Of a stretch of 38,505 nt of DNA, positions 1 to 38,505 are shown piece after piece. The position numbers and the translations under genes were made by a program. The stretch is from a virus. The notes beneath the pieces are model-generated. The model was not told where the DNA came from and did no database searches. It worked only from the letters and a program-made list of their open reading frames with translations. The DNA lies in IMG/VR virus record IMGVR_UViG_3300043773_001988, positions 1-38,505 of that record; one strand, given 5' to 3'. How positions within the stretch are numbered: position 1 is the stretch's first letter; each line of letters starts with the position of its first letter.

Positions 1-140
1 CTCTCGAAGACACGCCGGTCGGCGTACCTAATTTGCTGGCAGCCGTCGAAAGCCGCAAAACCGGCGATTTGGAGGTTTTGGCTCGACCCTGCGCTGGACT
101 GGTTTGCGTCGTGCTAGGCGGCAGACCTACACTAACGGGC
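1..140. other. Left-edge leader with no firm gene
   Basis: I see no gene I can support here. Frame 1 is open from the edge to a stop at 115-117 and could be the tail of an upstream gene, but its translation shows no recognisable motif. Frame 3 is open into the small terminase, so a longer N-terminus for that protein is formally possible. A 7-bp inverted repeat, CAAAACC at 56-62 and GGTTTTG at 74-80, lies here with no T-tract after it, so it is a poor terminator candidate. Confidence 0.3.
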
Positions 141-623
141 ATGGCACGAGGCCCGGCACCAACTCCGAAGCACATCTTGGCCCTCCGTGGGTCCGAGGAG
201 GCGAACTATCGCGAGGAACTCGGCACGCCTCTCCGCGAAATGCCGCAGCCTCCCGACTACATCAAGCCGCTCGCCCAGCAGATGTTCCGGCAGGTCTGCG
301 AATACACGCAGAACATGGGGACTTTGGCCGAGAGCGATGTCGAGGTGATCGCCCGCTACGCGGCAGTCTGGGAGCGGTGGCGGACTGCCGAGGAACAACT
401 CAAGGGCATGGACAGCGGTTACGTGGAGGTGCTCGCCCCCGACGGCAGCCTCCGCTTCAGCAGGCCCAACAAGTGGATGACGCAAGCCAACGTCAGCCAC
501 GAGCAACTGCGTCAGTTGGAAACCGTCCTTGGCCTCACGCCGGCAGACCGCACCCGGCTTGGCTACCACGCCGAGAAAGTCGTCCTCGACCCGATGGACG
601 AACTGCTCAAAAAGCGTGGTTAG
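141..623 (+). CDS. terS: Terminase small subunit (P27-like)
   Basis: Predicted DNA-recognition subunit of the packaging motor, 160 residues. The N-terminus (MARGPAPTPKHILALRGS) matches the pattern of P27-family small terminases, which begin with a basic G-R-P/P-P-T segment and then K-x-L-x-L-R-G. A helical body follows with R-x-A-x-x-W-x-R-W and, near the end, a T-P-A-D-R-T-R-L segment, also usual for the family. It lies 21 bases before the large terminase, the expected order. I chose ATG 141 because it gives the family-typical start; the frame stays open upstream to the edge and no strong Shine-Dalgarno precedes 141, so the start is less certain than the identity. Confidence 0.85.
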   Translation: MARGPAPTPKHILALRGSEEANYREELGTPLREMPQPPDYIKPLAQQMFRQVCEYTQNMGTLAESDVEVIARYAAVWERWRTAEEQLKGMDSGYVEVLAPDGSLRFSRPNKWMTQANVSHEQLRQLETVLGLTPADRTRLGYHAEKVVLDPMDELLKKRG

Positions 624-644
624 TTCGCGATTCGCGAACAACAC

Positions 645-3320
645 ATGGCAGTCGACATCTGCGACTTCATCGGCCTTCTTAGGCACTCCCGCGGCGACTT
701 CGCTGGGCAGCCGTTCGTCCTAGAGCAGTGGCAGAAGGACTACCTGAAGACGCTTTTTGACACGAAGCGGTCTGACGGACTGCGGCAGTATCGGACCAGT
801 TTGCTGGCTTTGCCGCGGAAAAACGGGAAGGCGCTGGCGCTGGACACGCCCGTGCTGACGACAGCCGGCTGGAAGACGATGGGGACGATCGAGGTCGGAG
901 ACCACGTCTTTCACCCGCTAGGCCACACAACAAGAGTAGTGGCGGCAACCGAGGTGATGCTGGACAGGCCGTGCTACCGCGTGGAGTTCACGCCCGGCGA
1001 GGCTATCGTGGCTGACGCCGATCACCTATGGCTTACAAACGCGAGAATCGACCGTCCCGGCCTCGGCACAAGCCAGAACCTGAAGGGCACAAACGTACCC
1101 GGCAATCGCATTCGGACGACAAAGGAGATCGCGGATACCTGCTTCGCCGGCCCGCGAAATGACCGCAATCACGGCGTGACGGTGGCGGAGCCTCTGCAAT
1201 ACCCGGAAGCAGACCTTCCAGTCGACCCATACGTTCTCGGCGTGTGGCTCGGTGACGGAGATTCAAGGTCGGCAAGGGTGACCGTCGGCCTTAAAGACTC
1301 CGCGGTCATCGACAACCTAGTCAGCGCCGGGGCGCCGGTGTCTGTTTCAAAGGACAGAGCCGTCTATTCAGTGCGCCTTGGCGGAAGAGGAAACAGGCCG
1401 CAAACCTGTGGAAGAGGACACCAGCGTCAGGCAGGCCGGCGTTGCGTCGAGTGTGATCGCCTGACGCAAAGGTGTCGCTACAGCGGCGCCACGCCACCGC
1501 CTCGTCAGCCGACGACGATCAGTGCCCGGCTTCGACTGATGGGTCTTTTCGGGAACAAGCACATTCCTCCGACCTACCTGCAGGCAAGCAGCGGCCAGCG
1601 ACTTGCGCTGCTACAGGGCTTGATGGATAGCGATGGGACTTGCGCCGACGGAGGGCAGTGCGAGTTCGCGAACACGTCCAGAAGGCTCGCCGAGGACTTC
1701 GCCGAACTAGCCATATCGCTCGGGCTGAAAGTGTCGTTCAACGAAGGCGTCGCGAAGATTTACGGACGAGTGATCGGGCCAAAATACCGAGTTCAATTCA
1801 CTCCACTGCTCCCGACCGTGGTGTTTCGGCTCTCCAGAAAGCAGGCGAGAGTCAAGGCTCCGCCAAAAACGTCGCCGCGGTCTCGGACGCGACAGATTGC
1901 GTCGTGCGACCCAGTCGAGTCCGTGCCGGTTCGCTGCATTCAGGTCGAGTCGCCGGACGGGATGTTCCTCGTCGGCAGGTCGCTGATCCCGACGCATAAC
2001 TCCGCTCTCTCGGCCGCCGTTGGCCTGTATATGCTCTTCTGCGACGACATCGGCGCCGAAGTGATCGTGGCCGCCGGTGACCGATCGCAGGCTGCCCTCC
2101 TGCATACGGCTGCCAAGCAGTTCGTCGAATCCTGCCCGTCGCTCGCACGGCAGTGCAAGGTCTACAGGAATTCCATCGTCCTGCCAGATCGCAACGCCTC
2201 GATGTTCTGCATCTCGAGCGAGGCCGGCACGAAGCACGGATACAACCCGTCATGTGTGCTGGTCGATGAGTACCACGTATTCCCCGACAGGGAACTGGTC
2301 GACGTGCTCGAGACCGGCATGGGTGCCAGAAGCCAGCCGCTGACCATCTACATCACGACGGCCGGAAGTAACCGAAACGGGCCGTGCTACGCGGATTGGC
2401 AGCGTGCCGAAAAGATTCGCGACGGCATCCTGAAAGACCACACATTCCTGCCGTGCATCTACGCGGCCTCGGCAGACGACGATCCGTTCCTTGAGGAGAC
2501 TTGGAGGAAGGCCAACCCGAACTACGGGATCACGCTCAAGCCGGACTACTTCCACCAGATGGCCGCGAGGGCGAAGCAGTCTGCCTCCGAGGAGGTCGTC
2601 TTCAAGACGCTCCATTTGAATACTTGGGTGTCTTCTGCCTCCAAGTGGATTCGCCACGGTGCGTGGGAGGCGAACTCCGGCCCACTGCGGCCGACGGAGT
2701 CCAGACCGGCCTACTGCGGCGTCGACCTTGCCAGCACGACCGACACGACAGCGTTCGTGGCGGTGTGGCCTGACGACGACGGCACGTTCGACGTACACGC
2801 TCACATCTTCGTGCCGGAGGAGCGAGCCGAGGAGGCGTCGAAGCGCGACCGCGTCCCGTACCTCCAATGGGCGCAGCAGGGTTTTGTTACACTAACAGAG
2901 GGCGATGTCTGCGATTACGACGCAGTCCGCGACTACATTCTCTCGTTTTGCGAGAAGAATGAGGTTCGGGCTGTAGCCATCGACAGGTACAACGCCACGC
3001 ACTTGACGACGCAACTGGTCGCCGAAGGCATCGAGGTTCGGCCTTTTGGGCAGGGCTTTGTGTCGATGAGCGCGCCCAGCAAACTGCTCGAAACCCTCAT
3101 AATCTCCAAGAAATTGCGGCACGCCGGAAACCCGGTTTTGTCTTGGCAGGTGAGCAACGTGCAGATCAAGACGGACGACGCCGGGAACATCAAGCCGTCG
3201 AAGAAGAACGCCAGTTCGACCGCCCGCATCGACGCCGCCGTGGCACTCATCATGGCGCTGGGAATCTCGTCCGGCGAGGCCCGCGGCCCCGAAGAAGAAC
3301 CCGAACTGATGGTGTTCTGA
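645..3320 (+). CDS. terL: Terminase large subunit, intein-containing
   Basis: ATPase and nuclease that cuts and packages phage DNA. The precursor is 891 residues; removing the intein (63-452) leaves 501, normal for a Terminase_1 large subunit. The Walker A motif is split: LPRKNGK ends at residue 62 and the Ser that completes GKS is residue 453. Walker B is VLVDEYH with D541 and E542. The RNase H-like nuclease is seen as GVDLASTTDT, then AIDRYN, then TARIDAAVAL near the C-terminus, giving the expected acidic residues. The gene sits between terS and portal, with the portal ATG one base after its stop. Function must depend on splicing, since the intein separates the P-loop Lys from its Ser. Confidence 0.95.
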   Translation: MAVDICDFIGLLRHSRGDFAGQPFVLEQWQKDYLKTLFDTKRSDGLRQYRTSLLALPRKNGKALALDTPVLTTAGWKTMGTIEVGDHVFHPLGHTTRVVAATEVMLDRPCYRVEFTPGEAIVADADHLWLTNARIDRPGLGTSQNLKGTNVPGNRIRTTKEIADTCFAGPRNDRNHGVTVAEPLQYPEADLPVDPYVLGVWLGDGDSRSARVTVGLKDSAVIDNLVSAGAPVSVSKDRAVYSVRLGGRGNRPQTCGRGHQRQAGRRCVECDRLTQRCRYSGATPPPRQPTTISARLRLMGLFGNKHIPPTYLQASSGQRLALLQGLMDSDGTCADGGQCEFANTSRRLAEDFAELAISLGLKVSFNEGVAKIYGRVIGPKYRVQFTPLLPTVVFRLSRKQARVKAPPKTSPRSRTRQIASCDPVESVPVRCIQVESPDGMFLVGRSLIPTHNSALSAAVGLYMLFCDDIGAEVIVAAGDRSQAALLHTAAKQFVESCPSLARQCKVYRNSIVLPDRNASMFCISSEAGTKHGYNPSCVLVDEYHVFPDRELVDVLETGMGARSQPLTIYITTAGSNRNGPCYADWQRAEKIRDGILKDHTFLPCIYAASADDDPFLEETWRKANPNYGITLKPDYFHQMAARAKQSASEEVVFKTLHLNTWVSSASKWIRHGAWEANSGPLRPTESRPAYCGVDLASTTDTTAFVAVWPDDDGTFDVHAHIFVPEERAEEASKRDRVPYLQWAQQGFVTLTEGDVCDYDAVRDYILSFCEKNEVRAVAIDRYNATHLTTQLVAEGIEVRPFGQGFVSMSAPSKLLETLIISKKLRHAGNPVLSWQVSNVQIKTDDAGNIKPSKKNASSTARIDAAVALIMALGISSGEARGPEEEPELMVF
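831..2000 (+). mobile_element. Class 3-type intein with LAGLIDADG endonuclease
   Basis: 390-residue in-frame insertion (precursor residues 63-452). It begins with Ala rather than Cys or Ser and ends in T-H-N followed by Ser+1. It carries the triplet that defines class 3 inteins: Trp at block B position 12 (H127-L-W129-L-T131), Cys at block F position 4 (V-R-C431-I-Q-V, where other inteins usually have Asp) and Thr at block G position 5 (P-T450-H-N452). Two LAGLIDADG-like helices are visible, VLGVWLGDGDS near residue 200 and LLQGLMDSDGT near 325, with acidic residues kept. A C-x3-H-x7-C-x2-C cluster (C255, H259, C267, C270) between them may bind zinc and DNA. The insertion point is between K and S of Walker A. 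Confidence 0.92.
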
Positions 3321-3321
3321 C

Positions 3322-4974
3322 ATGGACGAAGCGCCGTACACGGGCCTCTTGTCGCTGCGGTCGCAGAGCCTGTCACGGGTCTTCGAGGAGATCGCGGAGT
3401 CGCGGAAGACGGCCGCAGGCGTCCACGTCTCGCCGGAGACGGCGCTTGAATGCACGGCCGTGCTGGCCTGCGTCCGGCTCCTGTCGGAGTCGATCGCGGC
3501 GATGCCGACGAACCTGTACCGCCGGCTCCCGGGCGGCGGCAAGGAGATCGCCGACGACCAGCCGCTGCACGAGATTCTGGCCTACCAGCCCAACTCGTGG
3601 ATGACGAGTTTCGAGTTCAAGGAACTCATGCAGTCGTGGCTTCTCTTGTGGGGGAACGCCTACGCCCACATCAAGGGCAGCATCCGCCGCGGCGCCGTGG
3701 ACGAATTGATCCCGCTCCACCCGTCGCGGATGGAGGTCAAGCGGCTCGAGAACGGCAAACTGCGGTACTACTACCGCGAGCCGGCGACCGTGACCGACCC
3801 GAACCCGCAGCCGACGGAGTACCGGCAGGACGAGATTTTTCACCTGCGGTGGATGTCATCGGACGGCGTGCGCGGGTACGTGCCAACGGCCCTGTCGAAG
3901 GACGCGATCGCCCTCGCCCGGGCGACGGAACTGCACTCAAGCGCGTTCTTCGGGAACGGCGCGTCGATCGGCACCTATATCGAGGTCGATCAAGCCCACA
4001 AGCCGGAGTCGCTCCAGCGGTTCCGCCAGCAATGGGACGAGGCTCATCGCGGGCCGGAAAAGGCGTTCAAAACCGTAGTGATGCCGTTCGGCTTCAAGAA
4101 GAAGAGCGAGCCGGTCAACAACGCGGACAACGAGTTGGTATCCACGCGGCGATTCCAGTTGGAGGAGGTCTGCCGGGCCTACCGGGTGCCGCCACATCTG
4201 GTCGGCGACTTGTCGAACGTCCGCTACAGCACGGTGGAGCAGGCGGCGATCGACTACAAGACGTTCAGCATCATGCCGTGGTGCCGGCGGTGGGAATTGG
4301 CGTGCCGCCGCGACCTCGTGGTGGACGACAAGACGTACTTCGTCGGGTTCGATATGAACTCGCTCATGGCCGGCGACTACGCGGCCCGCTCGACGTACCT
4401 CCGCGAGGCGTTCAACACGGGCGCCCTCGATGTCGACGAATACCGGGCGGAGATCGGCTACAACCCGCTCCCCGGCGACCTCGGCAAGAAGCGGTTCGTG
4501 CAGGTCAATATGCAACTTCTGGACGCTTTTACCCTTGAAACACCGAACGGCCAGCCGCCCCAAGCCGCCCCGACCAGCCTCCCGGCCGAGGAGCAGCCTC
4601 CAGAGCAGCAAGACGGCGACCAACCGCCAGCGGAAGCCGAAGCCGATCGATCCATCGACGCATCCGAAGCACTTTTCCGCACGACTCTCCGACGCATCGC
4701 AGCCGTCGAAGCCGACGGAATCCTCGCCCGCCGGTCGAAAGCGGAGAAAATCACGCAATGGTTCGGCCAAGTCGAGGAGAAACTGCGTGAAGAGTTACTC
4801 GACGCAGCAAATGCTACTGGCAGAGACATTGATTCGTTCGTGGTATCGTGGCTAGAGCGCTCGAAAGACCTGCTTTTGGACTGCCATCGCAGCGGAAAAC
4901 CCTACGAAACGGTCACTGATCGCTGGTTCGAGGCTCATTTCGAGGAGGAGAACGATGTCCGCGAACGAAATTGA
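3322..4974 (+). CDS. Portal protein (HK97 family)
   Basis: Dodecameric vertex channel for DNA entry and exit, 550 residues. The first 400 residues fit the HK97-type portal family: an ALECTAVLACVRLLSESIA helix, then PLHEILAYQPN, an F-x-E-L-M-x-S-W-L-L-x-G-N-A-Y segment, a VRGYVPTALSKDAIALA region, and RVPPHLVGDLSNVRYSTVEQ, which is highly typical. The C-terminal part is Pro/Gln-rich (about 410-440), then a helical domain with charged residues that may project into the capsid. The start is one base after the terL stop; the end overlaps the protease start by 20 bases, so translation is likely coupled. Confidence 0.95.
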   Translation: MDEAPYTGLLSLRSQSLSRVFEEIAESRKTAAGVHVSPETALECTAVLACVRLLSESIAAMPTNLYRRLPGGGKEIADDQPLHEILAYQPNSWMTSFEFKELMQSWLLLWGNAYAHIKGSIRRGAVDELIPLHPSRMEVKRLENGKLRYYYREPATVTDPNPQPTEYRQDEIFHLRWMSSDGVRGYVPTALSKDAIALARATELHSSAFFGNGASIGTYIEVDQAHKPESLQRFRQQWDEAHRGPEKAFKTVVMPFGFKKKSEPVNNADNELVSTRRFQLEEVCRAYRVPPHLVGDLSNVRYSTVEQAAIDYKTFSIMPWCRRWELACRRDLVVDDKTYFVGFDMNSLMAGDYAARSTYLREAFNTGALDVDEYRAEIGYNPLPGDLGKKRFVQVNMQLLDAFTLETPNGQPPQAAPTSLPAEEQPPEQQDGDQPPAEAEADRSIDASEALFRTTLRRIAAVEADGILARRSKAEKITQWFGQVEEKLREELLDAANATGRDIDSFVVSWLERSKDLLLDCHRSGKPYETVTDRWFEAHFEEENDVRERN

Positions 4975-7006
4975 GCGCCGGATCACCGCATCCGACACGG
5001 CAATTGAGTACCGCGAGGTCGACGGCGGCGAAAAGCGGCCCGTGATCGTCGGGTATGCGGCCGTATTCCAGTCGCCTTCGAGAGATTTGGGTGGTTTCAT
5101 CGAGACCATCCACCCGCGGGCGTTCGATGACGTCCTGAAGACGAATCCCGACGTCGTCGGCGTGTTCAACCACGACAAAAACATGCTTTTGGCGCGTTCG
5201 GCGAACGGTTCGCTCCGCCTGAAGGCCGATCCCTACGGCCTGCGCTACGAAATGATGCCTCCGAAGACGAAAACGGCCGACGAGGTCGTCGAATTGGTCT
5301 CCGGCGGGTACGTCACCGGGTCGAGTTTCGCGTTTGCGATCTCTCGGAGCGGCGGAGACTCGTGGAGCACGGACGAACGGGGCATCCGCAGGCGAGAAAT
5401 CCGCTCAATCAGCCTCCTCGACGACGTCGGACCCGTGGTTCGTCCTGCCTACGAGGCATCCAGCGTGGTCGTGAGCCGTCGGGCGATCGAAATGGCCCTC
5501 GGCGACGCCTTCCGGCCGAATCAGACGATGGCGAACGCGGCTCGGAAGGGTCTGCGGGCCGCCAAGTCGCGTGGAGACTTCGACGAGCGGCTCGTCGCGG
5601 TCGCCGAACGCATCGCGGAGCGCGAGGTTCTCTCCGTCGAGGAGGTCGAGTTCCTCGCCGGCACGCATCAGCGGTGCCACGAGGTCCGCTCCGTCGGCTG
5701 GTCCGGCTCGCCGGCGTGGGTCGAGTGGATGCTGGCCGGCGGCGACGGCGGCGAGAAGTGGGTGCAGCGTCGCTCTCTCGCCGAGCGAGAGAGCGAAGTT
5801 CGGACGCCGCAGGCTATCCCTGACTCGGCACCAGAACCACGAGCCGCCCCGAACGAACTCACCGAAGGCGACTTCGTCGCGTGGGACGGCGGCATCGGCC
5901 GCGTCGAGCACATCATGCGAGAAGGCTCGATCCAAGGCATGACGGCGACGCCGGAGGCGCCGCTGGCCGTGGTGACGCCGTTCGACGATGGCGAGCCGGA
6001 AGGCTACATGGTCGCCGTGATGGTCTCGGAACTCACGAAGACCGACCAGCCGGAGCCGGAGGAGGACGACGAGGACGAAGAAGAGGACCGTGCCGCCGGC
6101 GACAAGTCCCAGTCGACGCCCGCCCCAGCGAAGGACCGGATCACGGGCAGCGACGCGAACAAGGAGGGATCGGCCAAGAACGCGAGCGGCCGGATCGCCG
6201 TGTCGCAGTCTGTTCGCGCCGGCCTACAGAACAAGGTCCGCGGCCACAACGAGGCCATGCGTGAGGACGAGAAGCCGTCGTGGTCTCGGACGACGCTCGG
6301 GCAGTTGCTCGCGGTCTACAGGCGTGGCGCCGGGGCGTACTCGACCAGCCACCGGCCGGGCGTGAGCCGTGGAGCGTGGGCGATGGCCCGCGTGAACGCC
6401 TACCTGTACCTCCTGCGAAACGGCAGGCCGCAGGACGCGAAGTACGTCACCGACAACGACCTCCTTCCGGCCGACCACCCGAAGTCGTCGAAGGAGCGGA
6501 GCGTCGAGGCGGACGTCGAAGAGCGCGAGGTCGACCTGAAGCCGACGACCGGCATGGCCGCCGCGGCCAGACGCGGACTCCGCCTCCACGAGGAGGGGAA
6601 GAGCGGCGACGGCCTCAAGCCGGAGACGGTCGCGAGGGCGAACAAGATCGCACGACGCGAGGAACTCACGCCGGACCACGTCCGCGAGATGAATGCGTGG
6701 TTCGCACGCCACGAATCGGCGAGCAAGTCACCCGGCTGGGACACGCCGGGTGCTGAAAAGCCGGGTTTTGTGGCGTGGTTATTGTGGTCGGGAGACGCCG
6801 GGCAAGTGTGGTCAGCACGAAAGGTGGCGCAGATGGAACGCGAAGCAGCGAGGTCGGAGCCTGCGGTCGCCGAGGTCGAGCAGCAGGTCGAGCAGGTGCA
6901 GCAGCCGGAGCCTGTCGTGGACGTCGATGCGACTGACGCAGCGGCCAAGTTGGCCGCGCTTCAGGAGGCTCTGCTCTGGACTAAGTTGCACGACACCGAC
7001 GGTTGA
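4955..7006 (+). CDS. Prohead protease with long C-terminal fusion
   Basis: Capsid maturation protease, 683 residues where the usual HK97-type enzyme has about 200. Residues 1-180 are the protease: GYAAVFQS, the catalytic His in FNHDKNMLLA (H73) and the probable catalytic Ser in TGSSFAF (S124), ending SISLLDDVGPVVRPAY. After this come a segment beginning ANAARKGLRAAKSRG (about 192-270), a WDGGIGRVEHI domain, an acidic linker rich in D/E near 370, a domain with AVYRRGAGAYSTSHRPG and RVNAYLYLLRNG, and a second copy-like segment, AAAARRGLRLHEEGKSG (534-628). The fusion may combine protease with scaffold or delivery functions. A strong GAGGAG precedes ATG 4955. Confidence 0.9.
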   Translation: MSANEIERRITASDTAIEYREVDGGEKRPVIVGYAAVFQSPSRDLGGFIETIHPRAFDDVLKTNPDVVGVFNHDKNMLLARSANGSLRLKADPYGLRYEMMPPKTKTADEVVELVSGGYVTGSSFAFAISRSGGDSWSTDERGIRRREIRSISLLDDVGPVVRPAYEASSVVVSRRAIEMALGDAFRPNQTMANAARKGLRAAKSRGDFDERLVAVAERIAEREVLSVEEVEFLAGTHQRCHEVRSVGWSGSPAWVEWMLAGGDGGEKWVQRRSLAERESEVRTPQAIPDSAPEPRAAPNELTEGDFVAWDGGIGRVEHIMREGSIQGMTATPEAPLAVVTPFDDGEPEGYMVAVMVSELTKTDQPEPEEDDEDEEEDRAAGDKSQSTPAPAKDRITGSDANKEGSAKNASGRIAVSQSVRAGLQNKVRGHNEAMREDEKPSWSRTTLGQLLAVYRRGAGAYSTSHRPGVSRGAWAMARVNAYLYLLRNGRPQDAKYVTDNDLLPADHPKSSKERSVEADVEEREVDLKPTTGMAAAARRGLRLHEEGKSGDGLKPETVARANKIARREELTPDHVREMNAWFARHESASKSPGWDTPGAEKPGFVAWLLWSGDAGQVWSARKVAQMEREAARSEPAVAEVEQQVEQVQQPEPVVDVDATDAAAKLAALQEALLWTKLHDTDG

Positions 7007-7013
7007 TGCTAAT
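6986..7013 (+). promoter_or_regulatory. Possible promoter upstream of capsid gene
   Basis: TTGCAC (6986-6991) and GCTAAT (7008-7013) are separated by 16 bases and sit at the end of the protease gene, ahead of the only sizeable gap in the head module. The match is partial (4 of 6 in the -10 box), and the host sigma factor preferences are unknown. A dedicated promoter for the major capsid gene would make sense, but this is a weak call. Confidence 0.25.
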
Positions 7014-7030
7014 CTACAAGTAGATACAAG

Positions 7031-7052
7031 CATCGCGATGGATGTCGCGATG
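7031..7052 (+). repeat. Perfect inverted repeat in capsid leader
   Basis: CATCGCGA (7031-7038) and TCGCGATG (7045-7052) form a perfect 8-bp stem with a 6-base loop. No T-tract follows, so it is not a standard terminator. It lies in the 152-base gap before the major capsid gene (7007-7158), where it could be an operator, an RNase processing site or a stabilising 5' hairpin. A second, smaller GC stem (GCGGG 7095-7099 with CCCGC 7104-7108) follows in the same gap. Confidence 0.6.
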
Positions 7053-7158
7053 GTCAGTGCGAGCGACGTGAGGATTCACGCCTGCGGCGCGCTAGCGGGA
7101 ACACCCGCCGGCCGTCGCATCGTCGCGTATGGCCGGCTCAACAAGGAGCAGGCCAATC

Positions 7159-8523
7159 ATGGCGTCGAATCTCAAGAAGTTGCAGGACCGGGCCGCCGCG
7201 GTCGCCGCTCGCATGGCCGAACTCGGCAAGATCGAGGATCGCTCGGCCGAGGACAATCAGGAGTTCGTCGCGCTTGGCGCTCAGGCCAGCGAACTGACCG
7301 CCCAGATCGGCTTCGAGCGTCGGCTCGCCGAGAAGGAGAAGGAACTCCGCGAGGTCATCGAGAAGGCGGCCCCCGCCCCCGTCGTGACGCCCGTCGAGAC
7401 CGAGGCTCGCGCCGAGGAGCAGAAGAAGGTCGAGATTCGGGCCAGCCTCCCGCATCACACCTCCCTGCGTGCCTTCGGTGACGGCCCCGACGCCGTCGAG
7501 AGCGCCTACCGCTGCGGCCGGTGGCTGCGGGCGCACATCTTCAAGAACTCCGAAGACCTTCGGTGGTGCAAGGATCACGGCGTCGAGAGCCGTGCGATGG
7601 GCGAAAACAGCAACGCCTCCGGCGGAGCGCTCGTCCCCGACGAGTTCGCCAATCGCGTGATCCGGCTGGTCGAGTCCTACGGGACGCTCCCGCCGGCGTG
7701 CGAGAACATCTCGATGACCCGCGACACGCTCGTGATCCCCAAGCGGCTCACCGGCACGACCGCCTACTTCGTCGGCGAAGGCTCGGCCGTGACCGAGAGC
7801 GAGCCGACCTACGGCAACGTGTCGCTCGTGGCGAAGAAACTCGCCGTCGGCTGCCGGATGTCGACCGAACTGGTCGAGGACTCGCAGGGCGTGGTGGGAC
7901 TCGCTGATGCGGTCGCCACCGAGTTCGCCCAGAGCCTCGCCTACAAGATCGACCTTTGCGGCTGGCTCGGGGACGGGACGCTCGGAACCTACGGCGGCGT
8001 TCACGGCATCGTCGAGAAGATCAACGACGGCACGCACACCGCCTCGGTGGTGGGTGCCATCGCTGGCAACACCGGCTTCGAGACCCTCGACCTCGAGGAC
8101 TTCCTCGCCGCGATGGGCAAATTGCCGATCTACGCGAGGGCTGGCGCTCGTTGGTACGTGTCTCCGGCCGGCTACGCCGCGTCGATCGCCCGCCTGAAGT
8201 ACGCCGCTGGTGGCAACACCGTCGAGAACGTGCAGGCCGGAACGGTCGACACGTTCCTCGGCTACCCCGTCACGCTCGTGCATGTCATGAACAGCACGCT
8301 GGGTGCGGACGCGAACAAGGTCAAGGTGCTCTTCGGCAACATGAGCCTGTCGAGCATCTACGCCCGCCGGCGTGACTTCAGCGTCCGGCTCTACGATCAG
8401 GTCTACGCCACGACGGACCAACTCCTCCTGCAAGGGACGATGCGGTTCGACGTGAACCACCACTCCCTCGGATCGACCAGCGAGGTCGGCCCGGTGGTGG
8501 CCCTCAAGTCCGCGGCCTCGTGA
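7159..8523 (+). CDS. Major capsid protein (HK97 fold)
   Basis: Main shell protein, 454 residues. The first 105 residues are charged and helical (LKKLQDRAAAVAARMAELG), like the delta or scaffold segment that the prohead protease removes in HK97. The capsid domain begins near 153 with the typical SGGALVPDEFANRVI, followed by RDTLVIPKRL, ESEPTYGNVSLVAKKLAV, MSTELVEDS and a GDGT-x-x-x-GVHGI loop, and ends with LYARR-like SIYARRRDFSVRLYDQ. ATG 7159 is chosen over the upstream GTG/ATG codons because AAGGAG (7143-7148) lies 10 bases before it. It follows the protease, as expected. Confidence 0.95.
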   Translation: MASNLKKLQDRAAAVAARMAELGKIEDRSAEDNQEFVALGAQASELTAQIGFERRLAEKEKELREVIEKAAPAPVVTPVETEARAEEQKKVEIRASLPHHTSLRAFGDGPDAVESAYRCGRWLRAHIFKNSEDLRWCKDHGVESRAMGENSNASGGALVPDEFANRVIRLVESYGTLPPACENISMTRDTLVIPKRLTGTTAYFVGEGSAVTESEPTYGNVSLVAKKLAVGCRMSTELVEDSQGVVGLADAVATEFAQSLAYKIDLCGWLGDGTLGTYGGVHGIVEKINDGTHTASVVGAIAGNTGFETLDLEDFLAAMGKLPIYARAGARWYVSPAGYAASIARLKYAAGGNTVENVQAGTVDTFLGYPVTLVHVMNSTLGADANKVKVLFGNMSLSSIYARRRDFSVRLYDQVYATTDQLLLQGTMRFDVNHHSLGSTSEVGPVVALKSAAS

Positions 8524-8542
8524 TAACAGGAGCACGCCAGAG

Positions 8543-8980
8543 ATGATCCACAACCAGAACCTCAAGGTCGTCGGCCACACGAGCGGCCCGGTCACCGTCG
8601 GCTCGACCGCCACCACCACGATGGTCGTCGACCGCCGGAACTACGACTACGCCTCCGTGGTCGTGTCGAAGGCACCCTCCGCCGGCACGGCGTTCGCGAG
8701 CGTCCTGAAGATCGAAGAGTCCGACGACAACTCGTCCTACGGCGACGTCGCGGCCTTCGTGAAGGACGGCGCGAGCGGCTTCACGATGTCGGCGGTGAGC
8801 ACCTCGGTCGGCTCCATCGTCAAGATGGACGTCGACTGCAAGGCTCGGAAGCGGTACCTCCGCGTGACGGTGACCCCCGACGTGACCGCCGCGGTCAGCG
8901 TCGTGGCGCTCCTGTCGCGAGGCGAGGAGTTCCCGTCGACCGACGCCGAGGTCAACGTCGCCAAGTGGGTCAAGGGCTGA
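8543..8980 (+). CDS. Probable capsid decoration or accessory protein
   Basis: 145 residues, directly after the major capsid gene with its own AGGAG (8529-8533) 9 bases before ATG. The sequence is rich in beta-forming residues (TVGSTATTTMVVDRRNYDYASVVVS, split here by no Cys-rich or enzymatic motif) and ends LLSRGEEFPSTDAEVNVAKWVKG-like. Proteins in this position in HK97-type phages are often decoration or head-stabilising proteins, and that is the basis of the call. I do not recognise a named family with confidence. Confidence 0.6.
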   Translation: MIHNQNLKVVGHTSGPVTVGSTATTTMVVDRRNYDYASVVVSKAPSAGTAFASVLKIEESDDNSSYGDVAAFVKDGASGFTMSAVSTSVGSIVKMDVDCKARKRYLRVTVTPDVTAAVSVVALLSRGEEFPSTDAEVNVAKWVKG

Positions 8981-9034
8981 TTCCCGTACAGCGGGACGGC
9001 CATGACGGCCGAGCAGGCGCATGGAGGCGCCCCC

Positions 9035-9050
9035 GCTCCTTCCAAGGAGC
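9035..9050 (+). promoter_or_regulatory. Hairpin overlapping a ribosome binding site
   Basis: GCTCCT (9035-9040), loop TCCA, AGGAGC (9045-9050) form a perfect 6-bp stem that buries the AAGGAG Shine-Dalgarno (9044-9049) of the glycosyltransferase starting at 9056. This could hold down translation of that gene relative to the capsid genes. It is visible in the sequence; its effect is inference. Confidence 0.5.
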
Positions 9051-9055
9051 ACTCC

Positions 9056-9784
9056 ATGCTACTGCGTATCGGCAACGTGGAAGCCGAGGTCAAAGTGGCT
9101 GCTCTCATGAGCACGCCACGCCTCGGCTTCACGGACAACTTCTTCTGCGTCGCGCAGGCTCTCGCGCCGCATCGCATCTCGCCGATCAAGTACACCGGGG
9201 CGTTCTGGGGGCAATGCCTCCAGCGTTCGATGGAAACCGTCGTGGACAACCACGACGTGATCCTGACGTTCGACTACGACACGATCTTCACGTCGAAGAC
9301 GATCGAAGCGCTGCTCGCACTCCTGATGCACTCGGGAGTGGACGCGATCGCCCCGCTCCAGACGAAGCGGGAGGCGAACGCGGTGATGTTCGCCCTGCCG
9401 GGCGTGACGCCGGAGCAGCAGACGACGGTCGACGAGGACTGGTTCAAGAAGCCGGTCCAGCGGGTCGCGACGGCGCACTTCGGCTGCACGTTCCTGCGGT
9501 GCGCCGCGCTCAAGAAGACGCCCAAGCCGTGGTTCTTGGCGAAGGCCAACGAGCAGGGAGAGTTCACCGGCGGCCACGTCGATGAGGACATCGCATTCTG
9601 GCGAGCGTGGGAGTCCGCCGGCAACACGCTGGGCATCGCGACGCACGTCAGCGTCGGCCACGCCGAACTGATGATCACATGGCCCAGCCGCACCACCGAG
9701 GGCGGGAAGATTCAGCAGCACACGACCGAGTATTGGAACAGCGGCCAGCAGGCGCCGGAGGGTGCGTGGGGATTCGTGGCATGA
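9056..9784 (+). CDS. Glycosyltransferase, GT-A type, in head module
   Basis: 242 residues. A GT-A-like enzyme: TFDYDTIFTS gives a D-x-D (D73, D75) for nucleotide-sugar/metal binding, then HSGVDAIAPLQ, the acceptor-side segment FGCTFLRCAAL, and HVDEDIAFWRAWESAG, which resembles the E-D-x-x-F motif of GT2-like enzymes. It probably transfers a sugar to a virion protein or a host glycan. ATG 9056 is preferred to the in-frame ATG at 9002 because AAGGAG lies 6 bases before it. The ending overlaps the next start (ATGA), so it is an integral part of the head-gene transcription unit, not an isolated insertion. Confidence 0.8.
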   Translation: MLLRIGNVEAEVKVAALMSTPRLGFTDNFFCVAQALAPHRISPIKYTGAFWGQCLQRSMETVVDNHDVILTFDYDTIFTSKTIEALLALLMHSGVDAIAPLQTKREANAVMFALPGVTPEQQTTVDEDWFKKPVQRVATAHFGCTFLRCAALKKTPKPWFLAKANEQGEFTGGHVDEDIAFWRAWESAGNTLGIATHVSVGHAELMITWPSRTTEGGKIQQHTTEYWNSGQQAPEGAWGFVA

Positions 9785-9984
9785 GAGTGCGGATCAAGAA
9801 GAACTTCGCGAACTACAAGGAAGGCCAAGAGTTCGACTGGGGCGACGGGATGGCCCGCGTCCTAGCCGCCCGCGGCCTGATCGAGGAGGTCCGGCCGGCT
9901 CCGCCAGAGGTTGAGACCGCGGACGCGACCGATCCGCCGCTCGAGCGGGCCGTCGAGCAGCACCGCAGGAAGCCGAAGAAATGA
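9781..9984 (+). CDS. Small hypothetical protein
   Basis: 67 residues, MRVRIKKNFANYKEGQEF at the start, then a GDGMARVLAARGLIEEV segment and a basic end. The pattern of a short barrel-like region with a G-x-A-R-x-L-x-x-R-G-L-I-E stretch is common among small phage proteins placed between capsid and connector genes. It is coupled on both sides by ATGA overlaps. Function unknown. Confidence 0.7.
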   Translation: MRVRIKKNFANYKEGQEFDWGDGMARVLAARGLIEEVRPAPPEVETADATDPPLERAVEQHRRKPKK

Positions 9985-10631
9985 ACGTCACGATTGTCTA
10001 CGGCGAGCCAAGGTCACCGACGATCGGCATCACGCCGTACAGGAGCCTGTATCAGGCCACGCCGCCCGTGGTCGAGCCGTTAAGCCTCGCCGAGGCGAAG
10101 GCGCAGTGCAGGATCGACGACGACACCTCCGACGCTCTCGTCCAGACGTACATCACGGCCGCGAGGCAGTACGTCGAGGACATCCTCGACATCAGCGTCA
10201 TCACGCAGGTCTGGCAGGCCCGCTATGACGTGTTCCCGTTGTGGGAACTCATTCTGCCCCGCCCGCCGATGCAGCCGGAGACCGTGACGGTCACCTACCG
10301 CAACGAGGCAGGGCAGAACCTTTCGCTCTCAAGCGCCGCCGGCGACTTTCAGGTCGATCGCTACACGACGCCGGGCCGCATCTACCCCAACTACAACGGC
10401 GTCTGGCCGGCGGTTCGCGGCGACGAGAACAGCGTGGTCGTGCAGTGGACGGCCGGCTACGGCTCCTCCGGTGCCTCGACGCCGCCGATCCTCCGGCAGG
10501 CGATCGCGCTCTTGGTCGCACACTGGTTCGAGATGCGGCAGCCCGTGGTCACTGGCTACTCGCAGGTGCTGCCGGTGCCGCAGACGTTCGACACGCTCTT
10601 GGCGGCCTCCGGGTGGGCCGGCTACCGATGA
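9981..10631 (+). CDS. Head-tail connector (gp6-like)
   Basis: 216 residues. The N-terminal half has the hallmark of the HK97 gp6/YqbG connector family: PLSLAEAKAQCRIDDDTSD followed by a long helix DALVQTYITAARQYVEDI, then W-Q-A-R and the LPRPPMQPE turn leading to beta strands. The C-terminal helix (PILRQAIALLVAHWFE) is also typical. It forms the adaptor ring under the portal. The position after capsid and before the head-closure gene agrees. ATGA overlaps link it to both neighbours. Confidence 0.88.
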   Translation: MNVTIVYGEPRSPTIGITPYRSLYQATPPVVEPLSLAEAKAQCRIDDDTSDALVQTYITAARQYVEDILDISVITQVWQARYDVFPLWELILPRPPMQPETVTVTYRNEAGQNLSLSSAAGDFQVDRYTTPGRIYPNYNGVWPAVRGDENSVVVQWTAGYGSSGASTPPILRQAIALLVAHWFEMRQPVVTGYSQVLPVPQTFDTLLAASGWAGYR

Positions 10632-11116
10632 CACTCACCGCCCAGATTCGCGCAAGCGTCGATGCCCGTCGCACGACGCAGAGCGGGCTGGCGACGGGTG
10701 TCGAGGTGAAGCCGATCTCGATCGGCGTGGACGCCGGCGACTGCGACCTCGTGTACGCGGAGCGGCGGACGATCGGCGAGATCGGATACGACGAGATCAA
10801 CTTCGCCACCGGCGGCCTCTCGGTCGTGAAGTTGCTCTTCGTCAAGAACCTCTCGGAGACGTCGGCGATCGGCCTGTCGGCCGGCTGGAACGGCACGCAG
10901 TTCTCGATCTTCCGGCAGGACGCGACGTCGTGGAACTTCTCGCCGATGGTCAACCTCGGGAGCCTGACGCTCCGCGGGTTTCCGATCCGGCCGCTGGGGG
11001 CGTGGCTTTTGTCGTGCCCGAACTCGGACGGGTTCGGAACGACCGTCGGGGGATCGATCCTCCGGGTTGGCGGCGTGCCTTCCGAACGGTACGAGTTCTA
11101 CGCGATGGGGACGTGA
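10628..11116 (+). CDS. Structural protein, paralogue family A copy 1
   Basis: 162 residues, MTLTAQIRASVDARRTTQSG at the start. A mostly beta protein with the core VVKLLFVKNLSETSAIGLS, then a W-N-G-T-Q-F-S-I-F segment and PIRPLGAWLLSCPN. The pattern 'F-x-K/R-N-L ... V/I-x-I-G ... F-x-x-F/L-x-x-G' recurs in two further genes of this window (11120 and 19273), so these look like a paralogous family of virion proteins. Exact role unknown; location suggests a neck or tail-associated part. Confidence 0.65.
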   Translation: MTLTAQIRASVDARRTTQSGLATGVEVKPISIGVDAGDCDLVYAERRTIGEIGYDEINFATGGLSVVKLLFVKNLSETSAIGLSAGWNGTQFSIFRQDATSWNFSPMVNLGSLTLRGFPIRPLGAWLLSCPNSDGFGTTVGGSILRVGGVPSERYEFYAMGT

Positions 11117-11119
11117 GCG

Positions 11120-11578
11120 ATGGCATTCTCGGCACAGATCAGCCTGTCGGTACTGGCCCACGAGACCTCGGCGACGGACCTGTCCTCGTCGCTGCGGGTG
11201 ACGCCGGCGTCCTACGCCCAGACGCTGACGAATGGCACGGCGGGCAACCAAGCCCAACTGGCGTGGAGTGCCACGAAGACGCTCTCGGGGGCGTCGCAGA
11301 CGTTCTCGCTGGCAACGCTCTCGGACGTCCGTGACGGGGCCACGGTCACCGTGACGCTCACGGCCGTGAAACTCTACTACGTGCGAAACAAAGGGGCGTC
11401 GAGCCTCGCGTTCGCCGGGGCGCCGTTCCCGGCCTCCGGCCTGACCGTGGCGGCCGGCGCCGTGGCGGTGCAGTCCGACCCGTCGGCGACGGGTATGTCG
11501 GCCTCCGGCGTGACGGTGACCGGGACCAACGGCGGCTCCTATGACATCGTGCTCCTCGGGAACGGGAGCGTGTCGTGA
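11120..11578 (+). CDS. Structural protein, paralogue family A copy 2
   Basis: 152 residues, MAFSAQISLSVLAHETSATD at the start, parallel to its upstream neighbour (A-Q-I-x-x-S-V-x-A). The core TVTLTAVKLYYVRNKGASSL aligns by eye with VVKLLFVKNLSETSAIG of the preceding gene. It ends GGSYDIVLLGNGSVS. Low-complexity Ser/Thr/Ala composition suggests a beta-sandwich. Probably a virion component; nothing enzymatic is visible. Its stop overlaps the start of the adaptor gene. Confidence 0.65.
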   Translation: MAFSAQISLSVLAHETSATDLSSSLRVTPASYAQTLTNGTAGNQAQLAWSATKTLSGASQTFSLATLSDVRDGATVTVTLTAVKLYYVRNKGASSLAFAGAPFPASGLTVAAGAVAVQSDPSATGMSASGVTVTGTNGGSYDIVLLGNGSVS

Positions 11579-11895
11579 TCGACATCGGCAAGTACACCGA
11601 GCGGGTCACGATCCTCGCCCCGACGGAGACGCGGAGTTTCTCGGGCGAGTCGACGTTCTCGTGGGAGACGACCGTCGGGACGTTCTGGGCGCAGGTTGAG
11701 GGGCTTTCGAGCCGGGACGTCCTGCAAGCCCAGCAGGCCAACGTGATCGCCACCCACCGCATCCGCATCCGGTATCGCGAGGATGTCACGCATCTCCACC
11801 GCGTGGTCTGGAAGGGCAGGACAATGGAGTTGGCGAGCGTGACGGAGCGCGGGAACCGCACGTACCTCGAGATGCTCGCCAGAGAGGTGCAGTGA
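11575..11895 (+). CDS. Head-tail adaptor / head closure protein
   Basis: 106 residues with the usual form of the SPP1 gp16 / HK97 head-tail joining family: MIDIGKYTERVTILAPTETR opening, W-A-Q-V-E-G at about residue 40, the strand pattern THRIRIRYREDVT, then RVVWKGRTMELASVTERGNRTYLEMLA. This small barrel protein closes the head after packaging. GTGA overlap with the gene before it; TGATG overlap with the gene after. Confidence 0.88.
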   Translation: MIDIGKYTERVTILAPTETRSFSGESTFSWETTVGTFWAQVEGLSSRDVLQAQQANVIATHRIRIRYREDVTHLHRVVWKGRTMELASVTERGNRTYLEMLAREVQ

Positions 11896-12668
11896 TGGCA
11901 GTTCGCCTCGACGCAACGACATCGCGGATTCTGCCTCGCGGCGGCACGGCCCGCGACGCCGCGGAGTCTTTCGCCAGTTTCGACATCTCCGGCATCGGAG
12001 ACCTGATCACCGCGCTCGAGCGGGCGGCCGACAAGTGCCTGCAAGACCCCGGCGGCTACCTCCAGAAGTCGATCATCAAGGGCATGGAGGCCGTCCGCGA
12101 CTCGTACCGCGGGAAGGTCAACAGCGTCACCGGGAACCTGAGTCGGGCCACGGTCTCGCGGAAGGGAAAGCGGACCTACGAAGGCATCTACATCGCCGTC
12201 GCCGGCCCGCAGCACGCCGTGGCTGGCAAAGAGTGGGACGTCGAGGAGAAGGGGGCCGGGAACCACGCTTGGCTCGTTGAATTCGGCACCGACCGTCGCC
12301 GGCCAGCCACCCAGAACCGCCGCACGTACCTGAACGTCCACGAGAAGATCAACCGGCGTTTCCGGCGGATCACGAACCGAGACGGCGGGTTCGTCTTCGA
12401 CAACGAGCAGTTTGAGCAGATGGGCCGCGGGTACTACTTCCTGATGGGCAGCATCAACGAGCGGCACCCTGCCCGCAGGACCGGCCGTGGGGCGTTCGTC
12501 CGCACGAGCAGCGGCGGCACGCGGCCGTACTTTCTGTCGCCGGGCGAGACCTACGGCGCCATGCGTGCCACGCATCCGATGGAGCGAGCCATCGGCGTCA
12601 GCCGGCAGGCCGTCCTGTCGGCCGTTCGGGCGTCACTGACCAAGTTCGTCGCCGACCTGAGCAACTAG
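11895..12668 (+). CDS. HK97 gp10-like tail component
   Basis: 257 residues. Features shared with the gp10-like neck/tail-completion family: an early helix ISGIGDLITALERAADK, VRDSYRGKVNSVTGNLSRATV, and AWLVEFGTDRRRPATQNRRT with the typical H-x-x-L-V-E-F-G-T motif. It is longer than the usual 130-160 residues, with an internal insert around RRFRRITNRDGGFVFDNEQF and a Gly/Arg-rich stretch. The C-terminal helix resembles family ends. ATG 11895 is used; GTG 11892, one codon upstream, is an equal alternative. Confidence 0.8.
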   Translation: MAVRLDATTSRILPRGGTARDAAESFASFDISGIGDLITALERAADKCLQDPGGYLQKSIIKGMEAVRDSYRGKVNSVTGNLSRATVSRKGKRTYEGIYIAVAGPQHAVAGKEWDVEEKGAGNHAWLVEFGTDRRRPATQNRRTYLNVHEKINRRFRRITNRDGGFVFDNEQFEQMGRGYYFLMGSINERHPARRTGRGAFVRTSSGGTRPYFLSPGETYGAMRATHPMERAIGVSRQAVLSAVRASLTKFVADLSN

Positions 12669-12670
12669 CC

Positions 12671-13093
12671 ATGCTCCTCCAGCCTGAAAAGCACATCTAC
12701 CAAGTCCTCGCCGGCAACCCGGCCGTGGCCCGGCGGGTCGGGTTCCGTATCTACGCCGTGGCGGTGCCGAAGACCGACTTCCCGTTCCTTGTCTACAAGA
12801 GAGCAAATGTGGCCCGCGAGTCGACGCTCTCGGGGCCGCTTTACCTGCCGATGGTCAGCATCCAAGTCGCCTCGTGGGCGCTCACCCACGACGCCGCAAG
12901 GGAACTCGCCGACGACGTCCGGCTTGCGCTGGACGGCCGAACTGGCACGCTTGCCGGGGTTACAATTGAAGATATGAGGTTGGTGTCGGAGACGGACGAC
13001 TTCCTCGACCCCACCACCGTCGGTTCGCAGATGCCTCCGGCCTACGAGGTCCGGCAACTGTGGCAGGCGAGGTGGCAGGAGTCGCAGTCTTAG
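12671..13093 (+). CDS. Tail terminator (DUF3168-like)
   Basis: 140 residues. MLLQPEKHIYQVLAGNPAVA opening, then VGFRIYAVAVPKTDFPFLVY with the P-x-x-x-x-P-F-x-V-Y pattern typical of DUF3168 tail-completion proteins, the strand MVSIQVASWALTHDAARELA, and a final DFLDPTT...YEVRQLWQARW. It caps the tail tube and joins it to the neck. Placement immediately before the tail-tube genes supports the call. Confidence 0.85.
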   Translation: MLLQPEKHIYQVLAGNPAVARRVGFRIYAVAVPKTDFPFLVYKRANVARESTLSGPLYLPMVSIQVASWALTHDAARELADDVRLALDGRTGTLAGVTIEDMRLVSETDDFLDPTTVGSQMPPAYEVRQLWQARWQESQS

Positions 13094-13132
13094 CCGACAG
13101 ACAAACACAACTAGGCGCAAGGAGGCGCGGCA

Positions 13133-13468
13133 ATGGCTGGTATTTCCGCACAGGGACTCACGTTTTCGTTCGGCGGCACGACGCTGACGATCACCAGCGT
13201 GCAGGTCAATGACACGCAAGACCTCATCGACGGCAGCCACCTCGGCATCGGCCCGAACCAGCGGCGAGAGTTCGTCGGCGGCTTCGCGACCGACCGCGAG
13301 GTCACCGTCGACTACATCTCCACGAACATCCTCACCGCCGGTGCGTCCGGTGCCCTGTCGATCACGGGGCCGATCAACTTCAGCGGCAACGCGACCTGCG
13401 CGTCCGCGTCGCTCGGCGGGTCGGTCGGCGCCCTCGTCTCTGGGAGTGCGACGTTCCGCGTCGCGTAA
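13133..13468 (+). CDS. Tail tube-like protein, copy 1 (likely major tail protein)
   Basis: 111 residues of beta-rich sequence with no enzymatic motif. It has the strongest Shine-Dalgarno of the three paralogues here (AAGGAGG, 13119-13125, 7 bases before ATG), so it is the likeliest to be made in bulk as the major tail tube protein. Elements shared with the next two genes: an N-terminal G-x-x-F-x-F strand, V-x-V-x-x-x-x-D near residue 20, a V-x-V-x-x-I/F strand in the middle, and an end of V-x-G-S-A-x-F-R-V. The size is small for a tail tube monomer, but single-domain tubes of this length exist. Confidence 0.7.
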   Translation: MAGISAQGLTFSFGGTTLTITSVQVNDTQDLIDGSHLGIGPNQRREFVGGFATDREVTVDYISTNILTAGASGALSITGPINFSGNATCASASLGGSVGALVSGSATFRVA

Positions 13469-13471
13469 GCG

Positions 13472-13828
13472 ATGGCGGGCCGCTCGTCCCAAGGCACGAC
13501 GTTCACGTTCGCAGCCGCCACATTCGCAGCCACGAGCGTGCGATACGTCGGCGGCTCCGAGCGTGCGACAGTCTCGGCCCCGCACATGGGAATGGGCCGC
13601 GACGACTTCGAGCCGACGTACATCACGCACCGCACATCGGACGAGCGGCCGAACGTCGAGTTGGAGTTCATCTCCGGCACGCCGCCGGCCATCGGGGCGA
13701 CCGGGGCGATCTCAATCGCCGGAGCGTTCTCGTTCACGGGCGCCGTCGCGACGTGCGTGTCGGTGCAGGTCACCGCGTCCGCTGGTGACTTGGTGCGAGG
13801 GAGCGCCTCCTTCCGCGTGCAGGTCTGA
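13472..13828 (+). CDS. Tail tube-like protein, copy 2
   Basis: 118 residues, paralogous by eye to the genes on either side. It opens MAGRSSQGTTFTFAAATFAA, parallel to copy 1, has NVELEFISGTPPAIGATGAIS in the middle and ends LVRGSASFRVQV, almost the same ending as copy 1. It starts three bases after the copy 1 stop, with no clear Shine-Dalgarno, which suggests coupled and lower translation. Could be a minor tube subunit, a tube cap, or a surface-exposed variant. Confidence 0.65.
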   Translation: MAGRSSQGTTFTFAAATFAATSVRYVGGSERATVSAPHMGMGRDDFEPTYITHRTSDERPNVELEFISGTPPAIGATGAISIAGAFSFTGAVATCVSVQVTASAGDLVRGSASFRVQV

Positions 13829-13830
13829 CC

Positions 13831-14196
13831 GTGCCGATCGGCGTGCCCTACAACGCGACCTTCACCTTCAACGGCATCGCCGCGACGGTGACCAGCGTGC
13901 AGGTGGAGACGCCCGTCGCCGAGATCGTGGACATGACCGGCGTCGGCGACGCGACGGGGTACACGGTACAGGTCGCGACCGGAGCGATCACGGGCGGCTC
14001 GGTGACGGTGGATTTCCTCTACGCCGGCGGAACCGACCCGCAGACGCTGATCGGAACCAACGGCATCCTCGCGTTCACCAGTCCCGCCTACTCGGTCATC
14101 CGGCGGGCGATCCTCGAGAGCGCGAGCGTGACAGCACAGACGGCCGACGTGGTTCGCGGCCAGTTGAAGTTTCGTATGACCGATTCCACGGTGTAG
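13831..14196 (+). CDS. Tail tube-like protein, copy 3
   Basis: 121 residues from a GTG start two bases after copy 2. It opens with VPYNATFTFNGIAATVTSVQVE, and the V-T-S-V-Q-V stretch matches the I-T-S-V-Q-V of copy 1. SVTVDFLYAGGTDPQ corresponds to the central strand, and VVRGQLKFRMTDSTV to the ending. Divergence among the three copies is high, so the duplication is old. Probable tail protein. Confidence 0.65.
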   Translation: MPIGVPYNATFTFNGIAATVTSVQVETPVAEIVDMTGVGDATGYTVQVATGAITGGSVTVDFLYAGGTDPQTLIGTNGILAFTSPAYSVIRRAILESASVTAQTADVVRGQLKFRMTDSTV

Positions 14197-14206
14197 GAGG
14201 TTATCC

Positions 14207-14572
14207 GTGATCCTGTCGAAGAAGGCGATCCTCGAAGCGAAGGACATCAAGACCAAGGAGGTCGAGGTCGCCGAGTGGGGTGGCAGCGTCTGCGTCCGCG
14301 TCATCAGCGGTGCCGATCGCGACGTGTTCGAGCAGGCGTTCGCCGACAAGAAGATGGAGTCGTTCCGCACGAGGTTCCTCGTGCTGACCATCTGCAACTC
14401 AGACGGCGACCGCCTCTTCACGAACGACGAGGTCGAGGCTCTCAACAAGAAGTCGAGCGCGGTGATCAACCGCCTGTTCGACGCCGCGTGGGAGTTCAAC
14501 GCCTTCACGCCGGCCGCCGTGGAGGCGCTGGGAAACGATTCGCCGAGCGCCCAGAACGCCTCTTCTACTTGA
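14207..14572 (+). CDS. Tail assembly chaperone, short form (G-like)
   Basis: 121 residues from GTG 14207, with AGGAGG (14195-14200) 6 bases upstream. EVEVAEWGGSVCVRVISGADRD near residues 17-38 matches the usual opening of siphovirus tail assembly chaperones (E-x-P-E-W-G-x-V-x-V-R-x-x-x-G-x-E-R-D-x-F-E), followed by RTRFLVLTICNSDGDRLF. It lies between tail tube and tape measure, the universal position. Near the end, ribosomes can shift at GGGAAAC to make the longer form; the zero-frame stop is at 14570-14572. Confidence 0.92.
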   Translation: MILSKKAILEAKDIKTKEVEVAEWGGSVCVRVISGADRDVFEQAFADKKMESFRTRFLVLTICNSDGDRLFTNDEVEALNKKSSAVINRLFDAAWEFNAFTPAAVEALGNDSPSAQNASST

Positions 14573-14592
14573 GGCTGGCTCTGGCGCTCGGC
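14530..14592 (+). promoter_or_regulatory. Programmed -1 ribosomal frameshift signal
   Basis: Slippery heptamer G GGA AAC at 14530-14536, in the correct phase relative to the zero frame (GGA 14531-14533, AAC 14534-14536). Five bases later begins a perfect 10-bp GC stem: 14542-14551 (GCCGAGCGCC) with 14583-14592 (GGCGCTCGGC), loop of 31 bases that contains the zero-frame stop and a smaller internal stem (GCCTC 14558-14562 with GAGGC 14571-14575). This is the layout of a -1 signal as known from the lambda G/GT genes. Confidence 0.9.
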
Positions 14593-14850
14593 CGCAGCGT
14601 CAAGGAACTCCTGAACACCGTCGACAGCGAGGAACTCTCCGAGTGGGCAGCGTTTGACCAGATATACCCGCTGCCAAACCCGTGGCTTCAGACGGCACGC
14701 ATCTGCCGGACGATCATGGCCGCGAGCGGGAACTACAAGCGCATCCCCGACGAGGACGTGTTCATCCCGGCATCACGGAAGAAGCCGCAGTCCAACGAGC
14801 AGATGATCGCGGAGTTGTCCAAGTTGTTCGGCCCGCCGCAAGGATCGTGA
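14536..14850 (+). CDS. Tail assembly chaperone, frameshift extension (T part of GT)
   Basis: The -1 frame after the slip gives RFAERPERLFYLRLALALGR, continuing to ELLNTVDSEELSEWAAFDQI and ending LFGPPQGS at 14850. With the first 110 residues of the short form it makes a fusion of about 214 residues. The segment 'L-x-L-A-L-G-R-S-V-x-E-L-L ... S-E-E-L-x-E-W-x-A' is typical of T-domain extensions in siphoviruses. It has no convincing independent start near the beginning, which supports expression by frameshift only. The tape measure starts two bases after its stop. Confidence 0.9.
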   Translation, partial: RFAERPERLFYLRLALALGRSVKELLNTVDSEELSEWAAFDQIYPLPNPWLQTARICRTIMAASGNYKRIPDEDVFIPASRKKPQSNEQMIAELSKLFGPPQGS

Positions 14851-14851
14851 G

Positions 14852-17800
14852 ATGGCGAACTACATCGGCAAGATCGCCGCCGTCGGCACGATCAACATGG
14901 CGCAGTTCAGCCGCGGGCTGGACAACAGCGCCAAAGACGTCGAGCGCTTCGCCAAGCGGATCAGTTCGACGCTCTCTTCGGCCAACTCGGCAGCCGCCCG
15001 GTCGTTCGACCAGATTTTCACGCCGATTCAGCGGCTGGAGCGTGCGATTCAGGCGAGGTCGCGAGACCGCCTGAACATCGACACCGGCGGGGCGGAAGCG
15101 AGGATTCGCGCTCTCGTCGGCGCCGCCGAGGACATCGCAAGGCCGCTCGGGTCAAGCGCCAAGGCGTTCTCTGGCCTGTCGGCGACGATCCAGAACGAGT
15201 TCGTCGGCTCGTTGGTGCGCGCTCAAAACGCGGCAACGACGGCCCAGAACAACATCACACGCGGCGCGATCAAGAACGCCCAAGACTACGAGCGATATAA
15301 GCGAGTCGTCGATGAGACGGTGATTTCGATCCGCCGTCTCTCTGAGGCCGGGTCCGCCGTCTCCGGTCTCGCGACCGGCCGTGAGTTGCGATTTCAGCAG
15401 GCTGATCTGGCGTCCGAACTTCAGAGAGCATCCGCTTCGCAGTCGGCTGCATCTGCCCTGCCGGCGGACGCCCGCCGCAGCGGAGCGGTTGCCCAGTTGG
15501 TGGAACTCCAGCGGCGCGAGGCTGAGGAGGCTGCTCGGCTACTTTCTGTCCTTGAAAACATCCGCAATACGCGAAGAGGCGACGCCGCTGCCGCTCAGGC
15601 TGCGCTGGACGCGCAGGTGCAGCGGCTCGGGCAGGTCAATTCGCAGTTGGAACGTCAGGCTGCTCTTTCAGCGCAGGTGGCACAGCGACAGCGAGAGGTC
15701 GCTCAGGCTCAGGAGCAAGCCGCCACTCGTTTCTCGGCGACCGAACTGAACCGACGATCTGGTGAGTTGGCAAGGAGAAACGCCAGCGCGTTCGACGCAG
15801 CCACCGCCGGCGTGCTCTCGCAGCCGCAGGACAGGGGCGTGGTGTTTGGACGCCGAGTCAACACGATAGAGACAGAACTGTCGAGGCTGGATCAACTGGG
15901 CCAGAGATTCCTTGCGCTGCCAGAGAACGTCAGGCAGTCGCTGGAAGGACAGCGAGCCGCAGTCGAGAACCTCGCAAACGCAGCGAGGCAGAACCCAGCC
16001 GGCGGGCTGACTCTTCTGGCAGAGGCAATAGATAGGCTCGACGATGTCGTCCGAACTACAGAGCGAGGGATTCGCGAGTTTCGTCCGATACCGGGCAACG
16101 CGGACGGTGAGTTTGGGCCTCCTAACCCATCGACGCTAGTCAGCACACGAGACCCGACGGGCCGCACGATTCAACAGCGAATCAGAGACATCGCAGCAGA
16201 GCGAGAACAGCGGGCCGCAGCGGAGGAGGCAATCGCCGACCGCCGGCGCCGCGTTGAGGTCGCGTCTACGTTCCTCCCACCAGTCATCACATCACCAGAC
16301 CCGAACGCCCAGCGCACCGCCCAACTCCAAGGCATCTCCGACCGCCTCGGACCCGACATCGCCTCGTCGGCCGCCGAGTTCGCACGCCTCGAGGCCGCGA
16401 CGGTTCAGGTCAAGAACCAGATCGACCAGTTGCCAGCCGGCGTGAGGACGAGGTTCATACCGGCGATCCGCGACGCTGAGAACGAACTCCTCCGCCTCGC
16501 CGCGACCGACGCCTCGCCGGAGGAATTGGAACGAGCGACGCAGCGTGTCGTGCAGTTGCGGCAGGAGGTCGGCCGGGCCGAGCGGGCTTTCAATGCGTTC
16601 GGAGGGTCGTTTAGAAACTTCGCCGACGCAACAGACTTCACTCGCGCTGCTGGCCGCCTAACGGCCCTGCGGCAACAGTTGGCGAGGGCTACGGGCGACA
16701 CAACACAGGCCGAGTCCGCTGCGGACAGGTACGCCGCCACGCTCCAGCGGGCAGCAAACGCGCCCGGCGGCTTTCGTCGTCTCGCTGCGGAGATCAATCA
16801 GGTCGAACAAGAGGCGATTCGGGCGACGGCAGCCGTTTCTGGAATCAGTCCGCGGAGGCTCACAGAGAACCTCAACCGGGCAGGCGACGTCGGCCGCGGC
16901 GCATTCGGAAATGTCGGTTTGGCTGTACAGCAGGCGACGTTCGCCGTCGATGACTTCTTCTCTGTCACCGGAGACATTAGTCAACGCATACGCGCCATCG
17001 GAAACAATGTTTCGCAACTTGGTTTCGTGCTCGACGGAACTAGGGGGCTTATTATCGGCGTAGCGGCTTCGCTAGGCGCGCAGGCAGTTGTCGCCTTGAT
17101 CAGGTGGGCGAACGCAGGCGTCGAGGCCACTGACCGCACGAGAGCGCTCAACGACGCCCTGTCGAGACAGAAAACACTCGTCGATCAGTTGGCAGAGTCA
17201 TTTAGGAATCTAGGGCAGTCGATCACGCTCGGTGCCTTCTCTGGAGGCGCCCGCGACGCAGAGGAATTCCGCAGACAGATCGAGCAACTGCGGCAGCAGC
17301 AGCGAGAGGCCCAAAGAGAGCGGGCGGCGTCGCTCGATCCTACGGTTCAGCGCGAGCGCGCCGTGCAGGCTGCCCGCGAGCGTGAACTGCAAAACGCTAC
17401 CACGGTAGGACAGGTTGTCGCACTTCGCCGCGAGATCGAGCAGTCGCAGGCAAGGGAGCGGCGAGCCGCGGAGGCGGCTGCCGCGCGTCCGCCCGTGGCA
17501 GCCGCAGACGTCTCGGGCATCGTCGCGAGGCAGGTACAGCAGCAGGCAGAGGCAGCGTTCGCAGACCTCGGTCAGGCTCTTGAAATTCAGATTAGAGAGG
17601 GCGAGGCGAGAAGGCGAGAGTTCGAGGCAGGACCGGGCGCGGCGGTCAGAACGACTGAAGACGCCCGTTTGTTGCTTGAGAGAAGAAGGGACGAACTAAG
17701 CGCCAGACGGAGAAGAGCGGGTGGTGCCGAGCAGGTATTTATTGATCGTCAGTTGCAGGAGATCGCATCGCTTCTTGCGGCTATCCAGCGAGACGACATA

Positions 17801-19261
17801 GCAAGAATCGGCGAGGAAGCCATCAACGTCGTCATCTCCCTGCGTGCAGCGGCGCTCGGGATTGGTCAGGCTCAGGACGATGTGCGAGAAGCCATCCGGC
17901 AGGGATTGCCGAACGCTGTCCTGTTCAACCAGCGGCTGACCGCTGCCGCGGAGGCTCTGACGGCCGCGGAGCGCGAGGTCAACGACGCCACGACATCGCT
18001 GACCAACGCGCAGCAACTGCCTGCTAACGATCCTGATCGCGAGGGCGCAATCCGTGACGCCGAACGCCGTCGGCAATCGGCTGTCGCTCGTGTTTCTGAA
18101 CTTCAGAGAAGCGGACGAAGGTTGGAGGATGAGGCGTTCGCGTTTCGCCAGAGGCTCGCACTGGACCCGCAGTCGACGTTCGACGCGCGTGCCGCCCGTG
18201 TCAGGCAAAACCTAGATGCGTCGAGAGCGCCAGAAGGACAACTCGCGAGGGCTTTGCGACAGTTAGAGTTTCAGCGAAACGAGTCTGTCCGCCAACTGGA
18301 GGACGCACGGTCGGCGCAAGACCCTCTGACGCAACGACTGGCTCAACAGTCGATTGACGCTCTTTCGATTCAGATCAGCACCCTAGAAGCCGCCACACGC
18401 GCCCTCCGCACGTTCACAGAGGCGATCGCCCGCGCCGAGGACGGAGTCGCGTCGCGCGCGCAGCAGGCGCAGCAGGCTCTTGACGACGCCATTGAGCGCG
18501 ACGTCGCGTTCAGTACGCCGCAGTCGCGACGCGATGTCGAGCGCGCGAGAGAAGACCGAGACAGACAGCGGCGATCCGCAGCGAATGCCCAAGCAGAGTT
18601 GGCATCACAGCGTGCTCGTGCTGAAGAAGACATCCGAAGGAACTTGCCAGACGTATTTGAGGAGCAGCAGGCAATCCTCGAGCAACTCGCATCTGGGAAC
18701 CTCTCGGCCAGAACCGAGGCAGTTTTGAGGCGAAGGCTGGCTGAACTGGATGCTCAGACGGAACCGTTCAGGAGACGTGCTGAAGCGGATGCAGAAGCGG
18801 CTACCCGCCAAGACATATTTGAGCGACAGCGACCCCTGCTCGAGGCCGCCGGGCAGCAGTTCCTACAAAGCCCGGGCCAGCGAGCCGCCGAACAGTTGGC
18901 GAGAGACTTGGAGGGCATCCGGCTGGCCGCCGCAAGGACAGCGGAGGAGACAACTGGCCTGATTGATGAAGCGGCAGTCGGTGAAGCGAGGCAACGTGCA
19001 TTCCGGCAGGCAGCCGAACAGGCCGCTCCACTCCTCGTCGGCTTCTCTGACGAAGTCGCCAACGCCCTCCTGCAAGGCCCGTCGCGGGCCGCCCTGCAAG
19101 CCTCCGACGCATCCACGCTCCAAGGCCAGCAGGAACTCAACAGGCTACTCCGCGGAGAAGACCCGGCGAGGGACGTGAACCTCGTGGAACTTCAGAAGCA
19201 GACGCAGGCGCTCAATGAATTGGTGCAGATAGGACGCGCAGGCCCGCAGGTAGCCCCGTAA
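14852..19261 (+). CDS. Tape measure protein
   Basis: 1469 residues, the largest gene. It is dominated by charged, Ala/Gln/Arg-rich helical sequence predicted to be coiled coil (for example RDIAAEREQRAAAEEAIADR and many similar stretches), with a hydrophobic segment near residues 731-752 (GLIIGVAASLGAQAVVALIRW) as in many tape measures. At about 0.15 nm per residue the predicted tail is near 220 nm, a rule-of-thumb figure. It follows the chaperone genes as always. No lytic transglycosylase or peptidase motif is obvious. Codon choice is less GC-biased than in the head genes, with many AGA/AGG. Confidence 0.93.
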   Translation: MANYIGKIAAVGTINMAQFSRGLDNSAKDVERFAKRISSTLSSANSAAARSFDQIFTPIQRLERAIQARSRDRLNIDTGGAEARIRALVGAAEDIARPLGSSAKAFSGLSATIQNEFVGSLVRAQNAATTAQNNITRGAIKNAQDYERYKRVVDETVISIRRLSEAGSAVSGLATGRELRFQQADLASELQRASASQSAASALPADARRSGAVAQLVELQRREAEEAARLLSVLENIRNTRRGDAAAAQAALDAQVQRLGQVNSQLERQAALSAQVAQRQREVAQAQEQAATRFSATELNRRSGELARRNASAFDAATAGVLSQPQDRGVVFGRRVNTIETELSRLDQLGQRFLALPENVRQSLEGQRAAVENLANAARQNPAGGLTLLAEAIDRLDDVVRTTERGIREFRPIPGNADGEFGPPNPSTLVSTRDPTGRTIQQRIRDIAAEREQRAAAEEAIADRRRRVEVASTFLPPVITSPDPNAQRTAQLQGISDRLGPDIASSAAEFARLEAATVQVKNQIDQLPAGVRTRFIPAIRDAENELLRLAATDASPEELERATQRVVQLRQEVGRAERAFNAFGGSFRNFADATDFTRAAGRLTALRQQLARATGDTTQAESAADRYAATLQRAANAPGGFRRLAAEINQVEQEAIRATAAVSGISPRRLTENLNRAGDVGRGAFGNVGLAVQQATFAVDDFFSVTGDISQRIRAIGNNVSQLGFVLDGTRGLIIGVAASLGAQAVVALIRWANAGVEATDRTRALNDALSRQKTLVDQLAESFRNLGQSITLGAFSGGARDAEEFRRQIEQLRQQQREAQRERAASLDPTVQRERAVQAARERELQNATTVGQVVALRREIEQSQARERRAAEAAAARPPVAAADVSGIVARQVQQQAEAAFADLGQALEIQIREGEARRREFEAGPGAAVRTTEDARLLLERRRDELSARRRRAGGAEQVFIDRQLQEIASLLAAIQRDDIARIGEEAINVVISLRAAALGIGQAQDDVREAIRQGLPNAVLFNQRLTAAAEALTAAEREVNDATTSLTNAQQLPANDPDREGAIRDAERRRQSAVARVSELQRSGRRLEDEAFAFRQRLALDPQSTFDARAARVRQNLDASRAPEGQLARALRQLEFQRNESVRQLEDARSAQDPLTQRLAQQSIDALSIQISTLEAATRALRTFTEAIARAEDGVASRAQQAQQALDDAIERDVAFSTPQSRRDVERAREDRDRQRRSAANAQAELASQRARAEEDIRRNLPDVFEEQQAILEQLASGNLSARTEAVLRRRLAELDAQTEPFRRRAEADAEAATRQDIFERQRPLLEAAGQQFLQSPGQRAAEQLARDLEGIRLAAARTAEETTGLIDEAAVGEARQRAFRQAAEQAAPLLVGFSDEVANALLQGPSRAALQASDASTLQGQQELNRLLRGEDPARDVNLVELQKQTQALNELVQIGRAGPQVAP

Positions 19262-19272
19262 GGAACCAACCG

Positions 19273-19641
19273 ATGGCAGACATCACCTACTCCATGACGC
19301 TCAAGGTCGACAAGGACAACCTGTCGAACCAGATTCAGATCAGCCAGATCACGGCCTCGATGTCGAAGGCCGGTTACAAGAGCGTCGTCTACGACCTCAC
19401 GACGAATTCGACCGTCATATCGACGGCGAACCTGTCGACGGTCGGCATGGCGTTCCTGCGAAACCTCGCGACGTCGTCGGCGTCGACCGTGCAGATCGGC
19501 ATCGAGGCCGGCGGGTCGTTCGTCGGGTTCGCGACGCTCCGCGGCGGCGAGCCGGCGATCACGAGGATGACGAGCGGCACCGAGTACGTCGCGATCGGCG
19601 TGTCCGGCGCCCGCCTCCGCGTGGACATCACAGAGGGCTGA
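19273..19641 (+). CDS. Structural protein, paralogue family A copy 3
   Basis: 122 residues. After an N-terminal MADITYSMTLKVDKDNL the core runs GMAFLRNLATSSASTVQIGIE, then SFVGFATLRGGEPAI, a pattern that matches by eye the cores of the genes at 10628 and 11120 (F/Y-x-K/R-N-x then I-x-x-G). Shine-Dalgarno TAAGGA lies at the stop of the tape measure, 8 bases before ATG. Likely a tail-tip or tail-surface component by position. No named family recognised. Confidence 0.65.
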   Translation: MADITYSMTLKVDKDNLSNQIQISQITASMSKAGYKSVVYDLTTNSTVISTANLSTVGMAFLRNLATSSASTVQIGIEAGGSFVGFATLRGGEPAITRMTSGTEYVAIGVSGARLRVDITEG

Positions 19642-19644
19642 TCC

Positions 19645-20724
19645 ATGCCGAAGATGGTGAAAGAGGTCTACGCCGGCGTCCAGTACGACTTCTCGTCGGA
19701 AGAGGGGCAGATCGCATCCTCGACCACGCGGGTCTTCAGGATCATCAAGTCGGACGTCAGCGAGTACGTGAACGTCGCCGCGACCTGCGGCGTCCAGATC
19801 GGCCAAGAGCACCCGTCCGAGTCCGGCCTCTACTGCGCGTCCTACTCGGCCCAGTACGACGGCGACAGCCGGATGGTGATCGTCGCGACGTTCAACTACC
19901 GGACGACGCCGGGAGGCGGTGACGCCGGCCAAGACCCCGGGCAGTTCTCGCCGGACATCCGGCCTGCGAACTGGTCTGTGTCGACTTCACTTCAGGAAGT
20001 TCCGGCGTATGTGTGGAAAGGGATAACCGGCCCTGACGCTGGCAACACAGTCCCGTGTGCAAATCCTGTCGGAGATATGTACGAAGGCGTAGCAAAACTT
20101 GAGCCAATCGTCACAATATCGGTCGAACAGTTTGAATTAAGCGACCCAACTCGGCATTGCCTTTATGCTGGGCTGGTGAACAGAAATGCCATCACGCTCG
20201 GAAGCCTGTCGATGCAGCCACGGTCAGTGATGTTCAAGGGTGTCCAGACCCAGCCAGCACTAGAGCAATGGGGAACTGTGCTCTATCGAGGCTGGAAGGC
20301 GTCATACGAGTTCGCATTCCGCTCAAACTGGGTTGGATCGCCAGTGAATCAATTCATCGGGTGGGACGTTGTGCAACCCCAGAGCGGGTTTAATGTGAAG
20401 GCTCACACTCCAAGCGGCCCGAACGGATCGCAGGTCGCGAACGATCGAGACGACTTTGGACAGCCGCTTCGACACAAAGACTACCAAATACAAATTCCTG
20501 TGGCGCTGCCTGATGGGGTAGGCGTTGGTGAAAAAGTGCGTGCCCACGTTCGTGTCTACGAAAGCGAGGAAGGAAAGGTCTCGCAGAGGCCAAGTGCCCA
20601 GCCGATTGCATTGAACGACGACGGAACGGCCAGAAGTCCTTTCGCGGCACCGAAGGTTCTGATTCACAGATATCAAGTCCAAGACGATTACGACTTCAGC
20701 AACTTCGGCTTGAGGCTCACCTAA
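19645..20724 (+). CDS. Probable tail-tip protein, mosaic composition
   Basis: 359 residues, no recognised family. The first ~110 residues (VYAGVQYDFSSEEGQIASST and following) are encoded by DNA as GC-rich as the head genes. From about 19,980 onwards the DNA becomes visibly AT-richer and codon use relaxes, which suggests a recombination joint inside the gene. The protein looks beta-rich, with W-x-V-S and FKGVQTQPALEQWG. Position after the tape measure suggests a distal tail or tip protein. Confidence 0.55.
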   Translation: MPKMVKEVYAGVQYDFSSEEGQIASSTTRVFRIIKSDVSEYVNVAATCGVQIGQEHPSESGLYCASYSAQYDGDSRMVIVATFNYRTTPGGGDAGQDPGQFSPDIRPANWSVSTSLQEVPAYVWKGITGPDAGNTVPCANPVGDMYEGVAKLEPIVTISVEQFELSDPTRHCLYAGLVNRNAITLGSLSMQPRSVMFKGVQTQPALEQWGTVLYRGWKASYEFAFRSNWVGSPVNQFIGWDVVQPQSGFNVKAHTPSGPNGSQVANDRDDFGQPLRHKDYQIQIPVALPDGVGVGEKVRAHVRVYESEEGKVSQRPSAQPIALNDDGTARSPFAAPKVLIHRYQVQDDYDFSNFGLRLT

Positions 20725-20725
20725 C

Positions 20726-21253
20726 ATGGCCGAAGGCTTCCTCCTTGGCCCGAACCTGCTCTCGCAGATACGACGCACCATCGACCGCGTCGACGGGGAG
20801 CCTATCGGCTCAGGCTTCCGACGCACTCAGGTCATCCTCGAGGGCGAGGAGCCGCGGTCGGCGAAGGTGTTTCGGATTTGCACGTTCACCGGATCGTGGG
20901 CGATCAATGCGACGAAGACGGTCACGTTCAAGTACCAGACGACTACACCGAATACGGTGAATGCCACGAATCTTTTCTTCCCGTTGGCAACGACATCCAC
21001 CGGAGCGTCCACCGAGTGCGCGATCGCGAAAGACGGCACTGCGTGGTTCTTGATTGACGTGCCGTTTGAAACAGCGACGGCTGTGTTCGTCGGGTCGACA
21101 TCCACGCTATCAATTGTAAGCGACGTGCAGATCGCGGCCGTTCTCAGAACTTCCGATTGCACGATCGTCGTATCCAAGACGCAGTCGACAGCGAAAATTA
21201 CCGTTATCGGGTCTACTTTTACTACAACAGTTTTGCGATTTAAGGTGACTTGA
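20726..21253 (+). CDS. Hypothetical tail-region protein
   Basis: 175 residues starting one base after the previous stop. The N-terminus (GFLLGPNLLSQIRRTIDRVD) is helical; the rest is Thr/Ser-rich and beta-forming (WAINATKTVTFKYQTTTPN; STLSIVSDVQIAAVLRTSDC). No catalytic motif. It belongs to the AT-richer stretch. Probably virion-associated by context; function unknown. Confidence 0.55.
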   Translation: MAEGFLLGPNLLSQIRRTIDRVDGEPIGSGFRRTQVILEGEEPRSAKVFRICTFTGSWAINATKTVTFKYQTTTPNTVNATNLFFPLATTSTGASTECAIAKDGTAWFLIDVPFETATAVFVGSTSTLSIVSDVQIAAVLRTSDCTIVVSKTQSTAKITVIGSTFTTTVLRFKVT

Positions 21254-21864
21254 TGGTATGCCTGTGTTGCGCATGCAGGATATGCTACGCTTCGTTTTCC
21301 AGCATTACTGCCGCCGCGGCGACTGGCGTGATCGCGGTAGATAACGGCCAGATAAGCATCAATATTTCGGGCGGTCCGATTGTTGCGAGGACGGCAACGG
21401 CAACACAATATCTGCGTGGGTTTTCAGGCTCGGCATACGACTGGCCGTGCCTGACAACGCCCGGATCAAATTCTGTTGTAGCGCTAAAAGAAGAATCAGA
21501 AGATGCAGCCTATGAAATCGCGCTGTCCGCGCCGGCTAGCAGAATAGTGATGCCGATAATATCGCTCGGTGCATTTTTAAGGCCAGGGCCAAAACTTCCG
21601 CCACTCGTCAACAAGTCGGTGACGTGGCAATTTTCAGAAGAACTCTCCATTTACAGCCAAGGAGCGCATTCCATTTTCGGCCAGTGCGAGCAGCCCGGGC
21701 AGTGCCTGCAAGGAGCCGGAGCGACGCTGACGGGCCTTGAAGGGAGCGGGATAATACAATTCACCGGAGAGATATCCGCATTGACTCTGTCCGTCGTCGG
21801 CGAGAGCGAGAACTACAACGCATTCGGAATCGGGATTCCATGCGAAACAAATCCTCTGCCGTGA
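21253..21864 (+). CDS. Hypothetical protein with Cys-rich N-terminus
   Basis: 203 residues from ATG 21253, overlapping the previous stop by one base. The first eleven residues hold five cysteines (M-V-C-L-C-C-A-C-R-I-C), an arrangement that could bind metal, form disulfides or be acylated. It lacks the hydrophobic core of a standard signal or lipobox. The remainder is beta-rich with FSGSAYDWPCLTTPGS and two further Cys (GQCEQPGQCLQG). Located in the low-GC tail region. Function unknown. Confidence 0.5.
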   Translation: MVCLCCACRICYASFSSITAAAATGVIAVDNGQISINISGGPIVARTATATQYLRGFSGSAYDWPCLTTPGSNSVVALKEESEDAAYEIALSAPASRIVMPIISLGAFLRPGPKLPPLVNKSVTWQFSEELSIYSQGAHSIFGQCEQPGQCLQGAGATLTGLEGSGIIQFTGEISALTLSVVGESENYNAFGIGIPCETNPLP

Positions 21865-22301
21865 TAACAACACACAGGGACAATCTGAACAGTCGGTGTA
21901 TTCAGCGCGGCTACGCCATCGACGATGTGATGCCGTGCGTCGTCGCGCAGGACGGCGACCAATGGACGATCGACACCGAGCACCCGGCGTATCCGAGGCA
22001 CCCGAAGCCGGGCTACGAGCAGCCATCGCCGCCGCCACCATCCGGCCCCGGAACCGAACTATCGAAACTCCTGAAGCACTTCGGCATCGAGCCGACGCCA
22101 ACCTGCCAGTGCCGAGCGAAAGCCGCTGAGATGGACGCATGGGGACCGGATGAATGCGAGAAGCCAGAACGCATCGAGGAGGTCGTCGCCGTGATGCGCG
22201 AGGAAGCCGAGGCTCGCGGCCTCCCATTCCTCGACGTGGCTGGTCGAATGCTCGTCCGCCGAGCAATCAAGAACGCCCGCAGAAAGGCTAAAATGGACTA
22301 A
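21840..22301 (+). CDS. Phage accessory protein with conserved Cys motif
   Basis: 153 residues. Two recognisable blocks: an N-terminal YAIDDVMPCVVAQDGDQWTID, then a Pro-rich linker (PSPPPPSGPG) and a C-terminal helical domain, GTELSKLLKHFGIEPTPTCQC with R-A-x-x-M-D-x-W-G-P-D-x-C and REEAEARGLPFL. The second block with its C-x-C and later Cys is a pattern I know from uncharacterised proteins in many phages; it may bind zinc. Overlaps the previous gene by 25 bases and touches the next start. Role unknown. Confidence 0.7.
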   Translation: MRNKSSAVITTHRDNLNSRCIQRGYAIDDVMPCVVAQDGDQWTIDTEHPAYPRHPKPGYEQPSPPPPSGPGTELSKLLKHFGIEPTPTCQCRAKAAEMDAWGPDECEKPERIEEVVAVMREEAEARGLPFLDVAGRMLVRRAIKNARRKAKMD

Positions 22302-22669
22302 TGGCTACTTTCTCGCAATTACCGGGCACGCTGGACATCACCTTCGTCTCCGGCGACGAAGTTGCCGTGGCATTGGACTTTGATCGCGACCTCACCGGGT
22401 ACACGATCACGACGGCCGTCTACGTCACAGCCGTCTACGCCTCGGGCGGCGGCGGCACCGGGTTCGTGACAGGCATCGGCGAGACGGCGGCCACGTTCGC
22501 CATCTCGAACACAAACCTCGCGGCGGGTCAGATCACGATCGGTCTCTCCGAGGTTCAGACCGCCGCGCTCTCGCCGGCGATCGCCTACCGCTGGTACTTG
22601 CGGTGGGTTGATACCGGGCAGGTCACGAGGACCGTTCTCTCCGGCACCGTGACAGTGGCGAACCCATGA
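22301..22669 (+). CDS. BppU-like fibre-module protein, copy 1
   Basis: 122 residues. F-S-Q-L-P-G-T-L near the N-terminus, F-V-S-G-D, D-F-D-R-D-L-T-G-Y-T, and near the end YRWYLRWVDTGQVTRTVLSG. It is clearly paralogous to the gene at 33491. The 'G-D ... G-Y-T ... Y-x-W-x-L-x-W ... G-x-V-x-R-T-x-L-S-G' pattern resembles small beta-sandwich proteins found beside tail fibres (BppU N-terminal-like), which attach fibres to the tail. It abuts both neighbours. Confidence 0.65.
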   Translation: MATFSQLPGTLDITFVSGDEVAVALDFDRDLTGYTITTAVYVTAVYASGGGGTGFVTGIGETAATFAISNTNLAAGQITIGLSEVQTAALSPAIAYRWYLRWVDTGQVTRTVLSGTVTVANP

Positions 22670-24927
22670 GCATCAACGTCACGGTCGTCGGGACGACGAA
22701 CGTCGTTGCCAGCGTGGCCGAGACGACCATCGGCGTCTCCGTCGGCTCGCCGGGATCGGTAGACGTCGGCGTCGGGACGATGGTCGCCCAAGCCGTGACC
22801 GGCCTGCTCGTGGCCGGTGGGAACAACGTCACCGTCACGACCACCAGCGGCGTCTTCACGATCGCCGCCGCAGACGCCCCAGTCTCGAGCGTCAACGGGA
22901 AGACCGGGGCGGTCGTCCTGAACGCTACCGACGTCGGGGCCGCCAGCAACACACACGGCCACTCCTACGTCCAGAGCCTCAACAGCCTCACCGGGACGCT
23001 CAACGTCCTCGCCGGCAGCAACATCACGATCTCGACATCATCGAGCGGGATCACGATCGTCGGCTCGGCCGGAGGCGGTACGACCGGCGGGGCGGTCTCA
23101 AGCGTCAACGGCAGGACGGGGACGGTCACCCTCGTCGCATCCGACGTCTCCGCGGCCTCCTCGACGCACGCCCACTCCTACGTCCAGAGCCTGAACGCCC
23201 AGACCGGCACGCTCTCAATCGTGGCAGGCGACAACGTCACGATTTCGACGTCCGCCGGCTTCATCACGATCACGGGGTCTGCCGGTGGGACAGGCGGCGG
23301 CTCGGTGACCAGCGTCAATGGCAGGACCGGAGCCGTCACGCTGGTCTCGGCCGACGTGTCGGCCGCGAGCGCCGTCCACACGCACGTTGCCGCGAACATC
23401 ACGGACTTCACGACCGAGGCCGCAAAGGTCGGCCCCGTATCCTCTGTGAACGGGAGGACGGGCACTGTCACCCTCGTCGCCTCCGATGTCTCCGCAGCAT
23501 CGGCCAGCCACACGCACGTCGCAGCGAACGTGACAGACTTCGCGACCGAGGCAGCCAAAGTCGGCCCCGTGTCATCGGTGAACGGCAGGACCGGCACGAT
23601 CACGCTGGTCTCGACCGACGTCTCCGCGGCGAGTGCCAGCCACACGCACGTCGCCGCGAATATCACGGACTTCTCTACCGAGGCTGCGAAGGTCGGCCCC
23701 GTCTCCAGCGTCAATGGACGTACTGGCACGGTCACGCTCGTTGCCTCCGATGTCTCGGCCGCGAGTGCGAGCCACACCCACGTTGCCGCCAATGTGACCG
23801 ACTTCGTCACGGAAGCGACCAAATACGGCCCCGTGTCGAGCGTCAATGGACGCACCGGCACAATCACGCTGGTCTCAACGGACGTCTCGGCGGCCTCGGC
23901 GGTCCACACGCACGTCGCCGCGAATATCACGGACTTCGTGACGGAAGCGGCCAAGGTTGGCCCGGTCTCTAGCGTCAACGGCCGGACTGGCACGATCACG
24001 CTCGTGTCAACGGACGTCTCCGCGGCCTCCGCCAGCCACACCCACGTCGTTGCCAACATCACTGACTTCGGCGCCGGCGTGCTGGCGAACCAGTCGGTAT
24101 CCAGCGTCAACGGACGCACGGGCACGATCACGCTCGTCTCGACCGATGTCTCGGCGGCCTCCGCGAGCCACACCCATGTCGCTGCAAACGTCACGGACTT
24201 CGTGACCGAGGCCGCGAAGGTCGGCCCGGTATCGAGCGTCAACGGCAAGACCGGCACGATCACGCTCGTGGCGACCGACGTATCGGCAGCCCGAACCGTC
24301 CTCGCCGTCGAGACGCGAGGACCGCTGGCGATCGAGAACAACTACAACGCCGGCACGTCCGACATCGTGCGGATTTCGGCCACGGCCGCCACGGAGATCA
24401 CGGGCCTGTCGGGCGGTCAGTCCGGCGTCGTCAAGTTGCTCGTCAACGTCGGCACGAACGACGTCACGTTCGTCTCCGACTCCGTGGAGAGCGAGTCGTC
24501 GAACCGAATCACGATCGTCGGCGGCAACAAGAAACTCAGCCGCGGCGAGGCGGCGTCGGCGTTCTACGATCCGACGAGCAACATCTGGCGGATCATCAGC
24601 GACCCGCCGTCGGCTCCGGCGTACTCGTGGACAACTTTGTCCGTCACCGCCGCCCTCAACAACTACAACCCCGGCACGCACACCGTCCTGCGTCTCAGTG
24701 CGAACTCGGCGCATCTGGTGACCGGCTTCTCCGGCGGCGGCGAAGGCTCCATCCTTCGACTCATCAACGTCGCCACGCATACCGTCACGCTCGTCCACGC
24801 CTCGACGGCGAGCGACTCGTCCAACCGGCTCCTGCTCGACACAGGGACCGACCGCACGCTGGACGAGGATCAGCAGGCCGAACTGCTCTACGACCCGGTC
24901 TCTCTGCGCTGGCGGGTCACCCCGTGA
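22666..24927 (+). CDS. Tail fibre with tandem 44-residue repeats
   Basis: 753 residues. N-terminus (MSINVTVVGTTNVVASVAET) parallels the separate gene at 33811 and is probably the attachment part. A shaft follows with two ~70-residue units and seven exact 44-residue units, each starting V-S-S-V-N-G-R-T-G and containing a H-T-H motif, which in T4-type fibres coordinates metal along the trimer axis. The last ~200 residues hold two copies of an ~80-residue domain (NNYNAGTSDIVRISA and NNYNPGTHTVLRLSA), probably the receptor-binding tip. ATGA overlap with the previous gene, GTGA with the next. Confidence 0.88.
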   Translation: MSINVTVVGTTNVVASVAETTIGVSVGSPGSVDVGVGTMVAQAVTGLLVAGGNNVTVTTTSGVFTIAAADAPVSSVNGKTGAVVLNATDVGAASNTHGHSYVQSLNSLTGTLNVLAGSNITISTSSSGITIVGSAGGGTTGGAVSSVNGRTGTVTLVASDVSAASSTHAHSYVQSLNAQTGTLSIVAGDNVTISTSAGFITITGSAGGTGGGSVTSVNGRTGAVTLVSADVSAASAVHTHVAANITDFTTEAAKVGPVSSVNGRTGTVTLVASDVSAASASHTHVAANVTDFATEAAKVGPVSSVNGRTGTITLVSTDVSAASASHTHVAANITDFSTEAAKVGPVSSVNGRTGTVTLVASDVSAASASHTHVAANVTDFVTEATKYGPVSSVNGRTGTITLVSTDVSAASAVHTHVAANITDFVTEAAKVGPVSSVNGRTGTITLVSTDVSAASASHTHVVANITDFGAGVLANQSVSSVNGRTGTITLVSTDVSAASASHTHVAANVTDFVTEAAKVGPVSSVNGKTGTITLVATDVSAARTVLAVETRGPLAIENNYNAGTSDIVRISATAATEITGLSGGQSGVVKLLVNVGTNDVTFVSDSVESESSNRITIVGGNKKLSRGEAASAFYDPTSNIWRIISDPPSAPAYSWTTLSVTAALNNYNPGTHTVLRLSANSAHLVTGFSGGGEGSILRLINVATHTVTLVHASTASDSSNRLLLDTGTDRTLDEDQQAELLYDPVSLRWRVTP
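22882..24228 (+). repeat. Tandem coding repeats in fibre shaft
   Basis: Two longer units (22882-23094, 71 residues; 23095-23304, 70 residues) then 924 bases (23305-24228) that divide into exactly seven units of 132 bases, 44 residues each. A partial eighth follows at 24229. Units differ by synonymous and a few conservative changes, so the protein repeat is better kept than the DNA repeat. Two related units occur in the fibre at 34095. Confidence 0.92.
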
Positions 24928-26090
24928 AGCGCCGCGGCGTCGGGACACGCCTCCTGCGTGCGTGCGCCCTCTTGGCTCGGCGTTCCTTCGCCAGCCGCCG
25001 CCTCGAGCACCGCGAGCGGTGGGCGAACGAGAACGGCCTCGACAGGGACCGTGCCGTCCAGTGGGTCGTCGAGGAAGCCGCGAGGTTCGGCGTCCCCTGC
25101 GAAGAGGGCGTGGCCCTCCGCCTCTACGTCGCAGCGGCCCGGCACGCGATCCGGTCGCAGCGGTATCAGGTGGCCGCGCCGGAGCGGAGGCCGCGGACGG
25201 AGCGGACTGTGCTCCCCGGCGAACTGGCGGTCGTCACCTGTCACTTCAATCCGGCCGGCTACAGGTCTCTCAGGGACAACTACCTCCGATTCATGCACGA
25301 GATGCGGTGGTGGGGCGTGCCGACGTTCGTCGCCGAGGTCGCCTACGACGGGCAGGATTTCGTCGACAAAGACGCATTCCTGAAACTCCGCGGGACAGAG
25401 CGGAACGTCCTGTGGCAGAAGGAACGCCTGCTCAACCTGCTCGTCGAGAAACTGCCTGAGCAGTACGACAAGGTCGCTTGGATCGACGCGGACGTGCTGT
25501 TCTTCGACCGCTCGTGGATTCAACGCACACGCGAAAAACTGGAGTACGATCCGGTGATTCAACTGTGGAACCGCTGGCACTGCATCGACTCTGGCGGTCG
25601 CGTGGGCGAGGTGCTGTGGGGCGTCGGCGACGACGCATGGCGATACCTGTCCCGCCCGGCGTGTCCGGGCGGTGCGTGGGCTGCCCGCAGGTCGGTCTTC
25701 CCGCTCTACGACCGCCACATCCTCGGCTCCGGCGACGCGATGTCGCTGGTGGCATGGTGCGGCCGGCTGGACCGACTTGCGATCAAATACTCGAGCGAGG
25801 TCATGCGGGAGGACTTTCTCGGATGGGCCGATAACGCCTACCAGAAGGTGCAGGGGCACATCGGGACGCTCGATAGCGACGCGATCCATCTCCACCACGG
25901 ATCGAGGGCGCGGCGGCTCTACGTCGACCGCTGGAAGCCTGCCCTGAAGTGGGGCTTCGACCCGCGCCGGCACGTCGAGGTCGACGAGTCCGGCCTGCTA
26001 GCATGGACAGCGTCGGCCCCCCCGCAACTGCGAAAATGGGTCGCCGAATACTTCCTCGTCCGCGACGAGGATGGCGAAAATTCCACTTGA
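24924..26090 (+). CDS. Glycosyltransferase, GT-A type, next to fibre
   Basis: 388 residues from GTG 24924, overlapping the fibre stop (GTGA). The catalytic domain begins near residue 98 (GELAVVTCHFNPAGYRSLRD) with the D-x-D in VAWIDADVLFFD (D188, D190), preceded by QKERLLNLLVEKLPEQYDK and followed by PGGAWAARRSVF and GSGDAMSLVAW. The order fits a GT-A enzyme using a nucleotide sugar and divalent metal. The first ~95 residues are a basic helical segment of unknown role. Immediate coupling to the fibre suggests that the fibre, or a glycan tied to adsorption, is the target. Confidence 0.82.
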   Translation: MKRRGVGTRLLRACALLARRSFASRRLEHRERWANENGLDRDRAVQWVVEEAARFGVPCEEGVALRLYVAAARHAIRSQRYQVAAPERRPRTERTVLPGELAVVTCHFNPAGYRSLRDNYLRFMHEMRWWGVPTFVAEVAYDGQDFVDKDAFLKLRGTERNVLWQKERLLNLLVEKLPEQYDKVAWIDADVLFFDRSWIQRTREKLEYDPVIQLWNRWHCIDSGGRVGEVLWGVGDDAWRYLSRPACPGGAWAARRSVFPLYDRHILGSGDAMSLVAWCGRLDRLAIKYSSEVMREDFLGWADNAYQKVQGHIGTLDSDAIHLHHGSRARRLYVDRWKPALKWGFDPRRHVEVDESGLLAWTASAPPQLRKWVAEYFLVRDEDGENST

Positions 26091-26123
26091 CCGCCACTAG
26101 GCGCCCCAAAGACACTATTCACG

Positions 26124-26429
26124 ATGCCGGCGACGCACCACTTCCTGATCGCAGGCGCCCGCTGGGTGTGGCGGTACAGCCGCCTCCGCGGGCGTGCCGC
26201 CGGGTGGGCGTACCTTCCTGACCCAAACAAGCCCGGCGAGCCGTCGGTGCGGAAGGTCTTGATCGACTCGCGGCTGAAAGGTCGGACTCGCATGGAGACC
26301 GAAATCCACGAGGCGCTCCATGTGTGCTTTCCGCAGATGAGCGAGGAGACGATCACGGCGAGCGCCCGCGACGTGAGCAGAATCCTCTGGTTCCTCGGAT
26401 ACCGCCTCCAAGAGGACAAGCAGCCGTGA
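26124..26429 (+). CDS. Small zincin-like protein with HExxH
   Basis: 101 residues. ETEIHEALHVCFP contains H62-E-A-L-H66, the zinc-binding and catalytic signature of metallopeptidases, preceded by the strand RKVLIDSRLKG. A downstream SEETITASARDVSRILWFLG helix supplies acidic residues that could give a third ligand (several candidates). Similar short HExxH proteins occur in many phages without known substrate. It may cleave a virion protein or peptidoglycan-linked peptide. Starts 33 bases after the glycosyltransferase, and its stop overlaps the next start (GTGA). Confidence 0.65.
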   Translation: MPATHHFLIAGARWVWRYSRLRGRAAGWAYLPDPNKPGEPSVRKVLIDSRLKGRTRMETEIHEALHVCFPQMSEETITASARDVSRILWFLGYRLQEDKQP

Positions 26430-27037
26430 GCAACACGTACATCGTGGGCGCCGGCGGCTTCGGCCGCGAAGTGCTTCGCTGGGCACGGGACGCCGGCATC
26501 GACGTGGACGCCTTCCTCGACACGGCCGAGGGCGTCGCGTGCGGCCTGCCGATCCTGCCCGACGACCTCGTGTTTTCGCCGCGTGACGTCTTCCTGTGCG
26601 GCATCGGCGAGCCGGCTCTCAAGCGAATCGTCTGCGAGCGACTCCGCAGCCGCGGGGCGCGGTTCTGGACGCTCGTCCACCCGACCGCGATCGTCACCGA
26701 GCCGGCCGCGACGGGGGAGGGCTGCGTGATCTGCCCGCACGCGATCCTGAGCGTCGGGTCGTCCATCGGGCGTTTCGTGACGGTCAACTGCGCCGCGACC
26801 GTCGGCCACGACACGGTGACCGGCGACTACTGCTCGATCTCAAGCCACGCCGACATCTGTGGGCACGCGAGCCTCGGCGAGGGCGTCCTCGTCGGATCGC
26901 ACGCCAGCATCCTGCCGCACGCCCACGCCGGCGACTGGTCGATCGTGGGCAGCGGCAGCGTCGTCGTCCGCGAGGCGCCGGAGCGATCCACCGTCATGGG
27001 AGTCCCTGCGGCAGTTATCTACAGGAAGCCACAATGA
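26426..27037 (+). CDS. Sugar O/N-acyltransferase, NeuD/PglD family
   Basis: 203 residues from GTG 26426. The N-terminal Rossmann-like half opens YIVGAGGFGREVLRWARDAG (residues 5-24), the standard start of NeuD/PglD proteins. The C-terminal half is a left-handed beta-helix of hexapeptide repeats (ICPHAI, IGRFVTVN, DYCSIS, LGEGVLVG, SIVGSGS). The catalytic His in ATVGHDTVTGD is H128, in the family position. Family members pass an acetyl group from acetyl-CoA to an amino sugar or sialic acid; related beta-helix enzymes (LpxA, LpxD) use acyl-ACP. The next gene is an acyl carrier protein, which makes an ACP donor plausible. Confidence 0.88.
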   Translation: MSNTYIVGAGGFGREVLRWARDAGIDVDAFLDTAEGVACGLPILPDDLVFSPRDVFLCGIGEPALKRIVCERLRSRGARFWTLVHPTAIVTEPAATGEGCVICPHAILSVGSSIGRFVTVNCAATVGHDTVTGDYCSISSHADICGHASLGEGVLVGSHASILPHAHAGDWSIVGSGSVVVREAPERSTVMGVPAAVIYRKPQ

Positions 27038-27252
27038 GCGAGTTCTGCGAGGCGCTCGACCAACTGGTCGAACAGCCGGCCGGCACCAGCCAGCCGGAGA
27101 TGTACCTAAACCACCTCGCCGGGTGGGACTCCATGAGCGCGATGGGGTTTATGGCGATGGCCGACAAGAAGTACGGCGTGATCGTGAGCGCCGCACGGCT
27201 CATGGAAGCGAAGACCGTCGGCGACTTGGCCGCACTCGTGGGAATCCAATGA
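27034..27252 (+). CDS. Acyl carrier protein
   Basis: 72 residues. The phosphopantetheine site is G-W-D-S33-M, with S33 as the attachment Ser, followed by the recognition helix S-A-M-G-F-M and the final helix TVGDLAALVG. The W-D-S form, not the G-A-D-S-L of primary fatty-acid carriers, is common in specialised ACPs of glycan and secondary-metabolite loci. No phosphopantetheinyl transferase is visible here, so host AcpS or Sfp would have to activate it. ATGA overlaps on both sides place it in the core of the cassette. Confidence 0.88.
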   Translation: MSEFCEALDQLVEQPAGTSQPEMYLNHLAGWDSMSAMGFMAMADKKYGVIVSAARLMEAKTVGDLAALVGIQ

Positions 27253-27794
27253 GACAGTTCACGCACGACTGGCTGCCTGAGTCGCTATCGAAGCGGTGGC
27301 GGGAGTTCGTGCTCCCGCGACTCAAGCATCCGCTGCGCTGGCTGGAACTCGGCTCATACGAGGGCCGCTCGGCGTGCTGGGTGATCGACAACGTGCTCGA
27401 GGACGAGGACGTCTTGGTCTGCGTCGATCACTGGGTGAACGCCGACGCGGAGGCGCGATTCGACCAGAACACGGCTGGCCGGACGGAGAAGGTGAAGTCG
27501 CGGACGACGCAATACCTCGCTCGCGCGATCGCTGCCGGCGACAGTTTTGACGTCGTCTACATCGACGCCGACCACGAGGCCAAAAACGTCTTCAAGGATG
27601 CGGCGATGACGTGGCCGCTCCTGCCGGTCGGAGGCATCGGCATCTTCGACGACTACCGCTGGCAGATGCCCGCCGAGAAGTCGCACCTCCTGCCGCCGAA
27701 GCCGGCGATCGACGACTTCCTCGAGGTCTACGCGGGCTACATCGACGTCCTGCACAAGGACTACCAAGTCATCTTTCAGAAGGTGGGCCGATGA
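27249..27794 (+). CDS. Class I SAM-dependent methyltransferase
   Basis: 181 residues. Motif I LELGSYEGRSACW (residues 33-44) begins the Rossmann fold, VCVDHW is the acidic second strand, FDVVYIDADHEAKNVFKD the fourth, and GGIGIFDDYRW the fifth. This is the Methyltransf_24 type, whose members often modify sugars or small phenolic acceptors; D-A-D-H and D-D-Y could bind a metal. It probably O-methylates a glycan or the acyl product of the cassette. Coupled by ATGA to the ACP and to the LamG-like gene. Confidence 0.87.
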   Translation: MRQFTHDWLPESLSKRWREFVLPRLKHPLRWLELGSYEGRSACWVIDNVLEDEDVLVCVDHWVNADAEARFDQNTAGRTEKVKSRTTQYLARAIAAGDSFDVVYIDADHEAKNVFKDAAMTWPLLPVGGIGIFDDYRWQMPAEKSHLLPPKPAIDDFLEVYAGYIDVLHKDYQVIFQKVGR

Positions 27795-28483
27795 GTCTCT
27801 TGTCGTTGATAGCAAGGCCGCGGTGGCTGCGGCCAGCGGCGATCGAGGGCGACCCGTTCTTCGAGGACGTCCTCTTGCTCCTGCACATGAACGGCACGGA
27901 CGGCGGGACGACGTTCACGGATTCAAGCCGTTTCGCGCGCACCGTGACACGGTCGGGGGCGACGACGTCGAAGACGCACCGCAAGTTCGGCGACGCCAGC
28001 ATGAGCGTGACATCCTTTCAGAGTGTGTCCGTACCGGCGAGCACCGACTTCGGCCTCGCGGGCGACGATTTCACGGTCGAGGCGTGGGTGCGGCCGACGC
28101 TTGTCAATGGCCGACACGGCATCGCGGACTTCGGGTCCAGCAATCACTTCATCTTTGAGGTGTCCGACGCGAGCAAGTTCCGAGTGTTTCTGTGGAACGG
28201 CGGCGGGTTCACCATCATCTCAGGCGCGACAACGGTCGTGGCGAATGCGTGGTATCACGTCGCCGTCACCCGTTCCGGCACGACCTTGAAACTCTGGGTG
28301 AACGGCACCGAAGACGCGAGCGCCGGTTCGGCGAGCGGCCCACCGGACTCGTCATACCCAGTTCGTGTCGGCCTTACGCAGGCGAGCGGTTTCGCCGGCT
28401 ACATCGACGAGTTCCGCATCACGCGGCAGGCCCGCTATTCGGCGGCGTTCTCCGTGCCAGTGAAGCCATTCCCAGACAGGTGA
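27791..28483 (+). CDS. LamG/concanavalin-like lectin domain protein
   Basis: 230 residues. FEDVLLLLHMNGTDGGTTF and T-D-S-S-R-F-A-R, then FTVEAWVRPT, AWYHVAVTRSGTTLKLWVNG and FAGYIDEFRITRQARYSAAF are the standard milestones of the LamG_3 jelly-roll fold, here complete. Such domains bind carbohydrates and appear in phage fibres. Lying inside an enzymatic operon, it may be a virion protein whose gene shares the transcript, or a glycan-binding helper. The start ATG overlaps the methyltransferase stop. Confidence 0.85.
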   Translation: MSLLSLIARPRWLRPAAIEGDPFFEDVLLLLHMNGTDGGTTFTDSSRFARTVTRSGATTSKTHRKFGDASMSVTSFQSVSVPASTDFGLAGDDFTVEAWVRPTLVNGRHGIADFGSSNHFIFEVSDASKFRVFLWNGGGFTIISGATTVVANAWYHVAVTRSGTTLKLWVNGTEDASAGSASGPPDSSYPVRVGLTQASGFAGYIDEFRITRQARYSAAFSVPVKPFPDR

Positions 28484-28487
28484 GAGC

Positions 28488-29423
28488 GTGCCAATCCAAG
28501 GCGTCGCGATCCGCGACATCGCCGTGGCCGTGCCTTCGACAGTGCGAGATCAGTCGCGCTGGGGCGCCGCGGCGTCGAAACTTGAGGCCGCCACCGGCGT
28601 CTGCGAGCGTCGTGTCGTCGACCGCCTGACGCTCACCGACTTGGCCGAGGCCGCGTGCCGCGAGGTGCTCGGCCGGGCGGTTCAGGCGATCGTCGTCGTC
28701 ACGCAGACGCCGGACCAGCGGATTCCGCCGGTCGCGAACGTCCTGCACGGAAGGCTCAACCTCGGCACGGCGTGCGCCGCGTTCGACGTGAACCAAGGGT
28801 GCTCCGGCTACACATACGGCCTCGCCGTGGCGGCTGGCCTAGCCGCAGCAGGCGTGCCTCGCGTCCTCTTGGTCGCCGGCGACTGCCTGTCTACCGTCGT
28901 CTCGCCGAACGACCGTGCGACCGAGCCTCTATTCGGAGACGCGGTGAGCGCGACGATCCTCGAGCGGGACGACGACGCGCCGCCACTGCACGTCGCCTTC
29001 GGCAGCGACGGGAGCGGGGCGGAGCATCTGTCGCTCGCCCACGGCGACACGTCGTGCCTCAAGATGAACGGCGCCGAGGTCTTCGAGTTCGCCATGCGGA
29101 CGGTGCCGATGATGGTCACCGAGTCGCTCGCGGCGGCCGGCTGGACGATGGACACGGTCGACCAGATCGTCCCGCACCAGCCAAACCAGTTCATGCTGCG
29201 GCACCTACGCGAGAAGTGCGGCGTGCCGGAGTCGAAGTGGGTCGACGGCGTCGTTCGGCACTTCGGCAACGTGTCGAGCGCGTCGATCCCGCTGGCGCTA
29301 GTGACCTGCGGAAGCAAGGCGAAGACTGTCATGGCCGGATTCGGCGGTGGCTGGTCGTACTGCGCCGTCGCTGCCGACCTGTCCACGACGAGGCTCCACG
29401 ACCTCGTGGAGGTCGCCGAGTGA
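28488..29423 (+). CDS. 3-oxoacyl-ACP synthase III-like (KAS III)
   Basis: 311 residues, the length of bacterial FabH. The Cys-His-Asn triad is complete: C105 in DVNQGCSGYTYGL, H230 in IVPHQPNQFM, N261 in FGNVSSASIPLAL. LFGDAVSATIL and the end GFGGGWSYCAVA are also standard. KAS III enzymes join an acyl-CoA with malonyl-ACP to give a 3-oxoacyl-ACP; cousins of the fold esterify or transfer acyl groups. With an ACP and a FabG-like reductase beside it, short 3-hydroxyacyl-ACP is the simplest predicted product. GTG start, 4 bases after the LamG stop; GTGA overlap with the reductase. Confidence 0.92.
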   Translation: MPIQGVAIRDIAVAVPSTVRDQSRWGAAASKLEAATGVCERRVVDRLTLTDLAEAACREVLGRAVQAIVVVTQTPDQRIPPVANVLHGRLNLGTACAAFDVNQGCSGYTYGLAVAAGLAAAGVPRVLLVAGDCLSTVVSPNDRATEPLFGDAVSATILERDDDAPPLHVAFGSDGSGAEHLSLAHGDTSCLKMNGAEVFEFAMRTVPMMVTESLAAAGWTMDTVDQIVPHQPNQFMLRHLREKCGVPESKWVDGVVRHFGNVSSASIPLALVTCGSKAKTVMAGFGGGWSYCAVAADLSTTRLHDLVEVAE

Positions 29424-30151
29424 GATACCTCGTGACCGGAGGGTCCAGCGGCATCGGGGCCGCCACGGCGAGGCTCTTGGCAGCCGGGGGCCACGACGTC
29501 TACCTGCTCGGCCGCGACTACGGCCGCCTGCGGGAAGTCCACGACGCTCTGCCGGCCGGAAACCACGGCTGGAAGAGCATCGACCTCGTGTCGCTTGGCG
29601 ACCGCACCGACGACGTGCTCGCGGACATCGCAGCGGTCCACGGGAAGTTCGACGGCGTCGTCCACGCCGCCGGCATCCACTCGCTGATCCCCCTACGATA
29701 CCAGACGCACGCCAAAGCGGACGAGATGATCGCGGCGAACTACCACACGGCGTGGCACGTCGCGAAAGCGTTCCGGCAGCCGGCCGTGCGGGCCGGCGGG
29801 GCCGACGCGATCGTGTTCGTCGCAAGCGTGGCCGGGATCGTCGGGCAGGCAGCCGCGAGCGCCTACGCAGCGTCGAAGGCCGCGGTGCTCGGGCTGACCA
29901 AGGCGCTGGCGGTCGAACTGGCATCCTCCGGCATCCGGGTCAACGCCGTCGCCCCGGGCGTCGTCAGGACGCCGATGCAGGAGCGGCTCGAGCACACGAT
30001 GTCTCCGACGCAGTGGCAGGCCGTGGTCGACGACCACATCCTCGGCCTCGGCGAGCCGGAGGACGTCGCCGAGGCGATCCAGTACCTCCTGCGTCAGAAG
30101 TGGACGACGGGGACCATCCTCACGATCGACGGGGGAATGACCGCACGATGA
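29420..30151 (+). CDS. SDR, FabG-like 3-oxoacyl-ACP reductase
   Basis: 243 residues from GTG 29420. Cofactor motif TGGSSGIG (residues 6-13), then VHAAG (81-85), catalytic S136 in FVASVAG, Y149 and K153 in YAASK, and the family ending RVNAVAPGVVRTPM and TILTIDGGM. An Arg/Asp pattern after strand 2 (LLGRDYGRL) hints at NADPH. FabG-like enzymes reduce 3-oxoacyl-ACP to the 3-hydroxy form, fitting the KAS III upstream; action on a sugar is the alternative. It is linked by GTGA and ATGA overlaps. Confidence 0.9.
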   Translation: MRYLVTGGSSGIGAATARLLAAGGHDVYLLGRDYGRLREVHDALPAGNHGWKSIDLVSLGDRTDDVLADIAAVHGKFDGVVHAAGIHSLIPLRYQTHAKADEMIAANYHTAWHVAKAFRQPAVRAGGADAIVFVASVAGIVGQAAASAYAASKAAVLGLTKALAVELASSGIRVNAVAPGVVRTPMQERLEHTMSPTQWQAVVDDHILGLGEPEDVAEAIQYLLRQKWTTGTILTIDGGMTAR

Positions 30152-31212
30152 TCCCGGCCGCCTACTACGTTTCCGAGGAGCAGTACGCACGCGAGGTGAC
30201 GGCGCTCGCGAACTCCGTCTGGACTCCGGTCTGCATGGCGAACGAGATTGCCGGAGACGGCGACTACGTCGTCCGCGGGAAAGTCATCGTCCAGAACGTC
30301 GGCGGCGAACTGAAGGCGTTCTTGAACGTGTGCCCGCACCGTCTCAACAGGCTGGTCTCGAAGCCCTGCGGAACCGGCCCGCTTGTCTGCGGCTACCACG
30401 GCTGGGAGTTCGGGCCGGACGGCCTCCCGTGCCGGGTGCCGAAGCGGCCCAGTTTCGACGGCGTGAACCTCGCAGAGCACGGACTCGCCGTGTACGAGGC
30501 GGCACGGTGCGGCAACCTCGTGTTCGTCTGCCGCACGAAGGCGATCGAACTGGAGGCGTGGCTCGGAAATGCTTGGGGGACGATCGCCGCGATGACCGAC
30601 GCCTGCGGCGAGAAACTCGACACAAACCGCATCTGGATGCGGTGCAATTGGAAGATCGCCGTCGAGAACACGCTCGAGGCGTACCACGTCGGCCACGTCC
30701 ACCCGGAGACGTTCCACCGACTCGGGGCGAACGGCGGCGAGTTCTCCTTCGCCGGCCCGCACTCGTCGTGGTCGACGCCCCTGTCGGCGAAGACGACGGC
30801 GTGGCTCGAATCGATGGAAGACGTGTTCGCCTCGCGGCCGTACAAACCGGCAGGCTACGTCCATCAACTGGTCTTCCCGCACTGCACGATCGCGAGCGCG
30901 GCAGGCATGAGCGTATCGGTCCAGTTCTTCGCCCCGGCCGGCGTCGGCGAAACGGAGTTCACGTCGCTGGTCTACGCGACGAAGGTCTGCGACCTCCCGC
31001 CGGCACAGGCGGAACGCCGCGAGGTGTTCAACAAGTCGGTCGTGGACTTCAACCGGGCCGTGTTCGCCGAGGACGCCGCAGTTTGCGAGAGCGTCCACGC
31101 CGGTGCCTGCGACGCCGCTGGTTCGGGCGTGGAAGCGATCCTGTCAGAGGACGAGGAGCGTGTCGGGCATCACATCAGCGCACTCCTGATGGCGTGCGAC
31201 GGTCTTTCGTGA
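30148..31212 (+). CDS. Rieske non-haem iron oxygenase
   Basis: 354 residues, normal for an oxygenase alpha subunit. The [2Fe-2S] Rieske site is C62-P-H64 and C81-G-Y-H84, 16 residues between. The mononuclear iron site is in NWKIAVENTLEAYHVGHVHP, with H180 and H185 at the usual spacing and E177 in the bridging position; an E-D-A-A-V-C-E segment near the C-terminus offers the acidic third ligand. Such enzymes hydroxylate, demethylate or desaturate. No ferredoxin or reductase gene is here, so host electron carriers would be needed. Substrate unknown; the acyl-ACP product or the sugar are the candidates. Confidence 0.9.
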   Translation: MIPAAYYVSEEQYAREVTALANSVWTPVCMANEIAGDGDYVVRGKVIVQNVGGELKAFLNVCPHRLNRLVSKPCGTGPLVCGYHGWEFGPDGLPCRVPKRPSFDGVNLAEHGLAVYEAARCGNLVFVCRTKAIELEAWLGNAWGTIAAMTDACGEKLDTNRIWMRCNWKIAVENTLEAYHVGHVHPETFHRLGANGGEFSFAGPHSSWSTPLSAKTTAWLESMEDVFASRPYKPAGYVHQLVFPHCTIASAAGMSVSVQFFAPAGVGETEFTSLVYATKVCDLPPAQAERREVFNKSVVDFNRAVFAEDAAVCESVHAGACDAAGSGVEAILSEDEERVGHHISALLMACDGLS

Positions 31213-31220
31213 GGTGCAGC

Positions 31221-31481
31221 ATGGACGAGAAGCAGTTGTCAGCGGATGACCTGATCGAACGAGTCGCGTCCCGCGTGGACACGACGCCGCACGTCAAGCC
31301 GTGGTGGCAGCGGCTCACGCCGGAGCAGGCGGAGCAGGTTCTGCCGCTCCGCGAGGCGTACTTTGCGGGCCGGTTCGGCAAGAGGGAGATCACGGCGTGC
31401 CGGGCGATCTCGGCGACGCTGGGCGAACTGGGAATCACGATCGGACCGCAAGGAGTGAAGGCATGGCTCAGGAGGACTTGA
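31221..31481 (+). CDS. Small HTH-like hypothetical protein
   Basis: 86 residues. The second half, FGKREITACRAISATLGELG then GPQGVKAWLRR, looks like a helix-turn-helix, with K-A-W-L-R at the recognition end. It may be a DNA-binding regulator or packaging accessory. Starts 8 bases after the Rieske gene and overlaps the phosphoesterase start by 19 bases. No family named with confidence. Confidence 0.6.
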   Translation: MDEKQLSADDLIERVASRVDTTPHVKPWWQRLTPEQAEQVLPLREAYFAGRFGKREITACRAISATLGELGITIGPQGVKAWLRRT

Positions 31482-32635
31482 TCGCCAAGGTCGCGGCCAA
31501 ACTGCCACAGCCTGAACCCGCCCCTGACGCGGAGCAGGTCACGACCAAGCGCGAAGGCGACGTGCTCGAGGCCCGCAGTACGAGCCGCCGCATCAAGACG
31601 GTCGAAGACCTGCTCAGGCACATTGAGGCTGACTTGGAACGCTATGAGGTGGCGGCCTCTGAGGCCACCAAGTGGGAGTGCGCGTCAAGCGATGGAAAGG
31701 GCGGGACGACCGTCACGGAATTGCACCGCGTCTTCGTCCGGCTGAAGCCGAAGGCGGGGCCGACGACACGCGAGGTCGTGGAGGCGATGATCGCGGGGGC
31801 CGTCGGCCTCAAGCAGAGGCCGGTGAGCAGGCACAAGAAGCCGAAGGGCGAACTGTGGCAGGTCATCGTCGTGGCGGACGTCCATGTAGGCAAGTATGCG
31901 TGGAGCAAGACAACCGGCCACGGTGACTACGATCTCGACATCGCCGACCGCGTCATCCGGCAGACGTCGAACGAACTGATCGCCGTCGGCAACGAGTACA
32001 AGCCTGCAAGGCGGAGCATCTTCTACCTCGGCGACCTCTTTCACTACGACTCGCCTCATGGGACCACCACCAGCGGAACGCAGTTGGAACGCGACGGCCG
32101 GCTCCAGAAGATGATCGAGGTTGGCAGCGACGCGCTTCTTTCAATTGTCGAGCAGTCCGCCGCGACGACGCCGACCGACGTTCACGTCGTGAACGGGAAC
32201 CATGACGAGACACTGAGTTGGTGCTTTCAACGCATCCTGTTCGAGCGGTTCCGAAACGACCAGCGCGTCGCCGTGAGCATGAAGTTCACCGGCCGGCAGT
32301 ACGTCACACACGGGGCGAACCTGCTCGGCATCGCCCACGGCCACCGGGCGAAGCGGAAGTTGCCGCAGATCATGGCGATCGAGGCCGCCGGCGACTGGGC
32401 GAGGTGCCCGTATCGCGAGTACCACACCGGCCACTTTCACTCGCAGGCCGCGGAGTGGCAGCGGCCGATCGAGACGATCGAGTCGGTCATCGTCCGAACC
32501 GCTCCCAGCGTCGGGGCAACTGACGATTGGCACTCTGAGCACGGGTTCATCGGCGCCCGCCGGGCGATGGAGACGTTCCTCTACCGCCCAGAAGGCGGCC
32601 TGACGGCCATGCACGTCGCCGGGGTGAAGCCATGA
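31463..32635 (+). CDS. Metallophosphoesterase
   Basis: 390 residues. The calcineurin-like motifs are all present: VVADVHVGK (D139, H141), YLGDLFHYD (D191), VVNGNHDE (N246, H247, D248), GIAHGHRAKRK, and YHTGHFHS, the two late His sites. The first 130 residues are a helical, variable extension. Members act as nucleases, phosphatases or phosphodiesterases; in phages they often accompany DNA metabolism genes. ATG 31463 is supported by AAGGAG at 31450-31455. The stop overlaps the kinase start (ATGA). Confidence 0.9.
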   Translation: MAQEDLIAKVAAKLPQPEPAPDAEQVTTKREGDVLEARSTSRRIKTVEDLLRHIEADLERYEVAASEATKWECASSDGKGGTTVTELHRVFVRLKPKAGPTTREVVEAMIAGAVGLKQRPVSRHKKPKGELWQVIVVADVHVGKYAWSKTTGHGDYDLDIADRVIRQTSNELIAVGNEYKPARRSIFYLGDLFHYDSPHGTTTSGTQLERDGRLQKMIEVGSDALLSIVEQSAATTPTDVHVVNGNHDETLSWCFQRILFERFRNDQRVAVSMKFTGRQYVTHGANLLGIAHGHRAKRKLPQIMAIEAAGDWARCPYREYHTGHFHSQAAEWQRPIETIESVIVRTAPSVGATDDWHSEHGFIGARRAMETFLYRPEGGLTAMHVAGVKP

Positions 32636-33183
32636 TAATCGGCCTCTGCGGCGCCGCCGGGTGCGGCAAGAACACGGTGGCGGAGATGCTGGCGGCACGG
32701 CACGGCGCCGGCGTCTTCGCGTTCGCTGACCCTTTGTACGCTGCGATCTCGGCGATCACGGGGATGTCGATCGCGGATTTGCAGGATCGCCGGCACAAGG
32801 AACGCGACCTGCCGTGGCTGCCGGCCAGCCCGCGGCGGCTCCTCCAGACCATCGGCACCGAGTGGGGCAGGGAGACGATCCACCCGGAAATCTGGGTCAT
32901 GGCAACGATGAAGCGGATCGAGGACTCCGAGGCGGCGCTCGCTGTGATCACGGACGTCCGGTTCGACAACGAGGCCGAGGCGATCCATGCCCGCGGCGGG
33001 TACGTCTGGCGGGTCGTCCGGCCCGGTGCTGGATTGGCAGGGTCTGCCGGGTCGCACTCAAGCGAGCGTGGCATCGAGGCCAGCCTCGTGGACGACGAGG
33101 TGCTCAACGACGGGGATTTGTCGGTCCTCGCTGGCCGCGTGGATGCTGCGTGGTCAAGGCTTCAAAACGATACAATGAAATAA
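32632..33183 (+). CDS. Deoxynucleoside monophosphate kinase-like
   Basis: 183 residues. P-loop G-A-A-G-C-G-K-N-T (residues 7-15) at the N-terminus, FAFADPLYAAI, then RRLLQTIGTEWGRETIHPEIW, and AVITDVRFDNEAEAIHARGG, all characteristic of phage dNMP kinases (T4 gp1-like). It would phosphorylate dNMPs for phage DNA synthesis. Placing a nucleotide gene among fibre and glycan genes is unusual in layout but not rare in phages. Followed by a hairpin. Confidence 0.87.
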   Translation: MIIGLCGAAGCGKNTVAEMLAARHGAGVFAFADPLYAAISAITGMSIADLQDRRHKERDLPWLPASPRRLLQTIGTEWGRETIHPEIWVMATMKRIEDSEAALAVITDVRFDNEAEAIHARGGYVWRVVRPGAGLAGSAGSHSSERGIEASLVDDEVLNDGDLSVLAGRVDAAWSRLQNDTMK

Positions 33184-33208
33184 CGCCGCATTCTGCCTTT
33201 TGCGGCGT
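33183..33208 (+). terminator. Hairpin after dNMP kinase, possible terminator
   Basis: ACGCCGCA (33183-33190) and TGCGGCGT (33201-33208) form a perfect 8-bp stem with a 10-base loop, starting on the last base of the TAA stop. The T-run lies in the loop, not after the stem, so a standard rho-independent terminator is doubtful. It could be a partial terminator or RNA processing site marking the end of the cassette unit before the second fibre module. Confidence 0.4.
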
Positions 33209-33221
33209 CACGAGGCGTCCC

Positions 33222-33494
33222 GTGAGCGGCGAAGAAATGAACGACGTCTTGAAGACCGTCCTCGAACGGTACGGCCTTCCGACCCTGCTTTGCGTGGCAG
33301 GGGGCTACTTCCTTCGCACTGACGTCCTCCTGCCGCTCGTGGAGCAGCACTCCGCGTTCCTGAAGACCATCTCAGAGTCGCAGAAGGACATCGCCAGTGC
33401 GATCGAGGAGCAGACCCGGCTCCTATACGCCCTCCAGCCAAAGGCCGCTGAAGAGGCGAGGCAATACAAGGTCTCCGTGGAGCAGCCGCGGTGA
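33222..33494 (+). CDS. Small membrane protein, holin-like candidate
   Basis: 90 residues from GTG 33222 (ATG 33237 is an alternative start). One hydrophobic segment at about residues 18-36 (GLPTLLCVAGGYFLRTDVL) followed by a charged helix likely to be coiled coil (SESQKDIASAIEEQTRLL). One-pass proteins with this form are often holins, antiholins or spanin-like parts. No endolysin gene is next to it, so the role is open. Its stop overlaps the next start (GTGA). Confidence 0.55.
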   Translation: MSGEEMNDVLKTVLERYGLPTLLCVAGGYFLRTDVLLPLVEQHSAFLKTISESQKDIASAIEEQTRLLYALQPKAAEEARQYKVSVEQPR

Positions 33495-33814
33495 GCAATA
33501 CCTACAGCCAACTGCCGGGGCCGCTGAACCTCTCGCTCCGGCGGGGGGACCAATTTGGCACGACCATTGACTTCGACATTGATATGTCCGGGTACACGGT
33601 GTCGTCGTCGATCGTGTCGCCGATCACGGGGAACTCGGTCGGCACGATCACCTCGACGATCACGAACGCCTCGACGGGAGTCGTGTCCGTCGCGATGACG
33701 GAGGCACAGACCGAGGCACTCCAGCCCGGCACGTACTCGTGGCGGCTCGAGTGGATCGCCCCGGGCGACGTGAAGCGGACGGCACTTTCGGGCTTCGTCG
33801 AGGTGGCAAGGTGA
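33491..33814 (+). CDS. BppU-like fibre-module protein, copy 2
   Basis: 107 residues from GTG 33491. Paralogue of the gene at 22301: Y-S-Q-L-P-G-P-L, G-D-Q-F, D-F-D-I-D-M-S-G-Y-T, and YSWRLEWIAPGDVKRTALSG. It is 15 residues shorter, mostly in the middle. Likely part of the fibre attachment structure. It starts the second fibre module and overlaps the next gene by GTGA. Confidence 0.65.
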   Translation: MSNTYSQLPGPLNLSLRRGDQFGTTIDFDIDMSGYTVSSSIVSPITGNSVGTITSTITNASTGVVSVAMTEAQTEALQPGTYSWRLEWIAPGDVKRTALSGFVEVAR

Positions 33815-34152
33815 GCATCACTGCCAGCGTCACGGGAACGCGGATTTCGGCGACCGTCAGCGGCGCCGGCGTCTCGGCGACCGTCGGCAGCGGAGCCGTC
33901 GCGGCAGCGGTCACCGGCGGCATCGGGCCGCAGGGGCCGTCCGGCGACATCGGGGCGACTGGAGGCGCCACGGCACTGAGCCAACTTACGGACGTTCAGA
34001 TCGACTCGCCCGCCGACGGCGACGTGCTGCGGTACTCAAACGGCAAATTTCGCGACTTCGCTGAATCGAACCTAGTGGATGGAGGTAACTTCGCATGGCT
34101 CGCATTCGTATCCGCCGCAGCACAGGCTCTAGCGCTCCTGAGTCACTGCTGA
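33811..34152 (+). CDS. Fibre N-terminal attachment-like protein
   Basis: 113 residues from GTG 33811. MSITASVTGTRISATVSGAG parallels the first residues of the 753-residue fibre at 22666, then a short collagen-like GGIGPQGPSGDIGATGG and a T-D-V-Q-I-D-S-P-A-D-G-D-V-L-R-Y segment common in fibre heads. Here the fibre head is a separate short protein. The last 19 codons overlap the next gene in another frame, and the Shine-Dalgarno of that gene (GGAGGT 34081-34086) lies inside this one. Confidence 0.6.
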   Translation: MSITASVTGTRISATVSGAGVSATVGSGAVAAAVTGGIGPQGPSGDIGATGGATALSQLTDVQIDSPADGDVLRYSNGKFRDFAESNLVDGGNFAWLAFVSAAAQALALLSHC

Positions 34153-35522
34153 ATGCGGAACTGGCCTATGCGGAAGCAGCCGGCACGGGCGGTGCCGGCA
34201 CGCTCTACATCGGCACCGGCTCGAGCGGAACGAACGCCGCGAACGTCGTCGCGATCGGCGGCGGCGGCGCGTTCATCTCGATCGTCACCGTCCGCGAGGC
34301 CAACAAGGTGCTCGCCGGGCCGACGACCGGAGCGAATGCTGCTCCGACGTTTCGGCTCCTCGTGGCCGACGACATTCCGTCACTGACCAGCGTCAAGATC
34401 ACAGACTTCACGACCGCCGCGGCACTTGTCGGCCCGGTCTCCAGCGTCAATGGGAAGACCGGGACGGTCAGTCTGACGTCTGTAGACGTTTCAGCCGCGT
34501 CCGCCGTCCACACTCACGTTGCCGCGAACGTGACCGACTTCGCGACCGAGGCCGCCAAGTACGGCCCGGTATCAAGCGTCAACGGAAAAGTCGGCACCGT
34601 CAGCCTGACGTCGGTCGATGTTTCCGCCGCGTCCGCCGTCCACACGCACGTTGCCGCAAACGTGACCGACCTCGAGACCACGGTCAAGGCGTACAGCCTG
34701 ACTTCGTTCGCGGCGCCGACGGCGTCGCTGACGATGAACAGCCAGAAGATCACGAACCTCGCGGCCCCGACAGATGCAAACGACGCCGCGAGGAAGGCGG
34801 ACGTTGATGCTGCAAGGAACGGCCTCGACGTCAAGCAGTCGGTGCGTGCCGCGACCACGGCGAACATCGACCTGTCGAGCGCACTTGAGAACGGCGATGC
34901 GATCGACGGCGTGACGCTCGTCACGGGCGACCGGGTGCTCGTCAAAAATCAGGACACGGCCTCGCAAAACGGCATCTACGTCGTGCAGGCGTCCGGGGCG
35001 GCGGTGCGGGCCACCGACTTCGACGCTGACGCCGAGGTGACGCCGGGCGCGTTCACATTCGTCGAGGAAGGCACAACGAACGCGGACACGGGCTGGGTGC
35101 TGACCACAAACGGCTCCATCACGGTCGGCACGACGTCGCTGGCGTTTGCCCAGTTCTCCGGCGCAGGAAACATCACGGCCGGAGACGGCCTGACAAAGGA
35201 CGGGAACACGATCAACGCCGTCGGCACGGCGGATCGGATCAGCGTTGCCGCCGACTCCATCGACATCTCGACGGCCTACGCCGGCCAGACGTCGATCACG
35301 ACGCTCGGAACGGTAACGACAGGAACATGGTCGGCGACGGCGATCGGGCCGACAAAGGGCGGCACGGGACTCACGACCGTCCCGAAGGGGAGCGTCCTCG
35401 GGTCGAACACGCTCGACACGGTCACGGCGGTGCAGGGCGGCACGACCGACGGCATCCTGACCTACTCGGCGTCAGGCACGTCGGTGGCGTTCCTTGAGAC
35501 TCTCGATGGAGGGTCTTTTTAG
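34095..35522 (+). CDS. Tail fibre protein
   Basis: 475 residues. The N-terminus, IRIRRSTGSSAPESLLNAELAY-like, resembles the Mtd-type anchor domain (also at the start of the next gene). Two units of the V-S-S-V-N-G-K-x-G shaft repeat with H-T-H follow (about residues 116-200), then the widely seen fibre domain with LTMNSQKITNLAAPTDANDA and GDRVLVKNQDTASQNGIYVV, and a Gly/Thr-rich end with GTWSATAIGPTKGGTG. A strong GGAGGT lies 8 bases before ATG. Probably a trimeric fibre or a shaft partner of the S74 fibre after it. Confidence 0.85.
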   Translation: MARIRIRRSTGSSAPESLLNAELAYAEAAGTGGAGTLYIGTGSSGTNAANVVAIGGGGAFISIVTVREANKVLAGPTTGANAAPTFRLLVADDIPSLTSVKITDFTTAAALVGPVSSVNGKTGTVSLTSVDVSAASAVHTHVAANVTDFATEAAKYGPVSSVNGKVGTVSLTSVDVSAASAVHTHVAANVTDLETTVKAYSLTSFAAPTASLTMNSQKITNLAAPTDANDAARKADVDAARNGLDVKQSVRAATTANIDLSSALENGDAIDGVTLVTGDRVLVKNQDTASQNGIYVVQASGAAVRATDFDADAEVTPGAFTFVEEGTTNADTGWVLTTNGSITVGTTSLAFAQFSGAGNITAGDGLTKDGNTINAVGTADRISVAADSIDISTAYAGQTSITTLGTVTTGTWSATAIGPTKGGTGLTTVPKGSVLGSNTLDTVTAVQGGTTDGILTYSASGTSVAFLETLDGGSF

Positions 35523-37576
35523 TGCCAACGCCAGTCCAACTCAAGCGCAACGGCACGCCGGGAGCGTCGGCCCCATCGTCGCTCCTGCACGGCGAGTTGG
35601 CACTGAACTACGGAGACGCTCGCATATTCTGGCGAGACGCCTCGAACGTCATCCAGTCGTTCACGTTCCAGAGTTATGCGCTCGCCAGCCACACGCATTC
35701 GATCTCCGATGTGACCGGCTTGCAGACGGCCCTCGACGGCAAGGCGTCGTCGTCGCACACCCACGCCGCCAGCGACATCACCTCCGGCACGCTGGATATC
35801 GCCCGCATCGCCAACGACGCCGTCACGTACGCCAAGATTCAAAACGTCAGCGCCACCGACCGCCTGCTCGGTCGCTCGTCTGCGGGTGCAGGCGACGTGG
35901 AGGAGATCACCTGCACGTCGTTCGGTCGCTCGCTGATTGACGACGCCGACGCCGCGACGGCACGCACCACGCTCGGCGTGCAGCCGACGGCGAGTCCAGC
36001 GTTCACTGGCGCGGCGACGTTCGCCAACACGGGCGACGTGGTTCCGCTGACCGTGACGAACACAGGAACCGTCAACTCGTTCGTCGTCAATGACGCGAGC
36101 GGCGACTCCGACCCATTTGTGATCGATGCGGCTGGGCGCATTGCGATCGGCGCTACCGCTGCGTTTTCCGACTCGCACAAGTTCGCCATACTTGGCGGCC
36201 TACCTTCATCGGCAGGCGTGACTGCCGGATTTGTGTTGCGTGTATTGGTTCCGTCCAGCAGCACAAACAACTTCATATCTTGTTTAAGCAACATTGGAAC
36301 AGAGGCGGCTTCCTATACGGTCAACTCGCTTGAGCATTACGCGGCAGCGCAGCAGTCATTGGGCGCTGGATCGGCCATTGGGAGTCAGTACGGTTTCGTC
36401 GCGAGGGATTCACTCACTGGAGCCACAAACAATTTCGGTTTCTGGAGCAACATCGCCAGTGGAACCGGGCGGTGGAACTTCTACGCCAACGGGACGGCGC
36501 AAAACTATTTTGGCGGGCAGGTCACCGTCGCATCGCCGCTCGTCCTCACTGGCACCGTCGCAGGCAACGTGCGGCAACTGCGGATGCAGACAAGCGGCAG
36601 CACTCGCTGGGAAGTGGGTCCGGGATTCGACGCGGAGAGCGGCAGCAACGTCGGGTCCACGTTCTGGGTCACGCGATGGTCGGACGCTGGCGTGTTTCTT
36701 GGCACGCCGATCTCCATCGCACGGGCGACGGGTAACGTCACGCTAGAGAATCAACTGCTTGTATCCGCAGGCAGCGTCTCAGCGTGCAGCGTGGCAGCGT
36801 CTGGCGATCCCAATACTGGACTGTATTTCCCGGCAGCGAACGTCGCGGCGATTGTGACGGACGGCAGCGAGCGGGTGCGGGTGTCGTCGGCTGGCAACGT
36901 CACCATCGGGGAAGCCAACTCAGCAAACACGCGGCTGATGGTTGCCGGCGGGTCTTCTAACATTTCGTCTGCGCGTGCCACGTATGAAGGCACGCTGCAA
37001 ATCAACGAGAGCAGCCTGACGACTCTGGAATCAATCGGCGGGATTGAGTTCAAGACGAGCGTTTTCGGAAGCGGCTACGGCGTCAAGATTCTCGGCGCAG
37101 ACGACGGAGCGCTTATCGTTGGCAACCGCGCCAACTCTGCGACATGGTCTGAGTCGATGCGCATTACTCAGAACCGCGAAATGCTCATCGGCACCACAAC
37201 CGACAACGGTGCCTACCTCCTCCAAGTCAACTCCCAGATTTACGCCACCAACGCGACGATCGCTACGTCCGACGCACGGTTCAAGACCAATGTCGAAGCG
37301 TTGACCGACGCCACTAGCGTCATCGAATCGCTGCGGCCCGTTGCGTTCGACTTCATTCCGCAGACCGACCGCAACTTCGCCACCGAGCGTCAGGTCGGAC
37401 TGATCGCACAAGAGGCGCAGGCGGCGCTCGCAGGCACCGACTACGCCGACAGCGTGGTCGCTCAGTGTGGCGACCATCTTGGGCTGGCCTACGAGAAACT
37501 GGTGCCGGTGTTGATTAAGGCACTCCAAGAGAGCAACGCACGCATCGCCGCACTAGAGGAGAGGATCAATGGCTGA
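35522..37576 (+). CDS. Tail fibre/spike with S74 chaperone domain
   Basis: 684 residues from GTG 35522, sharing a base with the previous TAG. N-terminal anchor (PVQLKRNGTPGASAPSSLLH), a H-T-H repeat region (SHTHSISDVTGLQTALDG), FADPFVIDAAGRIAIG, then a variable middle that is AT-richer than the rest, and a C-terminal Peptidase_S74 intramolecular chaperone: S583-D584 in ATSDARFKTNVE, RPVAFDF, GLIAQEAQ, and a final coiled coil ESNARIAALEERI. By family, the chaperone drives trimerisation and cuts itself off before the Ser. Likely receptor-binding protein. Confidence 0.92.
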   Translation: MPTPVQLKRNGTPGASAPSSLLHGELALNYGDARIFWRDASNVIQSFTFQSYALASHTHSISDVTGLQTALDGKASSSHTHAASDITSGTLDIARIANDAVTYAKIQNVSATDRLLGRSSAGAGDVEEITCTSFGRSLIDDADAATARTTLGVQPTASPAFTGAATFANTGDVVPLTVTNTGTVNSFVVNDASGDSDPFVIDAAGRIAIGATAAFSDSHKFAILGGLPSSAGVTAGFVLRVLVPSSSTNNFISCLSNIGTEAASYTVNSLEHYAAAQQSLGAGSAIGSQYGFVARDSLTGATNNFGFWSNIASGTGRWNFYANGTAQNYFGGQVTVASPLVLTGTVAGNVRQLRMQTSGSTRWEVGPGFDAESGSNVGSTFWVTRWSDAGVFLGTPISIARATGNVTLENQLLVSAGSVSACSVAASGDPNTGLYFPAANVAAIVTDGSERVRVSSAGNVTIGEANSANTRLMVAGGSSNISSARATYEGTLQINESSLTTLESIGGIEFKTSVFGSGYGVKILGADDGALIVGNRANSATWSESMRITQNREMLIGTTTDNGAYLLQVNSQIYATNATIATSDARFKTNVEALTDATSVIESLRPVAFDFIPQTDRNFATERQVGLIAQEAQAALAGTDYADSVVAQCGDHLGLAYEKLVPVLIKALQESNARIAALEERING

Positions 37577-37877
37577 CATCCCCACGCTGTACTGCGCCGA
37601 GCCGCTGGACGTGCCTGCAAAACTGTTCGACAAGCTGTGGGTGCGTGAAATCGTCTTGTCCAGCGTGACAGGCGGCGAAGCCGAAGCCCGTGTGACCCTC
37701 GTCCGTTTCCGCACCACCGAGACCGGCGTCGAAGAGGCGCCAGCCGAGCCGGTGAGGCTGCACGTGCGCGACCTGCTCGCGGGAGCGGAGGCCGACGCTG
37801 ACCTCGCGGCGGCGGTGGGGGCGCTCATGCAGTACGTCGCGAAGGTCGGCATGGCAGAGGGCGTGGTTGCTGGGTGA
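37569..37877 (+). CDS. Hypothetical protein after fibre
   Basis: 102 residues, overlapping the S74 fibre end by 8 bases. MADIPTLYCAEPLDVPAKLF, then WVREIVLSSVTGGEAEARVT and a final helix AAVGALMQYVAKVGMAEG. No motif that I recognise. Small genes right after a fibre are often fibre assembly partners, which is only a suggestion from position. Confidence 0.55.
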   Translation: MADIPTLYCAEPLDVPAKLFDKLWVREIVLSSVTGGEAEARVTLVRFRTTETGVEEAPAEPVRLHVRDLLAGAEADADLAAAVGALMQYVAKVGMAEGVVAG

Positions 37878-37880
37878 CGA

Positions 37881-38505
37881 ATGCCATACCAAACCTACTA
37901 CGATCTGGTTGAGAACCTCATCACCACATCCGGTGGCGGCGCTCAGGATGCGGAGCAGAGGGACATCCGCACCGCTGTGCAGCGTGCCTACCAAGAGCTG
38001 GGCTGGATCAAGGACTGGGAGTTCCACCAGCAGACCGGCCGCGTGGTCATTGAACCGGCGTGGCAGGGCGAGGTCACGTTCGTCGCCTCCACCAGGACGA
38101 TCACCAAGACCGTAGGCGATCCATTTCCGGCCGGCGCCGCCTACTGCTTCATCCGCATCAATGACGTGATCGCCAAGGTGGCCACTAGGACCAGCTCTAG
38201 CGTCCTGGTGCTGGACAGTGCGCTGACCTACCCGGAGGACTTCAGCACCTCCACGGTCGCCCTGCTCTACCGCACTCTCTATCCGCTGCCAACCGACTTC
38301 CGCAACCTGGACAAGCCGATCGACGAACACAGTTGGTCGGCATTCAGCTACGTGTCCCAGGACGAGGCAATGAAGATCGAACGGGTCCTGGACGCCCAGG
38401 GCCCGCAGGCGTACTGGACCGTGACGCGGGACGACATCACTGGCGGTTGGGCGATCAGGATTATTGGCTACCCGGCCCGCCTGGAGACAATCGACTTCAC
38501 CTACC
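37881..38505 (+). CDS. Partial structural-like protein, runs off right end
   Basis: 208 complete codons with no stop before the window edge. Start ATG 37881, three bases after the previous stop. The opening YQTYYDLVENLITTSGGGAQ, then IRTAVQRAYQELGWIKDWEF, resembles phage proteins with a helical 'I-x-x-A-V-x-x-A-Y-x-E-L' head and a beta C-terminal half (VVIEPAWQGEVTFVASTRTI; RTLYPLPTDFRNLDK). Such proteins are common in virions, sometimes called adaptor-like, but I cannot fix the function. C-terminus missing. Confidence 0.65.
   Translation, partial: MPYQTYYDLVENLITTSGGGAQDAEQRDIRTAVQRAYQELGWIKDWEFHQQTGRVVIEPAWQGEVTFVASTRTITKTVGDPFPAGAAYCFIRINDVIAKVATRTSSSVLVLDSALTYPEDFSTSTVALLYRTLYPLPTDFRNLDKPIDEHSWSAFSYVSQDEAMKIERVLDAQGPQAYWTVTRDDITGGWAIRIIGYPARLETIDFTY

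Follow-up and report, generated by a model that had tools for sequence, protein, structure and literature searches.

The 38,505-nucleotide viral sequence analysed here (the window; IMG/VR record IMGVR_UViG_3300043773_001988) carries on its + strand a reading frame of 891 aa, open throughout (645-3320), which encodes an HK97-type large terminase (TerL) with a long in-frame insertion in its ATP-binding loop. This raises the questions of what the inserted segment is, by which route it might leave the protein, and whether it may still move between genomes. Very probably it is a full-length class 3 intein, with splicing and endonuclease parts, at the P-loop (TerL1-a) site of the terminase, and as such it would be expected to splice and may well cleave DNA and home. 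Its anatomy, homology, empty sites and conservation were observed directly, and its fold was predicted.

The gene hosting the insertion is readily recognized. A small-terminase-like gene (PHROG 83 match) lies at the start of the window, and the exteins match Pfam TerL_ATPase (1.6e-20), TerL_nuclease (3.8e-46) and PHROG 9 (5.7e-146). The N-extein (645..830, aa 1-62), assigned by translation and terminase-family homology, ends with the Walker A lysine of PRKNGK, and the C-extein (2001..3320), which also matches terminase 6Z6D, runs from Ser+1 through the remaining ATPase domain and the nuclease domain to the stop codon. Between them lies the intein (831..2000, + strand; 390 aa, Ala1 to Asn390), i.e. 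precursor residues 63-452, in frame between Lys62 and Ser453 and splitting the Walker A motif as PRKNGK/S (slash, insertion point). An earlier note, made from the sequence alone, had placed an intein at just this position between Lys and Ser; translation, Pfam and PHROG matches and intein-free homologues bear it out. The boundaries are set independently by these homologues, one of them at 97% DNA identity, which align straight across the site. No host could be assigned through TerL, for which the closest terminases in phage records are about 41-43% identical and come from varied hosts.

Within the intein, translation and alignments delimit an N-terminal splicing region with blocks A and B (831..1046, approx. 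aa 1-72), including His65 (1023-1025) and Trp67 of an HLW triplet (codon 1029-1031). It is followed by a first LAGLIDADG motif, LGVWLGDG (1236..1259, aa 136-143, acidic D142), and a second one, LQGLMDSDG (1611..1637, acidic D268). The stretch between the two holds a putative zinc-binding motif, CGRGHQRQAGRRCVEC (1407..1454; C193, H197, C205 and C208), recognized from the sequence. Blocks F and G, RCIQVESPDGMFLVGRSLIPTHN (1932..2000), close the element with Cys369 at F:4 (codon 1935-1937), Thr388 at G:5 (codon 1992-1994), His389 and Asn390.

An unguided phmmer search aligned both halves of the splicing domain to the solved class 3 DnaB inteins 6BS8, 6RIX and 6RIY, with E-values of 1e-26 to 1e-28 that rule out a chance match, and a family profile of the intein's relatives placed class 3 structures at the top, followed by PI-SceI. 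The AlphaFold model of the intein, made without rows from named phage records, reached a pLDDT of 93.2. Its splicing half superposes on 6BS8 (Z 22.9, 1.2 Å over 125 residues, 51% identity), thus indicating a HINT splicing fold, and the model as a whole matches PI-SceI over its entire length, including the two-motif LAGLIDADG domain (Z 27.5). The two best-matching kinds of structure resemble the window's intein in different respects. The Mycobacterium inteins M. smegmatis DnaBi1 (6BS8) and M. chimaera DnaB1 (6RIX) share its splicing domain (1.2-1.9 Å, about 51% identity), the same W-C-T residues, the B:10 histidine and the terminal THN, but are mini-inteins without endonuclease, hosted in a helicase. 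PI-SceI, the yeast VMA1 intein, combines a splicing domain with a two-motif LAGLIDADG endonuclease in the same way, but belongs to class 1 with Cys1 and is only about 20% identical.

The endonuclease half, which matches Pfam LAGLIDADG_3 and Hom_end, bears on the strongest competing explanation, namely that the element splices as a class 3 intein while its endonuclease is already dead or its target lost, so that it is now inherited vertically only. Both LAGLIDADG motifs retain their acidic residues in one chain, the region is free of stop codons and frameshifts, and a full fold is predicted for it, in agreement with the earlier description of the endonuclease as apparently intact. The dN/dS of the nuclease region is also low, about 0.16-0.30 relative to inteins at the same site in related phages, values for which dS is partly saturated; for the whole intein it is 0.23 relative to the near strain L003, an estimate from only ten substitutions. 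The nuclease half thus appears conserved and under purifying selection, which makes a homing-competent intein plausible. In that case terL genes without the intein, in relatives infecting the same cell, would be cut by the LAGLIDADG domain, and repair would copy the intein across. The motif CxxGH-x7-CxxC between the LAGLIDADG motifs is absent from the nearest same-site inteins and is present in 22 of the 135 class 3 inteins collected, and is therefore best regarded as a recurrent accessory.

Points in favour of a dead endonuclease or a lost target come from the distribution of the intein. A search for intein-free terminases with the same flanks, which had been suggested as a check, was productive: with the joined exteins as query, 80 loci were returned, and the site is uninterrupted in the 73 where it is readable, from 99.8% down to about 49% amino acid identity. 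Close relatives that carry an intein at the same site are few. At the DNA level, a query made of the window's codons leading up to the junction gave no match. The most informative empty locus is that of a nearly identical strain (IMGVR_UViG_3300034073_003949, handles L013 and L101), which shares 97% DNA identity with the window across 5 kb and has no intein. Outside the junction, its terminase region and the window's differ at about 10 of 2,330 positions (about 0.5%). In the 3′ flank of the intein (2001..2012, + strand), DNA comparison shows 6 differences among the first 12 bases past the insertion point (TCCGCTCTCTCG vs AGCAGCCTCTCA), a cluster unmatched in strength in 20,000 permutations. 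The Ser-Ser that follows the junction in this empty strain is unique, relatives having Ser-Ala, Thr-Gln, Ser-Gln or Ser-Thr, and its flank may for this reason represent the derived state.

Two histories fit this 12-base difference, and we offer them tentatively: coconversion, in which the intein would have brought along its own short flank, or recoding of the empty allele, with one amino acid change, such that the endonuclease may no longer cut it. If the second were true, the empty strain would be a natural homing-resistant target inside one phage population. Such an escape cannot be assumed, since cleavage by an intein tolerated a partner site of 75% identity in mycobacteriophages BAKA and Courthouse (PMC5050341). 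Weighing the scarcity of same-site relatives and the altered site of the empty strain against the conserved motifs, predicted fold and low dN/dS, we consider loss of endonuclease function or of its target unlikely, though a serious contender. Irrespective of this, two strains whose terL genes are nearly the same apart from the intein and a 12-bp flank form an unusually clean empty-site pair, and good material for the study of homing, coconversion and target escape.

Assignment to class 3 rests on the arrangement of the residues expected to carry out splicing. The published signature consists of Trp at B:12, Cys at F:4, Thr at G:5 and Ser or Thr at +1 (PMC5222942), and the 831-2000 intein has all of these. 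Its first residue, Ala1, offers no Cys, Ser or Thr nucleophile, and its +1 residue is Ser (Ser453 of the precursor), as already read in the earlier note along with W129, C431 and T450 of the precursor, which correspond to W67, C369 and T388 in intein numbering. In pairwise alignments these three fall on the W, C and T of 6BS8 and 6RIX, at B:12, F:4 and G:5, respectively, the last followed by H389-N390, and His65 falls on the block B histidine (B:10). The class 3 route proposed earlier thus agrees with the register of all three residues, and C431 in particular coincides with the block F cysteine of both structures and is invariant in relatives. Among ten inteins aligned at first, Trp67, Cys369, Thr388, His389 and Asn390 were all invariant; with 59 and with 63 rows, Trp67 and Cys369 remained so and Thr388 nearly so. 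Thr388 is replaced by Ser in one of the 135 collected inteins, a frequency partly set by construction since the collection was chosen by class 3-like patterns. C369, H65 and T388 are the counterparts of the triad Cys124-His65-Thr143 described for the M. chimaera intein (PMC7664689).

By analogy with studied class 3 inteins, Cys369, aided by His65, would attack the Lys62-Ala1 peptide bond to give a block F branched thioester, and the acyl group would then pass to Ser+1, giving the block G branch. Cyclization of Asn390, aided by His389, would free the intein, and an acyl shift would restore the native PRKNGKS, so that the ATP-binding loop would exist only after splicing. The position of the insertion likewise implies that the ATPase activity of TerL, and with it the packaging motor, would depend on splicing. 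The alternative of class 2-like or class 1-like splicing, with direct attack by Ser+1 and no need for Cys369, could appeal to Ala1, which like the first residue of class 2 inteins is no nucleophile. It is nevertheless very improbable in view of the full W-C-T signature, of a block F cysteine that is invariant and aligned to class 3 structures, and of the finding that the class 3 inteins studied no longer splice once the F:4 cysteine is mutated (PMC5222942). Least probable of all is an in-frame insertion that does not splice and leaves a broken or fused terminase, since the splicing blocks are all complete, both exteins are intact with a dN/dS of 0.10-0.13 relative to L003, and the P-loop of an essential motor would be lost if the insert stayed in place.

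Elements of this kind are already known. According to Kelley et al. 2016 (PMC5050341), the inteins of mycobacteriophages are hosted mainly by TerL, where both class 1 and class 3 occur; five of these terminase inteins were shown to splice and two to cleave DNA. In the same study, site TerL1-a is defined as lying between the P-loop Lys and Thr, and the window's PRKNGK/S insertion, between the P-loop Lys and Ser of the TerL ATPase domain, fits this allele. The TerL intein of cluster E mycobacteriophage JeTaime shares the class 3 signature, the same junction (ARKNGK/T) and a full-length form with LAGLIDADG, but is only about 37-44% identical (exteins about 30%), has Thr instead of Ser at +1 and lacks the CxxGH/CxxC motif; judging from the sequence, cluster E inteins would be those of the ‘a’ site. 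The large terminase of Vibrio phage 489E54-1, a marine phage, has a class 3 signature intein at RKYGK/T, about 38-45% identical to that of the window. Of the earlier description of a rarer, known and phage-linked class, the latter two terms stand, down to the exact TerL1-a site in PMC5050341, while ‘rarer’ needs tempering, as class 3 inteins are numerous in phage P-loop ATPases. A GK/S or GK/T motif is split by 115 of the 135 uninterrupted class 3 inteins gathered, a site preference not imposed by the way they were chosen. Since such elements are known at the same site in other phages, the window's intein is an ordinary though clean addition. It widens the range of class 3 inteins in terminase P-loops beyond isolated mycobacteriophages to an uncultivated phage family, and leaves general knowledge of inteins unchanged.

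In the intein tree the window groups, with a support of 99, with L003 and four inteins of uncultivated phages (L004, L105, L106 and L107), which occupy the same site (RK[NS]GK/S) in the same TerL family at 50-67% identity but all lack CxxGH/CxxC between the LAGLIDADG motifs. The window and L004 are 67% identical in the intein vs 60% in the extein, and L004 and L106 are 53% identical in the intein vs 75% in the extein. The extein data strongly reject a grouping of the window with L004 (p 1.5e-5). A tree conflict as evidence of horizontal transfer was considered and set aside, the intein data not rejecting a clade of L004, L105 and L106 (AU p 0.29). The pattern of identities and trees is suggestive of horizontal transfer of the intein.

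Several variants were noted among the other inteins encountered. A class 3 mini-intein of 133 aa, lacking an endonuclease, interrupts a terminase-like protein at GK/T on another viral contig (L008:4001-4399). At two loci from bacterial genomes (L236 and L240) stop codons interrupt the class 3 intein reading, which suggests decayed copies or assembly frameshifts. Some class 3-type inteins (L005:222-1295, L006:3998-5152, L158, L206, L210, L215 and L218) begin with Pro (10 of 138) or Gln in place of Ala, and the L005 insert sits earlier in the P-loop, at GGGRG/SGKS.

Elsewhere in the window, comparison with the intein-free strain (L101) shows almost identical terminase genes within positions 1-3250, and differences of 1-10% per 250 bases over much of the downstream genome. 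Another contig, L102, has essentially the same sequence as the window over the 5.5 kb that precede positions 5509-6370 and over almost 2 kb behind them; within this segment, which falls in the C-terminal part of a protease ORF (4955-7006), about 40 positions and small indels set the two apart. A diversity-generating element was considered for this segment and dismissed, as the substitutions are of all types and not adenine-specific; it looks like ordinary recombination, or an assembly mosaic. Finally, a series of metabolic genes atypical of phages (26324-31212, + strand) encodes a PglD/hexapeptide acyltransferase, an acyl carrier protein with its phosphopantetheine site, a methyltransferase, a lectin-like LamG protein, a beta-ketoacyl-ACP synthase III (28488-29423, best PDB match 3e-46), a short-chain dehydrogenase/ketoreductase and a Rieske oxygenase, and looks like a cassette for the modification of acyl chains or surface sugars.

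Follow-up and report, generated by a model that had tools for sequence, protein, structure and literature searches.

In the O1 antigen of Vibrio cholerae, perosamine is N-acylated with tetronate; the antigen is used by phage ICP1, and a tetronate-gene mutant is resistant to that phage (PMC3441752, in the part of the paper available). Flagellin islands of Aeromonas group II and of Enterobacteriaceae carry an acyl carrier protein (ACP) and a 3-oxoacyl-ACP reductase beside sugar genes, together with an AMP-dependent synthetase or CoA ligase, LuxE and LuxC, by which they differ from the locus described here, and the word Rieske is absent from the available main texts on them (PMC7874193, PMC4875605). 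Phages are also described as bearing glycan or acyl-carrier genes: cyanophages have LPS gene clusters and ACP/ACPS (PMC3037559), and Roseobacter prophages have fabG-acpP-fabF, with fabH stated to be absent (PMC8224337). The available portions of these two phage accounts contain no set of NeuD, ACP, KAS III, SDR and Rieske oxygenase.

In this paper we describe such a set in the IMG/VR virus record IMGVR_UViG_3300043773_001988, whose 38,505 nucleotides are the window analysed here. The route that we propose resembles that of V. cholerae O1, in which GDP-mannose is converted to perosamine and a hydroxylated short acyl group is then placed on the amino group (PMC3441752, as far as available). The likeness is one of described chemistry, and the V. 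cholerae genes lie in a host locus and not in a phage. More generally, bacteria are known to have components of this sort, and a search of the literature, as far as its texts were available, recognised no described phage with this gene set.

Methods

Invariance of active-site residues was judged on aligned phage copies, 5 to 7 rows per protein. Slot intervals were taken from the best 80 of 98 relatives of the left border gene, the best 80 of 442 relatives of the exonuclease-like gene, and the cassette loci; an interval was counted only where both flanks were present, and identical intervals were counted once (L007 and L009 share one). Long cassette-less contigs (n=20) were all those of at least 42 kb among the best-80 listings. 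The 43 bacterial loci, found by a pattern-seeded KAS search, do not sample bacteria at random; L111 and L131 came from later searches and stand outside the 43.

Results

The window contains the following features, all on the + strand:

22666..24927, +, repeat-rich tail-fibre protein (PF12789, phage tail repeat)
24924..26090, +, probable GT-A glycosyltransferase, its gene sharing 4 bases with that of the fibre
26124..26429, +, small conserved HExxH protein, left slot border (98 relatives among viral contigs, best 80 used)
26426..27037, +, NeuD/PglD/VioB-family hexapeptide N-acyltransferase, core gene 1, GTG start
27034..27252, +, acyl carrier protein, core gene 2 (PF00550, PP-binding, above cut-off)
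27249..27794, +, class I methyltransferase, movable accessory gene (PF13578, Methyltransf_24)
27791..28483, +, LamG fibre-like protein, accessory, fast changing (PF13385, Laminin_G_3)
28488..29423, +, KAS III-like condensing enzyme, core gene 3 (PF08545 and PF08541, ACP_syn_III N and C)
29420..30151, +, SDR, FabG-like reductase, core gene 4, GTG start (PF13561; PF00106, adh_short)
30148..31212, +, Rieske non-haem iron oxygenase, terminal oxygenase type, core gene 5 (PF00355; PF00848, Ring_hydroxyl_A)
31221..31481, +, small conserved gene, right slot border, present in every distinct slot interval (49 of 49)
31463..32635, +, metallophosphoesterase/exonuclease-like phage gene, right of the slot (phrog_704; 442 relatives, best 80 used)
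34095..37576, +, two more fibre/tail genes, lying downstream of the slot (matches to tail-fibre and virion PHROGs)

A sequence-only reading of this DNA had noted seven consecutive genes at 26426-31212, joined mostly by 4-base overlaps and built as one unit. All seven ORFs were found on the + strand, and their families and active-site residues agreed with that reading. Overlaps of 4 bases occur at five junctions (NeuD/ACP, ACP/methyltransferase, methyltransferase/LamG, KAS/SDR and SDR/Rieske), LamG and KAS being separated by a 4-base gap; the same kind of overlap is found further upstream, between the HExxH gene and NeuD and between the fibre gene and the glycosyltransferase. A single seven-gene unit was rejected because the methyltransferase and LamG genes, which separate ACP from KAS in the window and four of 11 relatives, are missing from that position in the other seven. 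Only five genes, those for NeuD, ACP, KAS III, SDR and the Rieske oxygenase, travel together as a core. Relatives of the methyltransferase (42-45% identity) sit upstream in L009, L017, L018 and L019. The LamG protein has PHROG tail and virion structural matches and is 73% identical to its copy in L003, where the flanking genes are 97-98% identical. A deoxynucleotide kinase gene lies near the cassette. A promoter scan of both strands found nothing (shuffles gave 0.8), and the absence of terminator-like sites on the + strand from 22400 to 33600 carries little weight, there being fewer than in shuffles. PADLOC models matched 0 of 10 proteins, so no known anti-phage defence system was recognised and a reading of the cassette as one was rejected.

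The active sites of the core enzymes are intact. The NeuD protein scored 195.1 bits against TIGR03570 (curated cut-off 160.8), its best PDB match was VioB (7txp, 94 bits), and the catalytic H128 was invariant in six of six rows; the neighbouring genes suggest that its donor is an acyl-ACP. Ser33 of the ACP, the phosphopantetheine site, was invariant in 5 rows, as were S136/Y149/K153 of the SDR, which also matches the FabG-like phrog_3142. No AcpS was recognised within the cassette. The condensing enzyme belongs to the KAS III superfamily, having both ACP_syn_III domains and a Cys-His-Asn triad (C105/H230/N261) that is invariant in the aligned phage copies; its best PDB matches were 4efi and 3gwa. 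It fell below the NCBIfam cut-offs for housekeeping FabH (fabH 158.3 against 292.1; PRK09352 190.5 against 249). In a tree of 41 rows, built without a labelled housekeeping FabH set, the phage copies formed a clade of their own beside copies from Asticcacaulis, Herbaspirillum and Rhodospirillales, and close and distant phage groups were united (SH-aLRT 100, quick method). In the tree of Rieske proteins these two groups stayed apart, with weak support (66/74), and a single origin of the Rieske gene therefore lacks support. The Rieske protein has the 2Cys-2His ligands (C62/H64/C81/H84), the 2-His-1-Asp iron site (H180/H185/D309) and the two-domain fold of a Rieske oxygenase, the ligands being invariant in the aligned phage copies; Glu177 stands three residues ahead of the first iron His. 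Its AF2 model (pLDDT 86.7) gave Z 34.0 to 7q06 and Z 32.3 to CntA (6zgp). No reductase partner was recognised within the cassette, and in PHROGs nothing matched the KAS, the ACP or the Rieske protein at E 0.001.

The sequence-only reading had proposed that recurrence of the gene order be checked in other phage contigs. The order of the five core genes is unchanged in 11 other IMG/VR contigs, at 47-100% identity, and a twelfth contig breaks off within the core. Separate alignment scans with KAS, Rieske, ACP and NeuD returned the same 11 contigs, NeuD adding one truncated contig. NeuD and the Rieske gene are present in all 11, one Rieske gene being interrupted by the contig end, and phage genes flank the cassette on both sides wherever the contigs extend. 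The linkage is thus real. Nothing was found in favour of an assembly artefact or of bacterial DNA binned as viral; both are contradicted by this shared order in contigs of other record ids, together with a matching empty site, and have a negligible chance of explaining it. Judged from their sequences, the core genes are under purifying selection; dN/dS was 0 to 0.195 between the window and six close relatives, a comparison that left out L002 (100% identical) and L007. A tblastn search of 50,697 phage records returned 17 KAS records and 9 with a Rieske match, none of which reached 60% identity; these were taken as bacterial carry-over on the basis of the one record examined, labelled UNVERIFIED_ORG and unannotated.

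The cassette occupies a slot between two conserved borders. Nine distinct intervals hold it, at 3.8-5.0 kb, and 40 distinct intervals lack it. Among the latter, 38 are about 0.22-0.27 kb and contain the right-border small gene as their sole gene (38 of 38); the remaining two contain the small gene and a GNAT acetyltransferase, and count as one case because their GNAT is identical. The GNAT gene begins with a GTGA overlap, as does the cassette; in L143 it lies at 8339-8773. At the same slot related phages hold a simpler kit or nothing, which suggests that phages may exchange tailor-made sugar coats. The exonuclease-like gene is found at all 38 empty slots, as the construction of the count ensures, and is therefore part of the phage backbone. 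This bears on the idea that the acyl group serves a small molecule or modified DNA and not a glycan, for which one may cite the deoxynucleotide kinase and exonuclease-like genes close by; with the latter belonging to the backbone, and with NeuD falling in a sugar acyltransferase subfamily, we regard that idea as highly improbable.

Genes for an amino sugar accompany the cassette in relatives. GDP-mannose 4,6-dehydratase (GMD) and a perosamine-synthase-like DegT aminotransferase are present in five of six long cassette contigs, a GMD ORF being found in 5 of 12 cassette records; these relatives are not independent, four contigs forming one close group. Both genes are also present in G799, the contig with the GNAT, and GMD was found in none of the other 19 long relatives (0/19), the slot having been measured in only part of them: of the 20 long cassette-less contigs, 10 allowed a measurement and 10 have just one flank visible. 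A KAS scan of the 20, run without a positive control of its own, matched nowhere. The two GMD proteins tested scored 487 (L006) and 493 bits (G799) against TIGR01472 (cut-off 415). For the two DegT proteins tested the best solved relative was perosamine synthetase (216 and 203 bits); DegT reaches no NCBIfam equivalog cut-off, and LegC- and PseC-like models score highest. DegT occurs without GMD and without the cassette KAS in G804, G815 and G817. In the window (G000) there was no PF01041 match, and PF01370 matched only the SDR, hence no DegT or GMD; the record may be a fragment. Past a small ORF that it has in common with the GMD-bearing relatives, the window carries an ORF absent from all loci compared.

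The sequence-only reading had pointed to a bacterial parallel, and the same set was indeed found near DegT, flagellin or NeuB genes, often with a Rieske gene. Among the 43 bacterial KAS loci, a Rieske gene lay within 5 kb in 12; within the sequence covered, DegT was seen in 7 of these 12 and in only 14 of the 43. The five core families are clustered, as in the phage, in Janthinobacterium (L026, close to DegT and flagellin), Undibacterium (L023), Duganella (L027), Acidobacteriaceae (L033, L111), Massilia (L035) and Stenotrophobium (L042). DegT is nearby in L026, L027, L033, L042 and L111, the last with AcpS as well, and was not seen in L023 and L035. These loci differ from the phage cassette in gene order (NeuD stands first in the phage), commonly have a second KAS, and are chromosomal; an Acidobacteriaceae locus, for example, reads AcpS-KAS-SDR-NeuD-ACP-KAS-Rieske-DegT. 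The available parts of the papers found describe no characterised product for these loci. In L111 the ACP and the sugar transferase were identified by eye, and the phage ACP model gave no match to that ACP. PseG and PseH in L022 were likewise read by eye, the PseG candidate having no Pfam match. A Planctomycetota locus (G233 C37, L131) resembles the phage set, reading ACP-KAS-SDR-NeuD-KAS-DegT, and has the best bacterial ACP match among the scanned loci (68 bits); it is unlike the cassette in having no Rieske match and lies on a 493 kb contig.

Upstream of the cassette, the glycosyltransferase gene product had no Pfam, PHROG or NCBIfam match. Its model is weak (pLDDT 49.9), and the Foldseek matches listed, mainly GT-A enzymes and also nucleotidyltransferases of similar fold, hint at a GT-A identity. 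One C-terminal type of the fibre accompanies this gene in eight of eight cases, against none of four without it, in a count that covers 4.4 kb upstream in L018 and 2.5 kb in L004 and leaves out L007 (58 bases upstream); the Fisher values (0.002 and 3e-5) take no account of kinship and are too low. In L004 and L006 the core is present with no glycosyltransferase beside the fibre, and L019 has GT25 and GT61 genes instead.

Discussion

GMD and DegT are present in relatives, and the bacterial counterparts lie in amino-sugar loci; the cassette at 26426-31212 therefore most likely serves as a module that N-acylates a GDP-amino sugar, for instance perosamine. We are fairly confident of amino-sugar N-acylation as its role. 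The sequence-only reading had proposed that an acyl-ACP is made and its acyl group transferred to a sugar, and the idea gains support from GMD and DegT in relatives, by the GNAT in the same slot and by the bacterial loci.

From the enzyme families and their intact active sites, a route can be suggested. A host transferase would charge the phage ACP, KAS III would condense a short acyl-CoA with malonyl on the ACP, and the SDR would reduce the 3-keto group to give a short 3-hydroxyacyl-ACP. NeuD would then move the acyl group onto the 4-amino group of the sugar, which the five relatives with GMD and DegT would make from GDP-mannose, and which the phage of the window would perhaps obtain from its host or make with genes not included in the record. 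Either the acyl chain or the sugar that bears it may be oxygenated by the Rieske enzyme, host reductases supplying the electrons, the movable methyltransferase may cap some versions, and the glycosyltransferase that overlaps the fibre gene would most likely put the sugar on the phage's own fibres.

The glycan may thus coat the phage fibres, as the adjacent fibre-linked glycosyltransferase suggests, or alter the host surface. Given amino-sugar N-acylation, we lean slightly towards the fibre as the target, and the best explanation taken as a whole (N-acylation module, Rieske oxidation, fibre as likely target) stands at about even chances. The same chemistry could instead deliver its product into the host surface polysaccharide, changing the receptor and preventing superinfection or the sticking of progeny to debris. 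In V. cholerae O1 the acylated perosamine antigen is used by ICP1, and a tetronate gene is needed for infection by it (PMC3441752, in the part available), a related phage (G005) has a tyrosine integrase, by which lysogeny is possible, and L004 and L006 keep the core with no fibre-linked glycosyltransferase. Against this, the cassette lies within a + strand fibre region with start-stop overlaps, which is more in keeping with late than with lysogenic expression, and neither a flippase nor an O-antigen polymerase was recognised among its genes; we hold the host surface to be a possible but somewhat doubtful target.

An auxiliary fatty-acid kit that raises host lipid synthesis, an alternative that the sequence-only reading had itself named, would account for ACP, KAS III and a FabG-like reductase, which are fatty-acid enzymes, and Roseobacter prophages are reported with fabG-acpP-fabF (PMC8224337, as far as available). 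However, the cassette is not made of such genes only: the sugar enzyme NeuD and the Rieske oxygenase, both foreign to the fatty-acid pathway, accompany them, the KAS lies far under the fabH cut-offs in a clade of its own, the bacterial homologues are in amino-sugar loci, and a GNAT replaces the cassette in a relative. We consider such a kit very unlikely.

Returning to the N-acylation module, we tentatively suggest that an acyl slot, either empty or holding one acetyltransferase or five enzymes, sets the chemistry of a GDP-amino sugar made by the phage, and that an oxidised N-acyl sugar decorates its own tail fibres. This would be an exchangeable virion-glycan serotype, in contrast to O-antigen conversion, which alters the host. 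If so, phages would carry custom acyl biosynthesis for a sugar of their own, beyond borrowing host sugars. The natural exchange of the five-gene cassette for the single GNAT, with GMD and DegT kept, would then offer a direct genetic test of the role of the cassette. A function would also be suggested for the Rieske oxygenases of bacterial flagellin and polysaccharide loci.

The phages of this family are uncultured and probably infect planctomycete bacteria; an integrase-based host search gave weak evidence, with matches (115 bits at best) in 23 of the 149 genomes of Planctomycetota. To our knowledge phages of planctomycetes are little studied, and the cassette, if it acts as proposed, would provide a handle on how they meet their hosts.

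Gene set and insertion site

All seven genes that a sequence-only reading of this phage had placed at 26426-31212 on the + strand are present, and the arrangement joined mostly by 4-base overlaps was borne out, with five such junctions and one 4-base gap. Clear matches were obtained for each of the families it had named, that is, NeuD (a hexapeptide N-acyltransferase), ACP, methyltransferase, LamG, KAS III, SDR (FabG-like) and Rieske oxygenase. Catalytic and metal-binding residues are all preserved in the window and do not vary among the aligned phage copies. The 38,505-base IMG/VR virus contig also encodes terminase, portal, protease, capsid and tail-fibre genes.

The cassette lies in a slot between a small HExxH gene and a second small gene (31221-31481), the latter followed by a metallophosphoesterase gene (31463-32635). 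Relatives of the flanks were taken from the larger phage family (the best 80 of 98 for HExxH and the best 80 of 442 for metallophosphoesterase), and distinct intervals were counted only where both flanks fall in the sequence examined. The features compared include:

26124-26429, conserved small HExxH protein that borders the slot on the left; many relatives retain it, and it matches no family
L143 (a cassette-less locus), 8339-8773, GNAT acetyltransferase in the cassette slot, PF00583, 54 bits

Among these best-80 relatives and the cassette loci, 9 distinct intervals carry the cassette and measure 3.8-5.0 kb. A further 40 distinct intervals, from the best-80 relatives, lack every cassette gene; of these, 38 are about 0.22-0.27 kb long and contain the small right-flank gene alone. 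That gene is present in 49 of 49 slot intervals. The remaining two cassette-less intervals (L142 and L143; 0.67 kb) hold it together with one identical GNAT acetyltransferase (PF00583, 54 bits), which starts by the same GTGA overlap as NeuD. The cassette is thus a single-site insertion, and each locus seen has either all of it or none.

Conservation of the core

KAS and Rieske scans recovered 11 further IMG/VR contigs with the cassette, eight of them close relatives (KAS 94-100%) and three distant (KAS 63-65%, Rieske 47-48%); ACP and NeuD alignment scans led to the same contigs, the NeuD scan adding one that ends inside NeuD. The expected linkage recurs, with the order NeuD-ACP-KAS-SDR-Rieske preserved in all 11, one of which ends inside the Rieske gene. 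The view of seven genes as a unit thus stands for this five-gene core but not for methyltransferase and LamG, which separate ACP from KAS only in the window and in 4 of the 11. Methyltransferase relatives are found upstream of the slot in L009, L017, L018 and L019, and none was found in the sequence examined of L004 and L006. In L019, one of the distant relatives, the upstream variable module comprises a GT25 plus sulfotransferase ORF (2325-4022) and a GT61/Stealth-like ORF (4019-5632), followed by methyltransferase and GalE-like epimerase genes.

Pairwise dN/dS between the window and six close relatives is low (NeuD 0.019-0.123, ACP 0-0.086, KAS 0.044-0.195, SDR 0.057-0.103, Rieske 0.088-0.106), so the core genes are maintained as working proteins. 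LamG (27791-28483) is 73% identical to the copy in the phage relative L003, and the flanking genes are 97-98% identical. It is a fibre-like, fast-changing protein, and its variability between close relatives is what would be expected of a receptor-facing part.

Amino-sugar genes and proposed mechanism

Of the 12 cassette records searched, 5 have DegT aminotransferase genes, and the same five carry tandem dehydratase/epimerase genes. The first tandem gene, tested in L006, scored 487 bits for GDP-mannose 4,6-dehydratase (cut-off 415), and the second, tested in L079, is GDP-fucose synthase-like, below cut-off. Among solved structures, the DegT protein is closest to perosamine synthetase (216 bits, against 179 for the next differently named entry); in NCBIfam, LegC- and PseC-like models rank first without reaching their cut-offs. 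Neither DegT nor the tandem genes were found in the other seven records, which comprise the window, at 38.5 kb, and six fragments ranging from 12.6 to 28.4 kb.

For comparison we took all 20 cassette-less contigs of at least 42 kb among the matches listed; KAS occurs in none, DegT in four and GDP-mannose dehydratase in one, G799, a phage record with the GNAT in its slot (locus L143). Among the matches listed, the dehydratase is present in 6 of 7 long filled-slot contigs versus 0 of 19 others, a count in which relatives are not independent (four of the dehydratase-bearing contigs form one close group) and in which 10 of the 19 show one slot flank only. Three cassette-less relatives (G804, G815 and G817; loci L286-L288) carry DegT without GDP-mannose dehydratase. 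At the right end of the window, ORF 37881-38504 matches nothing in Pfam or PHROG and was found in no other locus compared; in relatives, the matching neighbourhood holds the GDP-mannose dehydratase.

From what is known of these families, phage ACP would be charged by a host transferase, KAS III and SDR would yield a short 3-hydroxyacyl-ACP, and NeuD would N-acylate a GDP-amino sugar, perosamine for example, with that acyl group, with the Rieske enzyme perhaps oxidising the chain or the sugar. The predicted Rieske structure is confident (pLDDT 86.7); terephthalate dioxygenase takes the top structural rows (Z 34.0), and CntA scores Z 32.3. Position 177 is Glu in 9 of 9 aligned phage and bacterial rows; the equivalent residue is Asp in most relatives and Glu in CntA.

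Proposed target and likely host

The probable GT-A glycosyltransferase gene (24924-26090) overlaps the tail-fibre gene (22666-24927) and is tied to a single type of fibre C-terminus (8 of 8 versus 0 of 4), and a weak scan found no + strand terminator-like site at 22400-33600; together these favour decoration of the virion. A change of receptor on the host surface is a strong rival, because L004 and L006 retain the core without the fibre-linked glycosyltransferase and because in V. cholerae O1, as passages of PMC3441752 describe, the perosamine acyl group affects sensitivity to phage ICP1. Repeats at 22882-24291 in the first fibre gene recur at 34395-34679 in a second one downstream, so the fibres may recombine.

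The window capsid protein matched 18 of 246 genomes from the phylum of a Pirellula genome, at up to 200 bits and 34% over near-full length, 18 of 249 from that of Janthinobacterium (at most 49 bits) and 2 of 240 from that of an Opitutia genome (at most 37 bits). One Pirellula genome supplies the two best matches, on contigs of 8.3 and 4.7 kb that may be strays from phages, and the third (137 bits) sits past base 114,000 in a longer contig. A planctomycete host is likely.

Known systems and bacterial kin

Passages of published work describe bacterial islands in which sugar genes neighbour ACP and ketoreductase (PMC7874193, PMC4875605), LPS clusters and ACP in phages as well as prophage sets of fabG-acpP-fabF (PMC3037559, PMC8224337), and ACP at 2 of 153 (PMC10452541). 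Our literature search recognised no phage with the NeuD-ACP-KAS III-SDR-Rieske set, and the collection of described phage records held no credible KAS or Rieske copy. We file the cassette as phage-borne glycan genes whose parts are known and whose combination, in a slot with exchangeable acyl chemistry, is new.

The phage KAS form a single clade (SH-aLRT 100) neighboured by Asticcacaulis, Herbaspirillum and Rhodospirillales copies (92). Among 43 bacterial loci found by KAS alignment, all five families lie within 5 kb in six, Rieske is present in 12, and DegT, within the sequence examined, in 14, including 7 of the 12 Rieske loci. Janthinobacterium L026 has the set, then DegT, then flagellin about 5 kb on; in Asticcacaulis L022, ACP, KAS, Rieske and SDR adjoin NeuB and a cytidylyltransferase. 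A Planctomycetota genome carries ACP-KAS-SDR-NeuD-KAS-DegT, with no Rieske match at that locus; its ACP scores highest (68 bits) among the bacterial loci scanned. Rieske is thus a recurrent bacterial partner of the acyl set and no phage oddity. The highest-scoring bacterial Rieske observed (260 bits) is that of Acidobacteriaceae L111, where AcpS-KAS-SDR-NeuD-ACP-KAS-Rieske-DegT lie in a chromosomal run at 4569-11145 (the ACP read by eye), and this run is a good model for an uncharacterised bacterial pathway.
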